This document shows, one piece after another, positions 1-64,000 of a stretch of DNA of 64,000 nucleotides. Position 1 is the first letter of the stretch. Every line of letters starts with the position of its first letter. The notes under the pieces are model-generated. The model was given only the letters and a program-made list of their open reading frames with translations, was not told where the DNA came from and ran no database searches. Both the position numbers and the translations under genes were made by a program. The stretch is from Collinsella sp. AM17-1 (GTDB lineage Bacteria > Actinomycetota > Coriobacteriia > Coriobacteriales > Coriobacteriaceae), in NCBI RefSeq assembly GCF_003470665.1, contig NZ_QRJZ01000003.1:99288-163287 (forward strand), read 5' to 3'.

Positions 1-673
1 TGTAGCCATGCGGGGAGCAGGGCTCGTCATAGCGCACCTCATACAGGGACGGCACATAGGTACCGGCGACCGTCGCGAGCTGCTCGACAATATGAGCGCG
101 CGAGACGCCCTCGTCGCGCAAGCGGCGATGCAACTGGCAGATCTCAAGCAGCGACTCCTCGCCCTCGCCAATGAGGATGGCATCGAAAAAAGCCGCATAT
201 GGCTCGGGGTTATACACCGAGGGACCGCCGGCGACGATGATGGGATCGTCCTCGGTACGGTCGGCCGCAAGCAACGGAATGCCGGCGAGATCAAGCGCTT
301 CGAGGAAGTTCGTCACAGCCATCTCGTGCGGTACGTGCATGCCGACGATGTCGAACGAGGCCACGGGCGCTGCACCCTCGAGCGACAGCAGCGGAATCCC
401 CGCCTCGCGCATCGCATCGCCCATATCGGGCCACGGCACGTAGCCGCGCTCGCAGGAGATGCCCTCGGCCTGATTAAGGATGTTGTAGAGAATGGCGATG
501 CCCTGGTTGGGCAGACCGACCTCATACACGTCCGGATAGATCATGCAGCAGCGATAGTCGGCATCGGCCTTTGAGAGCGTGCCCCACTCGTGGTCGATAT
601 AGCGACTCGGCTTTTCGACCTTGGCGAGCAACGGCTCGATCAGATGAAAACAGTCTTGGTATGCAACGCGCAA
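1..673 (-). CDS. Radical SAM protein, TIGR03960-type, N-terminal part (runs off the left edge)
   Basis: An open minus-strand frame of about 224 codons starts with TTG at 673 and is still open at base 1. The translation matches the N-terminal, B12-binding-like part of the uncharacterised TIGR03960 radical SAM family: early DHEWG, then YPDVYEVGLPNQG, VGMHVPHEMAVTNFLEAL, IIVAGGPSVYNPEPYA and IGEGEESL. The radical SAM Cys cluster would lie beyond the window. TTG is chosen because no ATG lies upstream in frame and GGGG precedes it just after the stop of the 684-1613 gene. It is the last visible gene of the mre-rodA gene string. Reaction unknown. Confidence 0.8.
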   Translation of the reverse strand, partial: MRVAYQDCFHLIEPLLAKVEKPSRYIDHEWGTLSKADADYRCCMIYPDVYEVGLPNQGIAILYNILNQAEGISCERGYVPWPDMGDAMREAGIPLLSLEGAAPVASFDIVGMHVPHEMAVTNFLEALDLAGIPLLAADRTEDDPIIVAGGPSVYNPEPYAAFFDAILIGEGEESLLEICQLHRRLRDEGVSRAHIVEQLATVAGTYVPSLYEVRYDEPCSPHGY

Positions 674-683
674 CGGAAAACCC

Positions 684-1613
684 CTAAGCAGCGAGATCGG
701 ATGCGTCTTGGTAGGACGCCATAGGACGGGTGGCACCGGCGACCGTGGTCACCAGATCGCGAACGCGCGAGAACGTGGCGGCAGCGACCTCGTTGGCGCG
801 GCTGTAGTCGACATCGCGCTCGTAGAGCGACACGAGCGCGCGACCCATGCCATAGGTACCCGCGGCGGCGGTAAGCGCCTTAACGACAAAGCCGATGTGC
901 GGCGTCCGCTTCACCAATGCGCGGGTAACAGCGCGAATCACCAGACCGCCGGCGAGCACGCCTGCGACCTCGTAGCCGCGCTCGGGCTTAATGCCGCGTC
1001 CAAAGATGGCCGCGAGCTCAAAGAGCATTCCCACCTGCGCCAGCGCCATCACGGGATAGTCGGCACCCGGCAAAAACACCAGGGCGCCCGTCGCCATGTT
1101 GGTGAGCGCGCACGAGGTAATGATGCGATTTGCCGCCGCGATGCGCATAAAGGCAAAGTTGGCGGCAAAAGCCGTCTCCTTGTCCGTACGATCGAGAATC
1201 CAGCGGGCAAGCGTCTCGAGCAGATACGTCTTATCGGTTGCCGCCACCACGCCGAGCATGGGTGTGGACTCCTCGATAAACGGCACCTCCACAGCAGACT
1301 CGGCAAGCACGCACACGGGCGCGCCGGCGATCACGAGCTCCTGCACGGCACTCTCCAGGCGGTCGGAGCCGCACGAGAGGACCAACACCACATCGGTATC
1401 GGCCTTGGGAACGATACGGTCCTCCCCCAGGCGATCAACACGCACAATGCCCGAAGTCGTCTGCGGCACAAAGGCATCGCGCACCGTCTCGACCAAAAAG
1501 CGAGACGCAGTCGAATCAAGGTAAACCGAGACACGCACCGGTGTATCGGAATCCTTCTTAACAGACGCGCCCATCTTAAAAGCGCTGGTCAACTTATCTA
1601 CGGGAATCTTCAT
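684..1613 (-). CDS. DUF697-like conserved membrane-associated protein
   Basis: 309 aa. The N-terminal half has short alternating strands (VLVLSCGSDRLES, APVCVLAE) like a small nucleotide-binding or sensor fold, but no P-loop is visible. The C-terminal half, from about residue 160, is helical and hydrophobic and resembles the DUF697 domain found with GTPases. It lies 18 bp downstream of rodA and 10 bp before the radical SAM gene, so it probably shares their transcript. Function not recognised; a role at the envelope is inferred only from context. Confidence 0.6.
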   Translation of the reverse strand: MKIPVDKLTSAFKMGASVKKDSDTPVRVSVYLDSTASRFLVETVRDAFVPQTTSGIVRVDRLGEDRIVPKADTDVVLVLSCGSDRLESAVQELVIAGAPVCVLAESAVEVPFIEESTPMLGVVAATDKTYLLETLARWILDRTDKETAFAANFAFMRIAAANRIITSCALTNMATGALVFLPGADYPVMALAQVGMLFELAAIFGRGIKPERGYEVAGVLAGGLVIRAVTRALVKRTPHIGFVVKALTAAAGTYGMGRALVSLYERDVDYSRANEVAAATFSRVRDLVTTVAGATRPMASYQDASDLAA

Positions 1614-1631
1614 GGCAAACCCCTCCAGCGG

Positions 1632-2858
1632 TTACGCGGCGCCCGAACGATGCCGCCATATGGATTGTACGATACCCACCGTCAGCAACTGAATCATCAT
1701 CGACGACGAACCAAAACTAATAAACGGCAGCGGAATACCGGTAATCGGCATCATGCCAATGCACATGCCGATGTTCTCGAAGGTCTGGAACGCCCACATG
1801 CCGACGATACCCACGCACGATAGGCGCAAGAACAGCGACTCGCACTTAAAGGCAACGCGGATCGTCGAGAAGATCAGCAGCACGTAGAGGCACAGGAGCA
1901 AAAAGGAGCCGCAGAAGCCGAAGGTCTCGGAAAGGAAGGCAAAGACGAAGTCGGTGTGGAACTCGGGCAGAAAGCCGCCGGCCGACTGCGTCGCGTGGCC
2001 CAGGCCCTTACCAAAGAAGCCACCCGAACCGACGGCAATGAGCGACTGCTGCAGGTTGTAGGCATCATCCGAATTGGCGTTGTCGGGGTCGATGAAGACC
2101 GTCAGACGGTTCATCTGATACTGCTTGATAAGCACGTCGTGGCCAAGGAGCGAATCAAAGACCGAGTCGAGCGCCAAGATGAGCGCAATCAAACCAACCA
2201 GCAGGGCCAAGGTCGACAGCACCCATTCGCGACGTGCACCGCTCATGCAGATGACGATGGCACACGAGACCAGCACGACCAGGCCCGAGCCCAGGTCGCC
2301 CATGGCGACGACGGCCAAAAACGGGATGGACAGCATACCGCAGAGCTTGACGTAGTCGCGAACGGTATCGATGCGGCCGTTGTATTGCGAGCCAAGCGTG
2401 GCGATAAAGAAGATGGTGATGAGCTTGGCGAGCTCAACGGGCTGGAAGGTCAGGCCGATACCGGGGATCTTGATCCAGCCCGTCATGCCCAGACCGCCCG
2501 TATAGGACAGGCCCGGAATCTTGGGCGAGAAGATCACGATCAGGTCAATGACGAGCAGCGCCGTCGAGAAATTGGAAATGCCACGCAGGTCGGTGCGCCA
2601 GACGAGCACCGCCAGCACCGCGCCAATGCCAATACCCAGCAGGTGGCGCGAGAACGAGGCATCGGCCTTAAACTGCGAGGCCGACCAAATAATGATGGCG
2701 CCATAGGCAACGAGCGCGACGGTAGCCAGCAGCACACCGATGTGTACCTTCTGGCGGAACGTGCCGCGCGAGGCCGAGAGCTGCTTGTTAACGCGGTCCA
2801 GGCTGCTGCGGGAGCCGGTCTTGGTTGAGCGGAACAGGTCCGCCGGCGAAAAGTCCAT
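1632..2858 (-). CDS. rodA: Rod-shape SEDS glycosyltransferase RodA
   Basis: 408 aa with about ten hydrophobic segments. SEDS proteins polymerise lipid II into glycan strands at the membrane during elongation. Family signatures seen: FQPVELAKL in the middle loop, QQSLIAVGSGGFFGKGLG before the large outer loop, FHTDFVFAFLSETFGF, and the C-terminal GIPLPFISFGSSSM. The start is supported by AGGAGG seven bases upstream. It lies 9 bp after mrdA, its class B PBP partner, which favours RodA over FtsW. The cytoplasmic N-terminus of about 40 residues is longer than usual. Confidence 0.93.
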   Translation of the reverse strand: MDFSPADLFRSTKTGSRSSLDRVNKQLSASRGTFRQKVHIGVLLATVALVAYGAIIIWSASQFKADASFSRHLLGIGIGAVLAVLVWRTDLRGISNFSTALLVIDLIVIFSPKIPGLSYTGGLGMTGWIKIPGIGLTFQPVELAKLITIFFIATLGSQYNGRIDTVRDYVKLCGMLSIPFLAVVAMGDLGSGLVVLVSCAIVICMSGARREWVLSTLALLVGLIALILALDSVFDSLLGHDVLIKQYQMNRLTVFIDPDNANSDDAYNLQQSLIAVGSGGFFGKGLGHATQSAGGFLPEFHTDFVFAFLSETFGFCGSFLLLCLYVLLIFSTIRVAFKCESLFLRLSCVGIVGMWAFQTFENIGMCIGMMPITGIPLPFISFGSSSMMIQLLTVGIVQSIWRHRSGAA

Positions 2859-2867
2859 CGCAACCTC

Positions 2868-4937
2868 CTATCGAACCGAAGAATCGCCCGAGGCCGAAGA
2901 GGTATCGGGCTCGTCATAAATCACGCCGAGCACGTCGCGCACGACATGCATCGCGGTATCTGAGCCACCGCCGCCCTGCTCCAGGACAGTAGCGATGACA
3001 TACTTGGGATCATCGGCCGGCGCATAGGCGCAGAACCACGCGTATTCGTCCTCGCCGCTTTTCTCGCCCGTGCCCGACTTGCCGTATACCTGCGGCGTCA
3101 GGGTGCCAAAGTGAGCCGCCAGGGACGTCGATGCCGTGTAAATCACGTCGTGCATGCCGTTGCGAACAAGAGCCAAATCCGAATCGCTGTTGATCTTGGC
3201 CTCCAGGCGCTTCTTCTTGCCTTTGCCGTTGTACTTATAGGCATCGCCGTCGCCATCGCGCGACACGGCAGACAAAAACACGTGAGGCACGTACTGCTTA
3301 CCGCCGTTGGCAAGGCCCATGTAGGCGCATGCCATCTGCAGAGGCGTCACCAAAATGTCGCCCTGGCCGATAGCGATGTTGGTCATATCGCCGGCGTTCC
3401 ATTTGCGGTCCTCGGCAGAGGCGTCGGTAAAGTACGACTCTTTCCACTCGGCATCGGGAATACGGCCCGCGCCCTCACTCGGCAGATCGATACCGCAGGC
3501 CTTGCCTAGGCCCCAGCGACGAAAGACCTCCTGCAGGCCCTCGGAATGTTGCTCGTCATAAAAGAACGCCTTGCCCATGTCGTAGAAGACGGGGTCGCAC
3601 GAGTTGGCGATACCCGACTGCAGCGTCATGGTGCCGTGGCCAGACGTCAGCCAGCAGCGCTTGCCCCAAGCCTTGCCAAGGCCCGTCCAATAGCCCGTGC
3701 AGTTGGTTGTCTGCGTTGAGGTGTAGGTTCCAAACTCAAGACCGGCCAGAGCCGAGAGCGGCTTGATGGTCGAAGCCGACATATACTGGCCGCTAATGGC
3801 GCGGTTGAGCAGCGGGTGCGAACCCTCGTCGTCGTTGAGCTCGGTCCACACGTCGTTGGAAATGCCGCCGATGAACACCGACGGATCAAACTTGGGCTCG
3901 CTCGCCATGCCCAGAATCTCACCATTGTTGGGATCGAGGCACACCACGGCGCCGTTGCCGGCATTGCTATGGCCCGTGGTCTTGGCAAGCTCAATGGCAT
4001 TCGCCAGAGCCGTCTCGCAGGCCTGTTGAATCTTAAGATCGAGCGTAAGCTTAATGTCGGAGCCGGCCTTGGCGGGAACGGCGCCGGCTTGTCCGGTCAC
4101 GTTACCCGAGGCGTCAACTTTCACGGTCTGCTCGCCACGAATACCCTGCAGCAGGTTTTCGTAGTAGCTCTCAACACCCGCCTGGCCCACGATATCGCCC
4201 GACTGGTACGTAATCCGGCCAGCAGAAGCATCATCATCGCCAGAGGTTTTCTTATTCTGGGCCTCAAGCTGCTCGGAGGTAATGGTGCCGGTATAGCCCA
4301 AGATATGGCATGCCGTCTCGCCATATGGATACTGGCGCTCGGTGCGCTCGGCAATCTTCACGCCAGGGAACTCGCCGGCGTGCTCCTGAATATAGGCAAC
4401 TGTGGAGCGGCGCACGTCCGTCGCGATGGTATGCAGGCTCTGGGCGCCCTCGGAATTGTCCTGGATATTGCGCAGCACCGCGACGTAGGGCATACCGAGC
4501 ACGTTGGCAAGATGGCGAACCAGCACAGTGTCATCGGCCAGGTCGCGATAGGCGACGACGGCAAGTGAGGGACGGTTTTGCACAAGTGCCACGCCATTGC
4601 GATCAAGGATTCGCCCGCGCACAGCCGGCGTGGTGACAGTACGGGTCTGGTTGCTCTTGGCCTGCTTGTCGTAGTAGTCCGACGAGACCATCTGCATACC
4701 CCACAGCTTGACGGAGAGCGCGGCAAACATCGCGCCCACGCCGGCGGTGAGGATGGAGAAGCGACCCTTGAAGGCGGTAGCGGCGGTATTGCCCTCGCCC
4801 TCGGTGGCACGCGGGGCCGTTCCATGCTGCGTGTCGTAGGTAAAACGGGAATCGCCGCGGCGCATGATGACCAGCGCGACCACAATGGCCACGACCAACA
4901 CGATACCGGCGATGATAACCGTCATCTGGGAAGACAT
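2868..4937 (-). CDS. mrdA: Penicillin-binding protein 2 (class B transpeptidase)
   Basis: 689 aa. One N-terminal membrane anchor (residues about 5-25) and a second hydrophobic stretch near 60-80 precede a PBP dimerisation domain (RGRILDRNG) and a transpeptidase domain. The active-site serine is in SASTIK and the third motif is KSGTG; SCD sits at the second motif position. It cross-links peptidoglycan with RodA in the elongasome. It lies between mreD (14 bp) and rodA (9 bp). At 689 aa it is somewhat longer than typical Gram-negative PBP2. Confidence 0.93.
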   Translation of the reverse strand: MSSQMTVIIAGIVLVVAIVVALVIMRRGDSRFTYDTQHGTAPRATEGEGNTAATAFKGRFSILTAGVGAMFAALSVKLWGMQMVSSDYYDKQAKSNQTRTVTTPAVRGRILDRNGVALVQNRPSLAVVAYRDLADDTVLVRHLANVLGMPYVAVLRNIQDNSEGAQSLHTIATDVRRSTVAYIQEHAGEFPGVKIAERTERQYPYGETACHILGYTGTITSEQLEAQNKKTSGDDDASAGRITYQSGDIVGQAGVESYYENLLQGIRGEQTVKVDASGNVTGQAGAVPAKAGSDIKLTLDLKIQQACETALANAIELAKTTGHSNAGNGAVVCLDPNNGEILGMASEPKFDPSVFIGGISNDVWTELNDDEGSHPLLNRAISGQYMSASTIKPLSALAGLEFGTYTSTQTTNCTGYWTGLGKAWGKRCWLTSGHGTMTLQSGIANSCDPVFYDMGKAFFYDEQHSEGLQEVFRRWGLGKACGIDLPSEGAGRIPDAEWKESYFTDASAEDRKWNAGDMTNIAIGQGDILVTPLQMACAYMGLANGGKQYVPHVFLSAVSRDGDGDAYKYNGKGKKKRLEAKINSDSDLALVRNGMHDVIYTASTSLAAHFGTLTPQVYGKSGTGEKSGEDEYAWFCAYAPADDPKYVIATVLEQGGGGSDTAMHVVRDVLGVIYDEPDTSSASGDSSVR

Positions 4938-4950
4938 CTACGGGCCTCCC

Positions 4951-5523
4951 CTATTTGAGTTTGCGGGTCTTGGGCTTGAAGCGCATGCCCGTCTGACGAC
5001 CACCTCGTGCGGAGAACCCAAAACCGGACTGCGGCACGACACCGGACATCAAAAACGGAATGGCAACCAGACCCGTCAGGATCGAAGACGGCAGTGCGTG
5101 GCCAAAAATAGCCACCACGAAGCTCGTCTCCAGACCCATAAACAGCAAGATGATGCTGTAGGCCACGTTGATGGCAAGCGCGAAGGCGCCCACGGTAATA
5201 CCGCGCGCGCTCGGAGAGCCGCCCGTCTGACCGGCCGCGCTGTGCACCAGGGCAAAACTGCCCACCGTCAGCAGCAGCGACATAACGCCCACCGGAACGG
5301 CGGCGGAAAGATCATAGAACAGGCCACTGCAAAAACCGCAGACGACAGCCCGCGTGGGATCGCCCGAAAACACGCTCAGGCACACCAGGATAATCATAAA
5401 GTTGACGCGACCGCCCGCGATAGAAATCTGCGGCGCCAGGCCCGCCTGCAGGAGCACGCAGGCAATGGCGGCGATAGCAAACGTACGGAAGCTCGCCCCC
5501 TGTTCGTGTAGATCCATGGACAT
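4951..5523 (-). CDS. mreD: Rod shape-determining membrane protein MreD
   Basis: 190 aa with five or six hydrophobic helices and a basic C-terminal tail. MreD sequences are poorly conserved, so the call rests on length, topology, the motif SGDPTRAVVCGFCSGLFYDL and position between mreC and mrdA. It is an integral membrane scaffold of the elongasome. The start ATG has GGGAGGGC directly upstream; a second ATG lies two codons in. Confidence 0.88.
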   Translation of the reverse strand: MSMDLHEQGASFRTFAIAAIACVLLQAGLAPQISIAGGRVNFMIILVCLSVFSGDPTRAVVCGFCSGLFYDLSAAVPVGVMSLLLTVGSFALVHSAAGQTGGSPSARGITVGAFALAINVAYSIILLFMGLETSFVVAIFGHALPSSILTGLVAIPFLMSGVVPQSGFGFSARGGRQTGMRFKPKTRKLK

Positions 5524-5530
5524 GCCCTCC

Positions 5531-6529
5531 CTATTCGCTCGAGCCGGAATCGGTTGTCTCGGACGATTCGGAGCTCTCGTCCGAGTCCTCGTCCTTAGTC
5601 TTGGTCGCCGAATCGCGCGAGGTGCCCTGCGGTGTGCTGTTAGCAGAGCTCACGTCCTCGTCCGAGGCCGACTGCTCGTCGGTCAACGAGGTGATGACGA
5701 GCACCTCCTCGTTATTCTCTGCCGTGGTCTGGGCGCGTACGACGATGGTGTAATACACATCGTTGGCCGACTTCTCCACCGAGGAAACAGTGCCGAGCGG
5801 CAGGCCCTTGGGAAACACGCCGCCAATGCCCGAGGTCACGATGATGTCGCCCACTTTGACGTCGGAGTCGACGCTCACGTACTCAAGGCGCAGGGTGCCA
5901 TCGGGCTGGCCCTGGAGCATACCCTGGGCGCGCGTGTCCTGCACCATAGCCGACACGCGCGAATTCTCATCGCCAATCAGGCGCACGGTAGAGGTCTTGG
6001 CCGATACCTCGATAATCTGGCCGATAACACCGGCGGAACTCGTCACGGGCATGTTGATGGTAAGACCGTCGGCAGAGCCCTTGTCGATGGTAACGGTCGA
6101 GGTCCAGGCATCGCCCGACGCACCGACAATACGAGCAGCGGTCGACTTAAGGTTGTAGGTCGATTGCAGCCCGACCAGGCCCTCCAGGCGCTCGGCAGTC
6201 TTTTGAGACTCGGAAAGCTCGGCGACCTTAGAGGTCAGTACCTCGTTTTGCTTCTTGAGGTCATCGAGCGACTCCTGCGAAGCCGTGAGGTTGGAGAACA
6301 CGTTGCCGATCGCGTTAAAGGGAGCCGCCACGGCCGAGCCCACAAAGCGCACCGGCGAGGTAATCGTCGTCACACCCGAGCGTACGGCATGAATCGGCCC
6401 GGCCTCGCCCTCACGGATATAAAACGTGAGCAGCAACACCGAAATCAGGCTGAAAACAATCAACGGGCGCATACCCGTTGATTGTCGCTTGGTATTCAGA
6501 TTTGTGGAGAAACCCGAAGATCGTGCCAA
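5531..6529 (-). CDS. mreC: Rod shape-determining protein MreC
   Basis: 332 aa. A basic cytoplasmic N-terminus, one membrane helix (residues about 20-40), a coiled coil (about 75-115) and the extracytoplasmic beta-barrel domain are followed by a low-complexity acidic Ser/Glu/Asp tail of about 50 residues. MreC bridges MreB to PBP2 and RodA. Translation starts at TTG, with GGTGGA about eight bases upstream; no better ATG is in frame. It lies 21 bp from mreB. The acidic tail is unusual and could be surface exposed. Confidence 0.92.
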   Translation of the reverse strand: MARSSGFSTNLNTKRQSTGMRPLIVFSLISVLLLTFYIREGEAGPIHAVRSGVTTITSPVRFVGSAVAAPFNAIGNVFSNLTASQESLDDLKKQNEVLTSKVAELSESQKTAERLEGLVGLQSTYNLKSTAARIVGASGDAWTSTVTIDKGSADGLTINMPVTSSAGVIGQIIEVSAKTSTVRLIGDENSRVSAMVQDTRAQGMLQGQPDGTLRLEYVSVDSDVKVGDIIVTSGIGGVFPKGLPLGTVSSVEKSANDVYYTIVVRAQTTAENNEEVLVITSLTDEQSASDEDVSSANSTPQGTSRDSATKTKDEDSDESSESSETTDSGSSE

Positions 6530-6550
6530 ATGGAATCCACCTTTTGGAAA

Positions 6551-7594
6551 TTAAGCATTGGTCTGGACGAAGCCGCCATCAAACGCATTGGCCTCGAGCA
6601 CGCGGGCACAGCCGTTAACGACGTTATCGAGCGCCGTGGGGCTGACGTTGACCGAAACACCGGTCTCATCGCGCAGGCGCACGTCGAGACCGCGCAGCAG
6701 CGCGCCGCCACCGGTCAGCAAAATGCCGTAGTACATAAGGTCCGAGGCAAGATCGGGAGGCGTAGCGTCGAGTGCGTCCTTGACGGCCTTGGCCATCTCG
6801 TCGAGCGGCTTGTTGAGTGCGCGACGAATCTCCTCGCTCTCGATGCGCACGGTCTTGGGCAGACCGGTGATCACGTCGCGACCGTTGACCTCGACGTCGA
6901 GCTCATCCTTGAGCGGCACGGCGGAGCCGACCTTGATCTTGATGTCCTCTGCCGTACGCTCGCCGATGGCCAGGTTGTAGGCATCACGAACGTGCGTGAG
7001 GATGGCCTGGTCGAACTCGTCGCCGGCAATACGAATGGACTGCGAGACGACGATGCCGCCCATAGCGATAACGGCAACCTCGGTGGTACCGCCACCGATG
7101 TCGATGACCATGGAGCCGGTGGGTTCCTCGACGGGCAGGTCGGCGCCGATGGCAGCCGCCATGGGCTCTTCGATCAGATAGGCCTGGCGGGCACCGGCCT
7201 GGATCGTGGCCTCAAAGACAGCGCGCTTCTCGACCGACGTGACACCGGAGGGAACGCAGACGACAACACGCGGACGCGGAGTCCACGGATAGCGCTTCTC
7301 GGACGCCTTGTCGATAAAGTAGCGAAGCATGGCCTCGGTAACATCGAAATCGGCGATGACGCCGTCCTTCAGGGGACGAACGGCCACGATGTTGCCGGGC
7401 GTACGGCCGAGCATGCGCTTTGCCTCGATACCGACCGCCAAGATGCGCTCGTCGTTCTTGTCGATGGCGACAACAGAGGGCTCGCGAATGACGATGCCCT
7501 TGCCGCGCACGGAGACAAGCGTATTGGCGGTGCCGAGGTCGATGGCAAGATCGCCCGCATAGCTACCGAAGAACATATCCATCAAAGAAAACAA
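6551..7594 (-). CDS. mreB: Rod shape-determining actin homologue MreB
   Basis: 347 aa. Actin-fold nucleotide motifs are clear: AIDLGTANTLV (phosphate 1), DIGGGTTEVAV (phosphate 2), LTGGGALLRGLD (adenosine). A membrane-associated filament that guides elongation. It is the first gene of the mreBCD-mrdA-rodA string. Two starts are possible: TTG at 7594, with AGGAG five bases upstream, or ATG at 7582, which gives MDMFFGSYAGD. The Shine-Dalgarno spacing favours TTG. Confidence 0.96.
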   Translation of the reverse strand: MFSLMDMFFGSYAGDLAIDLGTANTLVSVRGKGIVIREPSVVAIDKNDERILAVGIEAKRMLGRTPGNIVAVRPLKDGVIADFDVTEAMLRYFIDKASEKRYPWTPRPRVVVCVPSGVTSVEKRAVFEATIQAGARQAYLIEEPMAAAIGADLPVEEPTGSMVIDIGGGTTEVAVIAMGGIVVSQSIRIAGDEFDQAILTHVRDAYNLAIGERTAEDIKIKVGSAVPLKDELDVEVNGRDVITGLPKTVRIESEEIRRALNKPLDEMAKAVKDALDATPPDLASDLMYYGILLTGGGALLRGLDVRLRDETGVSVNVSPTALDNVVNGCARVLEANAFDGGFVQTNA

Positions 7595-7654
7595 CGCAAC
7601 TCCTGATGTGTTGGATGATTGCTGGAAAACTACTATCCCATCATACTAGCGCAA

Positions 7655-7687
7655 GCCCGGCGCCTCACTTGCGGTGAAGCGCCGGGC
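7655..7687 (-). terminator. Strong hairpin between the TPR gene and mreB
   Basis: A 14-bp stem with one mismatch (GCCCGGCGC at its base) and a 5-nt loop lies after the stop of the TPR gene and before mreB. The minus-strand tail is only weakly U-rich, so it may act as a poor or factor-assisted terminator or as an mRNA-stabilising structure. Confidence 0.55.
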
Positions 7688-7709
7688 AAAGCTAAATCCC
7701 ATAAGGTCA

Positions 7710-9014
7710 CTACTGGTTGTCAGCAGCCGAGAAATCCATATCGAGCGAAGAAACGGCCCAGCCGATATGGTTGTCGGAGCGCACGAATTTGACGGTGTAC
7801 TCCTGCTCGCCGCCCTTGGACAGCGATGCCTTCACCTTGGCGGTCGTCTCGGTCATGGACTGATCCATGCCCTCGACGGACACGGTGGCACCCTGCGGAA
7901 TCGAGGAGATGATCATCGACTTAGCGTCCTCGGACAGGCTCGAGGCCAGACAAGACTCGGCCTTTGCGGTGTCACCGTCGCCAGCAGCCTGGAACAGATC
8001 GGTGATAACCGACTCCTGCGAGGGGAAGCCAAAGCCGCGCGTATAGGCAAAGCCCAGACCGCCCGCGGCGATCAAAATGAGCAGAAGCAGCACGATGAAG
8101 ACTTTGAGACCCGTGTGGCGATGGCGACGACGAACCTTGGCCTGCTTGCGGTCCTGACGGTCCTGCTGGACCATCTCGGACTCGGACAGCGTAAAGAAGC
8201 CGGTGTCCGAGGGATCAGGCATAAACTGACCGGTCGCGCCCGTAGGATCGAGCGGATCGACGGCAGGAGCGTCCATCGCGGGCGCCGGAGCCGTGGCCAT
8301 AGCCGTCTGGGCAGACAGCGCGGCAAGCGAATCGTGCACGCGGGCAAGCTCGTCGGCCTGCTCGGAGGTGAGCTGGTAGATGCCATCGGCAGTAGCGGCG
8401 TTAAAGGCGTCGAGTGCGTCGGAGGGACGGCCGGCGGCAGAAAGCGCCTGACCCATGCCGGCGTTGAGCGCACGCGTGTCGTCGCGGGGGCCGGCAAAGT
8501 CGATAGCCGTGCGGTAGGTCTCCACGGCATCCGCCGGACGGCCGAGCTTAATGAAGCAACGACCGAGCTCGCCGAGTGCGGCGGCAGGAGCCGGATTGGC
8601 GCCGTCGATGGCGGCCTGACGGAAGGCAGTACCCGCGTTGGCATAGTCGCCCGACTGGAACAGCGCGTTACCCAGGCCCAGATAGGCCTTAAACGGCGTG
8701 GCATAGGAAGCATCCTGCGTAGCAGCAGAGAACGCCTGGGCGGCCGTCGTGTAGTCGCCCACGGCGGCGAGCGCCTTGCCGCGGTTGGTGAGCAGCGCGC
8801 CGCGCTTGCCGTAGGTGCCGTCGTTGAGGGCGGCGGCATAGGCCTCGGCGGCCTCGGCATACATGCCCAGGTGCATCAAGGCGTTGCCACGAAGGTGATC
8901 GGCCTCGCCCATAATCTCATCGGGAGTCTTTGCCGCCCCAAGCATCTGGGCTGCAGCGGAAAAATCACCCGCGCGGTAAGCGGCGCGGCCCTGTTGGATC
9001 AGCTGGCTATTCAA
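7710..9014 (-). CDS. TPR-repeat protein with one membrane helix
   Basis: 434 aa. Residues 1-190 are tandem tetratricopeptide repeats (for example YRAGDFSAAAQMLGAA, FQSGDYANAGTAFRQAA). A proline/alanine linker leads to a basic stretch and one transmembrane helix (about residues 300-325). About 110 C-terminal residues form an outside domain of the DUF-type seen in Coriobacteriia membrane proteins (DLFQAAGDGDTAKAESCL). Probably a scaffold linking cytoplasmic partners to the envelope; the partner is not known. It is 11 bp after the cyclophilin gene, so co-transcribed. Confidence 0.75.
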   Translation of the reverse strand: MNSQLIQQGRAAYRAGDFSAAAQMLGAAKTPDEIMGEADHLRGNALMHLGMYAEAAEAYAAALNDGTYGKRGALLTNRGKALAAVGDYTTAAQAFSAATQDASYATPFKAYLGLGNALFQSGDYANAGTAFRQAAIDGANPAPAAALGELGRCFIKLGRPADAVETYRTAIDFAGPRDDTRALNAGMGQALSAAGRPSDALDAFNAATADGIYQLTSEQADELARVHDSLAALSAQTAMATAPAPAMDAPAVDPLDPTGATGQFMPDPSDTGFFTLSESEMVQQDRQDRKQAKVRRRHRHTGLKVFIVLLLLILIAAGGLGFAYTRGFGFPSQESVITDLFQAAGDGDTAKAESCLASSLSEDAKSMIISSIPQGATVSVEGMDQSMTETTAKVKASLSKGGEQEYTVKFVRSDNHIGWAVSSLDMDFSAADNQ

Positions 9015-9025
9015 GGAAGTCCCCT

Positions 9026-9568
9026 TTACTCGTGAACGATCTCGACATGGACGATCTCGTCGCCGGCACGCAGCTGCGAAATCACATCGAGACCCTCAAC
9101 CGTGGTACCAAAGACGGTGTAACCGGAATCGAGGTTATGCTGGGCGCCCAGGCAGAAGTAGAACTGCGAACCCGCGGAATCGGGGTCCATGGAGCGTGCC
9201 ATGGCAAGGGCGCCATCGACATGGCTGTTGCGCGGATTAGTGGCAAACTCGCCCTTGATGCAGTAGCCGGGGCCACCGGTACCGGGCATGCCGTCGGGGC
9301 CCTCAAGACCGGCAGCGACGTCGGCGCCGGACATGTCGCGGGTATTGGGGTCGCCGCCCTGGATGACAAAACCGGGCACATAGCGATGGAACTTAAGGCC
9401 ATCATAGAAACCCATCGTGGAAAGCTCGCAGAAGTTCGCGACATGAATGGGAGCGCCCTCGCCGTCAAACTTGACCTTGATGGTACCCTTCGACGTCTCG
9501 ATAACGGCGCACTCGTCGCCGGCAAGCTGATACTCGGGCGTGTAGAGCTCTTTCTTAAAACCAAACAT
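9026..9568 (-). CDS. Cyclophilin-type peptidyl-prolyl cis-trans isomerase
   Basis: 180 aa, no signal peptide, so cytoplasmic. Catalyses proline isomerisation. Signatures: FHRYVPGFVIQGGDP (active-site Arg and the FxxQGGD block), GALAMARSMDPDSAGSQFYF and YTVFGTTVEGLDVI. It precedes the TPR gene by 11 bp. Length is normal for bacterial PpiB-type enzymes. Confidence 0.92.
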   Translation of the reverse strand: MFGFKKELYTPEYQLAGDECAVIETSKGTIKVKFDGEGAPIHVANFCELSTMGFYDGLKFHRYVPGFVIQGGDPNTRDMSGADVAAGLEGPDGMPGTGGPGYCIKGEFATNPRNSHVDGALAMARSMDPDSAGSQFYFCLGAQHNLDSGYTVFGTTVEGLDVISQLRAGDEIVHVEIVHE

Positions 9569-9675
9569 GTGGTTCCCTCCTCGTGCGTTTAAAGCATATT
9601 TGTACGAATTGTAGCAATAAGCATGGGCTTACATCAATTGCGCACGTAGGTTATGCCGACTATGGCGAACTAATT

Positions 9676-10848
9676 TTAGGAACGCTGCTGCGGCTTCCAG
9701 GAGCCCACGTTGGCGTCGTACTGGTTCAGCGCGCTATTGCCGCCCTGCGCGATGGGCGCCAGGATCTCGCTTTGGTGGGAACTCATCGACTCGCCATCGG
9801 GAATGGCCAGCGAGATATCCCAGCTCTGGCAGATCACGTCGACGCGCTCATACATCCACTCGGCAAGCTGCTTTAAGTGGGCGATGTCATCCGCATAGAC
9901 CGTATCGTCCTGTACTTTCAGGTTGTTAAGCTCATCTTGCGTCTTTTTGATCTGGTCGCGCAGGGCGTAGGCACTCTGCGACAGCTCCTGACGGGTGGAC
10001 AGCGGCGTTCGGAGATAACCGTTGTTAAAGGAATCGATGACCTCGCCGATCTGGTCCTCGTCAGCGTAGGACACGATGGTCTGATACAGACCGTCGAGCC
10101 TGGTATAGAGCTGATCATCGGTGAGCACGGTTTCTTCCTGGACCACCTCGGCAGAATCGTCCTGCTTGGTATCGTCCTCAGTGGCCTCGCCCTTTTGGCG
10201 CGTGGGGAAGGTGGTCTGTGCAGCTTGGCCAAACTGGTCGTAAAAGCCGGGCATGACACCCATGGGATCGGTCGTCACGAACCAATAGGCACCGCCGCAA
10301 ACGACGGCAAGGACCGCGATGACGACGAGCGGCTTGGGGATATGACGCTTATGCTTGTGATAGGCGTCCTCGTCGGGGTGCACCTTGCGCTTGGGTTTTT
10401 GAGCATCGTCATGCAGGGAAACGGGCGTGGGAATATCGACCTTGGGGATACCGAAATCCTTATCGAAAGCCGGCAGCACGCAGGTCTCATTGGGGTCGGC
10501 GGCGTCCGAAAGCACCGCAGCGGCAGAGGCTGGCGCATGCGGCACCTCGGTATCGATCTGCTCTTGCGTTAGGCGCGGAAAGCCCGCCGTGCGGCCCGCT
10601 GCCAGGTCGGATGCGGCCGCGTCCTCGGAGAGGATACCCGGAGCGGGGCGTCCGCATTTGGGGCACGTGCGATCATGCGGAGAAAGACGGGCACCGCAGC
10701 CCTCACAGAACACAAACTCGGTGTGCTCGGGACCATCGCCCGGACCCACATAGGCGTTGCAGTAGGGGCAGAACGAGGCGCCGTCCTCGATAGTCTTAAG
10801 GCAATGCGGGCAGATCACGGCATCCTCTTTTCGAAGCAATTCAAACAA
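9676..10848 (-). CDS. Zinc-ribbon membrane protein
   Basis: 390 aa. The first 70 residues hold two zinc ribbons (CPHC/CPYC and CEGC/CPKC). A disordered Ala-rich linker, a basic stretch (KPKRKVHPDE, KHKRH) and one transmembrane helix (about 172-192) follow. The remaining 200 residues are predicted outside and helical. The double ribbon plus single helix plan is common in Coriobacteriia and Firmicutes envelope proteins of unknown role. ORF context gives no partner: about 70 bp separate it from the ATPase gene upstream. Confidence 0.65.
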   Translation of the reverse strand: MFELLRKEDAVICPHCLKTIEDGASFCPYCNAYVGPGDGPEHTEFVFCEGCGARLSPHDRTCPKCGRPAPGILSEDAAASDLAAGRTAGFPRLTQEQIDTEVPHAPASAAAVLSDAADPNETCVLPAFDKDFGIPKVDIPTPVSLHDDAQKPKRKVHPDEDAYHKHKRHIPKPLVVIAVLAVVCGGAYWFVTTDPMGVMPGFYDQFGQAAQTTFPTRQKGEATEDDTKQDDSAEVVQEETVLTDDQLYTRLDGLYQTIVSYADEDQIGEVIDSFNNGYLRTPLSTRQELSQSAYALRDQIKKTQDELNNLKVQDDTVYADDIAHLKQLAEWMYERVDVICQSWDISLAIPDGESMSSHQSEILAPIAQGGNSALNQYDANVGSWKPQQRS

Positions 10849-10921
10849 TCGAGGTTAGAGCATAACATCGCCACGGCCCCACAGGAGCAAGGCACCAATT
10901 CAACATCGCCAGGGCGCGTAG

Positions 10922-13645
10922 CTACTTCTTCTTTTTGCTTGCCATCGAAACTTTGATGCCTTGGGCGGACTTGGTTACGCGGGAGCGCTTGGCGCCCGTG
11001 GGCTTCTTTTTCTTGGGCTGGGCCTGGGCCACGCCCTCGAGTGCGCGGGCCTCGGCCTCACGAACGGTGCGAGCTTCGCGGCGCTGCGCCATGTCGGCGG
11101 CGACGCGCTTGGCAAAACGCTCCGCCGTCGAACCCGTCGAGCTCACCTTGCCGCCGCCGCGACCCAGGCGAACACGCACGCCACGGCCAAAGCCGGTGGC
11201 CGCATGACGGCGACGGGGCTTAAGCGAGTCCATCATCGTGGCAAGCTTAAAGAACACCGCACAGGTAAAGACGACGATAGCCGCCAAGATGACAATCTGA
11301 CCCATCGACAAGTTGGCAATCGACAGCAGCTCCGGGAACCCGATAACGCCCGTCAAAATACCAGCGATGACAAACACGAAAAGCACCACGCGCAAGGGCG
11401 TGAGCGGCTGCGAAATGCGCCAGATCAGGCTGACACTCGCCGCGCACGACGTGAGCAGGCACATGGTCGAAAGCGTAAGCTGGCTAAAGCCAAATACGCG
11501 CGCCACAAAGATATCGAGCGCCGCGGCCAAAATGACCGCAATCGACGCCGGCAGCGCACGCTTAAGCACGTTGATCAAGAACGACCCCTTCACGCGGGCG
11601 TTGTTGGGCTCCAGGCCCAGCACAAAGCCCGGCGCGCCGATGCAGAAGAAGTTGATGAGCGTCATCTGAATGGGCTCGAAGGGATACGGCGGCAGCGCGA
11701 TGCACAGCGCCGCCAGGCCCATCGAGAACAGCGTCTTAGTCAGAAAGAGCGCGGCAGAGCGCTGCAGGTTATTGATAGAACGACGGCCCTCGGCCACCAC
11801 AGCGGGCATCGAGGCAAAGTCGTTATCGACGAGCACGATCTCGGCCACATTGCGCGCGGCATCGGAGCCGGCGGCCATCGCCACGGAGCAGTCGGCCTCC
11901 TTGAGCGCCAGAACGTCGTTGACGCCGTCGCCCGTCATGGCCACGGTGTGCCCGCGGCGTTTGAGCGCCTGTACGAGCTCGCGCTTCTGCTGCGGCGTCA
12001 CACGCCCAAAGACGTGATAGCGGTCCACCGCCGCATCGAGCTTGGCAGGCGTATCGAGGGTTGTCGCGTCCACGTAAGCATCCGCCCCGGGCACGCCCAC
12101 CACGCGCGCGATCGACGACACCGTACGCGGGTCGTCGCCGCTGATCACGTTGAGGGTCACGCCCTGCTCGTTAAAATAGCCGATGGTCTCGGCCGCCGAG
12201 GTGCGAATCTCGTCACGGATGGTCACGAAACCCACGGGCTCGGCCTCGCCCACCATATCGCCGTCGGGCGTAAAGCCGTCCACGCGCGCCACAACGAGCA
12301 CGCGGCAAGTGTCGGCGAGCTCGGCGACACGGTTCTCGACCTGAGCAAATGCGCGATCGGAGAGTACAAACTGCGCGGCGCCCATCACATAGGAGCCCTG
12401 CGCAAACGACGCGCCGCTCCACTTTTTGGACGACGAGAACGGAATGACCGACAGCGGCTCGGACACCTCGACCGGACGATCGGCGTAGTAGTTGAGCAGC
12501 GCCTGGCAGGTCTCGTTAGCATCTGCCGAGGTCGCACGTGCCACGTTGGCAAGCGCAAAGTCGAGCACCGTGGTCTCGACGGGGACAGCTGCCTCATCCG
12601 AGTCCGCGCCAAAGCCAACACCTTCAACAGGCAGCGGGTAGGTGCCCTCGACCTCCATGCGGCCCGAGGTAATGGTGCCCGTCTTGTCCAGGCACAGCAC
12701 GTCGACGCGCGCAAGCGTCTCGATGCAGTAGAGCTGCTGTGCCAGCACCTTGCGACGAGCCAGGCGCACCGTGGCAATCGCGAGCACCGACGAGGTCAGC
12801 AGCACCAGGCCCTGCGGAATCATGCCCAGCAGGGCACCCACCGTGGACAGCAGCGCCGAAGAAGGCACACGACCGGCCAGCAGCTCGGAGAAGCACCAGG
12901 AAAGCGCGCTATCGCCCGGGGTTCCCGCGGCATCCCACAGCTCGCTCACACTCGAGGTAAAGAGCGCCAGACCAAGCGGAATCATGATAATACTCGCGAA
13001 CCGCACGATGGCGTTCAGCGCGTTCATGATCTCGGAATTGACCTTTTTGACGTACTTGGCCTCGTTGTTGATCTTTGCCACGTAGTTATCGGCGCCGACA
13101 TGGATCACGCGGGCACGCAACAGGCCCGAGTCGATAAAGCTGCCGCTCATGAGCTCGGAGCCGGGCTGCTTTTTGATGAGATCGCTCTCGCCCGTCAGCA
13201 GGCTCTCGTTGACGAGCGCCTCGCCCGACACTACCACGGCGTCGGCCGGAATCTGGTCACCGCGACCCAGGCGAATGATATCGTCGAGCACGATCTGGTC
13301 CAGGTCGAGCTCCACCTCGGCGCCGTCGCGCACCGCGATGGCCTTCTTAGAGGTGAGCAGCGTAAGCTTGTCGACCATCCGCTCGGAACGCATGGACTGA
13401 ATGACGCCAATTGCCGTGTTCAAGAACACCACGAACAGGAACGTCAGGTTTTTAAACGAACCGGTCAGCAACACCAAAATCGCCAAGACCACGTTGATTA
13501 AGTTAAACAGCGTGCAGAGGTTCTCGATAATGAGCTCGCGGACCGACTTGGTCTTGAGCTCCATGTTGCGGTTGATCTTACCAGCGGCGATGCGCTCCTC
13601 GACCTCGGCGGTCGAGAGTCCGCGCTCGATATCCGTTGCTGCCAT
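10922..13645 (-). CDS. P-type cation-transporting ATPase (HAD-IC)
   Basis: About 907 aa. Actuator motif SLLTGESD, phosphorylation motif DKTGTIT (catalytic Asp), and hinge motif MTGDGVNDVLALKEADCSVA are all present, with about ten membrane helices. The Lys/Arg-rich C-terminal 90 residues (PRRRHAATGF; PKKKKPTGAKRS) are cytoplasmic and unusual. No CPC heavy-metal motif is present, so a Ca2+/Mg2+/K+-type substrate is more likely; it cannot be named. The start chosen is the ATG giving MAATDIERGL; an ATG four codons upstream (13657) is also possible. The open frame to 13810 crosses the terminator and the attachment site and is not coding. Confidence 0.88.
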   Translation of the reverse strand: MAATDIERGLSTAEVEERIAAGKINRNMELKTKSVRELIIENLCTLFNLINVVLAILVLLTGSFKNLTFLFVVFLNTAIGVIQSMRSERMVDKLTLLTSKKAIAVRDGAEVELDLDQIVLDDIIRLGRGDQIPADAVVVSGEALVNESLLTGESDLIKKQPGSELMSGSFIDSGLLRARVIHVGADNYVAKINNEAKYVKKVNSEIMNALNAIVRFASIIMIPLGLALFTSSVSELWDAAGTPGDSALSWCFSELLAGRVPSSALLSTVGALLGMIPQGLVLLTSSVLAIATVRLARRKVLAQQLYCIETLARVDVLCLDKTGTITSGRMEVEGTYPLPVEGVGFGADSDEAAVPVETTVLDFALANVARATSADANETCQALLNYYADRPVEVSEPLSVIPFSSSKKWSGASFAQGSYVMGAAQFVLSDRAFAQVENRVAELADTCRVLVVARVDGFTPDGDMVGEAEPVGFVTIRDEIRTSAAETIGYFNEQGVTLNVISGDDPRTVSSIARVVGVPGADAYVDATTLDTPAKLDAAVDRYHVFGRVTPQQKRELVQALKRRGHTVAMTGDGVNDVLALKEADCSVAMAAGSDAARNVAEIVLVDNDFASMPAVVAEGRRSINNLQRSAALFLTKTLFSMGLAALCIALPPYPFEPIQMTLINFFCIGAPGFVLGLEPNNARVKGSFLINVLKRALPASIAVILAAALDIFVARVFGFSQLTLSTMCLLTSCAASVSLIWRISQPLTPLRVVLFVFVIAGILTGVIGFPELLSIANLSMGQIVILAAIVVFTCAVFFKLATMMDSLKPRRRHAATGFGRGVRVRLGRGGGKVSSTGSTAERFAKRVAADMAQRREARTVREAEARALEGVAQAQPKKKKPTGAKRSRVTKSAQGIKVSMASKKKK

Positions 13646-13679
13646 ACCACGTCCCATCACGTCGCGTCGGTATAAGAAA

Positions 13680-13709
13680 ACCGCCCGGACCATGCGAGGT
13701 TCGGACGGT
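13680..13709 (-). terminator. Intrinsic terminator, probably the original terminator of tRNA-Arg(CCG)
   Basis: A 12-bp stem with one mismatch (ACCGTCCGAACC pairing with GGTCCGGGCGGT) is followed on the minus strand by TTTTCTT. It lies 11 bp beyond the left attachment core. Before integration it would have stood directly after the CCA end of the tRNA now 35 kb away. Confidence 0.75.
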
Positions 13710-13719
13710 CTTACGTTCG

Positions 13720-13729
13720 ATGGTGCCCC
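13720..13729. other. attL, left prophage attachment core
   Basis: ATGGTGCCCC is identical to the sequence at 48814-48823, where it is the acceptor 3' end of tRNA-Arg(CCG) read on the minus strand. Left of it is host DNA (terminator, ATPase); right of it is phage DNA. A short shared core fits a large serine integrase. Confidence 0.7.
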
Positions 13730-13826
13730 GTCTGCATGGATTCTAGAACCGAGATCTGCGCCGTTGGGACCGTCGTGCTGCTCAGGATACCACGTGCGGC
13801 GTAGCAACACCTTTTCTCGAGAAAAA

Positions 13827-13854
13827 AGCCCGCCCGGGATAACCCGAGCGGGCT
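13827..13854 (-). terminator. Terminator of the phage late operon
   Basis: A 12-bp stem with one imperfect pair (AGCCCGCTCGGG / CCCGGGCGGGCT on the minus strand) and a 4-nt loop is followed by a run of six U. It directly follows the last lysis-module gene and precedes attL. Confidence 0.9.
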
Positions 13855-13858
13855 GCGG

Positions 13859-13948
13859 CTAGCGCCGGTTGATGCTCACGATGCAGAGCCCGATTGTCGC
13901 CACGGCGCCGCCGAAGAGCGCGCCGAGCACGAATGCCAACGCGATCAT
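13859..13948 (-). CDS. Small membrane peptide (29 aa) after the endolysin
   Basis: ATG overlaps the endolysin stop (ATGA), so it is translationally coupled. The product is one hydrophobic, Gly/Ala-rich helix ([18 protein letters not shown]) ending in Asn-Arg-Arg. It is the last gene before the late terminator. It may be a second small holin-like peptide; too short for a firm assignment. Confidence 0.55.
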
Positions 13949-15084
13949 CGACGGGTACCGTCAGACACGTAGCATTGGAGACGGTCGAGGGCATAACCGT
14001 AGATGCCGGCATAGTCGTCGCCGCCATAGGTCGTTCCATCGTCGCAGACCTCATCGTGGTAGTCGGAATGGGCGACGTCCTGGCTGCGGTAGTAGACCTG
14101 CTTGTACTCGCCAGACGTGGTGATGTAGAACATCTTCACGCCGTCGATGGTCTGCCCCCAAAGGCCCGCCATGCCGTTGACGGAGTCACCGTAGTTGGCG
14201 GTCTGGACGTAGTCGAGCCAGCCGCTCTCCTTGGTGTGGACTCTATACATGAGGGTGCCAGAATCCACCCAGGCGATGAGCATGTCGTGCGATCCATAGG
14301 GCACGCCGGCGAAGCCCTCGCTGGTGCTGTCGTCGAAGTTGGTCACGACTTCGTTCCAGCCGCCGCCGCGATTGTGTAAAGCGTAGTGGATGTTGACGCT
14401 CTTGCCCGTTGACTTCGGGAAACTCGTGCGAGCAGCAGAAGTAGAGGGCTGGTACGTGCCGCCGTTGCCATCAGTCGGTGCGATAGGGGCGACATAGCCG
14501 CTACCGAGATAAGCCGCCACGGCCTGCTTAAACTCGTACCACGTCTTTCCGTACTGACGAAAATAGCCATTGGGGTCGGTGTGGTCAGAACCGCCCCAGC
14601 GCTGAGCAGCTTCATAGTGAGAAAGCAAACGGGACGTATCCCAACCACGGGAGCGGAGTTCGTCGCCCGCCCACTTGACCGCTTCAGTCCACTGCTTGGC
14701 GAAGTCGCTGGCATTGGTCGCGTGGGCAAGCTCGATACCGACCGTGGCGTAATTTCCATTGCCCACGTGCCAGCACAAGCGGTTCTCGGGCACGGTGTTG
14801 TACACGGTGGAGCCGTCCAGTTCCATCACATGATGAACGGCGTAGGTATCATTGCCGCGCCAATACAGCACATGGTTCCACGCGGACGCGCCGGGGTTCG
14901 CCGTCTCGTGGATAACCAAGTACTGGGCGTTGAGGTAGCCGTGTCCATTGCTCACGTAGGCATCTTGGCTCTGGTAGGCTTCGGCGCTGAGCGGGGCGGC
15001 AAGCGCTGCCGCAAGGGCGAGGACAACGGCAAAGGCGCTACGCAACGGCAGCTTGCGCTTGGGCTCGGCGTTAGTCTCCGTCAT
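13945..15084 (-). CDS. Exported endolysin: N-acetylmuramoyl-L-alanine amidase
   Basis: 379 aa. A basic N-terminus and hydrophobic core (about residues 14-33) ending near AEAYQ form a signal peptide, so export may be Sec-dependent rather than holin-dependent. Residues about 45-170 are an Amidase_2/PGRP domain: [23 protein letters not shown] and SHYEAAQ supply the zinc and catalytic residues. The C-terminal 190 residues contain two similar blocks (GGWNEVV..., SGWLDYVQ...) likely to bind the cell wall. The start overlaps the holin gene by 14 bp. Confidence 0.88.
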
Positions 15085-15301
15085 GCTCGCCTCCCGACTT
15101 GAGTCGCGCGGCGTCCACGGCCTGCTCGGCCGCGGCGTAGATGGCCGCGCTCGCGACCCCGCACACCGTGCCGATGGCGGCGACGGTCTGGTTGTCCGTG
15201 GCGATGCCGGCCACACTGGTGGCGACGGAGCCCAGGAAGGCAGCCGTGCACAGCCAGAACTTGCGGCTCGTCAGCTTCTGGACGATCTTATCCTTGGTCA
15301 T
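15071..15301 (-). CDS. Holin-like protein
   Basis: 76 aa. It begins with a short charged N-terminus (MTKDKIVQKLTSRKFW). Two hydrophobic helices are separated by ATDNQ, and the C-terminus is charged. This is the usual size and topology of phage holins that sit before an amidase gene. It overlaps the endolysin start. Confidence 0.82.
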   Translation of the reverse strand: MTKDKIVQKLTSRKFWLCTAAFLGSVATSVAGIATDNQTVAAIGTVCGVASAAIYAAAEQAVDAARLKSGGEHDGD

Positions 15302-15313
15302 TGATTCATCCTC

Positions 15314-15652
15314 CTAATCGAGTACGGGCATGTTCATCGCGTCCGTGTACAGGCGAGTGCCGGTACCGTTGCCGCCCAGCCCGTGATAGGCGGCGTAGAC
15401 GCTCTCCAGGTGGCGGCGCTCCTCGACGGTCAGGCCGCCCTGCGCCATCGCCCTCTCGTGGATGCGCTGCAATTCGGCCCACAGCAGCGCGCGCATACCG
15501 GCCTTCATGGCCTCGGACTCCACGCGCTCCCGCTCGGACCTCTCGGACACCTTCCGCCCCTGGGCCTTGACGGTGGCCACGACCGACGCGACGCACGTCG
15601 CCACGACGCACGAGATGATGTCGGTTATGACGATGGCCGCCAGTGATTCCAC
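15314..15652 (-). CDS. Small phage membrane protein of the lysis module
   Basis: 112 aa. One N-terminal hydrophobic helix (AAIVITDIISCVVATCVASV) is followed by a charged amphipathic helix (RSERERVESEAMK) and a C-terminal half with GGLTVEERRHLES. Similar proteins are common next to holins in phages of Gram-positive hosts; role unknown. It is 12 bp upstream of the holin and is the first gene of the lysis operon. Confidence 0.7.
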   Translation of the reverse strand: MESLAAIVITDIISCVVATCVASVVATVKAQGRKVSERSERERVESEAMKAGMRALLWAELQRIHERAMAQGGLTVEERRHLESVYAAYHGLGGNGTGTRLYTDAMNMPVLD

Positions 15653-15733
15653 GCTCGGCCCTCCTTTCCTCTCGCCTTCCGCGCCATCCTACGGGCGGCG
15701 TGAGATTGGGCTCCGCCGTCCGCTGCAAGCAAT

Positions 15734-15782
15734 AAATCCCAGACGTAACGCGGCGGGCTACCATTCGTTAGGTCTGGGATTT
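15734..15782. repeat. 17-bp inverted repeat between lysis operon and recombinase gene
   Basis: Arms at 15734-15750 and 15766-15782 match at 16 of 17 positions (AAATCCCAGAC at the outer edge), with a 15-nt loop. On the plus strand the right arm runs into TTTT, and on the minus strand the other arm runs into TTATT. It could therefore terminate the tail operon (minus) and block read-through from the opposite side. It ends 14 bp before the recombinase start. Confidence 0.75.
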
Positions 15783-15795
15783 TTAAGAGATTGGA

Positions 15796-16671
15796 TTGTT
15801 CAAAATGCTGTTTTCCGATGCCGCAACCGAGTACATGGCCGACAAGGGCAAGCGTCTCCGCGCCACCACATTGGAAGGCTACCGAAGCGCCATCCGCTGC
15901 CACCTGATGCCGCAGTGGGGCGGTCGCGAGATAGAGACGATCAGCTTTGAGGAAGTGCAGGATTGGGTGGACGGGTTCGACCTCCCCGGCGCGGCGGAAA
16001 AGGCCTACAAGACCTTCCGCCAGATATACCGCTGGGTATTGCGCCGCCACCAGCTGCGAATCTGGGACGTGACGCAAGGTGTGGAGCTGCCGAAGAAGCC
16101 AACCGTTCGTCGGCCCACACTCACGGCAGAGCAGGAGCGCGTGACGCTCAAAGCTATCGTGGGGCAACCATTCGAGGCCGCTGTGCTCCTGGGTGCCGCG
16201 CTCGGTCTGCGCCGATGTGAGGCGTGCGCCGTGCGCATCGAGGATGTGGACTGGCGTAGCGGCTGGGTTCACGTCCGACGTGGCCTGCACGTGGTAGGCG
16301 GCGAGGTCGTGGAGACGGGATGCAAGACCAAGCTGTCTGATCGCAAGCTGAAACTGCCGCGATTCGCGCTCGAGCGCCTGCGCGCTATCCGTGGGACACG
16401 TAGGTCTGGGCGGCTTTGCCTGCTCGACCCCAACGCCGTGGCTAGGCGGTTCCGCGCGTTCTGTAAGCGATTCGGCCTGCCGCATGTGCCGATGACATGC
16501 CTGCGCCATAGCTGGGCTACGATCTCGCTGGAGCACGGTGCGGCTATCGAGGACATTGCCGTGGCGCTGGGACACAGCACGGTCAACACTGCCATGAGCC
16601 ACTACCTGCAGTCATTTCGAACGGTCGTAGCAAGGGCGAGCGATTCATACACGGCGGCAATGGAATGGTGA
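15796..16671 (+). CDS. Tyrosine recombinase, putative shufflon invertase
   Basis: 291 aa from TTG 15796 (AAGAGA five bases upstream); ATG 15805 is an alternative. Residues about 5-90 form a SAM-like core-binding domain; the rest is a phage integrase catalytic domain. Arg139 (GLRRCEA), Arg237 (TCLRH), His260 (LGH) and nucleophile Tyr270 (AMSHY) can be assigned. The first His of the HxxR box is Thr234. It is the only plus-strand gene in the late region. Its TGA overlaps the first of five TTCCGTATCC sites that flank alternative tail-tip cassettes. This position, far from the att sites, and the separate serine integrase at the other end argue for a DNA inversion role like Rci of R64-type shufflons. 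Confidence 0.85.
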   Translation: MFKMLFSDAATEYMADKGKRLRATTLEGYRSAIRCHLMPQWGGREIETISFEEVQDWVDGFDLPGAAEKAYKTFRQIYRWVLRRHQLRIWDVTQGVELPKKPTVRRPTLTAEQERVTLKAIVGQPFEAAVLLGAALGLRRCEACAVRIEDVDWRSGWVHVRRGLHVVGGEVVETGCKTKLSDRKLKLPRFALERLRAIRGTRRSGRLCLLDPNAVARRFRAFCKRFGLPHVPMTCLRHSWATISLEHGAAIEDIAVALGHSTVNTAMSHYLQSFRTVVARASDSYTAAMEW

Positions 16672-16957
16672 TTCCGTATCCCTGCTTTCCCATGACATGT
16701 CAAGAGATAGCGGTACGGTCAGCATCGCATTCAGCTCTGCCACCCGAGCGGTCGCGTTAGTCATGATGGACTGCAACGGCAAGGGCAAGGCGTGCCTGTA
16801 TTTCGTCTCGGGAATATCGAAATCCGCGATATTGCTCGCAGGGAACGGCAACGAGCCGTCATGGAGCGACGATGGGGTAACCCTTACCCTCAATTCGACC
16901 GATTGGAACAACGTTACCGTTATTTCTGCTGGAGAGCCGACCATCTCATTTGCTTAG
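16670..16957 (+). CDS. Silent tail-tip C-terminal cassette E (headless)
   Basis: An open frame of 95 codons begins at recombination site 1 with Asp-Ser-Val-Ser, the same residues that end the constant N-terminus at 17719-17730, and stops with TAG at 16955. It has no own start signal; the internal ATG at 16697 lacks a ribosome binding site. Inversion between sites 1 and 5 would fuse it in frame to the constant part. The encoded domain is beta-rich (GTVSIAFSSATRAVALVMMD; EPSWSDDGVTLTLNSTDW). Confidence 0.85.
   Translation, partial: DSVSLLSHDMSRDSGTVSIAFSSATRAVALVMMDCNGKGKACLYFVSGISKSAILLAGNGNEPSWSDDGVTLTLNSTDWNNVTVISAGEPTISFA
16672..16681 (+). repeat. Shufflon site 1 (TTCCGTATCC)
   Basis: Plus-oriented copy. 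It overlaps the recombinase stop codon (TGA 16669-16671 directly precedes it) and opens cassette E. Extended match: ATTCCGTATCCC. Confidence 0.85.
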
Positions 16958-17239
16958 TTTTCCGTATCCCGGCTTTGCATGAGCGATGCCCTGCGCAAGC
17001 TGGAAGGCAACGACTTCAACACCATAGGCAACTGCTTTCAGGCGATCTACCAAACAACATCGTGGACAGCAGAGCAGCACGGACCTGTCGGCCTGAATAC
17101 CTATGGCTTCCTGCTCTCGGCGAGGGGCGGCGATTCCAACTTGCAGATATTCATCGACAACACGGGGAAGGTGGCGTTTCGCGTGCGCTTCAGCGGGAAC
17201 GTCAACTGGCCCTCATGGAATGTGCTCAAGGCAGGCTAG
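16958..17239 (+). CDS. Silent tail-tip C-terminal cassette D (headless)
   Basis: 93 codons plus TAG, starting Phe-Ser-Val-Ser at site 2 directly after the stop of cassette E. No start signal of its own; the internal ATG 16979 is not preceded by a ribosome binding site. It contains NTIGNCFQAIYQ, GLNTYGFLLSARG and VNWPSWNVLKAG, typical of beta-rich tail-fibre tips. Its TAG shares the tetranucleotide CTAG with the stop of the opposing cassette C. Confidence 0.85.
   Translation, partial: FSVSRLCMSDALRKLEGNDFNTIGNCFQAIYQTTSWTAEQHGPVGLNTYGFLLSARGGDSNLQIFIDNTGKVAFRVRFSGNVNWPSWNVLKAG
16960..16969 (+). repeat. Shufflon site 2 (TTCCGTATCC)
   Basis: Plus-oriented copy opening cassette D, preceded by T rather than A at the outer position (TTTCCGTATCCC). 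Confidence 0.85.
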
Positions 17240-17388
17240 GAGTCCCAACTGCCGATATTGACCGCAACAGGTTCTTTTCCCGGACTAGACACAACCGCCT
17301 GAAAATAATTTGTGTTTCCCGATGTGTAAACCTGAAATTTGATACTCAAAACAGACCATCCGTCGACAGTGATTAGGGATACGGAATG
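17236..17388 (-). CDS. Silent tail-tip C-terminal cassette C (headless)
   Basis: 50 codons plus TAG, starting His-Ser-Val-Ser at site 3 on the minus strand. It encodes LITVDGWSVLSIKFQVYTSG and ends NIGSWDS. It lies in the same orientation as the expressed gene, two cassettes downstream, and is separated from it by stop codons, so it is not translated in the present arrangement. Confidence 0.83.
   Translation of the reverse strand, partial: HSVSLITVDGWSVLSIKFQVYTSGNTNYFQAVVSSPGKEPVAVNIGSWDS
17377..17386 (-). repeat. Shufflon site 3 (TTCCGTATCC, minus)
   Basis: Minus-oriented copy opening cassette C; extended match ATTCCGTATCCC, three bases after the TAA of cassette B. Confidence 0.85.
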
Positions 17389-17391
17389 CTC

Positions 17392-17526
17392 TTACACGTT
17401 TGCCTTGATTTTTACGGCCAGTACGTAGTTGACGCGGACGCAAAGGTAGTTCTCCCCATCGAAGTTTTCCCAACTGAGCTGAATTACCTCTGCGCCACCT
17501 TTTGTGACCATCGAGGATACGGAATG
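17392..17526 (-). CDS. Silent tail-tip C-terminal cassette B (headless)
   Basis: 44 codons plus TAA, starting His-Ser-Val-Ser at site 4 on the minus strand, immediately after the stop of the expressed tail-tip gene. It encodes MVTKGGAEVIQLSWENFDGE and ends VKIKANV. It is the shortest cassette. Confidence 0.83.
   Translation of the reverse strand, partial: HSVSSMVTKGGAEVIQLSWENFDGENYLCVRVNYVLAVKIKANV
17515..17524 (-). repeat. Shufflon site 4 (TTCCGTATCC, minus)
   Basis: Minus-oriented copy opening cassette B; ATTCCGTATCC followed by T, so the last base of the 12-bp consensus differs. Confidence 0.85.
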
Positions 17527-17868
17527 CTACTTAGTCCACAGTGTTTTGACATTGCCTGTATCCCCGTACTGCAATTTGATGCCTTCTGCTTTCGAGATGG
17601 TGACGTAAAGCGATTTGCCGTCCTTTAAACAGAATTGCACTTGGATAGAAGTGTCCTCGCCCGACCCCCACGAGCCGTAGGTAACGGAGACAACGTCTCC
17701 CCAGAAGCTCGGCACTCGGGATACGGAATCCCCGAGGGCATTGGTCTGCTTCGCGCAGTCGCTGATCCCCTTCTCGATTCGGTTCAGCTCCGCGGCGGTG
17801 ACGGGAGTGTTACCGGAGACCTTGTCCTTCCAAGTCTTCATTGCGAATACGATTTTTTCGAATGCCAT
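17527..17868 (-). CDS. Variable tail-tip protein: constant N-terminus joined to expressed cassette A
   Basis: 113 aa. Residues 1-46 are the constant part (KTWKDKVSGNTPVTAAELNR, then ISDCAKQTNALG), a short helical domain seen at the N-terminus of many siphovirus tail fibres. Residues 47-50, Asp-Ser-Val-Ser, are encoded by site 5. The remaining 63 residues are cassette A (RVPSFWGDVVSVTYGSWG, ending VKTLWTK). AAAGGAC precedes the ATG. It is the last gene of the tail operon, directly after the BppU-like gene. A receptor-binding role is inferred from position and from the switching arrangement. Confidence 0.8.
   Translation of the reverse strand: MAFEKIVFAMKTWKDKVSGNTPVTAAELNRIEKGISDCAKQTNALGDSVSRVPSFWGDVVSVTYGSWGSGEDTSIQVQFCLKDGKSLYVTISKAEGIKLQYGDTGNVKTLWTK
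17719..17728 (-). repeat. Shufflon site 5 (TTCCGTATCC, minus), junction of constant and variable parts
   Basis: Minus-oriented copy inside the expressed gene, coding Ser-Val-Ser after Asp. It is inverted relative to sites 1 and 2 and direct relative to sites 3 and 4. Confidence 0.87.
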
Positions 17869-17883
17869 GATGTTGTCCTTTCG

Positions 17884-18654
17884 TTAGACAGTGAACGGTG
17901 TCCAAGCGCCTTTTTCGTCGGGGAACGTTGTATCTGATGGGAATGTCGTCGAGTCGGGCCACAGCGCCGTGCCGGGCAGGCCAGCGTCCCAACGCTTGAA
18001 CGACGTAATCTTGTGCGTGCTCTCGTTGGTCTGCATCCAGAGCATCCCGTCCACGCGCTTGTCGCGGGCGGGCTCCGCGGCCTGCATGTAGTAGGGCTTG
18101 GTCGCGGATGCCGCGGCGTTCGCCTGCTTGGCTGCGGCGGTTGCCGCGCTCGCGGCCCTGTTGGCAGCGTCGGCATTGCCCTCGGCGGACGATGCCGCCG
18201 ACTCGGCCCTCTTCGTCGCGGAGGTCACGGCGGCGTTTAGCGAGGCCCACTCGCGCTGGAGCGCGTCGAGCTCGTTGTCGTAGTCCTCGGACTGGCCGCC
18301 GCTGCCGTCGACGCTGCCGAGGATGACCAGCGCGAAGTCCTCGGTCGTCTCGGAGCCGGTGCCGCAGAACTCGAAGTACGCGAGGCGGCACCTCCCCGCC
18401 CCGTTGACCGCCTGCGGCGGGAGCGTGACGCTCACCGTGCCGTTGCCCACGGTCGCCGAGCAGCGCGCCCACGTGCCGTCGGCGTGGAGCACGCACAGGC
18501 GCGCGAGCTGGCACGTCGGGGTGTACGTCGCGCCGTCCACGGTGAGCGACGCCGTTATCTTCTGGGTCTGCGTCTCGCCCCTGCGCACGGTGACGCGCTG
18601 CGGGACGGTTCCCGGGCGCTTGCGCATGTCGAGCGCTATCGCGTGGTTGATCAT
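17884..18654 (-). CDS. BppU-like baseplate upper protein / tail fibre
   Basis: 256 aa. The start is the ATG overlapping the upstream stop (ATGA); the longer frame to 18792 is not supported. The N-terminal 120 residues resemble the BppU N-terminal domain that docks receptor-binding proteins on siphovirus baseplates (RRGETQTQKITASLTVDGAT; GRCRLAYFEF). An Ala-rich coiled coil follows (about 130-190), then a C-terminal domain with GMLWMQTNESTHKI, LWPDSTTFPSDTTFPDE. It is 15 bp upstream of the variable tail-tip gene, whose product may attach to it. Confidence 0.75.
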   Translation of the reverse strand: MINHAIALDMRKRPGTVPQRVTVRRGETQTQKITASLTVDGATYTPTCQLARLCVLHADGTWARCSATVGNGTVSVTLPPQAVNGAGRCRLAYFEFCGTGSETTEDFALVILGSVDGSGGQSEDYDNELDALQREWASLNAAVTSATKRAESAASSAEGNADAANRAASAATAAAKQANAAASATKPYYMQAAEPARDKRVDGMLWMQTNESTHKITSFKRWDAGLPGTALWPDSTTFPSDTTFPDEKGAWTPFTV

Positions 18655-19037
18655 TCCTTGGCCTCCAGCGCCTTGAGCGCGTCGAGCGCGGCCCTGAAGG
18701 CCTCGACCGGGTCGACGGACTCGGTTCCCTCCCCCGTCTCGTCGGCCGTGGCCGGCTGCGGGTCGACGATGGCCGACAGCGCGTCGAAGCACGCCACGGT
18801 TGCCGCCGTGCGCCTGTCGACGTAGGACGTGGTGACGATCTCGTACGCCTGCCTCTCTTGCTGCGGTTCCTCGACCTCGCTGGCGTCGACGACCTCGCGC
18901 TTTCCGTCGTCGTATACGGCGATGAAGATGATGCCGGCGGCGGCCGCCCGGGCGATGAGCTCGCTGTCGAATTCGGTGAGGTAGCTCTCGACGTTCCCGA
19001 TGGGGTCGTGCGCCATGTAATGCGTGATCTTTGCCAT
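18651..19037 (-). CDS. Phage tail-associated protein, unknown function
   Basis: 128 aa starting MAKITHYMAHDPIG, with AGGAGGAAAC just upstream of the ATG. The first 60 residues contain a short beta-rich region (IIFIAVYDDGKREVVDASE); the C-terminal half is Ala/Glu-rich and helical, ending FRAALDALKALEAKE. It is eight bp after Tal and overlaps the BppU-like start by four bp. Not recognised. Confidence 0.65.
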   Translation of the reverse strand: MAKITHYMAHDPIGNVESYLTEFDSELIARAAAAGIIFIAVYDDGKREVVDASEVEEPQQERQAYEIVTTSYVDRRTAATVACFDALSAIVDPQPATADETGEGTESVDPVEAFRAALDALKALEAKE

Positions 19038-19045
19038 GTTTCCTC

Positions 19046-21862
19046 CTAGAGACTGCAAGACGTGCAGAAGCCGTTGATGAAGTGGATGTTGCCGGTCGTG
19101 TAGTAGAACCTCAGCCTTCCGTCGTCGAGTTCTTTGAAGTCGCTCATGTACCTGATGCTCTTCTCCCCGGTCAGGCCTGTCGTCGTCGTCTCGCTGGTGT
19201 CGCTGGACGCCTTGACCGAGAGCGACGGGGAGCTGATGCGGACCGCCCCGTCCGCCTGGAATTGCAGGCCGTAGAGCGTCGTGTTGGTCGGGATGTCGCG
19301 CACCGACGTCGAGAAGTCGATATAGCCGACTCTCGACGGGGACGAGGCGCTTCCTTTCTTTCGGTAGCCCTCCATCTGGCCGTAGCCGTTCAGCATCGTG
19401 TAGCACGAGCTGTTTCCGCATGTGAAGGTTCCGCTGGCCGTGATGTTCTTCGCCGTCATGTAGTTGGTCGTCAGCACGCCTTCCTTGAGGTTCCACGTGT
19501 TCCGGCCCTTGGCGTCGGCGATGGTCCCCGTGGCGACGTAGCTCGCGTTGAGGTAGACCCTGTTGTTGCTCATGTAGAGGCCCTGCTCAGCGCCGCCGTT
19601 GGTCAGGCGGTCGAAGATGGCCTTCTGGTCCATCTGCTCGTCGTAGGCGCTCAGGATGCCGTCGGCATAGTCTTTAGCGTTCTCCTGCTCGATGGCGTGA
19701 CGCGCCCCGGTCGCGGCATCGGCGTAGTCCTTGACCGCGCTCGAGTAGGCTCCGTAGGCCGCGTCGTACTCGTACATGACGGCCTTGAGCTCCTCGGCGG
19801 TCTTGCACTTGAGCACCTTATCGACCTTGTCGGCGTAGGCGCCGTACGTGCCGCCCTCGTCGGTCGTGCCGAAGGCCTTGGTGTAGCGGGGGCCGAGGAC
19901 GGACGAGAGGAACTGGGCGCTGAGCGCCTTGTTCGACTTGAGCGCGTTGAACTGCGAGGTCATCTCCTCGCGCTCCTTGTCGACGTCCTGCTTGGCCTTC
20001 TTCACGGCTGCGGCCTCCGCCTCGGTCACCACACCGTCTTTGGCTAGGTCGTTGACCGTGGTGTCGAGGTCCCTAAGGGACTGGTTGAGGTCGTAGGCGC
20101 TCTGATTCGCTTTGTTCAGTGCAGCCACGAGGACAGGCGAGGAATGATTGACCGAGCCGTCCCCGTAGGTGATGCGGTCCATCTCCCAGATGAAATAACC
20201 GTTCTCCCACTCGGGGATGTCTTCCGACCATCCCAGCTCGGGATTTTGCATGTTCAGCGGCGGCACTGTGTCGGACTGATTCTTCGCGTAGAGTTTCACG
20301 GTCGACTTGACCACGGCGTTCGTCGTGGCGATGTCCTTGCCGTCGAGCTTGGCGCCGGGGCCTAGATGGACCTCGCTCTCGTCGAGGTTCCAGTAGTTCT
20401 TGCCGCTCCTGTCCTGGATGGTGCCGGCCTTGATCAGGTCGCCGAGCATCGTGCCGAAGCAGATGAACTCGGCGAAGAAGCCCTTTCCCGTGCCGAACGT
20501 GCGCCAGTCCCACGAGCCGTCGGCCTTGCAGCCGCCGGCGATGCGGAAGCCCTGGGAGCACAGCTGCATGGCCATGCCGTCGCCGGTCGTCGAGCGGCCG
20601 TCCGCGTCGAGGGGCACGGAGCCGAATATCAGGCCGCGCTCGAAGCTCGTGTGGACGTAGCTGTTGCCCGCGAGGTTGAACTGCACATTCATGCTGTCCA
20701 TGACCTGCTGGAGGTACGACGGCGGCGTGGATGCCGCCACATCCCAGCTGGACGAGCGCTTGGACAGGCTCGACAGCTTCTGCTGCTGCGCCAGCCACAT
20801 GTCCGCGATTGTCTCGGTCACGTTGCCGAGCGTCACGCGGACGGTGCCGCCGAGCTGGTCGGTGACTAGCTTGGTCACACGACCCTCGCAGCGCAGCGCC
20901 GGGCTGAATGCCGTGTCGACGATCTGCACGTCGTCGCCGACCGCCACGCCCTCCCAGTCGCGCCCGAACTGCATGAGGTCGACGGCGTCGGCCTCGTAGG
21001 TCATTCCCGGCTCCTTGCGGGAGTCGAGGTATGCGCGGGTCTCGGCGAGCAGCGTCGCCGCGTCCTCGCAATTTGAATTTTCATATTGTCCGAACACGTG
21101 CGCGCGCCCGCCCCTGCCGTCGGGTCGCCCGTACAGCCCGAGCGCGGTCGCATCCTCCACGTAGTTCTTGCCGTTGTTGATGTCGCCGAACGTCAGCTTG
21201 CGCCCGTAGCCGCCCGTGTCGGTCTCGATTCCCTTGCCGTAGCCGTAGCAGGCGGTGATCGCCCCGTAGTGCTCGGTGCGGGAGACGGATGCCAGGTCCT
21301 TGGTGTAGGTGAACCGGCGGTGGCCGCCCTTCGCGCCTCGATGCGAGCGGATGCCCACCCTGCGAGAGGTCACCTTTCCGCCGGATACGGTGATTTCAGT
21401 CTCAAGCTCGCCGCCGCATTCCAAGATTGACTGGAGCGCCTCGCGCGCCGAGGTGTGGTAGAAGGTCAGGCCCTTGTCGACGGTGCCGGTCCGGTCGACC
21501 GTTCCGGCGGTCCAGCGGGTCGGCCCAAGGCAGACATTCAGCGCCTGCAAGAAGCCGTAGCCGTAGGGGCGCTTGTCCTCGATATAGTCGCCGTACGTCT
21601 CGCAGATTGAGTTGATAGCCGTGTCCGTGTAGACCGTATCGCCTCCGGCGTGGAGGCCCTTGGGGTCTTGGCAGACGTGCTCGTGGACCTTGCCGAGGCG
21701 GTCGGCCCAGACGAGGCGGTAGCCCTGCTTGAGCGCGAAGGTCGTGACGATGTCCACGCTGTCCTCGCCGTTGAGCTCGTCGGTATGGGTGAGGGAGAGC
21801 AGCTCCTCGGGGCCGATTGTCGATACGTAGGCGTCCTGCCACGTGTATACGTCAATTCGCAC
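19046..21862 (-). CDS. Tail-associated protein (Tal, prophage tail endopeptidase family)
   Basis: 938 aa, start GTG immediately after the Dit stop (TAG then GTG). Residues 1-380 are the conserved phage minor structural protein/Tal domain that forms the baseplate hub (LLSLTHTDELNGEDSVDIVT; GLTFYHTSAREALQSILE; WEGVAVGDDVQIVD). The middle carries repeated GTIQDRSGKNYWNLDESEV and GTIADAKGRNTWNLKEGV blocks and a long helical coiled coil (about 590-780). The C-terminus (from about 830) is beta-rich and ends in a Cys-containing tail. Alternative: a fused tail fibre; either way it is the tail tip. Confidence 0.83.
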   Translation of the reverse strand: MRIDVYTWQDAYVSTIGPEELLSLTHTDELNGEDSVDIVTTFALKQGYRLVWADRLGKVHEHVCQDPKGLHAGGDTVYTDTAINSICETYGDYIEDKRPYGYGFLQALNVCLGPTRWTAGTVDRTGTVDKGLTFYHTSAREALQSILECGGELETEITVSGGKVTSRRVGIRSHRGAKGGHRRFTYTKDLASVSRTEHYGAITACYGYGKGIETDTGGYGRKLTFGDINNGKNYVEDATALGLYGRPDGRGGRAHVFGQYENSNCEDAATLLAETRAYLDSRKEPGMTYEADAVDLMQFGRDWEGVAVGDDVQIVDTAFSPALRCEGRVTKLVTDQLGGTVRVTLGNVTETIADMWLAQQQKLSSLSKRSSSWDVAASTPPSYLQQVMDSMNVQFNLAGNSYVHTSFERGLIFGSVPLDADGRSTTGDGMAMQLCSQGFRIAGGCKADGSWDWRTFGTGKGFFAEFICFGTMLGDLIKAGTIQDRSGKNYWNLDESEVHLGPGAKLDGKDIATTNAVVKSTVKLYAKNQSDTVPPLNMQNPELGWSEDIPEWENGYFIWEMDRITYGDGSVNHSSPVLVAALNKANQSAYDLNQSLRDLDTTVNDLAKDGVVTEAEAAAVKKAKQDVDKEREEMTSQFNALKSNKALSAQFLSSVLGPRYTKAFGTTDEGGTYGAYADKVDKVLKCKTAEELKAVMYEYDAAYGAYSSAVKDYADAATGARHAIEQENAKDYADGILSAYDEQMDQKAIFDRLTNGGAEQGLYMSNNRVYLNASYVATGTIADAKGRNTWNLKEGVLTTNYMTAKNITASGTFTCGNSSCYTMLNGYGQMEGYRKKGSASSPSRVGYIDFSTSVRDIPTNTTLYGLQFQADGAVRISSPSLSVKASSDTSETTTTGLTGEKSIRYMSDFKELDDGRLRFYYTTGNIHFINGFCTSCSL

Positions 21863-22561
21863 CTAGAGCCACCTCTCCTCCCATTCGAGCGTCGCGGTGC
21901 CGCCGCTCGTCTTGATCTGCTGCACGCCGTCGAGCGAGAAGAAGTCGCTCGCGACGGTCACGGGCCAGTCCGCGCCGTTGACCGTGCAGCGCTCCGCGCG
22001 CATGTCCAGCACGACGGTCTGCGCGCCGGTGAACGACGCCTCGACACGGACGAAGCGCCCGGTCGAGACATTAGTGAATGTCCAGCTCGAGCCTGCCGGG
22101 GGCCTGCACGTGACCGTAGGGTAGGCCCTGTAGTTGCCCCCGGCGGCGACGGCGCGCTGGGATGCCGACACCTGCTCGGAGCGTCGCTGCCCGTAGGCGG
22201 CGGGGTCTGCACAGTAGAACCCGAGCGTGAGATTCGGCATGTGCGCGTTGCGCCCCTGCTCCGCCCCTCCCCTGTAGCGCGCGAGCATGTAGCGCTCGGG
22301 AGCGTCGTCGAGCACGAGGGCCTTCTCGCCGCCGGACAGCGCCGAGGCGAGCACGGCCCTTGCCTCGGCGACCTCGTCGAGGGAGCCGCCGACGATGTTG
22401 CAGTCGACCGCTATCTCGACGGGCTCGAGGCCCGTGGCGCGGATATGCGAGCCGTCCATGCCGGGGACCTCGGTCTCATCGAGCCGCACCTTGGGGACAA
22501 TCGGTCTCGTGACCTTGGTCACCAGCAGGTACGGCGTGAGGTCGATTCCGCCGAATATCAT
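21863..22561 (-). CDS. Distal tail protein (Dit)
   Basis: 232 aa. Start ATG overlaps the tape-measure stop (ATGA). The N-terminal half is the siphovirus Dit/tail-component fold (LVTKVTRPIVPKVRLDETEV, PGMDGSHIRATGLEPVEIAV, LTLGFYCADPAAYG); the C-terminal half is a galectin-like beta domain. It forms the ring joining tail tube and tip. Its place between tape measure and Tal is canonical. Confidence 0.85.
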   Translation of the reverse strand: MIFGGIDLTPYLLVTKVTRPIVPKVRLDETEVPGMDGSHIRATGLEPVEIAVDCNIVGGSLDEVAEARAVLASALSGGEKALVLDDAPERYMLARYRGGAEQGRNAHMPNLTLGFYCADPAAYGQRRSEQVSASQRAVAAGGNYRAYPTVTCRPPAGSSWTFTNVSTGRFVRVEASFTGAQTVVLDMRAERCTVNGADWPVTVASDFFSLDGVQQIKTSGGTATLEWEERWL

Positions 22562-25029
22562 GCGAACCCCCTTGCGGCGAGCGTGTGCCTGCCGCGCATC
22601 GCGATGGCGGAGGAGACGCGCTCCGAGTCGATGTACAGGTTTCCGTCCTTGTCCCGGATCTGCTCGAGGATGGACAGGATGCCGGCGAGGGCGTCGTCGG
22701 AATCCTCCTCGGGACGCGCAGGCGTGTAGACCGCGGACGGCGCGACGGTCAGGCCCGTCGAGAGCATCCCCTGCGCGGTGTCCATGGCGCCGCTGATTGC
22801 GGAGACCACGGTGCCGGTGCCGGAGCCGATGCCCTGCGCCCAGCCCTGCATGAGGGCCTTGCCCGAGAAGGTCGTGTAGCCGTGCCCGGAGAAGGGGCCG
22901 ACCTTTGCCGGCGAGAACGGGAAGAAGGAGCGGATTCTGGAGACTGCGCCGGAGACCGCCGAGGTCACCGAGCCGATAGCGGACATGATGCCGTCCTTCA
23001 GGCCGTTGAGTATCGACTTGCCGGAGTTGAAGAGCCAGTTGCGCGCACCCGAGAAGAACCCGGTGATCTTGCCCTTGATGCTCGTGACGGTCCTGTAGAC
23101 GGAGTTGATTCCGTTGGACGCCGCGCTCTTGATGCCCTCCCAGATGGACGAGCAGGCGCTCTTGATGCTCCCCCACATGCTCGACCACGTGGAGCTGATG
23201 CTGTTGAGCACGGAGCTGATCACGCCGCTGACCTGATTTATCGCCGAGTTGACGGCAAACTTGATGCGTCCCCAGACCACCTCGGCGAAATCGCGGACGG
23301 TGTCCCACACGCTTGACCAAATCGAGCTGATTCCATCGAGCGTGGACGTTATCACGGACTCGACGACCCCGATGGCCGCTCGCACGGCGAACTCAATCTG
23401 CGACCAGACGAGCTCGGCTACCGACTTGATGGTGTTCCAGACCGTATCCCAGTCGCCACTTATCGCGGCGGTGACCGTGGAGATGACTGTCTGCACCACG
23501 GCCATCGCGACCTGGACGGCAGTGGAGATTGCATCCATCACGCCAGTCAGGACAGCGGAGATCACCGGCCAGACCGCGTGCCAGACGGCGGAGATGATGC
23601 CCATCGCCACCTGAATCGCGCCCTGGATGAGCGGCATCGCCGCCAGCACGGCGGACAGCACGGACTGCACGGCGGGCATGGCGATGGCGACGAGCTGCGA
23701 GACGGTCGTCATCACGTCCGCGATGACACCGACCAGGAAGCCGATGACCGGCGACAGCGCCTGCACGATGCCGAGCACCACCTGTATGCCGGTGGAGAGC
23801 ACCGGCAGCACGGCCTGCGCGATGTTGAGCAGCGCCGTGCCGATTGGCGCGATGAGCGGCGCGATGAACCCGATTGCCGCCTTGATGCCGTTGCCGACGG
23901 ACGTGGCCACGCCCAGGATGGCCTGAAGCGCCGAGCAGATCTGCGAGGAGTCCACCTTCGGCAGCTTGATACCGATGCCGGCGAGCGCGCCGACGGCGAT
24001 GTTCCACGCCGTGGCGAGCGCCTCGGACACGATGGGCGTGAGCACCGACGCGATGCCGGAGAGCGCCGCGGGGAGCGCCTTGATGATGCCCTGCCCGATC
24101 TGTGCGACGCGCGGCGCGATGTTCTTGGCGACCGCGCCGACGGACGTGAGCAGCTGCTCGGTGAGCTGCGAGAAGTCCACGTCGTCTCGGCCCAGACCGG
24201 TGAGGAAGTTCTCCCATGATGCCTTGGCCATGCCGATGGAGCCGGAGATGGTCGTCGCGGCCTCCTTGGAGGTCGTGCCGGTGATGCCCATCTCGGACTG
24301 CACGGTGTGGATGGCCTCGACCACGTCGGCGTAGCTGTCGATGGTGAGGTCGGCGGTCTTGCCCTGCGCCGCGCGCAGCTTGTTGGCGTCCGCGATGAGT
24401 CGCTCCATCTCGGACTTCGTGCCGCCGTAGCCCAGCTTCAGGTTGTCCAGCATCGTATAGTTCTGCTTGGCAAAACCTTGGTAGGCGTTCTGGACGTCGG
24501 CCATGTCCGAGCCCATCTTGTTGACGTTGTCCGCCATGTCGCCCATCGCCGTGTTGGCGGACTCGGCGGCCTTCGCCACGTCGCCGCCGCACGAGCTCAC
24601 GAGCGATGCGGCGAAGCTGGTCGCCTGGGTCATGTATTGGTTTGCGCTCATGCCGCACGTCTTGTACGCTTCCGCGGCGTATCCCTGCAGTTTGCCGGAC
24701 GCGGAGCCGAAGAGCGTATCGACGCCGCCGACCAGCTGCTCGTAGTCGGCGTATGCGGATACCGCAGCGCCGCCGATTGCGGTCACCGCCGTGGTGAGCG
24801 CGCCCATGCCAGCCGCGGCGACGGTGCCCACGCCCCTGGCGACGGTGCCGAGCCCGCTCAGCAGCCCGCCCGAGCGCTTGACGCCGCCGTCCACGCCGGA
24901 GGTCATCGAGTCGCCGAATGTCTTTCCGGCCTTGGAGCCCGTGTCGCCGAACTCGGAGCAGACCGCGCCGGCGAAGCCCTTCATGGACGGCATGAGCGTG
25001 ATGCATGCCGAGCCTACGCTAGTCGCCAT
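22558..25029 (-). CDS. Tape measure protein
   Basis: 823 aa. The N-terminal 300 residues carry the TP901-type tape-measure domain (YEQLVGGVDTLFGSASGKLQ; QNAYQGFAKQNYTMLDNLKL). A long hydrophobic, helical middle (about 300-520) has repeats such as IWSSVWDTVRDFAEVVW and TWSSMWGSIKSACSSIWEG. Sets tail length and is ejected during infection. Its start overlaps the end of the frameshifted chaperone by 11 bp. At 823 aa it predicts a tail of roughly 120 nm by the usual 1.5 angstrom per residue rule. Confidence 0.93.
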   Translation of the reverse strand: MATSVGSACITLMPSMKGFAGAVCSEFGDTGSKAGKTFGDSMTSGVDGGVKRSGGLLSGLGTVARGVGTVAAAGMGALTTAVTAIGGAAVSAYADYEQLVGGVDTLFGSASGKLQGYAAEAYKTCGMSANQYMTQATSFAASLVSSCGGDVAKAAESANTAMGDMADNVNKMGSDMADVQNAYQGFAKQNYTMLDNLKLGYGGTKSEMERLIADANKLRAAQGKTADLTIDSYADVVEAIHTVQSEMGITGTTSKEAATTISGSIGMAKASWENFLTGLGRDDVDFSQLTEQLLTSVGAVAKNIAPRVAQIGQGIIKALPAALSGIASVLTPIVSEALATAWNIAVGALAGIGIKLPKVDSSQICSALQAILGVATSVGNGIKAAIGFIAPLIAPIGTALLNIAQAVLPVLSTGIQVVLGIVQALSPVIGFLVGVIADVMTTVSQLVAIAMPAVQSVLSAVLAAMPLIQGAIQVAMGIISAVWHAVWPVISAVLTGVMDAISTAVQVAMAVVQTVISTVTAAISGDWDTVWNTIKSVAELVWSQIEFAVRAAIGVVESVITSTLDGISSIWSSVWDTVRDFAEVVWGRIKFAVNSAINQVSGVISSVLNSISSTWSSMWGSIKSACSSIWEGIKSAASNGINSVYRTVTSIKGKITGFFSGARNWLFNSGKSILNGLKDGIMSAIGSVTSAVSGAVSRIRSFFPFSPAKVGPFSGHGYTTFSGKALMQGWAQGIGSGTGTVVSAISGAMDTAQGMLSTGLTVAPSAVYTPARPEEDSDDALAGILSILEQIRDKDGNLYIDSERVSSAIAMRGRHTLAARGFA

Positions 25030-25662
25030 CCCGTCCTCCTAATCCTAGAATCTCGTCGATTTCCGCCCTGTTCGCGAGGGCGTTGCGCTGGTGCCTCTTG
25101 AGCTCCGCGAGCTGCCCGGGCGTCTTGAGCGGCTGCGGCTCCTGCGGCGGCCGATGCTTCTTGTCGCTCAGCCCCCACGCGAGGCTCCTGAGCTGGTGCT
25201 CGATGCGCCAGAGCATGTACGTCTCCTCGCTCCACTTGAGCTCCGGGTACATGCGGCGCGCGCACCTCGACTCCTTGGGAAGCTGCTCCCACAGGAGGGC
25301 GGCGCGCCGGAGGTCGTCCGGTCCGCCCTCGAGCGGGAGGTCGATGCCGTAGTACTGGCGGAAGTCCGCTACGACTTCTGCGCGGTGCCCTTCGAGCTCG
25401 AGGACGAACCCTGGGAGTTTTTTGCCTTCGCCGCCTCGAATGCGGCCTGCATGAGCACGCCCGTGGACTCGACGGAGCCGCCGAGGCGCTCCATGTACTC
25501 CTCGTCACGGCCCGCGAAGACGCGCTCGAAGGCCTCGAACATCCCGCCCGGCTCGGTCTCGCTCTTGGCGAACTGCTTGTTGGTCTTGTAGCTGAGCAGC
25601 TCGTCGAGGTCTGCGGTGAACTCCCCGTCGATGCCGGTGATGGTGAACGTGAGCTCGGTCAT
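25019..25662 (-). CDS. Tail assembly chaperone gpGT-like, -1 frameshift product
   Basis: The frame ending at 25019 (77 aa from an internal ATG at 25252) has no start of its own but stays open back through the A AAA AAC slippery heptamer at 25423-25417. After a -1 shift, translation continues GKKLPGFVLELEGH, then DFRQYYGIDLPLEGG, WEQLPKESRCARR and MYPELKWSEETYMLW. This is the usual G/GT arrangement before a tape-measure gene. The extension resembles the DUF5361/Gp15-like T half. Fusion product about 214 aa. Confidence 0.8.
25369..25662 (-). CDS. Tail assembly chaperone gpG-like
   Basis: 97 aa, unshifted product. It contains DLDELLSYKTNKQFAKSETE and FEAFERVFAGRDEEYMERLG, followed by an Ala/Ser/Lys tail that begins at the slippery site. 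Phage chaperones of this type coat the tape measure before tube assembly. Its ATG overlaps the major tail protein stop. Confidence 0.83.
   Translation of the reverse strand: MTELTFTITGIDGEFTADLDELLSYKTNKQFAKSETEPGGMFEAFERVFAGRDEEYMERLGGSVESTGVLMQAAFEAAKAKNSQGSSSSSKGTAQKS
25417..25423 (-). promoter_or_regulatory. Programmed -1 frameshift slippery site A AAA AAC
   Basis: On the minus strand the codons read GCA AAA AAC; slipping back one base gives AAA AAA pairing. The zero frame then runs 18 more codons to TAG at 25369, while the -1 frame is open to 25019. Confidence 0.82.
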
Positions 25663-26240
25663 TACTTGCCCTCCGCGGTCTCGGTGGACTGGATGTAGTC
25701 GTAGCAGGTGTTGCCGTCCTCGTCGGTGAGGTACTTGACCGTGAGGGCGCGCGCGGCGAGCTCGCCCACGGCAAGGGTGAGGTCGTCAAGCTCGGAGGAC
25801 TGGGCGAGCGGCACCACCTTGCGCCAGCGGCGGCCGTCCTTGAGCACGAGCTCGAGCACGGCGGGCCACGTCTCAGTGGAGTCGCCGTTGTGCTTGACCG
25901 TGATCATGCCGGCCTCGTCCTTGACGTTGTCGGAGCCGTACATGACCTTGAGGGTCGCGGCCTTGATCTCGGCGAGCGTGAGCTGCGCGCTCTCGACGCG
26001 GGAGGTCTGCGGCGACGCCATGAGGTCGCCGTTCATGTCCTTGATGTCCTCGGAGTCGCTGTCGAGCGTCTCGACGTAGCCGTCCTCGCTGATGTAGCCG
26101 AGGCATTTCCACGCCTCGGGCAGCGCGGTCCTGTAGTCGGTCGGCAGCGCCGTTTCGGCGGGCGCGGTGAAGATGTAGCCGCCCTTTACTCCCTTGGCGC
26201 TGGAGACGTTGGCGACGTTGTTTTTGTTGCTTTCTGCCAT
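25662..26240 (-). CDS. Major tail protein
   Basis: 192 aa. Typical tail-tube features: N-terminal KGGYIFTAPAETALPTDYRT, central SEDGYVETLDSDSEDIKDMN, ESAQLTLAEIKAATLKVMYG and LVLKDGRRWRKVVP. Position directly before the chaperone pair and after the tail-completion genes is canonical. Normal length for phages of this group. Confidence 0.85.
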   Translation of the reverse strand: MAESNKNNVANVSSAKGVKGGYIFTAPAETALPTDYRTALPEAWKCLGYISEDGYVETLDSDSEDIKDMNGDLMASPQTSRVESAQLTLAEIKAATLKVMYGSDNVKDEAGMITVKHNGDSTETWPAVLELVLKDGRRWRKVVPLAQSSELDDLTLAVGELAARALTVKYLTDEDGNTCYDYIQSTETAEGK

Positions 26241-26249
26241 GATTGCTCC

Positions 26250-26591
26250 TTATTCGCAGATGGTCAGGTTGATGTTCGTCTGGTATCTGGGAGTCCCCGT
26301 GTCGGGGTCGTCCCATCGGTAGGTGCCGTCGGGCACGGCGGAGAACACGTTCGGCTCGTCCTCGATGGCGGCGCACGCCCGCTCGACGGCCTCGGCGATC
26401 TCGCGTGCGCGCCTGCGGGTCTTCGCCCACGACGTGGCGAGCACTCGCGGGGACTGGATGAATCGTGTCGCGCTCGTGGCGGCGAGGGTGACCTGGACGA
26501 ACTCATCGGGTCTCTCGCGCGGAACGTCCGGCACGCATTTGATGCCGGTCGCGTCCATGAGCCGCTTGGCGACCACCCTCTCGATGTCCAT
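26250..26591 (-). CDS. Tail terminator/completion protein
   Basis: 113 aa with MDIERVVAKRLMDAT, FVQVTLAATSATRFIQSPRV and RRRAREIAEAVERACAAIED. The plan (N-terminal helix, beta sheet, long helix) fits small tail-completion proteins. Assigned mostly by synteny between the HK97 gp10-like gene and the major tail protein. Confidence 0.65.
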   Translation of the reverse strand: MDIERVVAKRLMDATGIKCVPDVPRERPDEFVQVTLAATSATRFIQSPRVLATSWAKTRRRAREIAEAVERACAAIEDEPNVFSAVPDGTYRWDDPDTGTPRYQTNINLTICE

Positions 26592-26881
26592 CAGTCACCT
26601 CCGAATGCCGATTGCAGTCGGTTATGCCTGCGCTCGCTCACGTTGGCGTGTTTGCTGTCCGTGTAGACGACGCGGCCCCTCGCAAGCGAGCCGCCTATGG
26701 TCGCGGTGCTGTAGCCGCTCTCGCCGTACTTCGGCGTGAACGTGGAGTTGCATGCGGCCGCGGCGGCGTTGGCCTTATCGGTGAGCATGGCCTGCACGCC
26801 CCCGCCGTTCATGACCTCGGCGTATCCGCCGCGGTTCCAGCCCTTCCACTTGATCTTGACCTCGCACTTCGCCTTAGCCAT
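26591..26881 (-). CDS. HK97 gp10-like head-tail joining protein
   Basis: 96 aa, basic N-terminus (AKAKCEVKIKWKGWN), VQAMLTDKANAAAAACNS helix, then GRVVYTDSKHANVSERRHN. This pattern matches minor capsid/HK97 gp10-type proteins that follow the stopper. Start overlaps the upstream gene end by eight bp. Confidence 0.65.
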   Translation of the reverse strand: MAKAKCEVKIKWKGWNRGGYAEVMNGGGVQAMLTDKANAAAAACNSTFTPKYGESGYSTATIGGSLARGRVVYTDSKHANVSERRHNRLQSAFGGD

Positions 26882-27215
26882 CGGTTCGGGTCACCTCGCA
26901 GGTGAGGTCCCAGGGGCCGGGCGTGTTGGCCGCGGTGTATCGCTTGGGGTCGCCGACCACCTTGTAGTCGGTGCCTCGCACCGTGACGGTCGCGTCCTTG
27001 AGGTCCACGTCCGCGCCCTTCGGGAAGCAGAGCGTGTAGGCGACCGCCACGCCGTTCGGGCGCGTCGAATCGAGGTCGGCGGTCGCGCCGGGGCAGACCA
27101 CGACGTTGTCGACCGTCGTCTCGGTCACCGTCTCACCGGTAGGCTCGCCCAGCTCGTCGAACGACTGGACCGCATTGCGCACGGTCACGGTCTCGCCGGA
27201 GATGAGGCACATCAT
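26874..27215 (-). CDS. Head-tail stopper-like protein
   Basis: 113 aa. ATG at 27215 overlaps the upstream stop (ATGA). Short beta-rich protein: VTVRNAVQSFDELGEPTGE, VVVCPGATADLDSTRPNG, TVRGTDYKVVGDPKRY. Similar to SPP1 gp16-like / minor capsid stopper proteins. The longer frame up to 27461 is not used. Confidence 0.65.
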   Translation of the reverse strand: MMCLISGETVTVRNAVQSFDELGEPTGETVTETTVDNVVVCPGATADLDSTRPNGVAVAYTLCFPKGADVDLKDATVTVRGTDYKVVGDPKRYTAANTPGPWDLTCEVTRTDG

Positions 27216-27607
27216 TCGGTCACCCCTCCCCTCTCCAGCGGCGTGAGCGACCCGAGCGCCTGACCGGTGAGGCCGAGGCGCCTGAGGTCGCTCTTGCCTA
27301 GGTACATCTCGCCGAGCGCCGAGCCGTAGGTCACCGATGCGGTGTAGATTCCGGCCCCCTGGCTGTACTGCGTGGCACCGGCCATCGCGGACGGTGCCGA
27401 GAGCACGCGGTTGACGAGCAGGCAGCACACGGCGGGGGCGGCGCGGTCGAACGCCGGGCACGCACCCTCGGTGTACTCGCCGATTCGGTCCTCGAATGCC
27501 GCGAGCATCAGGTCGGATGCGTCCTGCAGCAGCACCTCGGTGCGCGCCGAGTCCGCGGGCTCGCCGTAGCGGGCCTTGTAGTCGTCCACGCTGGCGAGCG
27601 CGGCCAT
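27212..27607 (-). CDS. Head-tail connector (adaptor) protein
   Basis: 131 aa beginning MAALASVDDYKARYGEPAD, with LLQDASDLMLAAFEDRIGEY and AAPAVCCLLVNRVLSAP. This is the gp6/gp15-like helical connector pattern. Two bp after the small gene at 27610. Confidence 0.72.
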   Translation of the reverse strand: MAALASVDDYKARYGEPADSARTEVLLQDASDLMLAAFEDRIGEYTEGACPAFDRAAPAVCCLLVNRVLSAPSAMAGATQYSQGAGIYTASVTYGSALGEMYLGKSDLRRLGLTGQALGSLTPLERGGVTE

Positions 27608-27609
27608 GG

Positions 27610-27807
27610 CTACTCGGCCTCCATGATCCCGGCGTCGACGAGGGCCTGAACGACCTTCGCGACGGTCGGGCTGGCGCCGGGGTTGGCGACCTTCTTGGGC
27701 ACGACGAGCGGCTTGCCGTCGGGCGAGACGAGCGCCACGTGCTGCGGGAGGATGCTGGACGCCTTGCCCGCGTCCTCCACGATGAATTTCTGGACTAGCT
27801 GAGCCAT
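27610..27807 (-). CDS. Small phage structural-region protein (65 aa)
   Basis: Starts MAQLVQKFIVEDAGKASS at 27807; the longer frame to 27984 lies inside the capsid gene and is discarded. It contains VALVSPDGKPLVVPKKVANPG and a C-terminal helix (VVQALVDAGIMEAE). Lies between major capsid and connector. May be a head-fibre or Rho-like N-terminal protein; not recognised. Confidence 0.65.
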   Translation of the reverse strand: MAQLVQKFIVEDAGKASSILPQHVALVSPDGKPLVVPKKVANPGASPTVAKVVQALVDAGIMEAE

Positions 27808-27818
27808 CTCGGTACCCC

Positions 27819-28706
27819 CTAGGCGCTCTTGAGGACGGCGAAGGCCTTCGGGTCGAGTACCGCGTATGCCAGGACGGCCTCGGTGCGGTAGGCGATCTGG
27901 TTGTAGCCCTTCAGGTCCTGACCGGTGTTGTCGGGGTCGCCGTACTCGATGACCTCGGCGGTGATGTCGCGGACCATGCCCCACTTGATGGCGGAGAAGT
28001 CGCCCATGATCGCGGAGACCTTGGTCGGGGTCTTGGCGAGACGGCCGTTCACGGTGCCGGACACGGAGGCGGGGATGCCGTCGAGGTTTCCCACGTTGAG
28101 GGACAGCGGCACCTCGGGGTACAGGCGCTGCCCGGTGGCGGGCACGCGCAGCTTGCGCAGCTCGGAGGCGAACTGGCGACTCATGGCGATGCCGTTGATG
28201 CCGTAGTCGAGCAGGGCGTCGGAGAGGGAGTCGATGTCGTCGACCGGGGAGTCGGTCTTGGCGACGCTGTGGACGTCCTTGTCAGCGGTCAGGGCGGTGT
28301 AGCCCGTGAGGCCGAGGCCGGTCTTGGGGTTGATGGCGTGGTAGATGATGTAGTCGAGCGCGCGGCCCGCGGCGGCGGTCTGGTCGGCGATGATGTTGGA
28401 GATGATCTCCAGCTGGTTGTCCTCGTCGGCCCACTTCAGCTCGTCGGAGACGCGCGTGGTCGTGACGATCTTGGCGCGCTTTGCGACCACGGTGTCGGTG
28501 GAGATCTCGGAGCCGGACTTCTTGCCGCCCTCGGCGACGACCTCGGCCTCTGCGGTCGGGTTGAACACGAGATAGGTCGTGTCGGCGAACTTCTGCGGCG
28601 TGCTGGGGCTCAGCGTGGCGATGGTGGAGGTGTCCTTCACCTTGCCGATGATGGTGGAGACCACGCTGGACGGCAGCTTGATTTTCTGGGTGTCGTTTGC
28701 AGCCAT
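27819..28706 (-). CDS. Major capsid protein, HK97 fold
   Basis: 295 aa. Features of the HK97-fold family used by phages with a separate scaffold: SSVVSTIIGKVKDTSTIATL, FADTTYLVFNPTAEAEVVAEG, TVVAKRAKIVTTTRVSDELK and the C-terminal YNQIAYRTEAVLAYAVLDPK. No N-terminal prohead protease target is evident. It follows the scaffold gene by 25 bp. Confidence 0.9.
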   Translation of the reverse strand: MAANDTQKIKLPSSVVSTIIGKVKDTSTIATLSPSTPQKFADTTYLVFNPTAEAEVVAEGGKKSGSEISTDTVVAKRAKIVTTTRVSDELKWADEDNQLEIISNIIADQTAAAGRALDYIIYHAINPKTGLGLTGYTALTADKDVHSVAKTDSPVDDIDSLSDALLDYGINGIAMSRQFASELRKLRVPATGQRLYPEVPLSLNVGNLDGIPASVSGTVNGRLAKTPTKVSAIMGDFSAIKWGMVRDITAEVIEYGDPDNTGQDLKGYNQIAYRTEAVLAYAVLDPKAFAVLKSA

Positions 28707-28731
28707 TTCTGTGCCTTTCTTCGGGTTTGGC

Positions 28732-29190
28732 TTACTTCAGGAGGCGCTTGGCGAAGTCTCGCAGCGCCTCGTCCCCGCCCTTGCCGCCCTTGTCGAAGCT
28801 GCCGGGCTTCTCCACTCGCGGCGCGGGCTTTGTCTTGAAGGCGGCGAGCATCTTGTCGCACCATGCGGCCATGCTCTCCTCGTCCTCGCCGACGATGAGC
28901 TCGGCGGGGACTCCCTTCTCCTGCGCGACCTTGGCGGCGATCTTGGCTCGCGCCTCGGCCTTCTCCTTGGCGTCGAGTCGCTTCTCGAGCTCCGCGACCT
29001 TCTCGTCGGCGGTCTTCTTCGCCTGGTTGGCCTCGTCGAGTGCGCTTGCCGCGCCCTTGTTGGCCTTGGCCTGCTTCTCCCACTTGCGGGAGTGCGCCTT
29101 CTCGGCCTCGTAGAGCGCCTTGTAGTCGGGCTCCTCGCCCCCGGTCGGCTCCGTACCGCCCGAGGGCTCCGTGTTGGTCTCTTCTGCCAT
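28732..29190 (-). CDS. Capsid scaffolding protein
   Basis: 152 aa. ATG at 29190 is chosen (GGAAAGGACGCGAC upstream); the open frame further up is noncoding. Acidic N-terminus, long coiled coil with heptads (ANQAKKTADEKVAELEKRLD), then VPAELIVGEDEESMAAWCDK and a basic C-terminus (EALRDFAKRLLK) that would contact capsid protein. Typical DUF4355-like scaffold before a major capsid gene. Confidence 0.83.
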   Translation of the reverse strand: MAEETNTEPSGGTEPTGGEEPDYKALYEAEKAHSRKWEKQAKANKGAASALDEANQAKKTADEKVAELEKRLDAKEKAEARAKIAAKVAQEKGVPAELIVGEDEESMAAWCDKMLAAFKTKPAPRVEKPGSFDKGGKGGDEALRDFAKRLLK

Positions 29191-29421
29191 GTCGCGTCCT
29201 TTCCCGGACCGTGCGGCCCGTCGGGCCAGCCGTGCGGCCGAACCCCTTAGATGTGCGTTTCGGGGCCGTGCGGCCCCTGTCCCGGGAAGTGTCCGACAGG
29301 CGTGAGATTTGGCCTGTTTGGCGTTTTTCGGCATGAAAAAAGCCGCCCGTGGGCGGCCATGCGGTAAGATGGGATTGGGCGGAAGCTGTTTGACTCACCT
29401 ATTGAGACATGCAGCTCCCGC
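29191..29421. other. Noncoding gap between MuF-toxin gene and scaffold gene
   Basis: 231 bp with no supportable gene on either strand. It contains GC-rich GTGCGGCC repeats, the terminator-like hairpin near 29342 and presumably the promoter or leader of the capsid operon. No immunity-type gene for the MuF toxin domain is seen here. Confidence 0.6.
29342..29357 (-). terminator. Hairpin with U-run after the MuF gene
   Basis: GCCGCC-CACG-GGCGGC on the minus strand is followed by TTTTTT. It would end or weaken transcription between the head-assembly genes and the scaffold/capsid genes. Confidence 0.75.
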
Positions 29422-30693
29422 CTATTTTTTTATCGTTTGGAGCGACCCGTCGTGCCCCAGCATCCTCACTTCGGCGATTCCGTACCTCTTCATGTACTTG
29501 CGTATCCATGCTTCGGCTTGGCTGTCGGTGACAGACTTGTTCTCGCTGACGTCGAAGACGGCGAACCGCACTCCGCTCTTGTTGGCCACGGACTTCATGT
29601 GCGACTTGAACGTGTTCTCCGATTTCGACGTGTACACGGTCTTGATTTCGATGCCCGTGGACAGGTCGGCGCGGCTTACGGTCGTTTTTCCCTGTGCGTT
29701 CTCACTCTTCAGGTGCACCTCGTCTTCCCAGAACTCAGTCTTGTAGCCCAGTGCCGCCAGCTTCTCTGCGGTTCTCCTCTCTCCGGGGTCTACCCTCCAC
29801 CTCTTTACCTTGTCGCGCCTCACCGCATCGTCCGTGAACGTTATGCCCTTATGCTCGCCGCCCGCGTACCAAGACGGGTCGCGTAACTCTATCTCGGATG
29901 CGACGCGGTTGTTGAGGTAGGCGGTGTACGCCTTCCCCTCCTTGTTGCCGTGGCGCCTCACGAGCGCTTCGCGCTCGTCCTCCGGCATTGCGTACCAGTC
30001 GGAGGCGATGCCGTCGCGGCCTCCGAGCGCGGCCAGGCAGTCGTTATACCTCTCGTACATCCCGTCAGGGTCGTATCCCTTGACTGTAGTCACCCCGTCG
30101 AAGCCGGGAACGATTCGGCAGTCGCAGTGCGCGTGCGAGTGTTCGGCCGCCTCCTCGGTCTTGGCGTAGAAGCCGAACGACGCGAGCATGAGGCAGAACC
30201 CGCACGTCTCGCCACGGGGAACGCGGGCGTACCACGGCTTTGCCGGGTCTTTGCGCGCGTTGTGGGCGACGCACCTGTTGGCGGCGCGCCTGATCTCCTC
30301 GTCGACCCTCGTGACGCACCGCGAGACGAACACCTCGGGGGCGCCCTCGACGACCTTGCCGATGAAATATCTAACCGCGCCGAGCGTGGCGTCCGGGTCT
30401 CGCATGGACTCGGCGACCGCCCGATACTTCCCGGGGAAGCCCTGCGACGCCCTGACCGCGTCGTAGTATTCGGCCGCCCTGGCGGCGGCGCACGTGTCGG
30501 CGTAGTACCCGAGCACCGCCTCGATCGTCTCGTAGGCCCTCTCGCGGAGAGCGGCGACATCGCCGCCACCGCCGCGCTCCCAGCTCGACAGCAGGGACTC
30601 GAGCGCCGGCCTCACCTTCGCTTGGGCGTCTGCCGACAGCGCGTTCACCTCATCGGTCAGCTCGTCCAGCAGGCTAGTCGGCACCGCCGCCAT
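29422..30693 (-). CDS. MuF-type head morphogenesis protein with C-terminal PD-(D/E)XK nuclease-like (CdiA_C-like) domain
   Basis: 423 aa from ATG 30693. Residues 1-290 are a phage head morphogenesis (MuF) domain with the metal-binding signature TCGFCLMLASFGF and HSHAHCDCR (about 163-193). Residues about 305-423 form an extra domain: AEKLAALGYKTEF, then Asp343-x5-Glu349-x-Lys351 in RADLSTGIEIKT, a helix FKSHMKSVANKSGVRFAVFD and a final EVRMLGHDGSLQTIKK strand. This is the pattern of CdiA C-terminal tRNA nucleases and other PD-(D/E)XK toxins. Overlaps the portal gene by 20 bp. The toxin call is inference from motif spacing. Confidence 0.8.
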   Translation of the reverse strand: MAAVPTSLLDELTDEVNALSADAQAKVRPALESLLSSWERGGGGDVAALRERAYETIEAVLGYYADTCAAARAAEYYDAVRASQGFPGKYRAVAESMRDPDATLGAVRYFIGKVVEGAPEVFVSRCVTRVDEEIRRAANRCVAHNARKDPAKPWYARVPRGETCGFCLMLASFGFYAKTEEAAEHSHAHCDCRIVPGFDGVTTVKGYDPDGMYERYNDCLAALGGRDGIASDWYAMPEDEREALVRRHGNKEGKAYTAYLNNRVASEIELRDPSWYAGGEHKGITFTDDAVRRDKVKRWRVDPGERRTAEKLAALGYKTEFWEDEVHLKSENAQGKTTVSRADLSTGIEIKTVYTSKSENTFKSHMKSVANKSGVRFAVFDVSENKSVTDSQAEAWIRKYMKRYGIAEVRMLGHDGSLQTIKK

Positions 30694-32092
30694 TCTCGCC
30701 CTCCTTCGGCTCGAACAGCGACGCGATAGCCGCGCTCGCCTGCGCCTTCTTGGCATCCGACTCGATGCGCTGGATCTGCTCGTCCGTGTAGTCGAGCATC
30801 TCGTAGGCCACCGTGGAGTTGGCGAGCTTCGGGAGCGCCTGCACCTGCTTGAGCAGCGCGTCGGACAGGCTCACCGTGGACGGGTACGCCGGGGACAGGA
30901 ATCGCGGGTTTATCTCGTGGCCCGCGTCGCGCTCGGTGGCGAAATCGGTGCCGTTCGCCACGGCGAGCGCCATGTAGGCCACGTTGCGCAGCGCCGTGCC
31001 GTTGTCGCGGTTGAGGTTCTTGGCGTCGATGACCAAGGGCTCCAGGGACGCGGCGATAGCGTCCGAGGAGGACGGGTTGTCGTTGGACACGCCGAAGAAG
31101 CTCACCGGCACGTTGGTCACGGCCGACATCTGGCAGGCGAGCTGGCGCAGGTACTCCGTGAGCGGGGCCATCTGCAGCTGAGCGGACTGCCAGACCGTGG
31201 GCTTGTCGCCGTCGGGGTCTTTGGTGATCTCGTTGACAGCGCCCATGCTCGCGTCGTACTTGTTGCCATCGTTGAGCATCTTCTTGTAGGTTCCCAGAAG
31301 CCACGTCTGCGGCAGGGTCGCGGCCTCGGCGGCGACCTCCATGCGGGCGCGCTGTCGGATGGCGTCGTCGGTGATGCTCATCACGGAGCGGCTGATGCGC
31401 GAGGTGCCGAAGGGGCGCTCGAGAGTCGCGCCGTGTGCCATCGGCTCCATGAGGCAGCGCCCCATCGAGTGCTCGCGGTACTCGGCTACCCACGAGCCGC
31501 CGTCGCGCGTGAGCACCACGAGGCTGTCGTCGGTGAGCAGGTGCACCACGGTCGGCACGCGCTCGGTGTCGCCGGGCATCTTCTTGGACTCAGCCACGAC
31601 GAGGCCCGCCCTGATGGCCTTGCGAGCGTCGTCCCAGAGCGCCGCCGCCGCGGTGGCGGGGTAAGCCGAGATGACCGGGTAGCCGCCGCCGTCCGTCACG
31701 GTCCAGAAACCGCAGCAGTGCTTCAGCTCGCCGATGAGGTTCTTGCGGTAGAGGCGCTCCAGCTGGTTCGACTCGCAGATGGCGCGGAGGGCCTTGCTCG
31801 TCTGCTCGTCCGCGCACGTGTAACCGTTGAAGATGGAGCGGTCGGCGAGTGCGTGCACGGCCTTGCGGGGCCAGTCCACGCGCGGGTTGATCTTCTTGGC
31901 GAGGCTCGCCGGCATGGCGATGCCGAGGTCCTTCACCGACACGTGCCCGAGGTAGTAGTCCTCGCGCTCGAGGTTGCTGGCTCGATGCTCGCGCCAGACG
32001 GTCATGAGCTCGCGGACGAGCGCCGCGTCGCCCGGCTCCAAGCCTGCGGCGGATGCTACCTGCCCCGCCAGTTCCATGTTCACTGCTGCCAT
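30674..32092 (-). CDS. Portal protein (SPP1 gp6-like)
   Basis: 472 aa from ATG 32092, which overlaps the terminase stop (TGATG). Signatures: EDYYLGHVSVKDLGIAMP, AVHALADRSIFNGYTCADEQ, GTSRISRSVMSITDDAIRQ, PVSFFGVSNDNPSSSDAIAA. It forms the dodecameric DNA gate. The frame continuing upstream to 32437 is a shadow of terL. Confidence 0.88.
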   Translation of the reverse strand: MAAVNMELAGQVASAAGLEPGDAALVRELMTVWREHRASNLEREDYYLGHVSVKDLGIAMPASLAKKINPRVDWPRKAVHALADRSIFNGYTCADEQTSKALRAICESNQLERLYRKNLIGELKHCCGFWTVTDGGGYPVISAYPATAAAALWDDARKAIRAGLVVAESKKMPGDTERVPTVVHLLTDDSLVVLTRDGGSWVAEYREHSMGRCLMEPMAHGATLERPFGTSRISRSVMSITDDAIRQRARMEVAAEAATLPQTWLLGTYKKMLNDGNKYDASMGAVNEITKDPDGDKPTVWQSAQLQMAPLTEYLRQLACQMSAVTNVPVSFFGVSNDNPSSSDAIAASLEPLVIDAKNLNRDNGTALRNVAYMALAVANGTDFATERDAGHEINPRFLSPAYPSTVSLSDALLKQVQALPKLANSTVAYEMLDYTDEQIQRIESDAKKAQASAAIASLFEPKEGENGGGAD

Positions 32093-33513
32093 CAGAAGCT
32101 GGCCTCCTGTTCCCTTCGCGGGTCTCGTTTCGTGGTTCTCGCCGCCCAGAGGGCGAGCGATGCGGACTCGATGGGGGCGGCGATGGAGTCGGGGCCGTCC
32201 GCGAAGCCCCATCCGTCCCTGCCTATGTCGCGCTTGAGCGACTTGCGCGCCGAGTCGTCGAGCGCCGGCGACTCGATGTGAGACAGCGTGCCCGAGTCGA
32301 CCTCGTCCTTGAGCATCGACGCCGCAGCCTGCACGATTGCGGGCGTGCCCATCACGAGCGCGCACTTGCTGAAGCCGCCGTCGAGCATCCGCCGCTTGAG
32401 CGCGTCCGCTCCGGACTTGCCGTCGATGCAGGCGCACGCGATCTCATCTCGGTTGCGCAGGAGCATGTCCGAGATCGCGACCGTTCCGCCCGAAGCGCCC
32501 ATCACGTCGTACAGCTCGACGTAGGACGGTCCGTCCCTGTCGGCGAGCGCCCAGGACACCGCGGCGTTGGAGCCGTCCGCGGAGAACTTCACGCCGAACG
32601 CGAGCTTTCCGCCAGTGGGCGCTGAGTCGCGTCGGCACCCGTCCCACTTCTTGGAGGACAGGGCGTAGAGGAGCGAGCCTCCCGTCTTCGCCCACCACCC
32701 GAGGCGCTCGCGCGCGAACACGTCGGGCTGCATCTGCTCGGACTCGCCCTTGACGGCCTCGTAGTTGAGCACGGTGCCCATGGACGGGTTGTACTCGTAC
32801 CAGCGGGACTCGTCGTGGACGTCGCCTATCTCGTCCGCGCCCCACTCGATCCACGCCATCTCGGACTCTCCGTCGTGCACGTCGTCGTGGAGGTCGCGGA
32901 ACACCGTGCCGACGTTGTCGGGGCCTGGCGGCGTTCCGAGGTAGATGGTCTGCGGGTTGTGCATCGCGCTCGCCGAGATGGCAGGCAGGGACGCCGCCTG
33001 CTGCGTGTCCGTGAGCTCCTGCGCCTCGTCGTAGATGAGCACGTCGTAGGTCTTGCCTCGCGCCAGCGAGTTGGTGCGGGTGGTGAAGCGGATGAGTCCG
33101 CCGTTCTTGAGGCTGATGGCCTGCTGCCCGTTCGTCTTGCGCACGGCGAGCAGGAGGTCGTGCAGCTCGGTCTCGTCCTCGTCCTCGAATGGCTGGGACA
33201 GCTCCTTGAACATCTGGTCGGATGTGTCGCCGTGCTGGCAGGTGTACAGGATCTTCTCGCCGTTGAGCGCGCCGTAGAAGCACCTTGCTCGCACGACCCA
33301 GCTCTTTCCGTTCTGGCGCGGGATGGAGATGCCAAGCGTGCGCAGCAGGTACTTGTCGCGCGCGTCGCGGGCCAGCATCGCGTCGAGCAGGTGCGGCTGC
33401 CACGGGAGCGGGTCGCCGAAGTAGGCGGTCGCGAGCTCGCAGGCCATCCCGCCGTCGCCGCTGAGGTCCTCCGGGACGTTCGCCTCGTATGTCGGCGTCT
33501 GCCTGGGCTCCAT
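32092..33513 (-). CDS. Terminase large subunit
   Basis: 473 aa. ATPase: Walker A-like PRQNGKS (65-71), Walker B YDEAQE with Asp162-Glu163, and the coupling segment AMHNPQTIYLGTPP. Nuclease (RNase H-like): GVKFSADGSN first acidic motif, CIDGKSGAD second, KRDIGRDGWGFADGPD third region. Packages DNA through the portal. Its start overlaps the small subunit stop. Confidence 0.93.
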   Translation of the reverse strand: MEPRQTPTYEANVPEDLSGDGGMACELATAYFGDPLPWQPHLLDAMLARDARDKYLLRTLGISIPRQNGKSWVVRARCFYGALNGEKILYTCQHGDTSDQMFKELSQPFEDEDETELHDLLLAVRKTNGQQAISLKNGGLIRFTTRTNSLARGKTYDVLIYDEAQELTDTQQAASLPAISASAMHNPQTIYLGTPPGPDNVGTVFRDLHDDVHDGESEMAWIEWGADEIGDVHDESRWYEYNPSMGTVLNYEAVKGESEQMQPDVFARERLGWWAKTGGSLLYALSSKKWDGCRRDSAPTGGKLAFGVKFSADGSNAAVSWALADRDGPSYVELYDVMGASGGTVAISDMLLRNRDEIACACIDGKSGADALKRRMLDGGFSKCALVMGTPAIVQAAASMLKDEVDSGTLSHIESPALDDSARKSLKRDIGRDGWGFADGPDSIAAPIESASLALWAARTTKRDPRREQEASF

Positions 33514-33944
33514 CAGGCGCCCGCCGCCTTGGCCTTGCGCTCGCGGTCGGCGAACATCAGGCTCAGCACCCTAGCGCCGTCGCTCTGCGGACGCGCCTGC
33601 TGCACCTGGATGGGCACCGCCTTGCGCGACAGCCCGAGCAGCTCGTTGAGCGCGCGTATCTCGGCGGTCGCCTGCTTGAGCACGGACACGGCGGGGTGCG
33701 GGCGCTCCATGATGGCGTGCCTGCCGTTCTTCGCCTTGACGGGCTTGTAGCCGACGGGGTCGAGCACCTTCACGGACTTGCCCTTGCTCATGGCATCCTC
33801 CGCGGCCTTCGCCACGGCGTGCCAGTAGCACAGCAGCGCGAGGTTCGGCGCGTCCTCGTCGGAGAAGCGCCCCGATGCGGTGACGCTCGCCCAGATCTGC
33901 GATTGATAGTCGTCGGATGCGACCGATTCCGGCATCTCCGGCAT
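33513..33944 (-). CDS. Terminase small subunit, P27-like
   Basis: 143 aa. Contains FSDEDAPNLALLCYWHAVAK helical DNA-binding part and VLKQATAEIRALNELLGLSR, a hallmark of P27-family small terminases. Directly upstream of terL with one-base overlap. Confidence 0.82.
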   Translation of the reverse strand: MPEMPESVASDDYQSQIWASVTASGRFSDEDAPNLALLCYWHAVAKAAEDAMSKGKSVKVLDPVGYKPVKAKNGRHAIMERPHPAVSVLKQATAEIRALNELLGLSRKAVPIQVQQARPQSDGARVLSLMFADRERKAKAAGA

Positions 33945-34191
33945 CCCGGCCTCCTTTCTCGTGCCCGCATTGTGCGATGCGGGTGAGATTCGCGGCCTAC
34001 CCCCGCCCTGGGGTCATGGGGCGGGGGGAAATCGGCACTGGCAGCGATGGGTGTCCGTGCACCCCCGGGGAGGGGGCAATGCCCCCGCCATCGGCGGCTC
34101 AGCGCCCCAAAAAGCAGTGAGGCGCAGCCGAGCAAACGACCGCGCCTCCAGTTAGGCTTTTCAGCCCCGCCTATTCAGTTGTCTCAAGCAC
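33945..34191. other. Noncoding region next to the terminase genes, candidate packaging site
   Basis: 247 bp with no supportable gene. It has GC-rich runs (CCCCCGCCCTGGGG, GGGGCGGGGGG, CCCCCGGGGAGGGGG) and short inverted repeats. A cos or pac site is expected here, between an HNH gene and terS, in phages of this layout. The exact cut cannot be read. Confidence 0.4.
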
Positions 34192-34473
34192 TCAGAACAG
34201 CCTCGTGCGCCTTATCTCGACGGGCCTCGCGTCGCCCGGCATGTGCTTGCCCTTCCTCTGGTTGCAGATGCGGTGCGCCGCGTCGAGGTTCGCGTAGTCC
34301 AGCACCGCGCCGCCCCTCGCCCTCGGCACCACGTGGTCGGCCTCGAAGCTCCACGGCGTGCCGGGCGGCAGGCTGTAGTCTATGGGCTGTCCGCATATGT
34401 GGCACGGCCTGCCCTCGGCGCGGAGCCTCGCCTTGAGCTTGCGCTCGGCGTTGCCGTTGGAGCTCCACGTCAT
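34192..34473 (-). CDS. HNH endonuclease beside terminase
   Basis: 93 aa. HNH fold: CHICGQPIDY zinc knuckle, EADHVVPRARGGAVLDYANL with the His of the first motif, AAHRICNQRKG for the second Cys and His/Asn. Such HNH proteins assist terminase cleavage in HK97-like phages. Overlaps the next gene by four bp. Confidence 0.88.
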   Translation of the reverse strand: MTWSSNGNAERKLKARLRAEGRPCHICGQPIDYSLPPGTPWSFEADHVVPRARGGAVLDYANLDAAHRICNQRKGKHMPGDARPVEIRRTRLF

Positions 34474-34670
34474 GCCAGGCGCTTCCTCGCGAGGTAGTCC
34501 TTCTTCACCGACAGGGTCGGGGTCTCGTCGGTGCTTCCTATCTTGATGGTGAGCGTTATGGGCGGCAGCACGAACCTCTCGTCGATGTCCCCCGCCACGT
34601 CTTCCGCCATGGACTCCAGCAGGGCCGCGGCGTCGCGGAGCTGCCGCGCCACCCTCTCGCCGGCGCTCAT
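34470..34670 (-). CDS. Small phage protein (66 aa)
   Basis: ATG 34670 is chosen; a longer frame to 34793 overlaps a better small gene. MSAGERVARQLRDAAALLES is helical; ERFVLPPITLTIKIGSTDET is beta-rich. Coupled to neighbours on both sides by four-base overlaps. Not recognised. Confidence 0.6.
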   Translation of the reverse strand: MSAGERVARQLRDAAALLESMAEDVAGDIDERFVLPPITLTIKIGSTDETPTLSVKKDYLARKRLA

Positions 34671-34789
34671 GCGACCAGCCCCGCGAGCACCCGCCAGCAC
34701 CACACGACGGCGGCGGCGCACAGCAGCACGAGCGCGGCCATGATGAGGCACCCGATGAGCTTGCCGATTAGCCTTCCGATCTCGTCCAT
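34667..34789 (-). CDS. Small single-helix membrane peptide (40 aa)
   Basis: Start ATG 34789 with TGGAGG upstream, stop overlapping the next start (ATGA). Charged N-terminus MDEIGRLIGKLIG and one hydrophobic helix (CLIMAALVLLCAAAVVWCW). Unknown function. Confidence 0.55.
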   Translation of the reverse strand: MDEIGRLIGKLIGCLIMAALVLLCAAAVVWCWRVLAGLVA

Positions 34790-34803
34790 TCAAACCTCCA
34801 ATC

Positions 34804-34905
34804 TCACCCGCACGCCATGCGCACGAGAACGGTCAGAACCACGGCGAGCGCCCATGCGGACCTCGCCGCCCACGCCAGCAGCGCGGTGAGCGCCGCCAGC
34901 GGCAT
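34804..34905 (-). CDS. Small membrane peptide (33 aa)
   Basis: ATG 34905 overlaps the upstream TGA (TGATG). The product is almost wholly hydrophobic (MPLAALTALLAWAARSAWAL) and ends LVRMACG. Probably a coupled membrane peptide; unknown role. Confidence 0.45.
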   Translation of the reverse strand: MPLAALTALLAWAARSAWALAVVLTVLVRMACG

Positions 34906-35189
34906 CAGCCACAGAACATGGCGCACGCTTCCTTCTGCATGTCCCTCATGTGGTCCGCTATCCACGGGAGCGCCCAGTAGGCGACGTCGCCCGGCTCCGC
35001 GTCCGCCCCGTCGAACTTCCCCCGGAAGGCGTCGTCGAACTCTATCTCGCAGATGCCGTAGTCGCAGCAGCACTCGTACATCTTGGTGCACTCGGCGCAA
35101 GTGGGCTTGCCCTCGCCGAAGTGCCTGTCGATTGCCGCGTCGGTGCATCCGTCCGGGAGGTTGTAGCCCGGATCACAGCTTGCCCCCAA
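34905..35189 (-). CDS. Cysteine-rich small phage protein
   Basis: 94 aa. Start TTG at 35189, supported by an ideal GGAGGTGATCC site nine bases upstream that lies inside the preceding gene. Cysteines cluster in CAECTKMYECCCDYGIC, suggesting a metal site. Overlaps the preceding gene by 17 bp. Not recognised. Confidence 0.6.
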   Translation of the reverse strand: MGASCDPGYNLPDGCTDAAIDRHFGEGKPTCAECTKMYECCCDYGICEIEFDDAFRGKFDGADAEPGDVAYWALPWIADHMRDMQKEACAMFCG

Positions 35190-35361
35190 GGCGGATCACC
35201 TCCTCGCGGTACAACTCGTACCGTTCGATGAACCTGTGCGGGTTCTCCGCGATGACGTCGAGAACCTCGGCGAGCGTCATCTTGCCGAGGGGGCGCTCAT
35301 CGTCCGTGAGCTCGCTGTCCGGCACGTCGATGATGTGGCGCTCAATGATCTCGAATTTCAT
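35173..35361 (-). CDS. Small phage protein (62 aa)
   Basis: ATG 35361 overlaps the upstream stop (ATGA). MKFEIIERHIIDVPDSELTD and LAEVLDVIAENPHRFIERYE. Acidic, mixed alpha/beta. Not recognised. Confidence 0.6.
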   Translation of the reverse strand: MKFEIIERHIIDVPDSELTDDERPLGKMTLAEVLDVIAENPHRFIERYELYREEVIRLGGKL

Positions 35362-35594
35362 TTTGTCTCCTGACTTGCAAGTGCTTTGGGCCTCACGATG
35401 TCGCGCGGGTCTTCGCCCATCGCATTCGCCAGATTGAGCAGCAGGTTCATCTTCACTTCCCTGCCGCCGCGGATGACGTGGCTCAGGCTGCTGAGGTTCA
35501 CCCCGGCGGCGCGCGCCAGCTGCTTCAGCGGGACGTGGTTGTCGATGCGCCAATGGGCGATCTTGTCGGCGTCCAGAACGTACTCGGTCGCCAT
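35358..35594 (-). CDS. XRE-family HTH regulator
   Basis: 78 aa. A Cro/CI-type helix-turn-helix: PLKQLARAAGVNLSSLSHVI with recognition helix NLSSLSHVIRG, then NLLLNLANAMGEDPRDIV. ATG 35594 overlaps the upstream TGA. Lies within the early operon, so perhaps a late-gene or feedback regulator. Confidence 0.78.
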   Translation of the reverse strand: MATEYVLDADKIAHWRIDNHVPLKQLARAAGVNLSSLSHVIRGGREVKMNLLLNLANAMGEDPRDIVRPKALASQETK

Positions 35595-35860
35595 CACCTG
35601 CACCTCCCCTCGCGCTTGAGCGTCTCCACGTTGCGGCGGGACCTCTTGAGCGCGCGAATCCGGGCGCGCCTCCATTTCGGGTCGAACTTCTTGCAGAGCG
35701 CCCTCGCCTCGCGCCTCATGCCGCGCAGCACGGGCACGAGGGCCTCGTTGAAGCTCGCCACCGCGTTGGCCATGATGGCGGCCGCGGCCCTCGCGGCGGG
35801 GCCATCCGGTCTCCACAGGTCGACGGACGGCGACGGCGCCGGCCTCATCTCGTCAGCCAT
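35594..35860 (-). CDS. Small basic phage protein, paralogue of the 39432-39710 product
   Basis: 88 aa. The C-terminal 35 residues, DPKWRRARIRALKRSRRN then GRCR, closely match DPKWQRRRRRALARSRRN...GRCR of the gene at 39432. The N-terminal half is an Ala-rich helix. The Arg-rich end suggests nucleic-acid binding. Function unknown. Confidence 0.6.
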   Translation of the reverse strand: MADEMRPAPSPSVDLWRPDGPAARAAAAIMANAVASFNEALVPVLRGMRREARALCKKFDPKWRRARIRALKRSRRNVETLKREGRCR

Positions 35861-36197
35861 GCCGCACCTTCCTCCCGCACCCCGGGCAATAGTTCCAGAC
35901 GCCGCTCACGCGGTAGTGCTCCTCGTCCTCGACCTTGCAGCCGCAGACCGAGCACAGGAAGCCGTTGTCGCACGAGTCCTGGACGCTCCCGTCGTAGACG
36001 TTCTCGCACTCGCCGCGGTCGATGAGGTCGGCGAGATAGTCGAATACGTTGCCCTCCGTATAGCCGACGCACTCGAGCACGCGCTCGAAGGTGTCGAATA
36101 TGAACGGCTCGAGGACGGTCCTCGGCAGGCTGCCGAAGAAGCCCCTCGACCCGCGCAGGCTCGCCGCCGCCTCGCGGCGCTGCTCGTCGCTAATCAT
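35853..36197 (-). CDS. Zinc-ribbon phage protein with SDE-R-R N-terminal module (copy 1)
   Basis: 114 aa. N-terminal MISDEQRREAAASLRGS, middle NVFDYLADLIDRGECENVYD and a C-terminal zinc ribbon (CSVCGCK ... CPGCGRK). It shares this plan with the 36452-36820 product, and the N-terminal and LADLID blocks with 36813-37013. Family seen in Coriobacteriia phages; role unknown. Confidence 0.65.
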   Translation of the reverse strand: MISDEQRREAAASLRGSRGFFGSLPRTVLEPFIFDTFERVLECVGYTEGNVFDYLADLIDRGECENVYDGSVQDSCDNGFLCSVCGCKVEDEEHYRVSGVWNYCPGCGRKVRHG

Positions 36198-36465
36198 CAG
36201 TCAAATCCTCCCCACACCACGGGCAATACCGTGGGACAGTCTCGAACTCGGTCCAGCTCGTGATGTACGTGTCGTCGTGTTCGTAATGCACGACGCCGAA
36301 GACGAGGTCGCACCTAGGGCAATGGACGGCGTCGACGGGGTCGACGTCACCTAACGCGACCACCTCGTTGGTGTACACCAACTTGCGCGGCTTCCACTTC
36401 TGGTGCGACGGGGTCGCGCCGCACGTTGGACAATCGACCGGCCTTGCGAACTTAATACGCTTCAT
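36190..36465 (-). CDS. Small protein with two zinc knuckles
   Basis: 91 aa. CPTCG near residue 13, CPRCD near 49 and CPWCG near 82 give three CxxC pairs. Basic N-terminus MKRIKFARP. Overlaps both neighbours by a few bases. Not recognised. Confidence 0.6.
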   Translation of the reverse strand: MKRIKFARPVDCPTCGATPSHQKWKPRKLVYTNEVVALGDVDPVDAVHCPRCDLVFGVVHYEHDDTYITSWTEFETVPRYCPWCGEDLTDD

Positions 36466-36820
36466 CTTCCACCACCACCGCCCCGCAGACCGGGCATGAG
36501 TACCAGTCGACTGGGAACGCCTCGGAGGTCACGACGAGCACACCGTCCGGCCTGTCGCCGGGCACCAGCACGCGGCACCCGCACTCTGAGCACTTGAATG
36601 ATTCCTTGGTGTAGTCGGCGACGTTGTGACATGTCGGACGGTCGATTAGGTCTGCAAGGGCCGCGTACGTCTCGTTCTCAACCTCGTGAATGAACTTGCC
36701 GCCAACCTCGACGCCGATTGAGTTTGCAATCACGTCGAGTGAATCAACGTGGCGGTATGCCCCGGTCGATGCTTCGCGCAACTCAGCCACCGCTCGCTTG
36801 CGCTCCTCGTCGTTAATCAT
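36452..36820 (-). CDS. Zinc-ribbon phage protein with SDE-R-R N-terminal module (copy 2)
   Basis: 122 aa from ATG 36820. MINDEERKRAVAELREAST, YAALADLIDRPTCHNVADYT, then CSECGCR ... CPVCGAV. Homologous along its length to copy 1 at 35853. The frame up to 36913 is discarded because the ATG 36820 aligns with copy 1. Confidence 0.65.
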   Translation of the reverse strand: MINDEERKRAVAELREASTGAYRHVDSLDVIANSIGVEVGGKFIHEVENETYAALADLIDRPTCHNVADYTKESFKCSECGCRVLVPGDRPDGVLVVTSEAFPVDWYSCPVCGAVVVEDEAY

Positions 36821-37013
36821 CGTCTCCCCCTTCCGGGTCAATGAGATCAGCGAGCTTATCGAGGACAACGTCGAAGTCATGGTAGTCCTCGAAGCCGACC
36901 ACCACCTCGGCAAGCTCGTCGAAGAACTGCTCCTTGTACTGGATGGAGTGGCCGATGGTCAGGTGTCGCAGGTTCTCAGCCATCTCGCGTCGCTCTTCGC
37001 TAGTGAATGTCAT
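36813..37013 (-). CDS. Phage protein with the same N-terminal module, no zinc ribbon (copy 3)
   Basis: 66 aa from ATG 37013; ATG 37028 would add five residues. MTFTSEERREMAENLRHLT and the C-terminal VLDKLADLIDPEGGDDD match the shared blocks of copies 1 and 2, but the protein stops where their zinc ribbon begins. Confidence 0.6.
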   Translation of the reverse strand: MTFTSEERREMAENLRHLTIGHSIQYKEQFFDELAEVVVGFEDYHDFDVVLDKLADLIDPEGGDDD

Positions 37014-37509
37014 CGAAACCAGCTCCAAACATACAGTCGTAGCCGCACTCCCAGGTCTCTCCGTCGCGGCTCATGGTCGCCCCGTACCTCGGAGTGTCGC
37101 CGTTATCGTCGCCCCAGAAGTTGAAGTGCCATCCCAAGAAGTCGAACTCCTTGTCGTACTTGTCGGCGGCGTACCTCGTGTCACCGTACTCCTCGCAATC
37201 GTCCCACCCGAACTTGCGGGAAAGGTCATCGAACGTGTATATGGCCGGCTTGTCCTCGCCGTCCTCCCACTCGTAGACCTCCGGCCATCCCTGCTTGTAG
37301 CACCCGACGCGGACGCTGCCGTCGCCCATGACTCCATGGTGCGAGAACTCGAACCACTCGAATCCGTCATGGTGCTTCATGATGTTCGCGTACACGCGGA
37401 GTCCAGTAGGCAGGGAGGCCTCGTCGGTGTCGTATACGCCTACGTCCTCCTTGTCGGTTCTGCGCTCGCCGTTGAGGTACACGAACGCGCCGTAGTCGCT
37501 GTATGCCAT
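37000..37509 (-). CDS. Conserved phage protein, unknown function
   Basis: 169 aa, acidic and very rich in aromatic residues and Asp/Gly (WFEFSHHGVMGDGSVRVGCY; DFLGWHFNFWGDDNGD). Likely a compact soluble beta-rich protein. GGAGG precedes the start and overlaps the 15-codon micro-ORF upstream. Not recognised. Confidence 0.65.
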   Translation of the reverse strand: MAYSDYGAFVYLNGERRTDKEDVGVYDTDEASLPTGLRVYANIMKHHDGFEWFEFSHHGVMGDGSVRVGCYKQGWPEVYEWEDGEDKPAIYTFDDLSRKFGWDDCEEYGDTRYAADKYDKEFDFLGWHFNFWGDDNGDTPRYGATMSRDGETWECGYDCMFGAGFDDIH

Positions 37510-37511
37510 AG

Positions 37512-37559
37512 CTAGACCTCCTTCGCCCCCATCTCGCGACGCTCTTTATCGGTAATCAT
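37512..37559 (-). CDS. 15-codon micro-ORF, truncated copy 4 of the SDE-R-R module
   Basis: Encodes MITDKERREMGAKEV then TAG. The first ten residues match the N-terminal module of copies 1-3. Its ATG overlaps the upstream stop (ATGA) and its last codons (AAG GAG GTC TAG) form the ribosome binding site of the next gene. Probably a relic retained for translational coupling. Confidence 0.45.
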   Translation of the reverse strand: MITDKERREMGAKEV

Positions 37560-37825
37560 TCGCCCTCCTTGGATATGGCCAGCGCCACGTATTTCTGGGC
37601 GAGGCCCTCGAAACCGTCGAGGATGTAGTCGATTCGGTAGACTTCACCGTTGAGCGGATGCCTGGCTGCTTCCCCGACGGCGTAGCCTTCGTTCGTGACA
37701 ACGTCGAATACGATCTCATCGCCGACCTTGTAACCCCGGTCGTTCTTGCGAATCTCGAACGTCTTGGTGCCGTTCAGGACGGCGTCTGCGTATTGCTCTT
37801 GAATCTTGAGCCTGTGCGTCGCCAT
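37556..37825 (-). CDS. DUF3850 (ASCH-like) protein
   Basis: 89 aa. The family signature HRLKIQEQYADAVLNGTKTF followed by EIRKNDRGYKVGDEI is complete. ASCH-like folds are proposed to bind RNA. The gene overlaps the upstream stop by one base. Confidence 0.85.
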   Translation of the reverse strand: MATHRLKIQEQYADAVLNGTKTFEIRKNDRGYKVGDEIVFDVVTNEGYAVGEAARHPLNGEVYRIDYILDGFEGLAQKYVALAISKEGE

Positions 37826-38217
37826 CAGTCTTCACCCCTCAGCTTGCGGATGCGGGATACGATGTCCTCAATCACTTTCGGAGAGCAACCAGTTGTTATA
37901 TTGCCGAGAGAACAACTTTGACAGGTTCCATCCTTGCTGAAGTACGTGCAAGCGGTGCCTTCTGCGACGCATTTGTCCAAGTCCTCTTCCAGCTTCTCCC
38001 AGCTGTCGGGTTCGGTGAGGTACATGAGCTCGGCGTCGAGTTTCCTGCCCGCGTCCGTGACCGCGCGCCAGCAGTTCCCCCACTCTTTCTCGAGGTCGGA
38101 ATCGACCGTGTACACCCAGTACACGATGTTTCGGGCCGTGCCGCCGCTGCCGTACAGCACCTTGGTATCCAGCGGAATCTCTCGACCGTCGGCATCCTTT
38201 GGCAGTTGAATCATCAT
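37825..38217 (-). CDS. Conserved phage protein with Cys cluster
   Basis: 130 aa; AAGGAGG lies just upstream and ATG 38214 is an equally good start. DADGREIPLDTKVLYGSGGT and VDSDLEKEWGNCWRAVTDAG; C-terminal CTYFSKDGTCQSCSLGN suggests a small metal site. Not recognised. Confidence 0.6.
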   Translation of the reverse strand: MMIQLPKDADGREIPLDTKVLYGSGGTARNIVYWVYTVDSDLEKEWGNCWRAVTDAGRKLDAELMYLTEPDSWEKLEEDLDKCVAEGTACTYFSKDGTCQSCSLGNITTGCSPKVIEDIVSRIRKLRGED

Positions 38218-38233
38218 TCCTCCTTATCTGGCG

Positions 38234-38875
38234 TTATACGCCCTCCATCCCGATCTGCTCGCACCACTGGTTGGCCATCGCCTTTGCGATGCCCGGGAAC
38301 GTGCGGCTGCGAACCTTGGCGCGTTCGTGTGGCGGCAGATGCCAGGCGTCCGCGTACCATGCCGGCATGGAGTTGCCTGACTTGAAGACCTTGCGCGGCT
38401 CAGGCTCGACCTCATCAGTCGGCTTGAGCGGCTCGAGCCCCTTCAGCCACAGGCACGTCTTCTTTTCGAACGGGTCGCCGAACATGTACGGCTGCACGAT
38501 TTGGTCCGGTTTGCGCCATCTTGTGCTCATACAGCCGACGGGGTTCTCGATTGCGACGTGCGGCGCATCGCACTTGGCGAACGCCATGAAGAACTCGACG
38601 GCGGCCTCACGGTTAGTCTTGCGCTCGCGCGCTCTGTCGCCGTACTTCCCCTCGTCGAACCAGCGGTTGCCGGTGACGGTGAGATACGTGCATGGCGGGT
38701 GCGCGATCACTAGGTCCCACCTGAGCTTGAGCATCTGGAGAGCGTCGACGTTGAGGTGCATGAGGTCGTGACCCCCCCCCGCTTCCTCAAGGTCGCAGCT
38801 GTAAGCCTCGTGCCCCATCTTCCGGAACTCAAGCGCCACGCGCTGCGACTCCTCGCAGGCGATAAGAACTCGCAT
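38234..38875 (-). CDS. DNA cytosine methyltransferase-like protein
   Basis: 213 aa, much shorter than classical C5-MTases. MRVLIACEESQRVALEFRKM is a SAM-binding motif I-like start, DLVIAHPPCTYLTVTG carries the catalytic Pro-Cys motif IV, and APHVAIENPVGCMSTRW matches motif VI (ENP). No target recognition domain of normal size is visible. Such genes are common in phages and may protect phage DNA; no cognate endonuclease is adjacent. Confidence 0.75.
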   Translation of the reverse strand: MRVLIACEESQRVALEFRKMGHEAYSCDLEEAGGGHDLMHLNVDALQMLKLRWDLVIAHPPCTYLTVTGNRWFDEGKYGDRARERKTNREAAVEFFMAFAKCDAPHVAIENPVGCMSTRWRKPDQIVQPYMFGDPFEKKTCLWLKGLEPLKPTDEVEPEPRKVFKSGNSMPAWYADAWHLPPHERAKVRSRTFPGIAKAMANQWCEQIGMEGV

Positions 38876-38986
38876 CTACGCCACCATCTTCCTGACGACG
38901 GCCACGTCGTACATGCCCTCGAGGTAGCCGACGGCCCTCGCCGCGGCCATGTCTTGCTCGCGGCCGAGCTCATCCCATCCGCTCAT
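38876..38986 (-). CDS. Small phage protein (36 aa)
   Basis: ATG 38986 to TAG 38876, filling the gap exactly between neighbours (the next start follows at 38875). MSGWDELGREQDMAAARAVG then YLEGMYDVAVVRKMVA: an amphipathic helix. GGGAGG lies upstream. Not recognised. Confidence 0.5.
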   Translation of the reverse strand: MSGWDELGREQDMAAARAVGYLEGMYDVAVVRKMVA

Positions 38987-39180
38987 CGCGCCTCCCAGTA
39001 GTTGCACCTGGCGAGCCCCTGCGTGCGGTGCACGAACTCCGGGCGCCGCACGCACTCGTACTCCGTGCGCTCCATGCCGTGGACGGTGCGCAGCACCGTC
39101 GCGCAGCAGTGCAGGCAGTTCTCGCAGCGCTCCTCCCGGAGCCCGTCCGCGTAGATGTCCGGCCTCTCGTCTCCCGTCAT
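38983..39180 (-). CDS. Cysteine-rich small phage protein (65 aa)
   Basis: ATG 39180, overlapping the upstream stop. ERCENCLHCCATVLRTVHG and YECVRRPEFVHRTQGLARCN: five cysteines suggest zinc or Fe-S binding. The longer frame to 39366 is a shadow. Confidence 0.6.
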   Translation of the reverse strand: MTGDERPDIYADGLREERCENCLHCCATVLRTVHGMERTEYECVRRPEFVHRTQGLARCNYWEAR

Positions 39181-39401
39181 CTGCATCCCCTCTTCCCGTA
39201 CCTTCCGTCGTTCACCATGTTCCTTACGTGGCGCCGCATGTCCTGCGCCGCCTGGTCTCCCTCGGGCGGCAGCTTCCGCCCGCTCGCGCACTCGACGCAG
39301 TGGACGCGCCAGCCGCCGCGGTAGCGCTCGAAGTGCCCGAACCCGGGAGGCGTCCATTTGCCGCACTCGCGGCAGTAGCCGCCGTACACGTTCCTAGCCA
39401 T
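39177..39401 (-). CDS. Small zinc-finger phage protein (74 aa)
   Basis: VYGGYCRECGKWTPPGFGHF and WRVHCVECASGRKLPPEG give two CxxC pairs of one zinc ribbon. Basic C-terminus. The SD (AGGAAGGAG) lies inside a 12-codon micro-ORF (39394-39432) that couples it to the upstream gene. Confidence 0.6.
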   Translation of the reverse strand: MARNVYGGYCRECGKWTPPGFGHFERYRGGWRVHCVECASGRKLPPEGDQAAQDMRRHVRNMVNDGRYGKRGCR

Positions 39402-39432
39402 ACCCCTGCTCCTTCCTGTACTTGCCGCCCAT
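39394..39432 (-). CDS. 12-codon coupling micro-ORF
   Basis: Encodes MGGKYRKEQGYG, starting on the TGA of the upstream gene (TGATG) and ending over the start of the next. Its sequence carries the next gene's AGGAAGGAG site. Probably only a coupling device. Confidence 0.35.
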   Translation of the reverse strand: MGGKYRKEQGYG

Positions 39433-39710
39433 CACCGGCACCTCCCGATGCTCTTCAGGTACAGGTTGTTGCGGCGCGAGCGGGCGAGTGCGCGACGGCG
39501 GCGGCGCTGCCACTTCGGGTCGAGCGCCTTCGCGAACTTCCTCATGAGACGGCGGGCGTCTCGGAACACGCGGGAGATGCTCTCCCACAGCATCTCGGCG
39601 ACGGCCTTCGCGGCATCGCCGATTGCCTCCAGCAACCGCGTCGCCGCCCAGCTAAGCGTCCCGGGGTATGGCGTCTCGGACGTCTCGCCGGTCTTCTTCT
39701 CGTCGGTCAT
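39432..39710 (-). CDS. Small basic phage protein, paralogue of the 35594-35860 product
   Basis: 92 aa from ATG 39710, preceded by GGAAGGA; ATG 39752 would add 14 residues. The C-terminus LDPKWQRRRRRALARSRRN ... GRCR matches the paralogue. The N-terminal half is helical (SWAATRLLEAIGDAAKAVAE). Overlaps the YkgJ-like gene end by 59 bp. Confidence 0.6.
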   Translation of the reverse strand: MTDEKKTGETSETPYPGTLSWAATRLLEAIGDAAKAVAEMLWESISRVFRDARRLMRKFAKALDPKWQRRRRRALARSRRNNLYLKSIGRCR

Positions 39711-40131
39711 CGGTATTCCTTCCATTCGGTTCCTTTTCGCATTCATAGACATCGCGGGCCATTGATTCCGCGAGCGCGCGCATGTCGGTCACCTCGGCGC
39801 ACTCCGCGCCGAAGAACATGCCCAGCTCGCCCCTCTTGTGCCTGTCGCACCGGTAGGCGCGGCAGATCTCGGGCCTCGCGGCGTAGACCGCGCACTCGCG
39901 CCCGCCCGTGAGGTACGGGCACAGCAGGTCGTACTCAGCCCTGGGCTCGGCGGGCACGATTCCGTTCCGGCGCACGTACGCCTCGAGGCGCACCCGGTCG
40001 AACGGGCTCACGGGCAGGAAGCGCGAGCAGCACTCGCCGCAGCCCCTGCAGTCGCCCGTGTAGAGGTCGGTCACGTCGTCGCTCTGGAGCCCGGCATGGA
40101 TGGCCGCGGCGACGGCCTTCTCGTCATTCAT
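39652..40131 (-). CDS. YkgJ-like cysteine-cluster protein
   Basis: 159 aa. Signature GDCRGCGECCSRFLPVSPFD, then LLCPYLTGGRECAVYAARPE and ICRAYRC: the eight-Cys zinc/iron-chelating cluster of the YkgJ family. The C-terminus is hydrophilic and charged. Found in many gut phages; role unknown. Confidence 0.78.
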   Translation of the reverse strand: MNDEKAVAAAIHAGLQSDDVTDLYTGDCRGCGECCSRFLPVSPFDRVRLEAYVRRNGIVPAEPRAEYDLLCPYLTGGRECAVYAARPEICRAYRCDRHKRGELGMFFGAECAEVTDMRALAESMARDVYECEKEPNGRNTDDRREEDRRDVRDAIPRDA

Positions 40132-40168
40132 CGGCCTGCCCTGCCGCTCATGTCGGGCACGGCGGCCT

Positions 40169-40579
40169 CTACTCGGCACATCTGGCCACCTTCTTGTCGT
40201 AGATCTTCTTGAGGTCCCGGCGCATGAACCGGATGAACTCCTCCTCGCCGACGTCGTCCGCCAGCGCCACATATCGCATCGCATCGTGGCACCATTCGTC
40301 GAAGTCGAGCAGCCTTCCGCTGAACGCGCTCTTGACGTCCGTGACCTCGGCATAGGTGAAGCGGGTCAGCATCTCCTCGCGCATGACCTTGTCGGCCAGC
40401 GCCTCGATGGGTGCCTTGTCGCGGTTGATGATGCGTCTGTAGCCGTTGGCCCTCTTTGTCATGGCGTCGAGCTGCTTGGCCAGCTTGTTGTTCTCGGCCG
40501 CGAGGCGCTCGTTGCGGCGCTGCTCGTAGTCCAGCTCGGCGAGCACGTACTGCTCGCAGTTGGTGATCTCCATCGTCAT
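40169..40579 (-). CDS. Phage protein with N-terminal coiled coil
   Basis: 136 aa from ATG 40579 overlapping the upstream stop (ATGA); ATG 40573 is also possible. Coiled coil YEQRRNERLAAENNKLAKQL, basic middle, then ADDVGEEEFIRFMRRDLKKI. Not recognised. Confidence 0.6.
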   Translation of the reverse strand: MTMEITNCEQYVLAELDYEQRRNERLAAENNKLAKQLDAMTKRANGYRRIINRDKAPIEALADKVMREEMLTRFTYAEVTDVKSAFSGRLLDFDEWCHDAMRYVALADDVGEEEFIRFMRRDLKKIYDKKVARCAE

Positions 40580-41028
40580 TTCACCTCTCGGATGATCTCG
40601 TTTCCGTAACGGTCGGTGATGGCCCAGTAGCCGAACATGTAGAGGTCGGGGCTGTGCGGCGGGTACTCCCTGAGCAGCGTGCCGGACCACCATGCCTCCT
40701 CGGCCGCCCCGGTGCGCCAGACCCACTCGGCCCTGAGGCCGCCGTCGTGGAACTTCCCGTGGCACCCGGTCGTGCCGGAGCCGCACAGGGCGAACAGCGG
40801 GCTGCGCAGCTCCCACACCCCGTTTGGCGTGACGAGCCTGAACGTCTTTCCCCACGACCTGCGGGCGACGTGGTGGCAGTTGGAGGCGCGCCTGCCGCAC
40901 ACCGCGCACCGGGCCTGCGTCGGCTCGTATGCCGTGCCGTGCGTGTACCTCGTCCCGAGGTGGGGCTTGCCGTACAGCTCGGCGCGCTCCTTCGGCCATC
41001 CCCTCAGCAGGCCCGCGTCGAGGATCAT
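40576..41028 (-). CDS. HNH-like endonuclease / zinc-binding phage protein
   Basis: 150 aa from ATG 41028. CAVCGRRASNCHHVARRSWG and ALCGSGTTGCHGKFHDGGLR are spaced like a treble-clef HNH site. Distinct from the terminase-linked HNH at 34192. The long frame up to 41472 is a shadow of the replication gene. Confidence 0.68.
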   Translation of the reverse strand: MILDAGLLRGWPKERAELYGKPHLGTRYTHGTAYEPTQARCAVCGRRASNCHHVARRSWGKTFRLVTPNGVWELRSPLFALCGSGTTGCHGKFHDGGLRAEWVWRTGAAEEAWWSGTLLREYPPHSPDLYMFGYWAITDRYGNEIIREVK

Positions 41029-41894
41029 GAGAGCCTCCTCTCGCACGCGGCGCGGGCGGCCAGCAGCCTCTGCGCGTCCTGGTACAGCCCGAACCGGTCC
41101 CTGCTCGCGGTCGTGCCCCGCGGGGCCTCGACCTTGGCCGGGTCGATGCCCGGGTGCTCGGACGCCCACCTTCGCTCCTGCTCGGCCAGCGCCTCCTCGG
41201 GCGTCCTGGTCGGCCTGAACGTCGCGGCCTCGACCTCCGAGGCGGTGGGCTTGCCGCGGCTGCGGGCCTCGGCGTCGAGCTCGCGCTGGCGGCGGTGCCA
41301 CTGCCGGGCCTGCGGCTGCCAGTCCGAGATCGGCATGCCGTTCGACTTGCGCCAGCCCTGCGACGCGTAGAAGTCGAAGAACGCCTGCGGGTCGCCGTTC
41401 AGGCAGTTGGCACCGAAGTACGCGGCGACCTCCTCGGCGGTAGGCGGCTCGAAGCCCTCGGGCGCGGCGCACGCGTCCGCACTGCCCTGCACTGGGATGG
41501 CCTGGCTTGGTATGGACTGGTATGGATTGGTATATAAGGAGGGGTTTTCAGGTTCCGAAACCCCCGTTTCGGTAGTTTCCGAAACCCCGAAACCCCCGTT
41601 TCCGTTTTCCGAAACCCCCGTTTCCGAGGTTTCCGTATCCTCCGAAACCCCCGTTTCGCCCTTGGAGTCCTTGCGCGGCCTGCCGCCCTTGTTCTTGTTG
41701 CGGGCGGCGAGGCTGTTGTCGATGTCCTCGCGGAGGCTCTCGAACACTGCGCTGAGCGCCCAGTCGGCGAACTCCGGCTCTACGCCGTTGGTGCCGTACT
41801 GGATGATGGCCCAGCACAGCTCCCCGCGCGGCCCCTCCGGCACGCGCTCGAGGGCGGCGGTGAGCTTCGGGAACCACGTGAACTTGCTTGCCAT
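41025..41894 (-). CDS. Phage replication protein, DUF6291-like N-terminus
   Basis: 289 aa from ATG 41894. The N-terminal 75 residues (FTWFPKLTAALERVPEGPRG, FADWALSAVFESLREDIDNS) and the basic GGRPRKD linker match DUF6291-type proteins found beside SSB in phages. A low-complexity linker with four GVSE units follows (about 80-120). The C-terminal EEVAAYFGANCLNGDPQAFF and YASQGWRKSNGMPISDWQPQ segment resembles DnaD/replisome organiser ends. Probably recruits the host helicase. Confidence 0.68.
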   Translation of the reverse strand: MASKFTWFPKLTAALERVPEGPRGELCWAIIQYGTNGVEPEFADWALSAVFESLREDIDNSLAARNKNKGGRPRKDSKGETGVSEDTETSETGVSENGNGGFGVSETTETGVSEPENPSLYTNPYQSIPSQAIPVQGSADACAAPEGFEPPTAEEVAAYFGANCLNGDPQAFFDFYASQGWRKSNGMPISDWQPQARQWHRRQRELDAEARSRGKPTASEVEAATFRPTRTPEEALAEQERRWASEHPGIDPAKVEAPRGTTASRDRFGLYQDAQRLLAARAACERRLS

Positions 41895-42004
41895 CAGAAC
41901 CACCCCCAGAGAAGCGAAGAGAAGAACAGGAAACCCGCGGAGAAGGAGGCGGCGAACAGGGCCGCCTCCCAGTGGTCGCGGATGATGTCGGGTACGCGCC
42001 CCAT
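41894..42004 (-). CDS. Small membrane peptide (36 aa)
   Basis: ATG 42004 and stop 41894 overlap both neighbours as TGATG. MGRVPDIIRDHWEAALFAAS leads into a hydrophobic helix ending LLWGWF. Translationally coupled to ssb. Unknown function. Confidence 0.5.
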   Translation of the reverse strand: MGRVPDIIRDHWEAALFAASFSAGFLFFSSLLWGWF

Positions 42005-42597
42005 CAGAACGGGATGTCCTCGTCGTACACGTCCAGCTGCTGCTGGGCGGGTGCCGGCTGCGGCGCTGCCTGCTGCGGTGCCGGTTGCGGCGCTGCCTGC
42101 GGGGCCTGCTGGTAGGCCTGCTGGGCGCTCCACTGCGGCGCGGGCTGCTGGGGCGCCGGCTGCGGGACATACGCCTGCGGGGCGGTCTGCGGCGCCTGCT
42201 GCGGCGCGTACTGCTGCTGGTATCCCTGCGGCGCGTACTGTTGCGGGGCCTGCTGGCCGTTGGGGTTCAGACTCATGAGGACGACCTCGTCGGGGATGAT
42301 CTCGACCTTCGAGCGCCTGCCGCCCCCGTTCTTGTCCTCCCAGGAGCTGTAGCGCAGCTTCCCCTCGATGGCGACCTTCATGCCCTTGTGCAGGATGCGC
42401 GAGAGCGCCTCGGCGCGGTTGCCGAACATGGTGCAGTCGATGAAGTTGGGGTAGTCCTCCCACTCCCCCGTCTGCTGGTTGCGGCGGCGGTCGTTGACGG
42501 CCACGCCGAAGCCCAGCACCTGCGTGCCGCCCGGCGTGACGCGTAGCTCGGGGTCTCGGGTCAGATTGCCCGACACCACCACTCTGTTGATGCTCAT
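42004..42597 (-). CDS. ssb: Single-stranded DNA-binding protein
   Basis: 197 aa. OB-fold residues 1-110: NRVVVSGNLTRDPELRVTPG, FIDCTMFGNRAEALSRILHK and GMKVAIEGKLRYSSWEDKNG. A Gln/Pro/Ala-rich linker of about 80 residues leads to the acidic tip DVYDEDIPF that recruits partners. ATG 42597 overlaps the preceding stop. Confidence 0.93.
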   Translation of the reverse strand: MSINRVVVSGNLTRDPELRVTPGGTQVLGFGVAVNDRRRNQQTGEWEDYPNFIDCTMFGNRAEALSRILHKGMKVAIEGKLRYSSWEDKNGGGRRSKVEIIPDEVVLMSLNPNGQQAPQQYAPQGYQQQYAPQQAPQTAPQAYVPQPAPQQPAPQWSAQQAYQQAPQAAPQPAPQQAAPQPAPAQQQLDVYDEDIPF

Positions 42598-42941
42598 CTG
42601 TATGTCTCCTCTCCGCCGCTCGTCCATGTCCTCTGGATGTCGGCGTCTACGGTCTTGATTCGCAGCTTCAGCGCCATGATTGCCTCGCTCGATGCCTTGT
42701 AGAGGGCTTCGGCGCAGTCGCGCAGCTGCTTCTTCTCGGCTATCTCCTCGCGCCCCCGGCACAGGTCGCCGATGATGGTCACCGGCGTGCCCTTGGAGCG
42801 CTCCTCGAGGATGGCGATGCGCAGGGCCTTGCGGTAGTCGGCCTCGTTCTCGGCGTACTGCTGGCCCGTCCGCCTGAGCGTGTCCAGCTCCGCCATGAGG
42901 CGCTCGAACAGCTCCTCGCGCTGCGCGTACATGTCCTGCAT
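42594..42941 (-). CDS. Helical phage protein beside ERF
   Basis: 115 aa, almost wholly helical: QREELFERLMAELDTLRRTG, EADYRKALRIAILEERSKGT, DLCRGREEIAEKKQLRDCAE. Genes of this shape often lie between ssb and the ssDNA-annealing gene. Function unknown. Confidence 0.65.
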   Translation of the reverse strand: MQDMYAQREELFERLMAELDTLRRTGQQYAENEADYRKALRIAILEERSKGTPVTIIGDLCRGREEIAEKKQLRDCAEALYKASSEAIMALKLRIKTVDADIQRTWTSGGEETYR

Positions 42942-42944
42942 GGC

Positions 42945-43502
42945 CTACAGGACGCGCCACGTCGGCGTGGCGCAGCAGCCGGGGTGCTTCTTGAACTCCT
43001 CGTACTGCTCTTTCGACTCGAAGGTGTAGGCCGTGCCGCAGGCCTTGCACTTCGCCGTGAACCCGCCGCTCTCGGGCGGCTCCTTCTCGGGCTTGTCCGA
43101 GAGCGCGTCCGGATCGCTCTGCCCGTCGATGGCGAACAGCCCGCAGAGCGCGTACTTGCGCGCGTAGCTCGACGCCATCCCGGTCACCTGCGCGTCGTCG
43201 GAGCCGCTCTTGTGCTCCGCCTCGCGGGCGTAGGCCTTGAACTCCCTCGTATCGCCGTGCCCGTCCTCGAAGAACAGCGTGCACGTCGCCTCGACGTAGT
43301 AGCGGTCGCCCACCTTGCAGATGCCGTCCTGGAGCGTGAACGCCACGCCAGCCTCCTTGCAGGGCTCCTTGAGCGCGGCGACGATGTCCTCGAACGAGCG
43401 GTAGCTGAACTTCCCGAATGCGTTGTAGCGCGCCTTGGGGACTGTCACGGAGCGCTGCACCTTGGCTATCGCCTGGGAGAGCGTCATCTCCTCGTCGGCC
43501 AT
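42945..43502 (-). CDS. ERF-family ssDNA-annealing recombinase
   Basis: 185 aa. ERF signature: FSYRSFEDIVAALKEPCKEA, then GMASSYARKYALCGLFAIDG. A C-terminal zinc knuckle (CKACG) and GFTAKCKACGTAYTFESKEQ extend it. Promotes annealing for phage recombination and circularisation. Works with the adjacent SSB and DUF1351 protein. Confidence 0.88.
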   Translation of the reverse strand: MADEEMTLSQAIAKVQRSVTVPKARYNAFGKFSYRSFEDIVAALKEPCKEAGVAFTLQDGICKVGDRYYVEATCTLFFEDGHGDTREFKAYAREAEHKSGSDDAQVTGMASSYARKYALCGLFAIDGQSDPDALSDKPEKEPPESGGFTAKCKACGTAYTFESKEQYEEFKKHPGCCATPTWRVL

Positions 43503-44396
43503 CTAGCACACCCCCTTGCACTTGATGGTGCCGGTGATGCCACGCTCGCGCAGCGCCGCGGCGAGCAGCTCCATCTGCGAGCGGGTCGCGGACGGGATCT
43601 CGACCGTCCACGCGCAGTGCAGCTCGGGGCGCGCCGCGGCGGCGGGTTCCGCCTGGCGCCTCGTCGCGGGACGCGGCGCGGGCTCGGGCTCAACCGCCTC
43701 GCGCATGGCGGCGATGCGGGCGTCCTCCTCGTCGGCGGCGCGGGCGGCGTTGAGCGCCGAGCCAAGGTCGAGCGTGCGGAACAGCTCGCGCTCGGCGACC
43801 TCGTAGTGGGCCATGGAGTCGCGCTGGGCCTTGAGCGTGTCCCAGTCGCGCGCGACGGCTGAGACCTTGTCCTCGAGGGCCTTCTTGGCCCTCGCCTCGC
43901 CGAACGACTTGTTGAGCCATCTGTCGTCGTGCAGGCGCTCGTAGGGCACGACCGGCGAGAGGAGCTCCGCGAACTCCCTGTAGTGGGCCTCGAGTGCGGC
44001 CCTCGCGCGCGCCCTGCGCCTCTCCTCCGCCTCGTCGAGCTGCGCCTTGATGCCGTCCGACGCGCCGTCGATGATGGACGTGATCTCCTTGCAGCGCTTC
44101 TCGAAGGCGGCGAGCGGCTTGTTGTACTCGCGCTTCACGGCCTTTCGGCGCTCCTCTATCTCGGACTTGAGCCCGTTGAGGTAGGAGCGGTCGTGCTTCG
44201 CCTCCTTGATGGAGTCGTCCTTGGTCAAGTCGTACTTGGCGCCCTCGTAGTCCGCGACCTTCGCGCGGACGTGGGCCTCCAGCGCGTCGAAGTTGGCGCT
44301 GATGACGGACGGCGAGTACGTGACGACGAGGTCGGACGCCCCCTGCTCCTCGATGACCTCGGCGACGACCTCCTCGGCCCCGTTCTTCTCGGACAT
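43503..44396 (-). CDS. DUF1351 phage protein
   Basis: 297 aa from ATG 44396. Long coiled-coil core (SYLNGLKSEIEERRKAVKRE, YNKPLAAFEKRCKEITSIID) typical of DUF1351, which travels with ERF/RecT-type annealing genes. The C-terminal 60 residues form a small alpha/beta domain (MELLAAALRERGITGTIKCK). Role presumed in recombination. Confidence 0.78.
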   Translation of the reverse strand: MSEKNGAEEVVAEVIEEQGASDLVVTYSPSVISANFDALEAHVRAKVADYEGAKYDLTKDDSIKEAKHDRSYLNGLKSEIEERRKAVKREYNKPLAAFEKRCKEITSIIDGASDGIKAQLDEAEERRRARARAALEAHYREFAELLSPVVPYERLHDDRWLNKSFGEARAKKALEDKVSAVARDWDTLKAQRDSMAHYEVAERELFRTLDLGSALNAARAADEEDARIAAMREAVEPEPAPRPATRRQAEPAAAARPELHCAWTVEIPSATRSQMELLAAALRERGITGTIKCKGVC

Positions 44397-44617
44397 TACC
44401 TGACCTCCTCGTTGAGCATCCGGTTGTACTTCCTCTCGGTTATCGCCTCGTCGATGACGGCAGCGTGCCCGACGATCCACTTGGACAGCCTCTCGCGCGC
44501 GTCCAAGAACCTGTCGAACGCCTCGTCGGACTTGGTTATGCCATAGATGGTGAACATCGCCTGCTCCTCCGTGGCGAGCTCGGCCAGCTCGGCAAGCATC
44601 CCCTTGTAGTCCTCCAT
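44396..44617 (-). CDS. Small helical phage protein (73 aa)
   Basis: ATG 44617 (TGATG overlap); GTG 44620 is a possible start. MEDYKGMLAELAELATEEQA and FDRFLDARERLSKWIVGHAA. Acidic and helical. Not recognised. Confidence 0.6.
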   Translation of the reverse strand: MEDYKGMLAELAELATEEQAMFTIYGITKSDEAFDRFLDARERLSKWIVGHAAVIDEAITERKYNRMLNEEVR

Positions 44618-44829
44618 CACTCGGTCACCCCCCCGTCGTGGCTAACGAACAGGATCTGCGGCTGCTTGCTCTGGATGGACAGCCAGACCTCCTCGCCGCT
44701 CTTGCGGATGGCGTCGAACGCCGCGCTGTCCTCCGTGTCGACCTCGAACTGAAGGACGGCGACGCCGCCCTTCACGGTGGCCTGCTTGAACTTGGCCTCG
44801 ATCTCCACCGGTATGTTTGTGCTCTCCAT
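44617..44829 (-). CDS. Small phage protein (70 aa)
   Basis: ATG 44829, with GGGAGG upstream. Beta-rich: IPVEIEAKFKQATVKGGVAV, LQFEVDTEDSAAFDAIRKSG, EEVWLSIQSKQPQILF. Not recognised. Confidence 0.6.
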   Translation of the reverse strand: MESTNIPVEIEAKFKQATVKGGVAVLQFEVDTEDSAAFDAIRKSGEEVWLSIQSKQPQILFVSHDGGVTE

Positions 44830-44831
44830 TG

Positions 44832-45176
44832 CTATTCCTCCCTGCCTACGCCCGCGAGCATCGCCGCGAACGTCTCCAATGTCATGGTCACGAACTGCTC
44901 GCCGGGGATGGCGGTCCCGCGGCGCTTCCAGACGACCACGCCGTAGTCGGCCCCGCGGTTCCTGCGCTCGACCTCGGCCTCGCGCAGCCACTTGGGCAGC
45001 TCGTGCCTTCCCTGGTAGTCCTTGCACTCGATTGCGATGCCCCGCCCGGCCATCGACACGCCGCGGATGTCGCCCGTGTCCTTGGAACCGGTCTTGACCT
45101 GCCTGTCGATGTCGGCCCCCAGCCTCCCGGCCAGGTAGTCGGCGACCAGGCGCTCGAACCTCGTGCCCGCGTCCAT
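44832..45176 (-). CDS. Holliday-junction-resolvase-like PD-(D/E)XK nuclease
   Basis: 114 aa from ATG 45176, preceded by GGAGGACCGCC; ATG 45200 is alternative. Nuclease core: GTRFERLVADYLAG (Glu), KDTGDIRGV (Asp), GIAIECKDYQG (ExK) and the following helix. Matches the RusA-unrelated, archaeal-Hjc/endonuclease fold seen in phage recombination modules. Confidence 0.75.
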   Translation of the reverse strand: MDAGTRFERLVADYLAGRLGADIDRQVKTGSKDTGDIRGVSMAGRGIAIECKDYQGRHELPKWLREAEVERRNRGADYGVVVWKRRGTAIPGEQFVTMTLETFAAMLAGVGREE

Positions 45177-45192
45177 GGCGGTCCTCCTGCTC

Positions 45193-45531
45193 CTACTCAT
45201 CGACGAACCCGTCGCTCTTGGAGCGGTGCTTGTTGAATGCGTGCCTCAGGTGCGGGTAGCGCGCCTCCATGATGCGGGCGAGGCTCGGCGCGAGGCCGTT
45301 CTTCACGCCGACGTGCAGCTTGTTGCGCACCATGTGGATGAGGTAGTTGATCGAGACGTAGCCCTTGCAGTTGAGGCGGGTGGCCTGCTCGACCATGAAG
45401 TCCCACGCCCGCGGGTGCTCGCTTATCCATGTGCGCGCCTCGGCCATGTCCTGCTCGCCGTCCGCGCCGAGGCCGAATATCTCGAGCTGGTTGCTCATCG
45501 GCTTCTGGCGGTATCTCTCGTCGTTACGCAT
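45193..45531 (-). CDS. Conserved early phage protein
   Basis: 112 aa. LEIFGLGADGEQDMAEARTW, PRAWDFMVEQATRLNCKGYV, INYLIHMVRNKLHVGVKNGL. The central YVSINYLIHMVRNKL helix-turn-helix-like pattern suggests DNA binding. Common in phages; function not known. Confidence 0.65.
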   Translation of the reverse strand: MRNDERYRQKPMSNQLEIFGLGADGEQDMAEARTWISEHPRAWDFMVEQATRLNCKGYVSINYLIHMVRNKLHVGVKNGLAPSLARIMEARYPHLRHAFNKHRSKSDGFVDE

Positions 45532-45805
45532 TGACGGCCCCCACAGCGCATGCGGCCTTGGCAGCCTGGACCGCGCCGTCCATCGTCGGGAGGACGAAGA
45601 CGGTCAGGATCGCCGCGAACAGGATCGCGGCGGCGATGAAGCCGACCATGGCCCCCGCCCTGAACGCATCGGAGTCGAGCTGCTCGCGGACGGTCGGTCG
45701 GTATGACTTGGGTGCTATGATGGTCTGAGCCTCATGTCTGGGGCTGTTTCGGCGAGTGCTCACAAGTTGGTAGCTGGGGGCGCTCGCTTCTTTGTATGTG
45801 TACAT
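45524..45805 (-). CDS. Small membrane protein (93 aa)
   Basis: ATG 45805 (GGAACACAAG upstream). A basic N-terminal half (RRNSPRHEAQTIIAPKSYRP) and one transmembrane helix (MVGFIAAAILFAAILTVFVL). Possibly a superinfection or host-takeover protein; no evidence beyond topology. Confidence 0.6.
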   Translation of the reverse strand: MYTYKEASAPSYQLVSTRRNSPRHEAQTIIAPKSYRPTVREQLDSDAFRAGAMVGFIAAAILFAAILTVFVLPTMDGAVQAAKAACAVGAVNA

Positions 45806-45861
45806 CTTGTGTTCCCTTCTGATGTTTCCGCAGGTCAGGGCTAGGGTGCTTTTTAGGGTCT

Positions 45862-46215
45862 TTATTTTTGGGTCTTTTTCGCGCGGCTCTTGGCGCTGTA
45901 GCACCTCTGCCGCTCGCGGTCGTTCCGCTTGGACCTCGCAGCCTCCTCGCGCATCGCGCTGGCCTGCTCCCTGAGGTCTGCCACGTGGCCCTCCTTCGTG
46001 CACTCCGCGCACCAGCCGTTCGCCTTGTTCAGCGGCTTGAACGTCATGCGCCCGCACTTCGGGCACATCCAGCGCTGCCGGAGCGATATGCCGCACTTCC
46101 TCGCCTGGAGCTTCACGGCCTCGGTAGTCCGTCCGAGCGCCTTGGCTATCTCCTTGGCTCCGTCGCCGGCGTGCTCCCTCAGGTACCGGATCTCACGTGT
46201 CGACCATTGCCTCAC
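45862..46215 (-). CDS. HTH plus zinc-ribbon regulator
   Basis: 117 aa from GTG 46215 overlapping the upstream TGA (GTGA). N-terminal Myb/SANT-like HTH: WSTREIRYLREHAGDGAKEI then AKALGRTTEAVKLQARKCGI. Zinc ribbon: CPKCG ... CAECTKEG. Basic tail. Probably a phage regulator; second gene after Cro. Confidence 0.68.
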   Translation of the reverse strand: MRQWSTREIRYLREHAGDGAKEIAKALGRTTEAVKLQARKCGISLRQRWMCPKCGRMTFKPLNKANGWCAECTKEGHVADLREQASAMREEAARSKRNDRERQRCYSAKSRAKKTQK

Positions 46216-46346
46216 TGTCTCTTGCCCCCCTCCTTCCTCTCCCATTCCCGGTACGCCGCCCGAAGCGTCGAGCACATGGTGTCGAGCGCTATCTCGCGCG
46301 GGGTCTTGGGCTTACTTTCGCTATGGCGCGAGTCGGCAGACTTCAT
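46212..46346 (-). CDS. Small early phage protein (44 aa)
   Basis: ATG 46346, preceded by GAGGTGAG. MKSADSRHSESKPKTPREIA and LDTMCSTLRAAYREWERKEG. Starts inside the end of the cro gene and is coupled to the next by GTGA. Unknown. Confidence 0.5.
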   Translation of the reverse strand: MKSADSRHSESKPKTPREIALDTMCSTLRAAYREWERKEGGKRQ

Positions 46347-46524
46347 CGCTGCTCACCTCGATAGCCTTTGCGAGCTTTCGTGCCTCTGTGATGGTGATGT
46401 CAGACTCGCCGCATACCTTCTTGTTGAAGGTGACGAGCGATACCCCGACAGCGTCGGCAAGACTCTGCTTAGTAATGTTCAGCTCCGCAACTCGGGCCGC
46501 CACCAGTCCTTGAAGGCTGTTCAT
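46321..46524 (-). CDS. Cro-like repressor
   Basis: 67 aa. HTH: NITKQSLADAVGVSLVTFNK with recognition helix SLVTFNKKVCG, then TITEARKLAKAIEVSSDEVC. First gene of the leftward lytic operon, divergent from the CI-like gene; AAGGAGG precedes its ATG. Confidence 0.8.
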   Translation of the reverse strand: MNSLQGLVAARVAELNITKQSLADAVGVSLVTFNKKVCGESDITITEARKLAKAIEVSSDEVCRLAP

Positions 46525-46536
46525 CCGTACCTCCTT

Positions 46537-46552
46537 CCTAATCTACATTAGG
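46537..46552. promoter_or_regulatory. Operator 1 (CCTAAT-N4-ATTAGG)
   Basis: Perfect 6+6 palindrome, just downstream of the expected start of the leftward transcript and directly before the cro ribosome binding site. Confidence 0.8.
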
Positions 46553-46562
46553 TACATTGGAT

Positions 46563-46591
46563 ACAGTAACCTAATGCACATTAGGAATCAA
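46563..46591 (-). promoter_or_regulatory. Leftward lytic promoter
   Basis: On the minus strand TTGATT (46591-46586), a 17-bp spacer and TACTGT (46568-46563). The spacer is exactly occupied by operator 2, so repressor binding would block the promoter. Confidence 0.65.
46570..46585. promoter_or_regulatory. Operator 2 (CCTAAT-N4-ATTAGG)
   Basis: Perfect 6+6 palindrome, 33 bp centre-to-centre from operator 1, lying between -35 and -10 of the leftward promoter. Confidence 0.82.
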
Positions 46592-46608
46592 TAGAATGTT
46601 GAAGTTTT

Positions 46609-46624
46609 CCTAATTTCTGTTAGG
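46609..46624. promoter_or_regulatory. Operator 3 (CCTAAT-N4-GTTAGG), repressor autoregulation site
   Basis: Palindrome with one mismatch, 39 bp from operator 2. It lies between TTGAAG and the AT-rich stretch TTTATT on the plus strand, the likely promoter of the CI-like gene. Confidence 0.75.
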
Positions 46625-46662
46625 ATTTATTCGTACAGTCTTTAGATGGAGAGGAGCTACAA

Positions 46663-46884
46663 ATGCAGCTCTCACGCGCATTGATTGACTATCTTGGCGA
46701 GCGCGGCATGAAGCAGGCCGACGTTTGCAGGGCTTCTGGGTTATCCGACGCCCACGTCTCCCAGATTTTCAGTGGGAAGATAAAAGATCCCAAGGCAAGC
46801 ATTGTTTACAAGATCGCGCACGCGATGGGTATCACGGTCGACGAGCTACTCGAGCGCGCGGAATCATACGAGGACGGTGAATAG
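46663..46884 (+). CDS. CI-like repressor, short
   Basis: 73 aa, a bare XRE DNA-binding domain: MKQADVCRASGLSDAHVSQI then IVYKIAHAMGITVDELLERA. No C-terminal peptidase domain, so induction cannot rely on RecA-stimulated self-cleavage. GAGAGGAGC precedes the ATG. Divergent from cro across three operators. Confidence 0.8.
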   Translation: MQLSRALIDYLGERGMKQADVCRASGLSDAHVSQIFSGKIKDPKASIVYKIAHAMGITVDELLERAESYEDGE

Positions 46885-46888
46885 CTTT

Positions 46889-47320
46889 ATGGGACTTTTT
46901 AAAAAGTCAATGAGCAAAACGGCGGCAAAGGCTCAGCAGGGAGCTGGACAGCCGCCAATGGACGTGCCGTTCGCCCTCTGGGCGCTAGCGAGTGACTGCC
47001 TATACACCCACAGCTATACGGCATTTGAAGACGCTTTGTCCACTCACCAGCCATTCGCACCGTTTTCGGTCAAACTTAAGCGGCAAACGAAGAGGAACAT
47101 GCCACCGCATTGGGAAGTTGAGGATGGAGCCGCTGTAATACTAGACGAGGACGGTACCTTGCTTGGCACTATAAGCGCGAAGAAAATGGAGGAGCACGAC
47201 TTCATGTTCAATCGGACATACCGGGCTTTCTCTATGCCACCGTGCCGCGATTACGCGCGCGGCTTCACCATTAGCGACAGTTACAGCATTTGCGTCGCAC
47301 CTTATGGCGCATATATATAA
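46889..47320 (+). CDS. Lysogeny-module protein of unknown function
   Basis: 143 aa from ATG 46889, four bp after the repressor, so expressed in the lysogen. Basic N-terminus MGLFKKSMSKTAAKAQQGAG; later VEDGAAVILDEDGTLLGTIS and DYARGFTISDSYSICVAPYG. No membrane helix. Base composition is less GC-rich than neighbours. A lysogenic-conversion or superinfection role is possible but unproven. Confidence 0.6.
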   Translation: MGLFKKSMSKTAAKAQQGAGQPPMDVPFALWALASDCLYTHSYTAFEDALSTHQPFAPFSVKLKRQTKRNMPPHWEVEDGAAVILDEDGTLLGTISAKKMEEHDFMFNRTYRAFSMPPCRDYARGFTISDSYSICVAPYGAYI

Positions 47321-47325
47321 AAAGA

Positions 47326-47365
47326 GCCCCGTCGGCAGCGCTGGTACCGCTTTAGCCGACGGGGC
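47326..47365. terminator. 11-bp perfect hairpin between lysogeny gene and integrase
   Basis: GCCCCGTCGGC and GCCGACGGGGC with an 18-nt loop. On the minus strand it is followed by TCTTTTTATAT, a good terminator for transcripts coming from the integrase side; on the plus strand it is a hairpin without a U-run in the leader before the integrase. Confidence 0.7.
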
Positions 47366-47419
47366 ATCCAACCGCCCAAGCATCTTTGCAAACTCACAAC
47401 TTGAGGGGGCTTCTACATT

Positions 47420-48880
47420 ATGCCAAAGAAGGCAGTGATATACGCGAGGTTCTCGTGCAACAGGCAGCGCGAGGCCTCAATCGAGGATCAGCTGCGCGTC
47501 TGCCGCGAGTGGTGCGCGCGCGAGGGCTACGAGGTCGCGGCGGAGTACTGCGACCGCGCCGTGTCGGGTCGCACCGACGACCGCCCCGAGTTCCAACGGA
47601 TGATAGCCAACGCCGGCGAGAGCGAGATCGTCCTCGTCTACATGATGGATAGATTCAGCCGCGGCGAGTACGACGCGCCGATATACAAGCGCGAGCTCGC
47701 CACGCACGGCGTCAAGCTGGTCTCGGCGCTCGAGCAGATACCCGACAGCCCGGAGGGCATCATCTACGAGAAGCTGCTCGAGGGGCTCGCCGCCTGCGAG
47801 TCGAGGAAGACCGCCATCAGGACCAAGCGCGGAATGGAGGGCAACGCCCTCAAGTGCAAGACCAACGGCGTGCGCATCTTCGGATACCGCAGGAACGAGG
47901 ACGACGAGTACGAGGTCGACGAGGCGCAGGCGGCGTGGGTGCGCGAGGCCTTCGCGCTGAGGCTGGAGCGCATGTCCATGAACGCGATAGCGCGCGAGTT
48001 CGCTCGGCGCGGCCTCAGGACGCGCAAGGGCAACCCGTGCGGCCAAGCAATGGTGCAGCAGATGCTGCGCGACCGCAGGTACACGGGAAGGTACGAGTGG
48101 GGAGGCATCGTCCGCGAGGGCGGGATGCCGGCGATAGTGGACGAGGTGACGTTCATGGAGGTCCAGGGAATCAAGTGCCGCAAGCAGCGCTCGAGCGAGA
48201 ACTGGGGCGACTTCGCCCTCGCGGGGACGGCGCTGTGCGCGGAATGCGGCAGGAACCTGCAGGGCGTGAGCGGCAGGGGCCGCAACAACGTGAAGTACGA
48301 GTACTACAGCTGCCCGGGGTCGTGCGTCCGCAACATCAGGCGCGAGGAGCTCGAGGGCTCCATAGCCTCGGCGCTGCGCGGGCTGCTCGGCGACCGCGGC
48401 GAGGCGCTGCAGATAGCCAACATGGTAGCGGAGCGCGCGGACACGGCCGAGGTGCGGGCGCGTCGCAGGCAGGCCGAGGACTCGCTCAGGGCCGCCGAGA
48501 GGGGCCTGAGGAACATCCTCAACGCCATCGAGCAGGGCGTGATAGCACCGGGCGTGAACGAGCGCATAGCCGAGCTCGAGGAGCAGCAGGCGCGAGCGAG
48601 GTACGACCTCGAGGCCATCACGGACGAGCGGATAGACCCGGAGCGCTTCGCCGACTTCCTGCAGTGCGGGACGGCACTCGACGACGCGACGCTGCTGAAG
48701 GCATTCGTGTGGCAGGCGGTCGTCTCGGAGGACGAGATACTGGTCACGCTGAACTACGATAAAAAGGGCGAACCCGCCAGATTGGACATCCAGCGGGTTC
48801 GAGCAAAATTGGAATGGTGCCCCATGTTGGATTCGAACCAACGGCCTTCTGCTCCGGAGGCAGACGCTCTAATCCCCTGA
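47420..48880 (+). CDS. Large serine recombinase (phage integrase)
   Basis: 486 aa. N-terminal resolvase domain: IYARFSCNRQREASIEDQLR with nucleophile Ser12, VSGRTDDRPEFQRMI and YMMDRFSRGEYD. Recombinase domain about 150-260 (NGVRIFGYRRNEDDEYEVDE), zinc ribbon about 270-300 (CAECGR ... CPGSC) and a coiled coil. The last 21 codons (from Trp466) lie over the tRNA-Arg gene, so the C-terminus is host-encoded in the lysogen. In the excised phage the frame would continue at 13721 for 27 other codons to TAG at 13802. Confidence 0.9.
   Translation: MPKKAVIYARFSCNRQREASIEDQLRVCREWCAREGYEVAAEYCDRAVSGRTDDRPEFQRMIANAGESEIVLVYMMDRFSRGEYDAPIYKRELATHGVKLVSALEQIPDSPEGIIYEKLLEGLAACESRKTAIRTKRGMEGNALKCKTNGVRIFGYRRNEDDEYEVDEAQAAWVREAFALRLERMSMNAIAREFARRGLRTRKGNPCGQAMVQQMLRDRRYTGRYEWGGIVREGGMPAIVDEVTFMEVQGIKCRKQRSSENWGDFALAGTALCAECGRNLQGVSGRGRNNVKYEYYSCPGSCVRNIRREELEGSIASALRGLLGDRGEALQIANMVAERADTAEVRARRRQAEDSLRAAERGLRNILNAIEQGVIAPGVNERIAELEEQQARARYDLEAITDERIDPERFADFLQCGTALDDATLLKAFVWQAVVSEDEILVTLNYDKKGEPARLDIQRVRAKLEWCPMLDSNQRPSAPEADALIP
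48814..48823. other. attR, right prophage attachment core
   Basis: ATGGTGCCCC, identical to 13720-13729. It contains the CCA and part of the acceptor stem of tRNA-Arg(CCG). Confidence 0.7.
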
Positions 48881-48891
48881 GCTAATAGGGC
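48815..48891 (-). tRNA. tRNA-Arg (anticodon CCG)
   Basis: 77 nt including encoded CCA. Acceptor GCCCTAT pairs with ATGGGGC; anticodon arm TCTGC-CTCCGGA-GCAGA gives anticodon CCG; T arm GTTGG-TTCGAAT-CCAAC. Its 3' end is the prophage integration site; the tRNA itself stays intact. Confidence 0.95.
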
Positions 48892-49033
48892 CAACGTTTG
48901 GCATTATACCCAAGTGCGCCACGGGCTAACAAAATAATAGAAAAAGCTTTGCAATTACGTGGAAGACGCGCCGCGACGGCACGCTTTAGGCGGCAAAAGC
49001 GAGTCAGATAGTATAAACTCTCATGCACCATAT

Positions 49034-49061
49034 AAAACGGCTCGCAATGCGGGCCGTTTTT
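49034..49061 (+). promoter_or_regulatory. Hairpin with U-run in the aroF leader, possible attenuator
   Basis: AAAACGGCTCGC-AAT-GCGGGCCGTTTT followed by T, 34 bp before the aroF start and about 20 bp after a TATAAA-like -10 box near 49012. It looks like an intrinsic terminator inside the leader. A terminator/attenuator role is inferred. Confidence 0.5.
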
Positions 49062-49094
49062 GCAAGGACTATCCATCGAGGTGAGAGGCACACC

Positions 49095-50117
49095 ATGATT
49101 GCAATTTTAAAGCAGAGCGCCAGCGACGAGGCCGTCAGCCACATCGTCAGCTGGATCGAGAAAAAGGGACTCAAGACCGACGTCTCGCGCGGCGAGAACG
49201 AGACCATCATCGGCCTGGTGGGCGACACGACCAAGATCGACCCGTTCCTGCTCGAGTCCATGGACGTCGTCGAGCGCGTGCAGCGCGTCTCCGAGCCGTT
49301 CAAGCGCGCCAACCGCAAGTTCCACCCCGAGGACTCCGTCATCGACTGCGGCCACGGCGTCAAGATCGGCGGCGACCAGTTCCAGGTCATCGCCGGCCCG
49401 TGCTCCGTCGAGGGCGAGAACCTCATCCGCATCGCCCGCCGCGTGAAGGCCGCCGGTGCCACGATGCTGCGCGGCGGTGCCTACAAGCCCCGCACTTCCC
49501 CGTACGCCTACCAGGGCATGGGCCCCGCCGGTCTGGACCTGCTGTGCGAGGCGTCTGCCGAGCTCGACATGCCGATCGTCACCGAGATCATGGACCCGCG
49601 CGACGTGCAGGTCTTCCTGGACAAGAAAATCGACGTTATGCAGATCGGCGCCCGCAACGCCCAGAACTTCCCTCTGCTCAAAGAGGTCGGCAAGACCAAG
49701 ACTCCGATCTTGCTTAAGCGCGGCATGTCCGGCACGATCGATGAGCTGCTCATGGCCGCCGAGTACATCATGAGCGAGGGCAACGACAACGTCATCCTGT
49801 GCGAGCGCGGCATCCGCACCTTCGAGACCCGTACCCGCAACACATTCGACCTCAACGCCGTGCCGGTGCTGCACCACCTGTCGCACCTGCCCGTCGTCGC
49901 CGACCCCAGCCACGCCACCGGCTACACCCGCTACGTTGAGCCCATGGCGCTTGCCGCGACCGCCTGCGGCGCCAACGGCCTGGAGATCGAGGTCCACGAC
50001 GAGCCGAGCCGCGCCTGGTCCGACGGCGCCCAGGCCCTCACCCCCGATCAGTTCGACGACACCATGCGCCGCATCCGAGCCATCCGCGAGGTCGTCTGCC
50101 AAGAGACCATGGAGTAG
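49095..50117 (+). CDS. aroF: 3-deoxy-7-phosphoheptulonate synthase (DAHP synthase)
   Basis: 340 aa from ATG 49095 (GAGGTGAGAGG upstream). First step of the shikimate pathway: phosphoenolpyruvate plus erythrose 4-phosphate. An N-terminal ferredoxin-like regulatory domain (residues 1-70) precedes the type I-beta barrel: QVIAGPCSVEGE, MLRGGAYKPRTSPYAYQG, LLKRGMSGTIDELLMAAEYI, VVADPSHATGYTRYVEPMAL. First gene of the aromatic operon. Confidence 0.95.
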   Translation: MIAILKQSASDEAVSHIVSWIEKKGLKTDVSRGENETIIGLVGDTTKIDPFLLESMDVVERVQRVSEPFKRANRKFHPEDSVIDCGHGVKIGGDQFQVIAGPCSVEGENLIRIARRVKAAGATMLRGGAYKPRTSPYAYQGMGPAGLDLLCEASAELDMPIVTEIMDPRDVQVFLDKKIDVMQIGARNAQNFPLLKEVGKTKTPILLKRGMSGTIDELLMAAEYIMSEGNDNVILCERGIRTFETRTRNTFDLNAVPVLHHLSHLPVVADPSHATGYTRYVEPMALAATACGANGLEIEVHDEPSRAWSDGAQALTPDQFDDTMRRIRAIREVVCQETME

Positions 50118-50120
50118 CCC

Positions 50121-51035
50121 ATGGGTACAGTGAGAAACGCGCGCGTTAACCAGGGCAGCCCCAAGTGCGCCGGCATCGTCGGCCTTGGCCTCATCGGCGG
50201 CAGCTTTGCCCGCGGCTATGCGCAGGCGGGCGTCCGCGTGCTGGCCTGGGATCCCGATGACGATGTCATGACGGCTGCCAGCATGGGCACCGTTGCCGGC
50301 GAGCTCAACGACGAGACGCTCGGCGAATGCGACATCATCGTCCTGGCTTGCTACCCCGAAGCCTGCATCGAGTGGCTCGAGGCACACGCCCAGGCACTCG
50401 CCGACGCCACCGATACCGAGGCCATCATGGGCCCCGTGGTAATTGACACGGTGGGCGTCAAGGGTATCGTGTGCGAGCGCGCCTTTGAGCTTGCCCGCGA
50501 GCACGGCTTTTACTTTGTGGGCGCGCACCCCATGGCGGGCACGCAGTACTCGGGCTATGCACACTCCCGCGCCGACCTGTTCCAGGGCGCCCCGCTGGTG
50601 CTCGTACCGCCCGCGGTGGACGATGCGCTCAAGCTGGAGCTTTTGGGCCAGGTGCGCGAGATGGTGCGCCCCTTGGGCTTTGGCAAGTTCAGCGTGACCA
50701 GCGCCGCCGAGCACGACCGTGTCATCGCCTTCACGAGCCAGCTTGCGCACGTGGTATCCAACGCCTACGTCAAAAGCCCCACTGCCCAGGTCCACCACGG
50801 CTTTTCGGCCGGTAGCTACCGCGATCTCACCCGCGTGGCGCACCTCAATCCGCAGATGTGGTCCGAGCTCATGATCGACGACGCCGATGCGCTCGCCTTC
50901 GAGATCGACCATCTGATCGAATCGCTCGGCGCATACAGCCGCGCCCTTAAGGACCGCGACCAGCGCTATCTGGAGAATCTCCTTGCCGAGGGCGACCGAA
51001 TTAAGCGCGCGCTCGACGACGAGGCCTCCCACTAG
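50121..51035 (+). CDS. tyrA: Prephenate dehydrogenase
   Basis: 304 aa. NAD(P)-binding GLGLIGGSFARGYAQAG, catalytic region HPMAGTQYSGYAHSRADLFQ and the helical domain HDRVIAFTSQLAHVVSNAYV. Converts prephenate to 4-hydroxyphenylpyruvate. Three bp after aroF. No ACT domain. Confidence 0.92.
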   Translation: MGTVRNARVNQGSPKCAGIVGLGLIGGSFARGYAQAGVRVLAWDPDDDVMTAASMGTVAGELNDETLGECDIIVLACYPEACIEWLEAHAQALADATDTEAIMGPVVIDTVGVKGIVCERAFELAREHGFYFVGAHPMAGTQYSGYAHSRADLFQGAPLVLVPPAVDDALKLELLGQVREMVRPLGFGKFSVTSAAEHDRVIAFTSQLAHVVSNAYVKSPTAQVHHGFSAGSYRDLTRVAHLNPQMWSELMIDDADALAFEIDHLIESLGAYSRALKDRDQRYLENLLAEGDRIKRALDDEASH

Positions 51036-51071
51036 ACCACCCATCACGCCAGGTCGAAAGGACCGAAGCTT

Positions 51072-52178
51072 ATGGCGATTACCATCGATATCGACACCGC
51101 ACGCCCCTACCAGGTGCATGTGGGCACGTTTTTGCTGGAGCAGGCAGGTCCGCTCGTACGCGCCACCGCCGGCGGCTCGCGCGCCGTCATCGTGACGGAC
51201 ACCAACGTAGGCCCCCTCTACCAGATGCCCGTTAAGCAGAGCCTCGAATCCGCAGGCTACGAGGTGAGCATCTGCACCTTCGAGGCCGGCGAGGCCCATA
51301 AGCGCGCCGAGACCTACGTCGCCATTTTGGAGTTTGTGGCCGAGCACGAGCTTTCGCGCTCCGACGTGATCGTGGCACTCGGCGGCGGCGTCGTGGGCGA
51401 CGTGGCGGGCTTTGTGGCCGCCACCTACATGCGCGGCTGCAAGTTTGTGCAGATTCCCACAAGCCTGCTCGCCATGGTGGATTCGTCGGTCGGCGGCAAG
51501 ACGGCCATCGACCTGGCAGCCGGCAAGAACCTAGCCGGCGCCTTTTGGCAGCCGAGCGTGGTCATCGCCGACGTGGGATGCCTTGCCACCCTCACGCCCG
51601 AGCAGTTCGCCGACGGCTGCGGCGAGGTCGTCAAGCACGCCGTGATCGCCGACCCCGAGCTCTTCGCCGAGCTGGAGAAGACCCCGCTCACGCTTGAGCT
51701 GCTCAACCGCGACGTGGCCCGTGTAGCGATCATCATCGCCCGCAATATCGACATTAAGCGCGCCGTGGTCGTTGCCGACGAGCGCGAAACCAATCAGCGC
51801 AAGCTCCTCAACTTTGGCCACAGCGCCGGGCACGCCGTCGAAGCCTGCGAACACTTTGAGCTCGGCCACGGCAACTGCGTTTCGATCGGCATGGGCATCA
51901 TCACGCGTGCCGCAGCACTGCATGGCGTCTGCAATGCCGAGCTGCCCAATCGTATAGAGGAGCTCTGCGCCCGCCACGGCCTCAAGACCCGCTGCGACCT
52001 AGATGCCGACGCTGTCTTTGCTGAGGCGCTCCACGACAAAAAGCGCGCGGGAGACACCATCGACCTGGTAATTCCGCACGGCATTGGCCGTTGCAGCATC
52101 GACCGCACGCCGCTTTCCACCTTCCACGATTTGATTGCCGAGGGACTCGGCCAGAAGGGAGACGCATCCGCATGCTAG
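51072..52178 (+). CDS. aroB: 3-dehydroquinate synthase
   Basis: 368 aa. NAD and substrate motifs: DTNVGPLYQ, GGGVVGDVAGFVAATYMRGC, PTSLLAMVDSSVGGKTAIDL, zinc ligands in ADGCGEVVKHAVI and LNFGHSAGHAVEA. Second pathway step. GGTCGAAAGGACC lies upstream of the ATG. Confidence 0.95.
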   Translation: MAITIDIDTARPYQVHVGTFLLEQAGPLVRATAGGSRAVIVTDTNVGPLYQMPVKQSLESAGYEVSICTFEAGEAHKRAETYVAILEFVAEHELSRSDVIVALGGGVVGDVAGFVAATYMRGCKFVQIPTSLLAMVDSSVGGKTAIDLAAGKNLAGAFWQPSVVIADVGCLATLTPEQFADGCGEVVKHAVIADPELFAELEKTPLTLELLNRDVARVAIIIARNIDIKRAVVVADERETNQRKLLNFGHSAGHAVEACEHFELGHGNCVSIGMGIITRAAALHGVCNAELPNRIEELCARHGLKTRCDLDADAVFAEALHDKKRAGDTIDLVIPHGIGRCSIDRTPLSTFHDLIAEGLGQKGDASAC

Positions 52179-53491
52179 CCCGCATCACCCCGTCCCCGCT
52201 CAAGGGCACCGTTCCCGCCATCGCGTCCAAGTCGATGGCGCATCGCCTCATCATCTGCGCCGCGCTTGCCAACGGCGAGACGCACGTTACCTGCAACACG
52301 ACCTGCGCCGATATCGAGGCCACGGTGCGCTGCCTCACGGCGCTCGGCGCCCGCATCGAGACCGTCGAGGACGGCTTCCAGGTCCACCCCACCATGAAGA
52401 GTATTGAATTTGGCCTGCTCAAGGCCCTTGCCGGCGGCACGCTCGACTGCGGCGAGAGTGGCTCCACGCTGCGCTTCATGCTGCCTGTCGCCTGTGCGCT
52501 GGGCGCGGAGGCCACCTTCGTGGGCCAGGGCCGCCTGGGCGCCCGCCCGCTCTCCCCGCTCTCGGACGAGATCATTGCCGCCGGTTGCGACCTGCAGGGC
52601 CTGGGCGGTTTTCCGCTCAAGACGAGCGGCCGCATGCGCCCGGGCACCTTTGTGCTTCCTGGCAACGTGAGCTCGCAGTATATCTCCGGCCTGCTGCTGG
52701 CAGCCCCGTTGCTGTCCCAGCCCTCCTGTGTGCAGGTAACCAGCCTCATCGAGAGCCGCCCCTACATCAACCTGACGATCCAGGCCATGAAGGCCTTCGG
52801 CGTCGAGGTCAACGTCGAGCGTATTCCGGCCAAGGACGGCCAGCCCGAGATCACGAACTTCCGTGTGAACAGCGGCTCGTACCGCACGCCCGGCAGCGTA
52901 GCCGTCGAGGGCGACTGGTCCAACGCTGCCTTTTGGCTGTGCGCCGGCGCCATCGGCACCGAACCAATCACCGTCGAGGGCGTGTCGCTGAGCTCCGCAC
53001 AGGGCGACCGCAACGTGCTCGCCGCGCTTTCGCGCTTTGGCGCCCGCATCGTGCGCTCCACGAACGCCGCCACCGTCCAGTCCGACAAGCTCGCCGGCTT
53101 TGAGATGAGCGCCCACGACATTCCGGACCTGGTGCCCGTCATCTCGGCCGTGGCATCACTGGCTCAGGGCCGCACGTTCATCCGTGATTGCGCGCGCCTG
53201 CGCATCAAGGAATCTGACCGTCTGGTCACCACCACCCGCGAGCTCACCGCGCTGGGCGCGCAGGTGCGCATCGCCGGTGACGACCTCATCATCAAGGGCG
53301 TCGATGTCTTTACCGGCGGCGAGGTCGATTCGCACAACGACCACCGCATCGCCATGATGGCCGCCATCGCCGCTAGTCGCGCAACCGGCGAGGTCGTGAT
53401 CCACGGCGCCGAGGCCGTCAACAAGTCCTATCCCGATTTCTTCGACCACTACCGCCTGCTGGGCGGCAAGGTCACGCTCGAGGAGGAATAG
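52172..53491 (+). CDS. aroA: 3-phosphoshikimate 1-carboxyvinyltransferase (EPSP synthase)
   Basis: 439 aa from ATG 52172, overlapping the aroB stop by seven bp. SKSMAHRLIICAALANGETH, CGESGSTLRFMLPV, SSQYISGLLLAAPLL, RIKESDRLVTTTRELTALGA and HNDHRIAMMAAIAAS are the expected motifs. Confidence 0.95.
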   Translation: MLARITPSPLKGTVPAIASKSMAHRLIICAALANGETHVTCNTTCADIEATVRCLTALGARIETVEDGFQVHPTMKSIEFGLLKALAGGTLDCGESGSTLRFMLPVACALGAEATFVGQGRLGARPLSPLSDEIIAAGCDLQGLGGFPLKTSGRMRPGTFVLPGNVSSQYISGLLLAAPLLSQPSCVQVTSLIESRPYINLTIQAMKAFGVEVNVERIPAKDGQPEITNFRVNSGSYRTPGSVAVEGDWSNAAFWLCAGAIGTEPITVEGVSLSSAQGDRNVLAALSRFGARIVRSTNAATVQSDKLAGFEMSAHDIPDLVPVISAVASLAQGRTFIRDCARLRIKESDRLVTTTRELTALGAQVRIAGDDLIIKGVDVFTGGEVDSHNDHRIAMMAAIAASRATGEVVIHGAEAVNKSYPDFFDHYRLLGGKVTLEEE

Positions 53492-53492
53492 C

Positions 53493-54590
53493 ATGTCCTC
53501 GACCTTTGGCAACGTCTTGCACGTAAGCATCTTCGGCCAGTCGCACTCCCCCGCCATCGGCTGCTCGCTCGATGGCATTCCGGCAGGTATCGCCGTTGAC
53601 CTGGAGCAGCTGCAGTCCTTTTTGGACCGTCGCGCCCCCGGCCGTGACGAGACCGCGACCAAGCGCCGCGAGGCCGACGCCGCCCACATTATCGCCGGCA
53701 TAGTTGATGGACACACCACGGGCGCGCCTATCGCCGCGATCATCGAGAACACCAACACGCGCTCCAAGGACTACTCCGAGCTGCGCCGCAAGCCCCGCCC
53801 GGGCCATGCCGATTTTCCGGCGCGCGTAAAGTATCACAACATGCACGACGTCGCCGGCGGCGGGCACTTCTCCGGCCGCCTGACGGCACCCTTGTGCATC
53901 GCCGGCGGTATCGCGCTGCAGGCACTTGAGGCCCGCGGCATTAAGGTCATGGCGCATGTAGCGCAGATTGGCGGCATCTCCGATCTGCCCATGGACGATA
54001 TGGTCTATCGCGAGACCGATCGCAAGGCGATCCTTTCGAACGACTTGCCGTGCATTGACGCCGCAGCTGGCGGTCGCATGCGCGAGGAGATTCTGGCCGC
54101 GCGCGACGAGCTCGACAGCATCGGCGGCATCGTGGAGTGCGGTATCTACGGCCTGCCCGCGGGCATCGGCGACCCCATGTTCGATGGCATCGAGAACCGC
54201 ATCGCGCAGATCGCGTTTGGAATTCCCGCCGTGAAGGGCGTGGAGTTTGGCATGGGCTTTGCCGTCGCGGCCATGCGCGGCAGCGAGAACAACGATCCGT
54301 ATCGCATCGACGCCGAGACCGGCAAGATCGAGGTCGAATCCAATAATGCCGGCGGCATCCTGGGCGGCATTTCGACCGGCGCACCCGTCATGTGGCGCAT
54401 GGCCGTAAAGCCCACGCCCTCCATTGGCCGCGAGCAGCAGACGGTGGACATGGACGCTATGGAAAATGCCGAGCTCTCGGTCCACGGCCGCCACGATCCC
54501 TGCATCGTCCCGCGCGCCGTCCCCGTAGCCGAAGCAGCCGCAGCGCTGGCTATCTGGGACGCCCTCCTCGAGGACGCCGCCCAACTTTAG
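53493..54590 (+). CDS. aroC: Chorismate synthase
   Basis: 365 aa. FGQSHSPAIGCSLDGIPAGI, RRAPGRDETATKRREAD and GRHDPCIVPRAVPVAEAAAA. Final common step to chorismate, FMN dependent. One bp after aroA. Confidence 0.95.
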   Translation: MSSTFGNVLHVSIFGQSHSPAIGCSLDGIPAGIAVDLEQLQSFLDRRAPGRDETATKRREADAAHIIAGIVDGHTTGAPIAAIIENTNTRSKDYSELRRKPRPGHADFPARVKYHNMHDVAGGGHFSGRLTAPLCIAGGIALQALEARGIKVMAHVAQIGGISDLPMDDMVYRETDRKAILSNDLPCIDAAAGGRMREEILAARDELDSIGGIVECGIYGLPAGIGDPMFDGIENRIAQIAFGIPAVKGVEFGMGFAVAAMRGSENNDPYRIDAETGKIEVESNNAGGILGGISTGAPVMWRMAVKPTPSIGREQQTVDMDAMENAELSVHGRHDPCIVPRAVPVAEAAAALAIWDALLEDAAQL

Positions 54591-54629
54591 TCCACCCACC
54601 CCGGGCAACCATTCAGGAAAGGGGTCCCA

Positions 54630-55775
54630 ATGGACCTTGCTGACATCCGCCAGACCATCGATGGCATCGACACCACGCTCCTCAACAGTTTTGTCGAACG
54701 CATGGACATTGCCACCGAGGTCGCCAAATCAAAAATCGAGATGGGCAAGGCCGTCTTCGACCCCGCCCGCGAGCGCTCCAAGCTCAACAACCTTGCCGGC
54801 CGCGCGCCCGAGCGCTACGAGGCGCAGACCATCACGCTGTTCCGCCTCCTCATGAGCATGAGCAAGGCCGAGCAGCAGCGCTATATCAACGAGCTCAAGG
54901 GCACCACGGTCTCGCAAAAGGCCCACGACACTGCCGAGGCCTTCGATACGCCCTTCCCCCAGACTGCCAGCGTCGCCTGCCAGGGCGTTGAAGGCGCCTA
55001 CAGCCAGATCGCCGCGTGCAAGCTCTTCGACGTGCCCGATATCGCGTTCTTCGAGACCTTCGAAGGTGTCATGCGCGCCGTGCGAGACGGCTTCTGCGAG
55101 TTTGGCGTACTGCCCATCGAAAACTCCACCGCGGGCTCGGTCAACGCGGTCTACGACCTGCTCGCACAGTTCGACTTCCACATTGTGCGCTCGCTGCGCC
55201 TCAAGATCGATCACAACCTGCTCGTCAAACCCGGCACCAAGCTGCAGGATGTTCGTGAGGTCTATAGCCACGGTCAGGCCATCGCGCAATGCGCCGGCTT
55301 TATCGACGCGCACGAGCTGCACGCCACCAAGTATCTCAACACGGCCATGTCGGCCGAGATGGTCGCCAACTCCGAGCGCACCGACGTCGCCGCCATCGCC
55401 TCGCGCAGTTGCGCGGCGCTCTACGGCCTGGAGGTGCTGGAGCCCAACATTCAGGACTCGGACAACAACTACACACGCTTCGTCGTCATCAGCCGCGAGC
55501 CGCGCGTCTATCCCGGCGCCAACCGTACCTCGCTCATGATCACCACGGCCAACGAACCGGGCGCCCTCTATCGCGTGCTCGAGCGCTTCTATGCGCTCAA
55601 CATCAACCTTATCAAGCTCGAGAGCCGCCCCATCCCCGGGCGCGACTTTGAGTTTATGTTCTACTTCGATCTGGACTGTCCCTTTGGCAGCAAAGCCCTC
55701 GACGACCTGCTCGACTCGATTGACGACGTGTGCGAGAGCTTCACCTACTTTGGCAGCTACACGGAGGTGCTCTAG
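54630..55775 (+). CDS. pheA: Bifunctional chorismate mutase / prephenate dehydratase
   Basis: 381 aa. Residues 1-90 AroQ-type chorismate mutase (ADIRQTIDGIDTTLLNSFVE); about 110-290 prephenate dehydratase (QGVEGAYSQIAACKLF, VLPIENSTAGSVNAVYDLLA, NYTRFVVISRE); about 300-380 ACT domain with GALYRVLERFYALNINLIKL and the ESRP motif, so phenylalanine feedback is expected. GGAAAGGGG precedes the ATG. Confidence 0.95.
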   Translation: MDLADIRQTIDGIDTTLLNSFVERMDIATEVAKSKIEMGKAVFDPARERSKLNNLAGRAPERYEAQTITLFRLLMSMSKAEQQRYINELKGTTVSQKAHDTAEAFDTPFPQTASVACQGVEGAYSQIAACKLFDVPDIAFFETFEGVMRAVRDGFCEFGVLPIENSTAGSVNAVYDLLAQFDFHIVRSLRLKIDHNLLVKPGTKLQDVREVYSHGQAIAQCAGFIDAHELHATKYLNTAMSAEMVANSERTDVAAIASRSCAALYGLEVLEPNIQDSDNNYTRFVVISREPRVYPGANRTSLMITTANEPGALYRVLERFYALNINLIKLESRPIPGRDFEFMFYFDLDCPFGSKALDDLLDSIDDVCESFTYFGSYTEVL

Positions 55776-57026
55776 ATGACTGACGTCGCCACAAGCCGCC
55801 CCTACGGCGTGCTGGGCCGCGTGCTGGGCCACAGCTACACCCCGACCATCTACAAGGAACTCGCGGGGCTTGAGTACGTGCGTTTTGAGCGCGAGCCCGA
55901 GGACCTCGCAGCCTTTATGACGGGCGACGAGTGGGAGGGCACCAACGTGACCATTCCCTACAAGCGCGCCGTCATGGAATACCTGGACGAGCTGAGCCCG
56001 CTCGCCGAACGCATGGGCAACGTCAACACGATCACGCGTCTGCCCGATGGCCGTCTGCGCGGCGACAACACCGACTACTTCGGTTTCCAGTGCCTGGTCG
56101 AGGAGCTGGGTGTGGAGATTACCGGCAAGAAGGCCCTCGTGCTCGGAGCCACCGGCGGCGCCGGCACCACGGCCAGCATGGTGCTGGGCGACCTCGGCGC
56201 GATCGTGGTGCCCGTGGGACGCGCGAGCGAGGTCAACTACGACAACATCGCACAGCAGACCGACGCCGCGTTACTCATCAACTGCACGCCTGCCGGTATG
56301 TTCCCCCACTGCCCCGACGCGCCTTGCACGCTCGAGGGCCTCGATGCGCTCGAGGGCGTCATCGATATCGTCTACAACCCCGCCTGCACAGGGCTCATGC
56401 TCGAGGCCGAGCGTCGCGGCATCCCCTGCGTCGGCGGTTTGCTCATGCTTGTGGCCCAGGCGGCGCAAGCCGTCGAGCGCTATACCGGCCAGGTCACCCC
56501 GCGCGAGCGCATCCTGGACGTGACGGAGCGTCTTTCCCGCCATGAGCAGAACATCGCCCTGATCGGCATGCCGGGCTCGGGCAAAACCCGCGTGGGTGAG
56601 CAGATCGCCCTGCTCACCGGCCGCGAGCACATCGATCTGGACCGCGCCCTCGAGGAGCGTCTGGGCATGCCTTGCGCCGACTTTATCGTCGAGCGCGGCG
56701 AGCCGGCCTTCCGCGAGCGGGAGACGGCGGCCCTGGCCGACATCTCCAAGCGCAGCGGCCTGGTGCTTTCCACCGGCGGCGGCGTCGTCACGCGAGACGA
56801 GAACTACCCGCTGCTGCACCAGAACAGCCAGATTGTGATGCTCAACCGCAAGCTCGATGAGCTCGCCCACAAGGGTCGCCCCATCACCGCCCGCGACGGT
56901 ATCGACAAGCTGGCCGAGCAGCGCATGCCGCGCTACCGCGCCTGGGCCGACTACATCATCGACTCGCGCGACTGCGCAGCCAACACCGCGGCTGCCGTCG
57001 TCGACACCCTTCCCCCAGCCCTCTAA
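55776..57026 (+). CDS. aroE/aroK: Shikimate dehydrogenase - shikimate kinase fusion
   Basis: 416 aa. Residues 1-245 are AroE: GRVLGHSYTPTIYKELAG, EGTNVTIPYKRAVMEYLDEL, RGDNTDYFGF, GATGGAGTTA. Residues about 260-416 are AroK: GMPGSGKTRVGEQIALLTGR (Walker A), ERGEPAFRERET and LSTGGGVVTRDENYPLL. Starts immediately after the pheA stop. The fused order joins two consecutive steps in one chain; no frameshift is needed. Confidence 0.93.
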   Translation: MTDVATSRPYGVLGRVLGHSYTPTIYKELAGLEYVRFEREPEDLAAFMTGDEWEGTNVTIPYKRAVMEYLDELSPLAERMGNVNTITRLPDGRLRGDNTDYFGFQCLVEELGVEITGKKALVLGATGGAGTTASMVLGDLGAIVVPVGRASEVNYDNIAQQTDAALLINCTPAGMFPHCPDAPCTLEGLDALEGVIDIVYNPACTGLMLEAERRGIPCVGGLLMLVAQAAQAVERYTGQVTPRERILDVTERLSRHEQNIALIGMPGSGKTRVGEQIALLTGREHIDLDRALEERLGMPCADFIVERGEPAFRERETAALADISKRSGLVLSTGGGVVTRDENYPLLHQNSQIVMLNRKLDELAHKGRPITARDGIDKLAEQRMPRYRAWADYIIDSRDCAANTAAAVVDTLPPAL

Positions 57027-57028
57027 CC

Positions 57029-57068
57029 AAAACCACCACAAAGGGACAGGCACCTTTGTGGTGGTTTT
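57029..57068 (+). terminator. Terminator-like hairpin between aroEK and aroQ
   Basis: A 16-bp perfect stem (AAAACCACCACAAAGG / CCTTTGTGGTGGTTTT) with an 8-nt loop. The U-run forms the 3' end of the stem. It may reduce read-through into aroQ. Confidence 0.8.
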
Positions 57069-57110
57069 CCATTCCGTCGCACCGCCCGACCAACCACAAA
57101 GGAAGCAGCC

Positions 57111-57548
57111 ATGAAAGCACTCGTCATCAACGGCCCCAACCTCAACATGCTCGGCATTCGCGAGCCGGGCATCTACGGTAGCGACAACTACGACCGCTTG
57201 GTCCAGATCTGCAAGGAGGCCGGCGCCGCACAGGGCTTCGACGAGGTTGAGGTCTTCCAGTCCAACCACGAGGGCAGCATCGTCGACAAGATCCAGGAGG
57301 CATACGGTAAGGTCAACGGCATCGTCATCAACCCGGCGGCTTACACGCACACGAGCGTGGCGATCCTGGACGCCCTCAAGGCCGTCGCCATCCCGGCTGT
57401 GGAGGTCCACATTAGCGCCGTCGAGACGCGCGAGGACTTCCGCCAGGTGAGCTACGCCCGCCTGGCCTGTTTTGCAACCATCACCGGCGAAGGCCTCCAG
57501 GGCTACGCCCATGCGCTGGAGCTGCTGAAAGAGCATCTCGATAAATAG
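57111..57548 (+). CDS. aroQ: Type II 3-dehydroquinate dehydratase
   Basis: 145 aa. INGPNLNMLGIREPGIYG (Tyr at the active site), QSNHEGSIVDKIQEAYGK, INPAAYTHTSVAILDAL and EVHISAV. Third pathway step, missing from the genes upstream, so it completes the set. AAGGAAGCAGCC precedes the ATG. Confidence 0.95.
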   Translation: MKALVINGPNLNMLGIREPGIYGSDNYDRLVQICKEAGAAQGFDEVEVFQSNHEGSIVDKIQEAYGKVNGIVINPAAYTHTSVAILDALKAVAIPAVEVHISAVETREDFRQVSYARLACFATITGEGLQGYAHALELLKEHLDK

Positions 57549-57595
57549 GTTCACGGACCAAGTAATTCACTCGCCACGCGATCGCAGAGACCTAC

Positions 57596-57631
57596 GCCGG
57601 CGGCAGCAACCTCGCTGCTGCCGGCATTTAT
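57596..57631 (+). terminator. Terminator after aroQ
   Basis: 12-bp stem GCCGGCGGCAGC / GCTGCTGCCGGC (one G-U type pair), 6-nt loop, then ATTTATTTA. Ends the aromatic operon. Confidence 0.85.
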
Positions 57632-57677
57632 TTACTGGCATATAATCTTTGCAGTTACGCAACGTCTGGAGATCCGC

Positions 57678-58127
57678 ATGCTTAGCATTCACCTGGGAGA
57701 TTACCCCGGCTCAATTTATGATACCGAAACCTATTTTAGGAACTCATACTTGGACTCATGGTTCGAAGATCCTATGGCCGCACAGATTATTAAAAGCGTG
57801 GACGGATCAGAGCTCATCGGCCCCCACAACATCGTAAGCAAGCAGCTGGGCTCAATCACCCCACTCGAACTGTCCGGCGGCGTCAAGACGCTGCTGTTAG
57901 TACGCAATCTCCCAAATATGGTGTTCAACGCATCTACCTGCGGAGACAACTGTGCCCGCTGGCTACTCAAGATCGGCAAAGAGCAGGATGTGCTGGTGAC
58001 CCTTTACCACATCATGAAGTTCCCCTGGAAGAATTTTGAAATCCGCATTGAAAACGATAACCGCATCGTCAGAAACATGCAGGAGTTTGTCGGCGCCACG
58101 AATGACTTTTTGGATGTTGATGAGTAA
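57678..58127 (+). CDS. DUF4869 protein
   Basis: 149 aa. Family features: MLSIHLGDYPGSIYDTETYF, LSGGVKTLLLVRNLPN and FNASTCGDNCARWLLKIGKE. Base composition is lower in GC than the aro operon. Its stop overlaps the start of the ATPase gene by one base, so the two form a unit. Function unknown. Confidence 0.82.
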   Translation: MLSIHLGDYPGSIYDTETYFRNSYLDSWFEDPMAAQIIKSVDGSELIGPHNIVSKQLGSITPLELSGGVKTLLLVRNLPNMVFNASTCGDNCARWLLKIGKEQDVLVTLYHIMKFPWKNFEIRIENDNRIVRNMQEFVGATNDFLDVDE

Positions 58128-59125
58128 TGAAGGGAACGCATACCGTTGTCGTAGAGCGTGCAAAGGTCAAATACACACTCACCTTTAAACGCAACATTTC
58201 CTTCATTCGCGGTAACAGCGGCACGGGCAAAACGACGCTCATCTCGATGATTCGCGACTACAACGACCGAGGACCGGAAAGCGGCGTTACACTCAGCTGC
58301 GACGCGCCATGCGAAACGCTTTCCGGCAGACGCTGGGAGCGCGAGCTGTCGATCATCGAAGATTCGATCGTCTTTCTAGATGAGGGCAACGAGTTTATCT
58401 ACTCAAAGGACTTCGCCAAAGCCATCAACGGATCGTCCAACTATTTTGTTCTGATATCTCGTCGCGACGCCAACGAACTCCCCTACAGCGTCGACGAGAT
58501 CCTAAAGCTAGTCAACACCACAAGCAAGACAATTAATGGCCGCAAGAGCGACAGACGCTTCTACTCGGTGACTAAACCGCTATATGACCACACGGCAAGC
58601 ATGCTGTATCAGGACCTTAACGTAGGGTTCGACAATCCTGACGCCGTAATTGTCGAGGATAGCAAGTCTGGCTATCAATTCTATAGCACCCTTTGCAACC
58701 GACTGGGAATCCCCTGCTATACCGCCACCGGCGTAGCGAACCTAAAACGAACGATTCACGAATGTCCCGAGCAAAACATCCTTGCCATAGGAGACGGCGC
58801 AGCGTTTGGTCCCTACATCGAAAAGGTGCTCGGACAGCGCGTTTACAAGAACGTTCGCTTGTTCCTCCCTGAATCATTTGAGTGGACGCTTTTGCGATCT
58901 GGCCTCATCCCCAACAACGACATTCCAAAAATCCTCAAGGACCCTTCGAGCTATATCGAAAGCCGCGACTACCTGAGCTGGGAGCGGTTCTTCACCGACG
59001 TATTGATCAAGTACTCTGCAGACACTCGCTACGTCTACAGAAAGGCACGGCTCAACGAGCAGTACCTAAAGCCGCAGGCGATGGATGCAGTTGCGAGCGT
59101 CTTGCCCGAGTGTCTGAAGGCATAA
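58127..59125 (+). CDS. P-loop ATPase partner of the DUF4869 protein
   Basis: 332 aa. Walker A GNSGTGKTT (29-37), Walker B-like SIVFLDEGNEF, then VLISRRDANELPYSVDEILK. From about residue 175, DAVIVEDSKSGYQFYSTLCN and NILAIGDGAAFGPYIEKVL look like the acidic motifs of a Toprim-like nuclease domain, as in OLD-type proteins; this part is inference. Coupled to the gene before it. Confidence 0.7.
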   Translation: MKGTHTVVVERAKVKYTLTFKRNISFIRGNSGTGKTTLISMIRDYNDRGPESGVTLSCDAPCETLSGRRWERELSIIEDSIVFLDEGNEFIYSKDFAKAINGSSNYFVLISRRDANELPYSVDEILKLVNTTSKTINGRKSDRRFYSVTKPLYDHTASMLYQDLNVGFDNPDAVIVEDSKSGYQFYSTLCNRLGIPCYTATGVANLKRTIHECPEQNILAIGDGAAFGPYIEKVLGQRVYKNVRLFLPESFEWTLLRSGLIPNNDIPKILKDPSSYIESRDYLSWERFFTDVLIKYSADTRYVYRKARLNEQYLKPQAMDAVASVLPECLKA

Positions 59126-59165
59126 TGGCAGTGGGGAGGACCAACTTGGTCCTCCCCACTGCCAT
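59125..59165. repeat. 41-bp near-perfect palindrome
   Basis: Arms of 20 bp (59125-59144, 59146-59165; outer ATGGCAGTGGGGAGG) match exactly around one central base. It begins on the last base of the ATPase stop codon. No U-run follows on either strand, so a simple intrinsic terminator is doubtful. Confidence 0.85.
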
Positions 59166-59440
59166 GGAAACCCAGCACACGCAATAGCTGCCGGCAAGAG
59201 CGGCAACTGTCGCAACCACAAACCCATCCACGCGGCGGCTCGAAAGCTCAAGCCCACTCAGCGCGGCAAGGACAAGCCAAGTGACACCGGCTCCAATAAA
59301 CAGCAGGGGCTTGCTCACGCTCGGCTCGAGCCCCCCTTGGCGCGCCGTATAGCCAATCCACATCAGCAGCACAACAGCAGCTCGCGCCACGGCTTCGGCC
59401 TAAACGTATACCCGGCAAGAATAAAGAACACCTGCATGTG
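59166..59440 (-). pseudogene. Relic of an integral membrane acyltransferase-like gene
   Basis: 275 bp without an intact gene. Minus-strand frames give membrane-like pieces in two frames: FFHMQVFFILAGYTFRPKPW, which resembles the start of acyltransferase-3 proteins, then a stop and frame change, and KPLLFIGAGVTWLVLAALSG ending near the palindrome. Reads as a decayed gene. Confidence 0.4.
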
Positions 59441-59444
59441 AAAA

Positions 59445-59473
59445 AAGCCCAGACCTCCAAGCGGTCCGGGCTT
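59445..59473 (-). terminator. Terminator of tRNA-Arg(UCU)
   Basis: 11-bp stem AAGCCCGGACC / GGTCTGGGCTT (one mismatch) with a 7-nt loop, followed on the minus strand by TTTT, 10 bp after the tRNA CCA end. Confidence 0.85.
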
Positions 59474-59482
59474 AATAAACGA

Positions 59483-59559
59483 TGGTGCTCCATGGCGGAT
59501 TCGAACCGTCGACCTTGGGATTAGAAGTCCCCTGCTCTATCCAACTGAGCTAATGGAGC
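59483..59559 (-). tRNA. tRNA-Arg (anticodon UCU)
   Basis: 77 nt including CCA. Acceptor GCTCCAT / ATGGAGC; anticodon arm GGGGA-CTTCTAA-TCCCA gives TCT; T loop TTCGAAT. One A-C mismatch in the T stem. Confidence 0.94.
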
Positions 59560-59613
59560 AAATAACCGCACGCCCAAGCAAGCACAAGCCTGTCAGGCGC
59601 AAGTAATTATAAC

Positions 59614-60381
59614 CTAGTTGAACTGCTCGCGGTACGCCTTGCAGACCTCATCGACCGGACCGTCCATGCGAAGGTCACCCTTCTCAATCCAAACGGCACG
59701 CTGGCAGATGCGCTCAACCTGCTCCATAGAGTGCGAAACGAACAGAACCGTCACGTCACCGCTCTGGATAAAGTGCTGGATGCGGGCCTCGCACTTCTGC
59801 TGGAAGAACACATCACCGACGGACAGCGTCTCGTCAACGATTAGAATATCGGGCTCGGTAATCGTCGCGATTGCAAAGGCGATACGCGCCACCATGCCCG
59901 AGGAGAAGTTCTTAAGCGGCATATCGACAAAGTTCTGCAGCTCAGCGAACTCGATAATGCCGTCAAAGTTGGCGTCGATGAACTCCTTGGTATAGCCGAG
60001 CAGGGCACCGTTCAGATAGATGTTCTCGCGGGCAGTCAGCTCGGGGTCAAAGCCGGCACCAAGCTCAATCAGCGGCGCGATGTTACCGTGCACCTTAACA
60101 CTGCCCTCGCTAGGCTCAAGCACGCCAGCGATAATCTTGAGCATCGTAGACTTGCCGGAGCCATTGGTGCCGACCAGACCCACGACCTCGCCACGATGAA
60201 TATCGAACGAGATGTGCTTAAGCGCCCTAAACTCCTCAAAGAACAGCTCGTGCTTGGCAAGCTTGATGAAGTACTCCTTGAGGTTGGTCAGCGACTCGGA
60301 CGCCATGTTAAAGATCATGGTGACGTCGTCGACCTCGACAGCCAGAGGCTGCTCGCTGTAATCAACAACAGATTCAGTCAT
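59614..60381 (-). CDS. Polysaccharide/teichoic acid ABC exporter, ATP-binding protein
   Basis: 255 aa from ATG 60381 (AAGGAG upstream; GTG 60384 is alternative). Walker A GTNGSGKST, signature NFSSGMVARIAFA, Walker B ILIVDETLSVGD and H-loop VSHSMEQV. The sequence ELGAGFDPELTARENIYLNG is typical of Wzt/TagH/RfbE-type exporters. No C-terminal glycan-binding domain is present. Paired with the permease upstream. Confidence 0.9.
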   Translation of the reverse strand: MTESVVDYSEQPLAVEVDDVTMIFNMASESLTNLKEYFIKLAKHELFFEEFRALKHISFDIHRGEVVGLVGTNGSGKSTMLKIIAGVLEPSEGSVKVHGNIAPLIELGAGFDPELTARENIYLNGALLGYTKEFIDANFDGIIEFAELQNFVDMPLKNFSSGMVARIAFAIATITEPDILIVDETLSVGDVFFQQKCEARIQHFIQSGDVTVLFVSHSMEQVERICQRAVWIEKGDLRMDGPVDEVCKAYREQFN

Positions 60382-60392
60382 CACAGCACTCC

Positions 60393-61238
60393 TTAGATGT
60401 AGAGGATGAACTTGCGCTCGGACTTATGGAACACGGTGTAGCCAATAACAAGCGCAAGGACCGCCCAAGCGACGCACATACCAAACGTCAAAAGCGAGGG
60501 CGTAGTCTGGAACAGGAAGATATCACGCATAAACTGCAGGTAGTTGAACATGGGGTTCGCATACATCAAGATACGCACGAGATGCGGCATTTGCGCAATA
60601 TAGTCAGTCGTCCAGAAGATGGGCGTAATGTAAGTCCACGCCGTAATGACGACGCTCCACAGATGCATAACGTCGCGGAAGAAGACCGTAAGGGCAGAGA
60701 GCATCATGCCCAGGCCCATGCAGAAGCACATAAGCAGCAGCAGGCAAACCGGCAACAGAATCAGGTGCCAAGAAGGCATAACGCGGAACCACAGCATGAC
60801 GATGGCGACGGCGACCAGCGAGAAGGCAAAGTTGACCAGCGAGAAGAGCACCTTCTGCACCGGGAAAACCCAGCGGTGCACCTTAACCTTCTTGAGCAGA
60901 GGGGCAGCGCCCACGATCGACGTCAGGGCCTGGTTAGTAGACTCAGACATGACGGCAAAGGTGATGTTACCCACGATCAAGTACAGCGGGTACATCTCGG
61001 GCGTCATTGAGCCATTGCGGCCCTGGCCAAAAATCGTCGAGAACACGATGGCCATGACGATCATCATCAGCAGCGGGTTGAGCACCGACCATGCGACGCC
61101 CAGAACGCTACGGCGATACTTGATCTTAAAATCCTTGGTAACCAGCTGACGAAGGATAAACGCGTCCTTCTCAAATTCGTTCTTAGCAAACGTCGCAGGC
61201 AGACTGCGAGTTTCTTGTTGCTTTGTCTGATCCGACAC
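60393..61238 (-). CDS. Polysaccharide ABC exporter permease (ABC-2)
   Basis: 281 aa from GTG 61238, which has AAAGGAG eight bases upstream; the frame to 61301 lacks such a site. Six hydrophobic helices. Amphipathic N-terminus FILRQLVTKDFKIKYRRSVL followed by GVAWSVLNPLLMMIVMA and the late SALTVFFRDVMHLWSVVITA motif of TagG/Wzm-like permeases. 11 bp before the ATPase gene. Confidence 0.9.
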   Translation of the reverse strand: MSDQTKQQETRSLPATFAKNEFEKDAFILRQLVTKDFKIKYRRSVLGVAWSVLNPLLMMIVMAIVFSTIFGQGRNGSMTPEMYPLYLIVGNITFAVMSESTNQALTSIVGAAPLLKKVKVHRWVFPVQKVLFSLVNFAFSLVAVAIVMLWFRVMPSWHLILLPVCLLLLMCFCMGLGMMLSALTVFFRDVMHLWSVVITAWTYITPIFWTTDYIAQMPHLVRILMYANPMFNYLQFMRDIFLFQTTPSLLTFGMCVAWAVLALVIGYTVFHKSERKFILYI

Positions 61239-61398
61239 GGATGCAACTCCTTTACTCGTAATCGTTGACAAACGAACAGTATAGACCCGACGGCCATGCA
61301 AACGATTCGCGCAACAAAACTGGAGAACTAACCCACATCTTAGGATGCCAGGCCCAAACGGCTATACTTTCTAGGATTGAATGTATAAGGAGCATTAA

Positions 61399-62370
61399 GT
61401 GAATTCTGAATCCATCGCCGTCATCATCCCTTGCTACAACGAAGCGCTCACGATCGGCAAAGTCATCGACGACTTTCACCGCGAGCTTCCGCAGGCGACG
61501 GTCTATGTCTATGACAACAACTCGTCGGACGATACCTCACGCATTGCCACCGAGCACGGCGCCACAGTCCGCTTTGAGCCCCGTCAGGGAAAGGGCAACG
61601 TGTGCCGCCAGATGTTTCGCGATATCGACGCCGATTGCTACCTGATGGTCGACGGAGACGACACCTACCCCGCCGAGGCGGCCAAGGCCCTCTGCGAGCC
61701 CATCCTTAACGGCACGGCCGACATGACCGTAGGCGATCGCCTTTCCAACGGCACCTACGCCGAGGAGAACAAGCGTGCCTTCCACGGCTTTGGCAATAAT
61801 CTGGTCCGCGCCATGATCAAGTGGATCTATGGCTACAGCTTCGATGACGTCATGACAGGCTACCGCGCCATGAGCCGCCCGTTCGTTAAAACCTTCCCAG
61901 TGCTTTCCGAGGGCTTTCAGATCGAAACCGAGCTCTCGATCCACGCCGTCGACCACCGCTGGCGCATCAAAGATGTGCCCATCGAGTACCGCGACCGTCC
62001 CGAGGGTTCCGAGTCCAAACTCAACACCGTGAGCGACGGCATTAAAGTCGTTGCGATGATCGGCACGCTGTTCAAGGACTACCGCCCGCTGAAGTTCTTC
62101 AGCCTCGTTGCGCTTCTGTTCGCGGTATTCGGCCTCGCCCTGGGCATGCCCATCGTTGTCGAATATTTCCAGACCGGCCTCGTCCCGCGCTTCCCCACCG
62201 CTGTGCTCGCCGCCTCGTTTATGTTCCTGTGCGGCCTGAGCCTTGCGACCGGCTTCATCCTTGATTCTGTAGCAAAGGTCGAAAAAAAGCAGTGGGAGGT
62301 CAACGTGTACAGCAAATACGCCTACGACGACCAGCCCGGCCACCCTACTTCCATGCCAAGCGAGAGGTAG
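61399..62370 (+). CDS. Family 2 glycosyltransferase with two C-terminal membrane helices
   Basis: 323 aa from GTG 61399 (AAGGAG upstream). IIPCYNEALTIGKVIDDFHR, VYDNNSSDDTSRIA, MVDGDDTYPAEA (DxD) and GYRAMSRPFVKTFPVLSEGF, FQIETELSIHAV. The C-terminus (about 235-300) has two helices. Resembles polyprenyl-phosphate sugar transferases. Divergent from the ABC exporter; likely the same envelope-glycan pathway. Confidence 0.88.
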   Translation: MNSESIAVIIPCYNEALTIGKVIDDFHRELPQATVYVYDNNSSDDTSRIATEHGATVRFEPRQGKGNVCRQMFRDIDADCYLMVDGDDTYPAEAAKALCEPILNGTADMTVGDRLSNGTYAEENKRAFHGFGNNLVRAMIKWIYGYSFDDVMTGYRAMSRPFVKTFPVLSEGFQIETELSIHAVDHRWRIKDVPIEYRDRPEGSESKLNTVSDGIKVVAMIGTLFKDYRPLKFFSLVALLFAVFGLALGMPIVVEYFQTGLVPRFPTAVLAASFMFLCGLSLATGFILDSVAKVEKKQWEVNVYSKYAYDDQPGHPTSMPSER

Positions 62371-62420
62371 ATCTTCCGCAAAATACTATTGGCACCACTG
62401 CGCAGATAGCCACCAACAAG

Positions 62421-62450
62421 AAAAGCCGCCGTTAAAGAACGGCGGCTTTT
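62421..62450. terminator. Bidirectional terminator between glycosyltransferase and rmlCD
   Basis: 13-bp stem AAAAGCCGCCGTT / AACGGCGGCTTTT with AAAG loop; U-runs at both ends serve both convergent genes. Confidence 0.92.
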
Positions 62451-62472
62451 ACTCTCGAAAAGTTAATAGCGG

Positions 62473-63927
62473 CTAGAGCGTCTTGAGGTACTCCCCCAGC
62501 TCTTCCTCCCAGTCGGGCATGTGGAACCCGACCGACTCGAGCCCGGACAGGTCGAGCGCGGAGTGGACCGGGCGCGGTGCGACGGGGCCCTCGGCGCTCG
62601 CGTAGTAGTCGGCGGTCGATACCGGCACGACCTTCTCGCCGTTGCCGTTGGCGGCCTCGAAGACGGCGCGTGCGATGTCCGCCCAGGACTTCACCGCGCC
62701 GGATCCGGTGCAGTCGTAGGTGCCGTAGGGGGCGTGCGTCCCCAGCACGTGGAAGATGGCCTCGGCCATGTCGCGCGTGAAGGTCAGGCGGCCCAGCTGG
62801 TCGTCGACCACGGTGACCTGCTCGAGCTTGTCGTCCGGGTCGGCGACGCGGTCTGAGAGTGCCTTCATGGTCTTCACGAAGTTGTGCCCCTCGCCGATGA
62901 CCCAGCTGGAGCGCATGATGTAGTGGTGCGGGCACCCGGCCACGGCGATGTCGCCGGCGGCCTTGGTCTGGCCGTAGACGGACAGCGGGGAGAACGGCTC
63001 GTCCTCCGTGTGGACCTCGGCGGTGCCGTCGAAGACGTAGTCGGAGGATACGTGGACCAGGGTGATGCCGTACCCGGCGCAGGTGCGTGCGAGAAGGGCG
63101 GGCCCCGTCGCGTTGGCCTTCCAGGCGGTCACGCGGCCCTCGGGGGTCTCGGCCCTGTCGACTGCCGTGTAGGCGCCGCAGTTGATGACCGTGCCGTAGA
63201 GCGACCAGTCGTACTGCGAATAGGCGTCCGGGTCGGACATGTCGAAGGTGTCGATGTCGCAGAAGTCGAAGTCCTTGGCGACGCCGCGCTCCTCGGCGAG
63301 CGCACGTACCGCATGGCCCAGCTGGCCGTTACAGCCGGTGACGAGGGTGCGCTTCGGCGCCATGGGGACGACGTCCTTGAGCATCGGGTGGTTGAGGTCC
63401 GCCTCGGATACGGTGGCCTCATCGAGCGGGATCGGCCACTCGATGGCGAGCTCGGGGTCGGCGAGGTTCACGAAGGTGTAGGTCCTCTTGAGCTCGAGCG
63501 ACCAGTGGGCGTCCACCAGGTAGGTGTAGGCGGTGCCGTCCTCCAGGGCCTGGAAGGAGTTGCCCACGCCGCGCGGGACGTAGATGGCCTTCGACGGGTC
63601 GAGCGTGCAGGTGAACACCTTCCCGTAGGTGGCGCTGCCCTCGCGCAGGTCCACCCAAGCGCCGAAGACCGAGCCGCGGGCCACGGAGATGAACTTGTCC
63701 CAGGGCTCGGCGTGGATGCCGCGCGTGACGCCGCGGCTGTCGTTGTAGGAGACGTTGTTCTGGACGACGCGGAGGTCCGGGATGCCCAGGGCGCACATCT
63801 TGGCGCGCTGCCAGTTCTCCTTGAACCAGCCGCGCGAGTCGCCGTGGACGGCGAGGTCGACGACCTTGAGGCCCTCGATGCCGGTCTCGGTGACGGAGAG
63901 GTCCTTCTCGAATGCGATGTCAGCCAT
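62473..63927 (-). CDS. rmlCD: dTDP-4-dehydrorhamnose 3,5-epimerase / reductase fusion (RmlC-RmlD)
   Basis: 484 aa. Residues 1-190 RmlC cupin: DSRGWFKENWQRAKMCALG, VQNNVSYNDSRGVTRGIHAE, VDLREGSATYGKVFTCTLDP, IYVPRGVGNSFQAL. Residues 190-484 RmlD: TLVTGCNGQLGHAVRALAEE (NADPH), VINCGAYTAVDRAE, HVSSDYVFDG, YGQTKAAGD. Last two steps of dTDP-L-rhamnose synthesis on one chain. GATAGGAGCTTTTCCC precedes the ATG; the remaining 73 bp to the edge hold no gene I can support. Confidence 0.93.
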   Translation of the reverse strand: MADIAFEKDLSVTETGIEGLKVVDLAVHGDSRGWFKENWQRAKMCALGIPDLRVVQNNVSYNDSRGVTRGIHAEPWDKFISVARGSVFGAWVDLREGSATYGKVFTCTLDPSKAIYVPRGVGNSFQALEDGTAYTYLVDAHWSLELKRTYTFVNLADPELAIEWPIPLDEATVSEADLNHPMLKDVVPMAPKRTLVTGCNGQLGHAVRALAEERGVAKDFDFCDIDTFDMSDPDAYSQYDWSLYGTVINCGAYTAVDRAETPEGRVTAWKANATGPALLARTCAGYGITLVHVSSDYVFDGTAEVHTEDEPFSPLSVYGQTKAAGDIAVAGCPHHYIMRSSWVIGEGHNFVKTMKALSDRVADPDDKLEQVTVVDDQLGRLTFTRDMAEAIFHVLGTHAPYGTYDCTGSGAVKSWADIARAVFEAANGNGEKVVPVSTADYYASAEGPVAPRPVHSALDLSGLESVGFHMPDWEEELGEYLKTL

Positions 63928-64000
63928 GTGGGAAAAGCTCCTATCGAAGAGGTTGTATAACCGGGGGCGCCCGCGCGGGGACGCAGGATCATCCCCATGC

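Follow-up and report, generated by a model that had tools for sequence, protein, structure and literature searches.

The window, the whole 64,000-nucleotide stretch of DNA that was analysed, carries phage tail and lysis genes, a tyrosine recombinase gene and, adjoining it, an array of coding cassettes that each open at the same short site. The features, with coordinates and strand, are as follows:

13945-15216, -, endolysin (amidase) ORF, on the side of the recombinase away from the array, from domain matches
15796-16671, +, tyrosine recombinase (candidate Rin-like invertase), probable start ATG 15805, from Pfam domains and alignment
16672-16681, +, putative recombination site 1 (rix-like), opens cassette E; exact TTCCGTATCC, frame S-V-S
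16673-16957, +, silent cassette E, 94 codons and stop; relative in P0203
16960-16969, +, putative recombination site 2, opens cassette D; exact TTCCGTATCC
16961-17239, +, silent cassette D, 92 codons and stop; distant relative in P0213
17236-17385, -, silent cassette C, 49 codons and stop, tail to tail with D; relatives in P0182 and P0220
17377-17386, -, putative recombination site 3, opens cassette C; exact TTCCGTATCC
17392-17523, -, silent cassette B, 43 codons and stop, from the codon reading from its site
17515-17524, -, putative recombination site 4, opens cassette B; exact TTCCGTATCC
17527-17727, -, expressed cassette A, 66 codons and stop, predicted beta domain, from the ORF and structure prediction
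17719-17728, -, putative recombination site 5, inside the expressed gene; exact TTCCGTATCC
17728-17868, -, constant part (Rc) of the expressed gene, 47 codons, two predicted helices, from the ORF and structure prediction
17884-18792, -, ORF of a baseplate-type gene, BppU N-terminal domain at residues 49-181 (PF10651, 4e-7)
19046-21862, -, prophage tail endopeptidase / Tal-like tail-tip gene (PF06605)
21863-23320, -, ORF with distal tail protein (Dit), matches in residues 246-485 (SPP1_Dit, Sipho_tail)
47420-48880, +, large serine recombinase, probable prophage integrase, overlapping tRNA-Arg 48815-48891

The array is built on one site that is always read in the same frame. An exact search of the window finds five copies of TTCCGTATCC within 16672-17728, where the first-pass annotation had placed them: two on the + strand (16672 and 16960) and three on the - strand (17377-17386, 17515-17524, and 17719-17728). 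All five are read TCC-GTA-TCC, the Ser-Val-Ser frame that had been claimed. Among the 52,445 distinct strand-merged 10-mers of the window, TTCCGTATCC alone occurs five times inside 1.1 kb without overlap; CCGAAACCCC reaches five copies over a comparable distance, but some of these overlap. Since no other 10-mer is equally clustered without overlap, the clustering is not due to chance. A sixth exact copy lies at 41631, 24 kb from the array. The full TTCCGTATCCC is present at four of the five sites, and the cassette B site has T instead of C at base 11. As in Rin shufflons, a short asymmetric site of the TTCCxTAxCCC kind precedes every window cassette.

Each cassette does end with its own stop, although the measured lengths, from Ser to stop, run from 43 to 94 codons and not from 44 to 95 as first given. 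A start codon is reached upstream from the 17719 site alone, which runs into the ORF from the ATG at 17868 (AAAGGA seven bases before the ATG); a single cassette is thus expressed, as had been proposed. Five cassettes, one of them fused to a constant part, beside a recombinase are the layout of a Rin shufflon. The recombinase indeed lies directly beside the cluster, but its TGA (16669-16671) ends immediately before the first 10-mer and shares no base with it.

The recombinase resembles Rin enzymes in its domain composition. Its ORF is open throughout, and ATG 15805 is a likelier start than TTG 15796 because Met is invariant in eight aligned sequences. The 291-residue protein contains Phage_int_SAM_3 (PF14659) and Phage_integrase (PF00589) and no further Pfam domain. 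As in Rin shufflons, it has core-binding and catalytic domains without an arm-binding domain, and it is distinct from the probable integrase, the serine recombinase. Residues R139, R237, H260, and Y270 are present, and the box II His is replaced by Thr234. Thr occupies this position in all eight aligned recombinases, and L023 has Glu there. We considered loss of the box II His as a mark of shufflon enzymes and dropped it, because relatives without arrays also lack the His.

Cassette order differs between two copies of a related phage. L015 and L016 are two public contigs, from two metagenomes, of one phage whose recombinase is 93% identical to that of the window. They carry the same seven cassettes (7/7 identical) in different orders and are 100% identical over the flanks compared, which span 883 nt towards the recombinase and 703 nt towards the constant gene. 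Under an inversion model, the two orders are two site-to-site inversions apart. The comparison of related genomes for other arrangements, which the first-pass annotation had recommended, yields this case.

Database proteins join the same constant part to relatives of the silent cassettes. The window's exact 47-residue constant part is followed by a relative of cassette E in P0203 (91/94), of cassette C in P0182 (43/49), and by a distant relative of cassette D in P0213 (57/92); P0220 joins a constant part 42/47 identical to another cassette C relative (47/49). Cassette A is found in an apparent recombinase-side slot, clearly in P0173 and less so in P0174-P0176. Cassette B has no relative among the matches listed (120 homologues).

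We conclude that the array is, with high probability, a Rin-type shufflon, in which the recombinase is predicted to invert TTCCGTATCC-flanked DNA and would thereby swap the C-terminus of a likely tail-tip receptor-binding protein. The shufflon interpretation offered earlier gains from both lines of comparison: inversions at such sites in a related phage, and constant parts joined to relatives of three of the four silent cassettes. The adjacent tyrosine recombinase would invert DNA between oppositely oriented TTCCGTATCC copies, and each exchange would replace the C-terminal domain of the protein. From the present order, one inversion would bring D or E into expression, and two would bring B or C. 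In the model, 48 orders are reachable by inversion alone, so the suggested maximum of five variants holds in principle. Site 5 starts a predicted loose link (residues 48-53, pLDDT under 50) between the helical anchor and the beta domain; swapping cassettes would therefore substitute the entire outer domain without a frameshift. The variable protein presumably binds the host cell, and host range may change with the cassette.

Switching may well take place in the window's own strain, to judge from its gene and sites. It is unlikely that the system is real in the family and locked or very rare here, with the array as a snapshot. Such a state would agree with the single order known for the window's phage: its only near-copy, L012, which matches at 8,810/8,810 bases and may come from the same isolate, has the cassettes in unchanged order. 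It would also agree with the Thr at box II; however, the recombinase of the phage observed in two orders has Thr there as well. Moreover, the window's open recombinase is 92-96% identical to the enzymes of L013, L014, L016, and L017, of which L016 belongs to that two-order phage, and all five sites are exact. In phage records, nothing matched 15700-18700 at the DNA level. A search of viral contigs with P0001 yielded two loci, both on contigs already found, and a profile search returned the same eight loci and none new.

The expressed gene lies among tail genes. It starts 15 bases after the BppU-like ORF, and Tal, Dit, and tape-measure genes precede it; the Dit gene probably starts near 22585, because the domain matches are confined to the latter residues of its ORF. 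The gene order is that of a tail tip, and we consider a tail-tip receptor-binding protein its likely product. We regard as improbable that it is instead a virion decoration away from the tail tip, such as a head fibre, whose switching would leave host recognition by the tail unaffected. The best PHROGs match of the constant part is indeed a head fibre family (9e-9, residues 8-43), ahead of a minor tail family (2e-4), and searches of PDB and BFVD at E 0.001 or better gave the variable protein no fold match. The position downstream of baseplate and tail genes argues against a decoration, as does a cassette of the related L019 array that carries a baseplate Gp10_C domain (Pfam). In addition, the Rin arrays described in passages of PMC8778435 and PMC6109161 sit on receptor-binding protein genes. 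Of 10 cassettes scanned from the window and its relatives, eight gave nothing in Pfam, and cassette E gave only a weak DUF2303 match below the Pfam cut-off.

Arrays accompany the closer relatives of the recombinase. An array lies on the 3' side in 16 of 18 relatives whose recombinase is at least 36% identical, and in none of nine relatives below 36% in the stretch searched, which for most genome loci extended 1.5 kb to either side. No array lies in the 1.5 kb scanned beside L027 (46% identical), and in L039 (40%) the contig ends 473 bases away, too close for the presence of an array to be judged. We assigned the array labels ourselves, counting L013 as an array on two sites, since its contig ends; three-copy repeats lacking the site pattern in L038 and L011 and a four-copy 8-mer in L037 were taken as chance and left uncounted. 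On the recombinase tree, the array label changes four times, against 8.9 times in shuffles. Given these four changes and long-branch warnings, we do not infer a single origin. The tree left out L012 (window copy), L015 (recombinase same as in L016), L018 (copy of L009), L022 (same contig as L010), L029 (fragment), and L020 and L021 (same contigs as L012 and L014). Recombinase relatives are sparse: at E 1e-20 they occur in 17 of 148 related genomes, of which one belongs to the same genus. A search for the 50-residue constant part at E 1e-10 matched 0 of 43 same-genus genomes, a count that is uninformative because no genome of the set is known to match.

These data leave very little room for cassette diversity having arisen from ordinary recombination and phage exchange only, with the repeats giving homology to such recombination and not serving as recombinase sites. 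Movement of cassettes between phages does seem to occur: a cassette of L013 recurs at 91% identity in L019, and the recombinases of these two are 96% and 68% identical to that of the window. However, repeats of eleven bases offer too little homology for efficient recombination of this sort, the rearrangement between L015 and L016 falls exactly at the sites and retains every cassette, and arrays track one part of the recombinase tree. Least credible is that the tyrosine recombinase serves as the prophage integrase, with the five sites present by coincidence: it matches integrase families and its relatives are annotated as integrases, but it sits between tail and lysis genes, the array accompanies it in 16 of 18 relatives, and a separate large serine recombinase lies at the prophage's other end beside a tRNA gene. 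From its family and place, this serine recombinase is probably the prophage integrase, so that action of the tyrosine recombinase only at att sites, the refutation foreseen earlier, is unlikely. No direct repeat of at least 12 nt that could mark the att site is shared between 13601-14000 and 47301-49100.

Tail-tip switches of the Rin kind are already known from two other gut bacterial groups, and the name Rin, given in the first-pass annotation, agrees with passages of PMC6109161 and PMC8778435. The Rin shufflon of Eggerthella lenta clade 1 prophages, as described in parts of PMC8778435, likewise has a Coriobacteriia host and places tandem Rv cassettes and an Rc gene next to a tyrosine recombinase, and its 8-bp site, ttccgtat, is the core of the window site. 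By the same description, it is set apart by a much larger Rc gene, compared with 47 residues here, and by a tyrosine prophage integrase, where the window has a likely serine integrase. In Bifidobacterium breve/longum, inversions were observed between prophage and virion sequences; sections of PMC6109161 report the same order of rin, Rv cassettes, and Rc, a tyrosine recombinase without an arm domain, and a site, TTCCCTAACCC, that matches TTCCGTATCCC at 9 of 11 positions. That system differs in its host group and in its constant part (168 residues versus 47). The sequence we compared, Bifidobacterium phage PMBT6, has a similar array with the site TTCCGTAACC and a recombinase 38% identical to the window's. 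The host of the window's phage is probably Collinsella rather than a bifidobacterium.

The R64 parallel drawn earlier is apt as a mechanistic analogue, but Rci shows no detectable relationship to the window's recombinase. Like the array as proposed, R64/IncI shufflons combine one constant part with several silent C-termini, switched through inversions by a tyrosine recombinase at short asymmetric sites; unlike it, they serve a plasmid pilus gene, pilV, through a 19-20-bp sfx site, GTGCCAATCCGGT... (according to portions of PMC5430464 and PMC11852207). We rejected R64 membership because the site differs from sfx and because the recombinase matched 18 plasmid records at E 1e-5, all of them from outside the enterobacteria. 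Min, Gin, and Cin also vary phage tail fibres through inversion, but they use serine recombinases (passages of PMC6109161), and membership was rejected because the enzyme adjoining the array is a tyrosine recombinase.

What is new here is a Rin-type member in a probable Collinsella phage, the marked shortness of its constant part, the occurrence of 24 unlike C-terminal families on this part, and the preservation of the frame across site variants. A literature search gave no report of a tail-tip shufflon in Collinsella phages among the matches listed. The rearranged orders provide comparative evidence that Rin-type arrays rearrange in nature, and the shared frame, together with so many outer-domain families on a short anchor, offers a compact model for varying the receptor-binding end of a phage.

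Many unlike outer domains occur on the anchor. Among the matches listed, the anchor motif occurs in 111 of 120 homologues (the nine without it were set aside) with 24 C-terminal families, and the window's exact 47 residues occur in 29 homologues from 18 of these families. The share of the commonest residue in anchor-motif homologues drops from 0.92 at position 50 to 0.42 at position 51; conservation of residues 45-49 is partly due to selection, since the motif itself requires them. Four variant site types are all read in one frame, mostly as Ser-Val/Leu-Ser/Thr. A profile was drawn from 46 sites, with L016 left out and a chance site in L017 (at 2207, with six codons) dropped. It is possible, and we advance it only tentatively, that Rin arrays form an open cassette pool of gut actinobacterial phages, in which the recombinase also captures cassettes between phages in an integron-like manner. 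A fixed Ser-Val-Ser docking point on one anchor would accept unlike outer domains, and new cassettes would be captured at the 11-base sites. This idea is left open by the many families on an almost invariant anchor, by the cassette common to L013 and L019 despite their divergent recombinases, by the frame kept in four site types, and by the window and L014, which have no detected cassette in common though their constant-part DNA is 98% identical.

The first-pass annotation described a shufflon beside the tail genes of this prophage, and the observation is real and well supported, both by the anatomy of the locus and by the different orders in which such arrays occur in nature.

Features of the locus (window coordinates)
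15796-16671 (+): tyrosine recombinase gene
Cassette E: silent, 94 codons from its Ser
Cassette D: silent, 92 codons from its Ser
Cassette C: silent, 49 codons from its Ser
Cassette B: silent, 43 codons from its Ser
17527-17727 (-): cassette A, 66 codons from its Ser, the only one joined to a start codon
17728-17868: constant part, 47 codons, ahead of cassette A
47420-48880: large serine recombinase at the far end of the prophage, overlapping a tRNA-Arg gene (47420-48891 including the tRNA)

Five exact copies of TTCCGTATCC lie where they had been placed, at 16672 and 16960 (+) and at 17377, 17515 and 17719 (-). Each is indeed read TCC-GTA-TCC (Ser-Val-Ser) and heads a cassette with its own stop, and only cassette A, behind the 47 constant codons, has a start codon. 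The recombinase stop was said to overlap the first site; it abuts it instead. Among the 52,445 distinct strand-merged 10-mers of the window, none but TTCCGTATCC has five non-overlapping copies within 1.1 kb. The variable gene begins 15 bases past the stop of a BppU-like ORF, and AAAGGA lies ahead of its ATG. A sixth exact TTCCGTATCC at 41631-41640 (+), inside the prophage and 24 kb from the array, is presumably unused, because an exchange between it and the array would flip or remove some 24 kb.

The locus belongs to the known Rin kind of shufflon found in Bifidobacterium and E. lenta; the locus itself is new. PMC6109161 describes a Bifidobacterium prophage system with a tyrosine recombinase (Rin), interchangeable C-terminal cassettes (Rv) and a constant (Rc) gene; 168 residues are constant, the site is TTCCCTAACCC, and inversions were seen in reads. 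PMC8778435 reports the same layout in E. lenta clade 1 prophages, where the site is ttccgtat, the Rc gene is larger and the integrase is of the tyrosine type. In its mode of working the window locus resembles the R64 shufflon described in PMC5430464 and PMC11852207, but it lacks the R64 site, and no similarity to its recombinase was detectable in plasmids. No Collinsella shufflon was among the matches listed in our literature search, which is weak evidence of absence since subscription papers fell mostly outside its coverage.

Two contigs of one related phage, L015 and L016, provide a natural REARRANGEMENT. Both are viral contigs, metagenome-derived judging by their IMG identifiers, and were compared over 3.8 kb from the recombinase onward. 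They are 100% identical over the recombinase side (883 nt) and the constant-gene side (703 nt), while the interior comprises a 975-nt block in the same orientation (100%) and a 1,277-nt block that is inverted (99.9%). Seven sites occur in each, with one shared set of seven cassettes (protein identity 100% in 7/7 pairs). The L015 order turns into that of L016 by two inversions, each between sites of opposite orientation, and the expressed cassette differs. All cassettes are retained, as expected if recombination is limited to inverted sites. The 5' flank stays with the position and the 3' flank travels with the cassette, also for one cassette that has A for C at base 10, which places the exchange between site bases -1 and 9. 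The window's recombinase would cause such re-ordering in its own array, and the re-ordering probably takes place in the window's strain.

The same array rule extends across relatives of the recombinase. A search for clustered repeats beside recombinase homologues, with a frame check, yielded 88 sites across the window and 17 further loci, not all independent because L015 and L016 have cassettes in common. In a fixed frame, 86 of the 88 head a closed cassette of 43-133 codons and one runs past the locus end. The site at L017 2207, followed by only six codons, was put down to chance. The sites are of the types TTCCGTATCC, ATCCGTATCC (Slackia isoflavoniconvertens), TTCCTTGTCC, TTCGCTGTCC and TTCCGTAACC (phage PMBT6 of Bifidobacterium and phage ctl617), read as Ser-Val-Ser, Ser-Leu-Ser or Ser-Val-Thr; exceptions are Ser-Val-Gly at 2/4 L023 sites and Ser-Val-Phe at one L014 site. 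In L023, from a same-genus genome, TTCCGTATCC and TTCCGTAGGC are mixed at 2418-3515, as if two site types shared one array. We profiled 46 sites from 10 loci, chosen for a TTCCGTAT core. At each of bases 9, 10 and 11, 45/46 sites have C, and conservation ends sharply at 12; 5' conservation lies mostly at -4 to -1, often where the preceding stop codon sits. Among tree relatives with a recombinase identity to the window's of 36% or more, 16 of 18 have an array on the 3' side; among the nine with lower identity, none showed one in the sequence covered (mostly 1.5 kb). The two exceptions are L027 (none in 1.5 kb) and L039 (only 473 bases of sequence on that side).

Parts of the window's array also occur in new pairings among public proteins. 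These combinations come from related phages in other samples, not from the window's strain. Searching with the expressed protein retrieved 177 homologues, and the analysis covered the 120 that were listed. P0203 joins the identical 47-residue constant part to silent cassette E (91/94), P0182 joins it to cassette C (43/49) and P0213 to a more distant D (57/92), while P0220 has cassette C (47/49) on a constant part matching at 42/47. No relative of cassette B was found among the 120 of 177 listed. P0173-P0176 carry cassette A (55-62/66) behind a short peptide. In P0173 this peptide is clearly like the frame immediately before site 1, at the recombinase end, and in P0174-P0176 the likeness is weaker; A would then sit in the silent slot there. 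The anchor motif L-G/S-D-S-V-x occurs in 111 of the 120, and these 111 form 24 C-terminal families (single linkage, E 1e-3). The window's exact 47 residues recur in 29 proteins spread over 18 families, and among family representatives the share of the commonest residue drops from 0.92 (position 50) to 0.42 (position 51). One cassette is common to L013 (5496) and L019 (5077) at 91% identity; against the window's recombinase, those of the two phages show 96% and 68% identity, respectively, which points to cassette exchange between phages.

The recombinase (291 residues) pairs a SAM-like domain at its N-terminus with a catalytic domain, and has no further Pfam match. Arg139, Arg237, His260 and Tyr270 are invariant in 8/8 aligned sequences (the window's and seven relatives), and Thr234 replaces the usual box II His in all eight; the catalytic roles of these positions are assigned from what is generally known of tyrosine recombinases. 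In more distant relatives the box II position holds Thr, Glu, Lys, Arg or another residue, with arrays present or absent. A relative at E 1e-20 is found in 17/148 related genomes, one of which shares its genus with the nearest genome.

Re-ordering would alter which cells the phage can bind. A fold search of PDB and BFVD gave nothing at E 0.001, so a receptor-binding role is argued from gene order and published systems. On the - strand, tape measure, Dit, Tal-like endopeptidase and BppU-like baseplate protein genes precede the variable gene and the array; past it lie the recombinase (+), small genes and an amidase endolysin. The expressed-protein model (mean pLDDT 75) has helices at 2-17 and 25-48; a poorly ordered link (48-53) then leads to a confidently modelled beta domain (59-112). 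This would put the recombination site at the helix end. The weak P0203 model (mean 66) has similar helices and a different beta domain. Among ten cassettes scanned, the sole Pfam match above cut-off was a Gp10_C baseplate domain (1e-15) in L019 at 6290-6691.

Position and family make the large serine recombinase the likely integrase, which would free the tyrosine recombinase for some other role. No att repeat of at least 12 nt was found between the two prophage edge stretches compared. The near-copy virus record (35,022 bases) starts at window 13859 and is identical over 8,810/8,810 compared bases. The phage host would be Collinsella, since P0177 and P0209 are named Collinsella and a recombinase relative occurs in an uncultured Collinsella record; another relative, in Slackia, is closer (85%). 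Elsewhere in the window, ARAGORN calls a tRNA-Pyl (anticodon cta) at 62418-62506 (-), overlapping an RmlD/epimerase ORF (62473-63927), and this call is possibly false.
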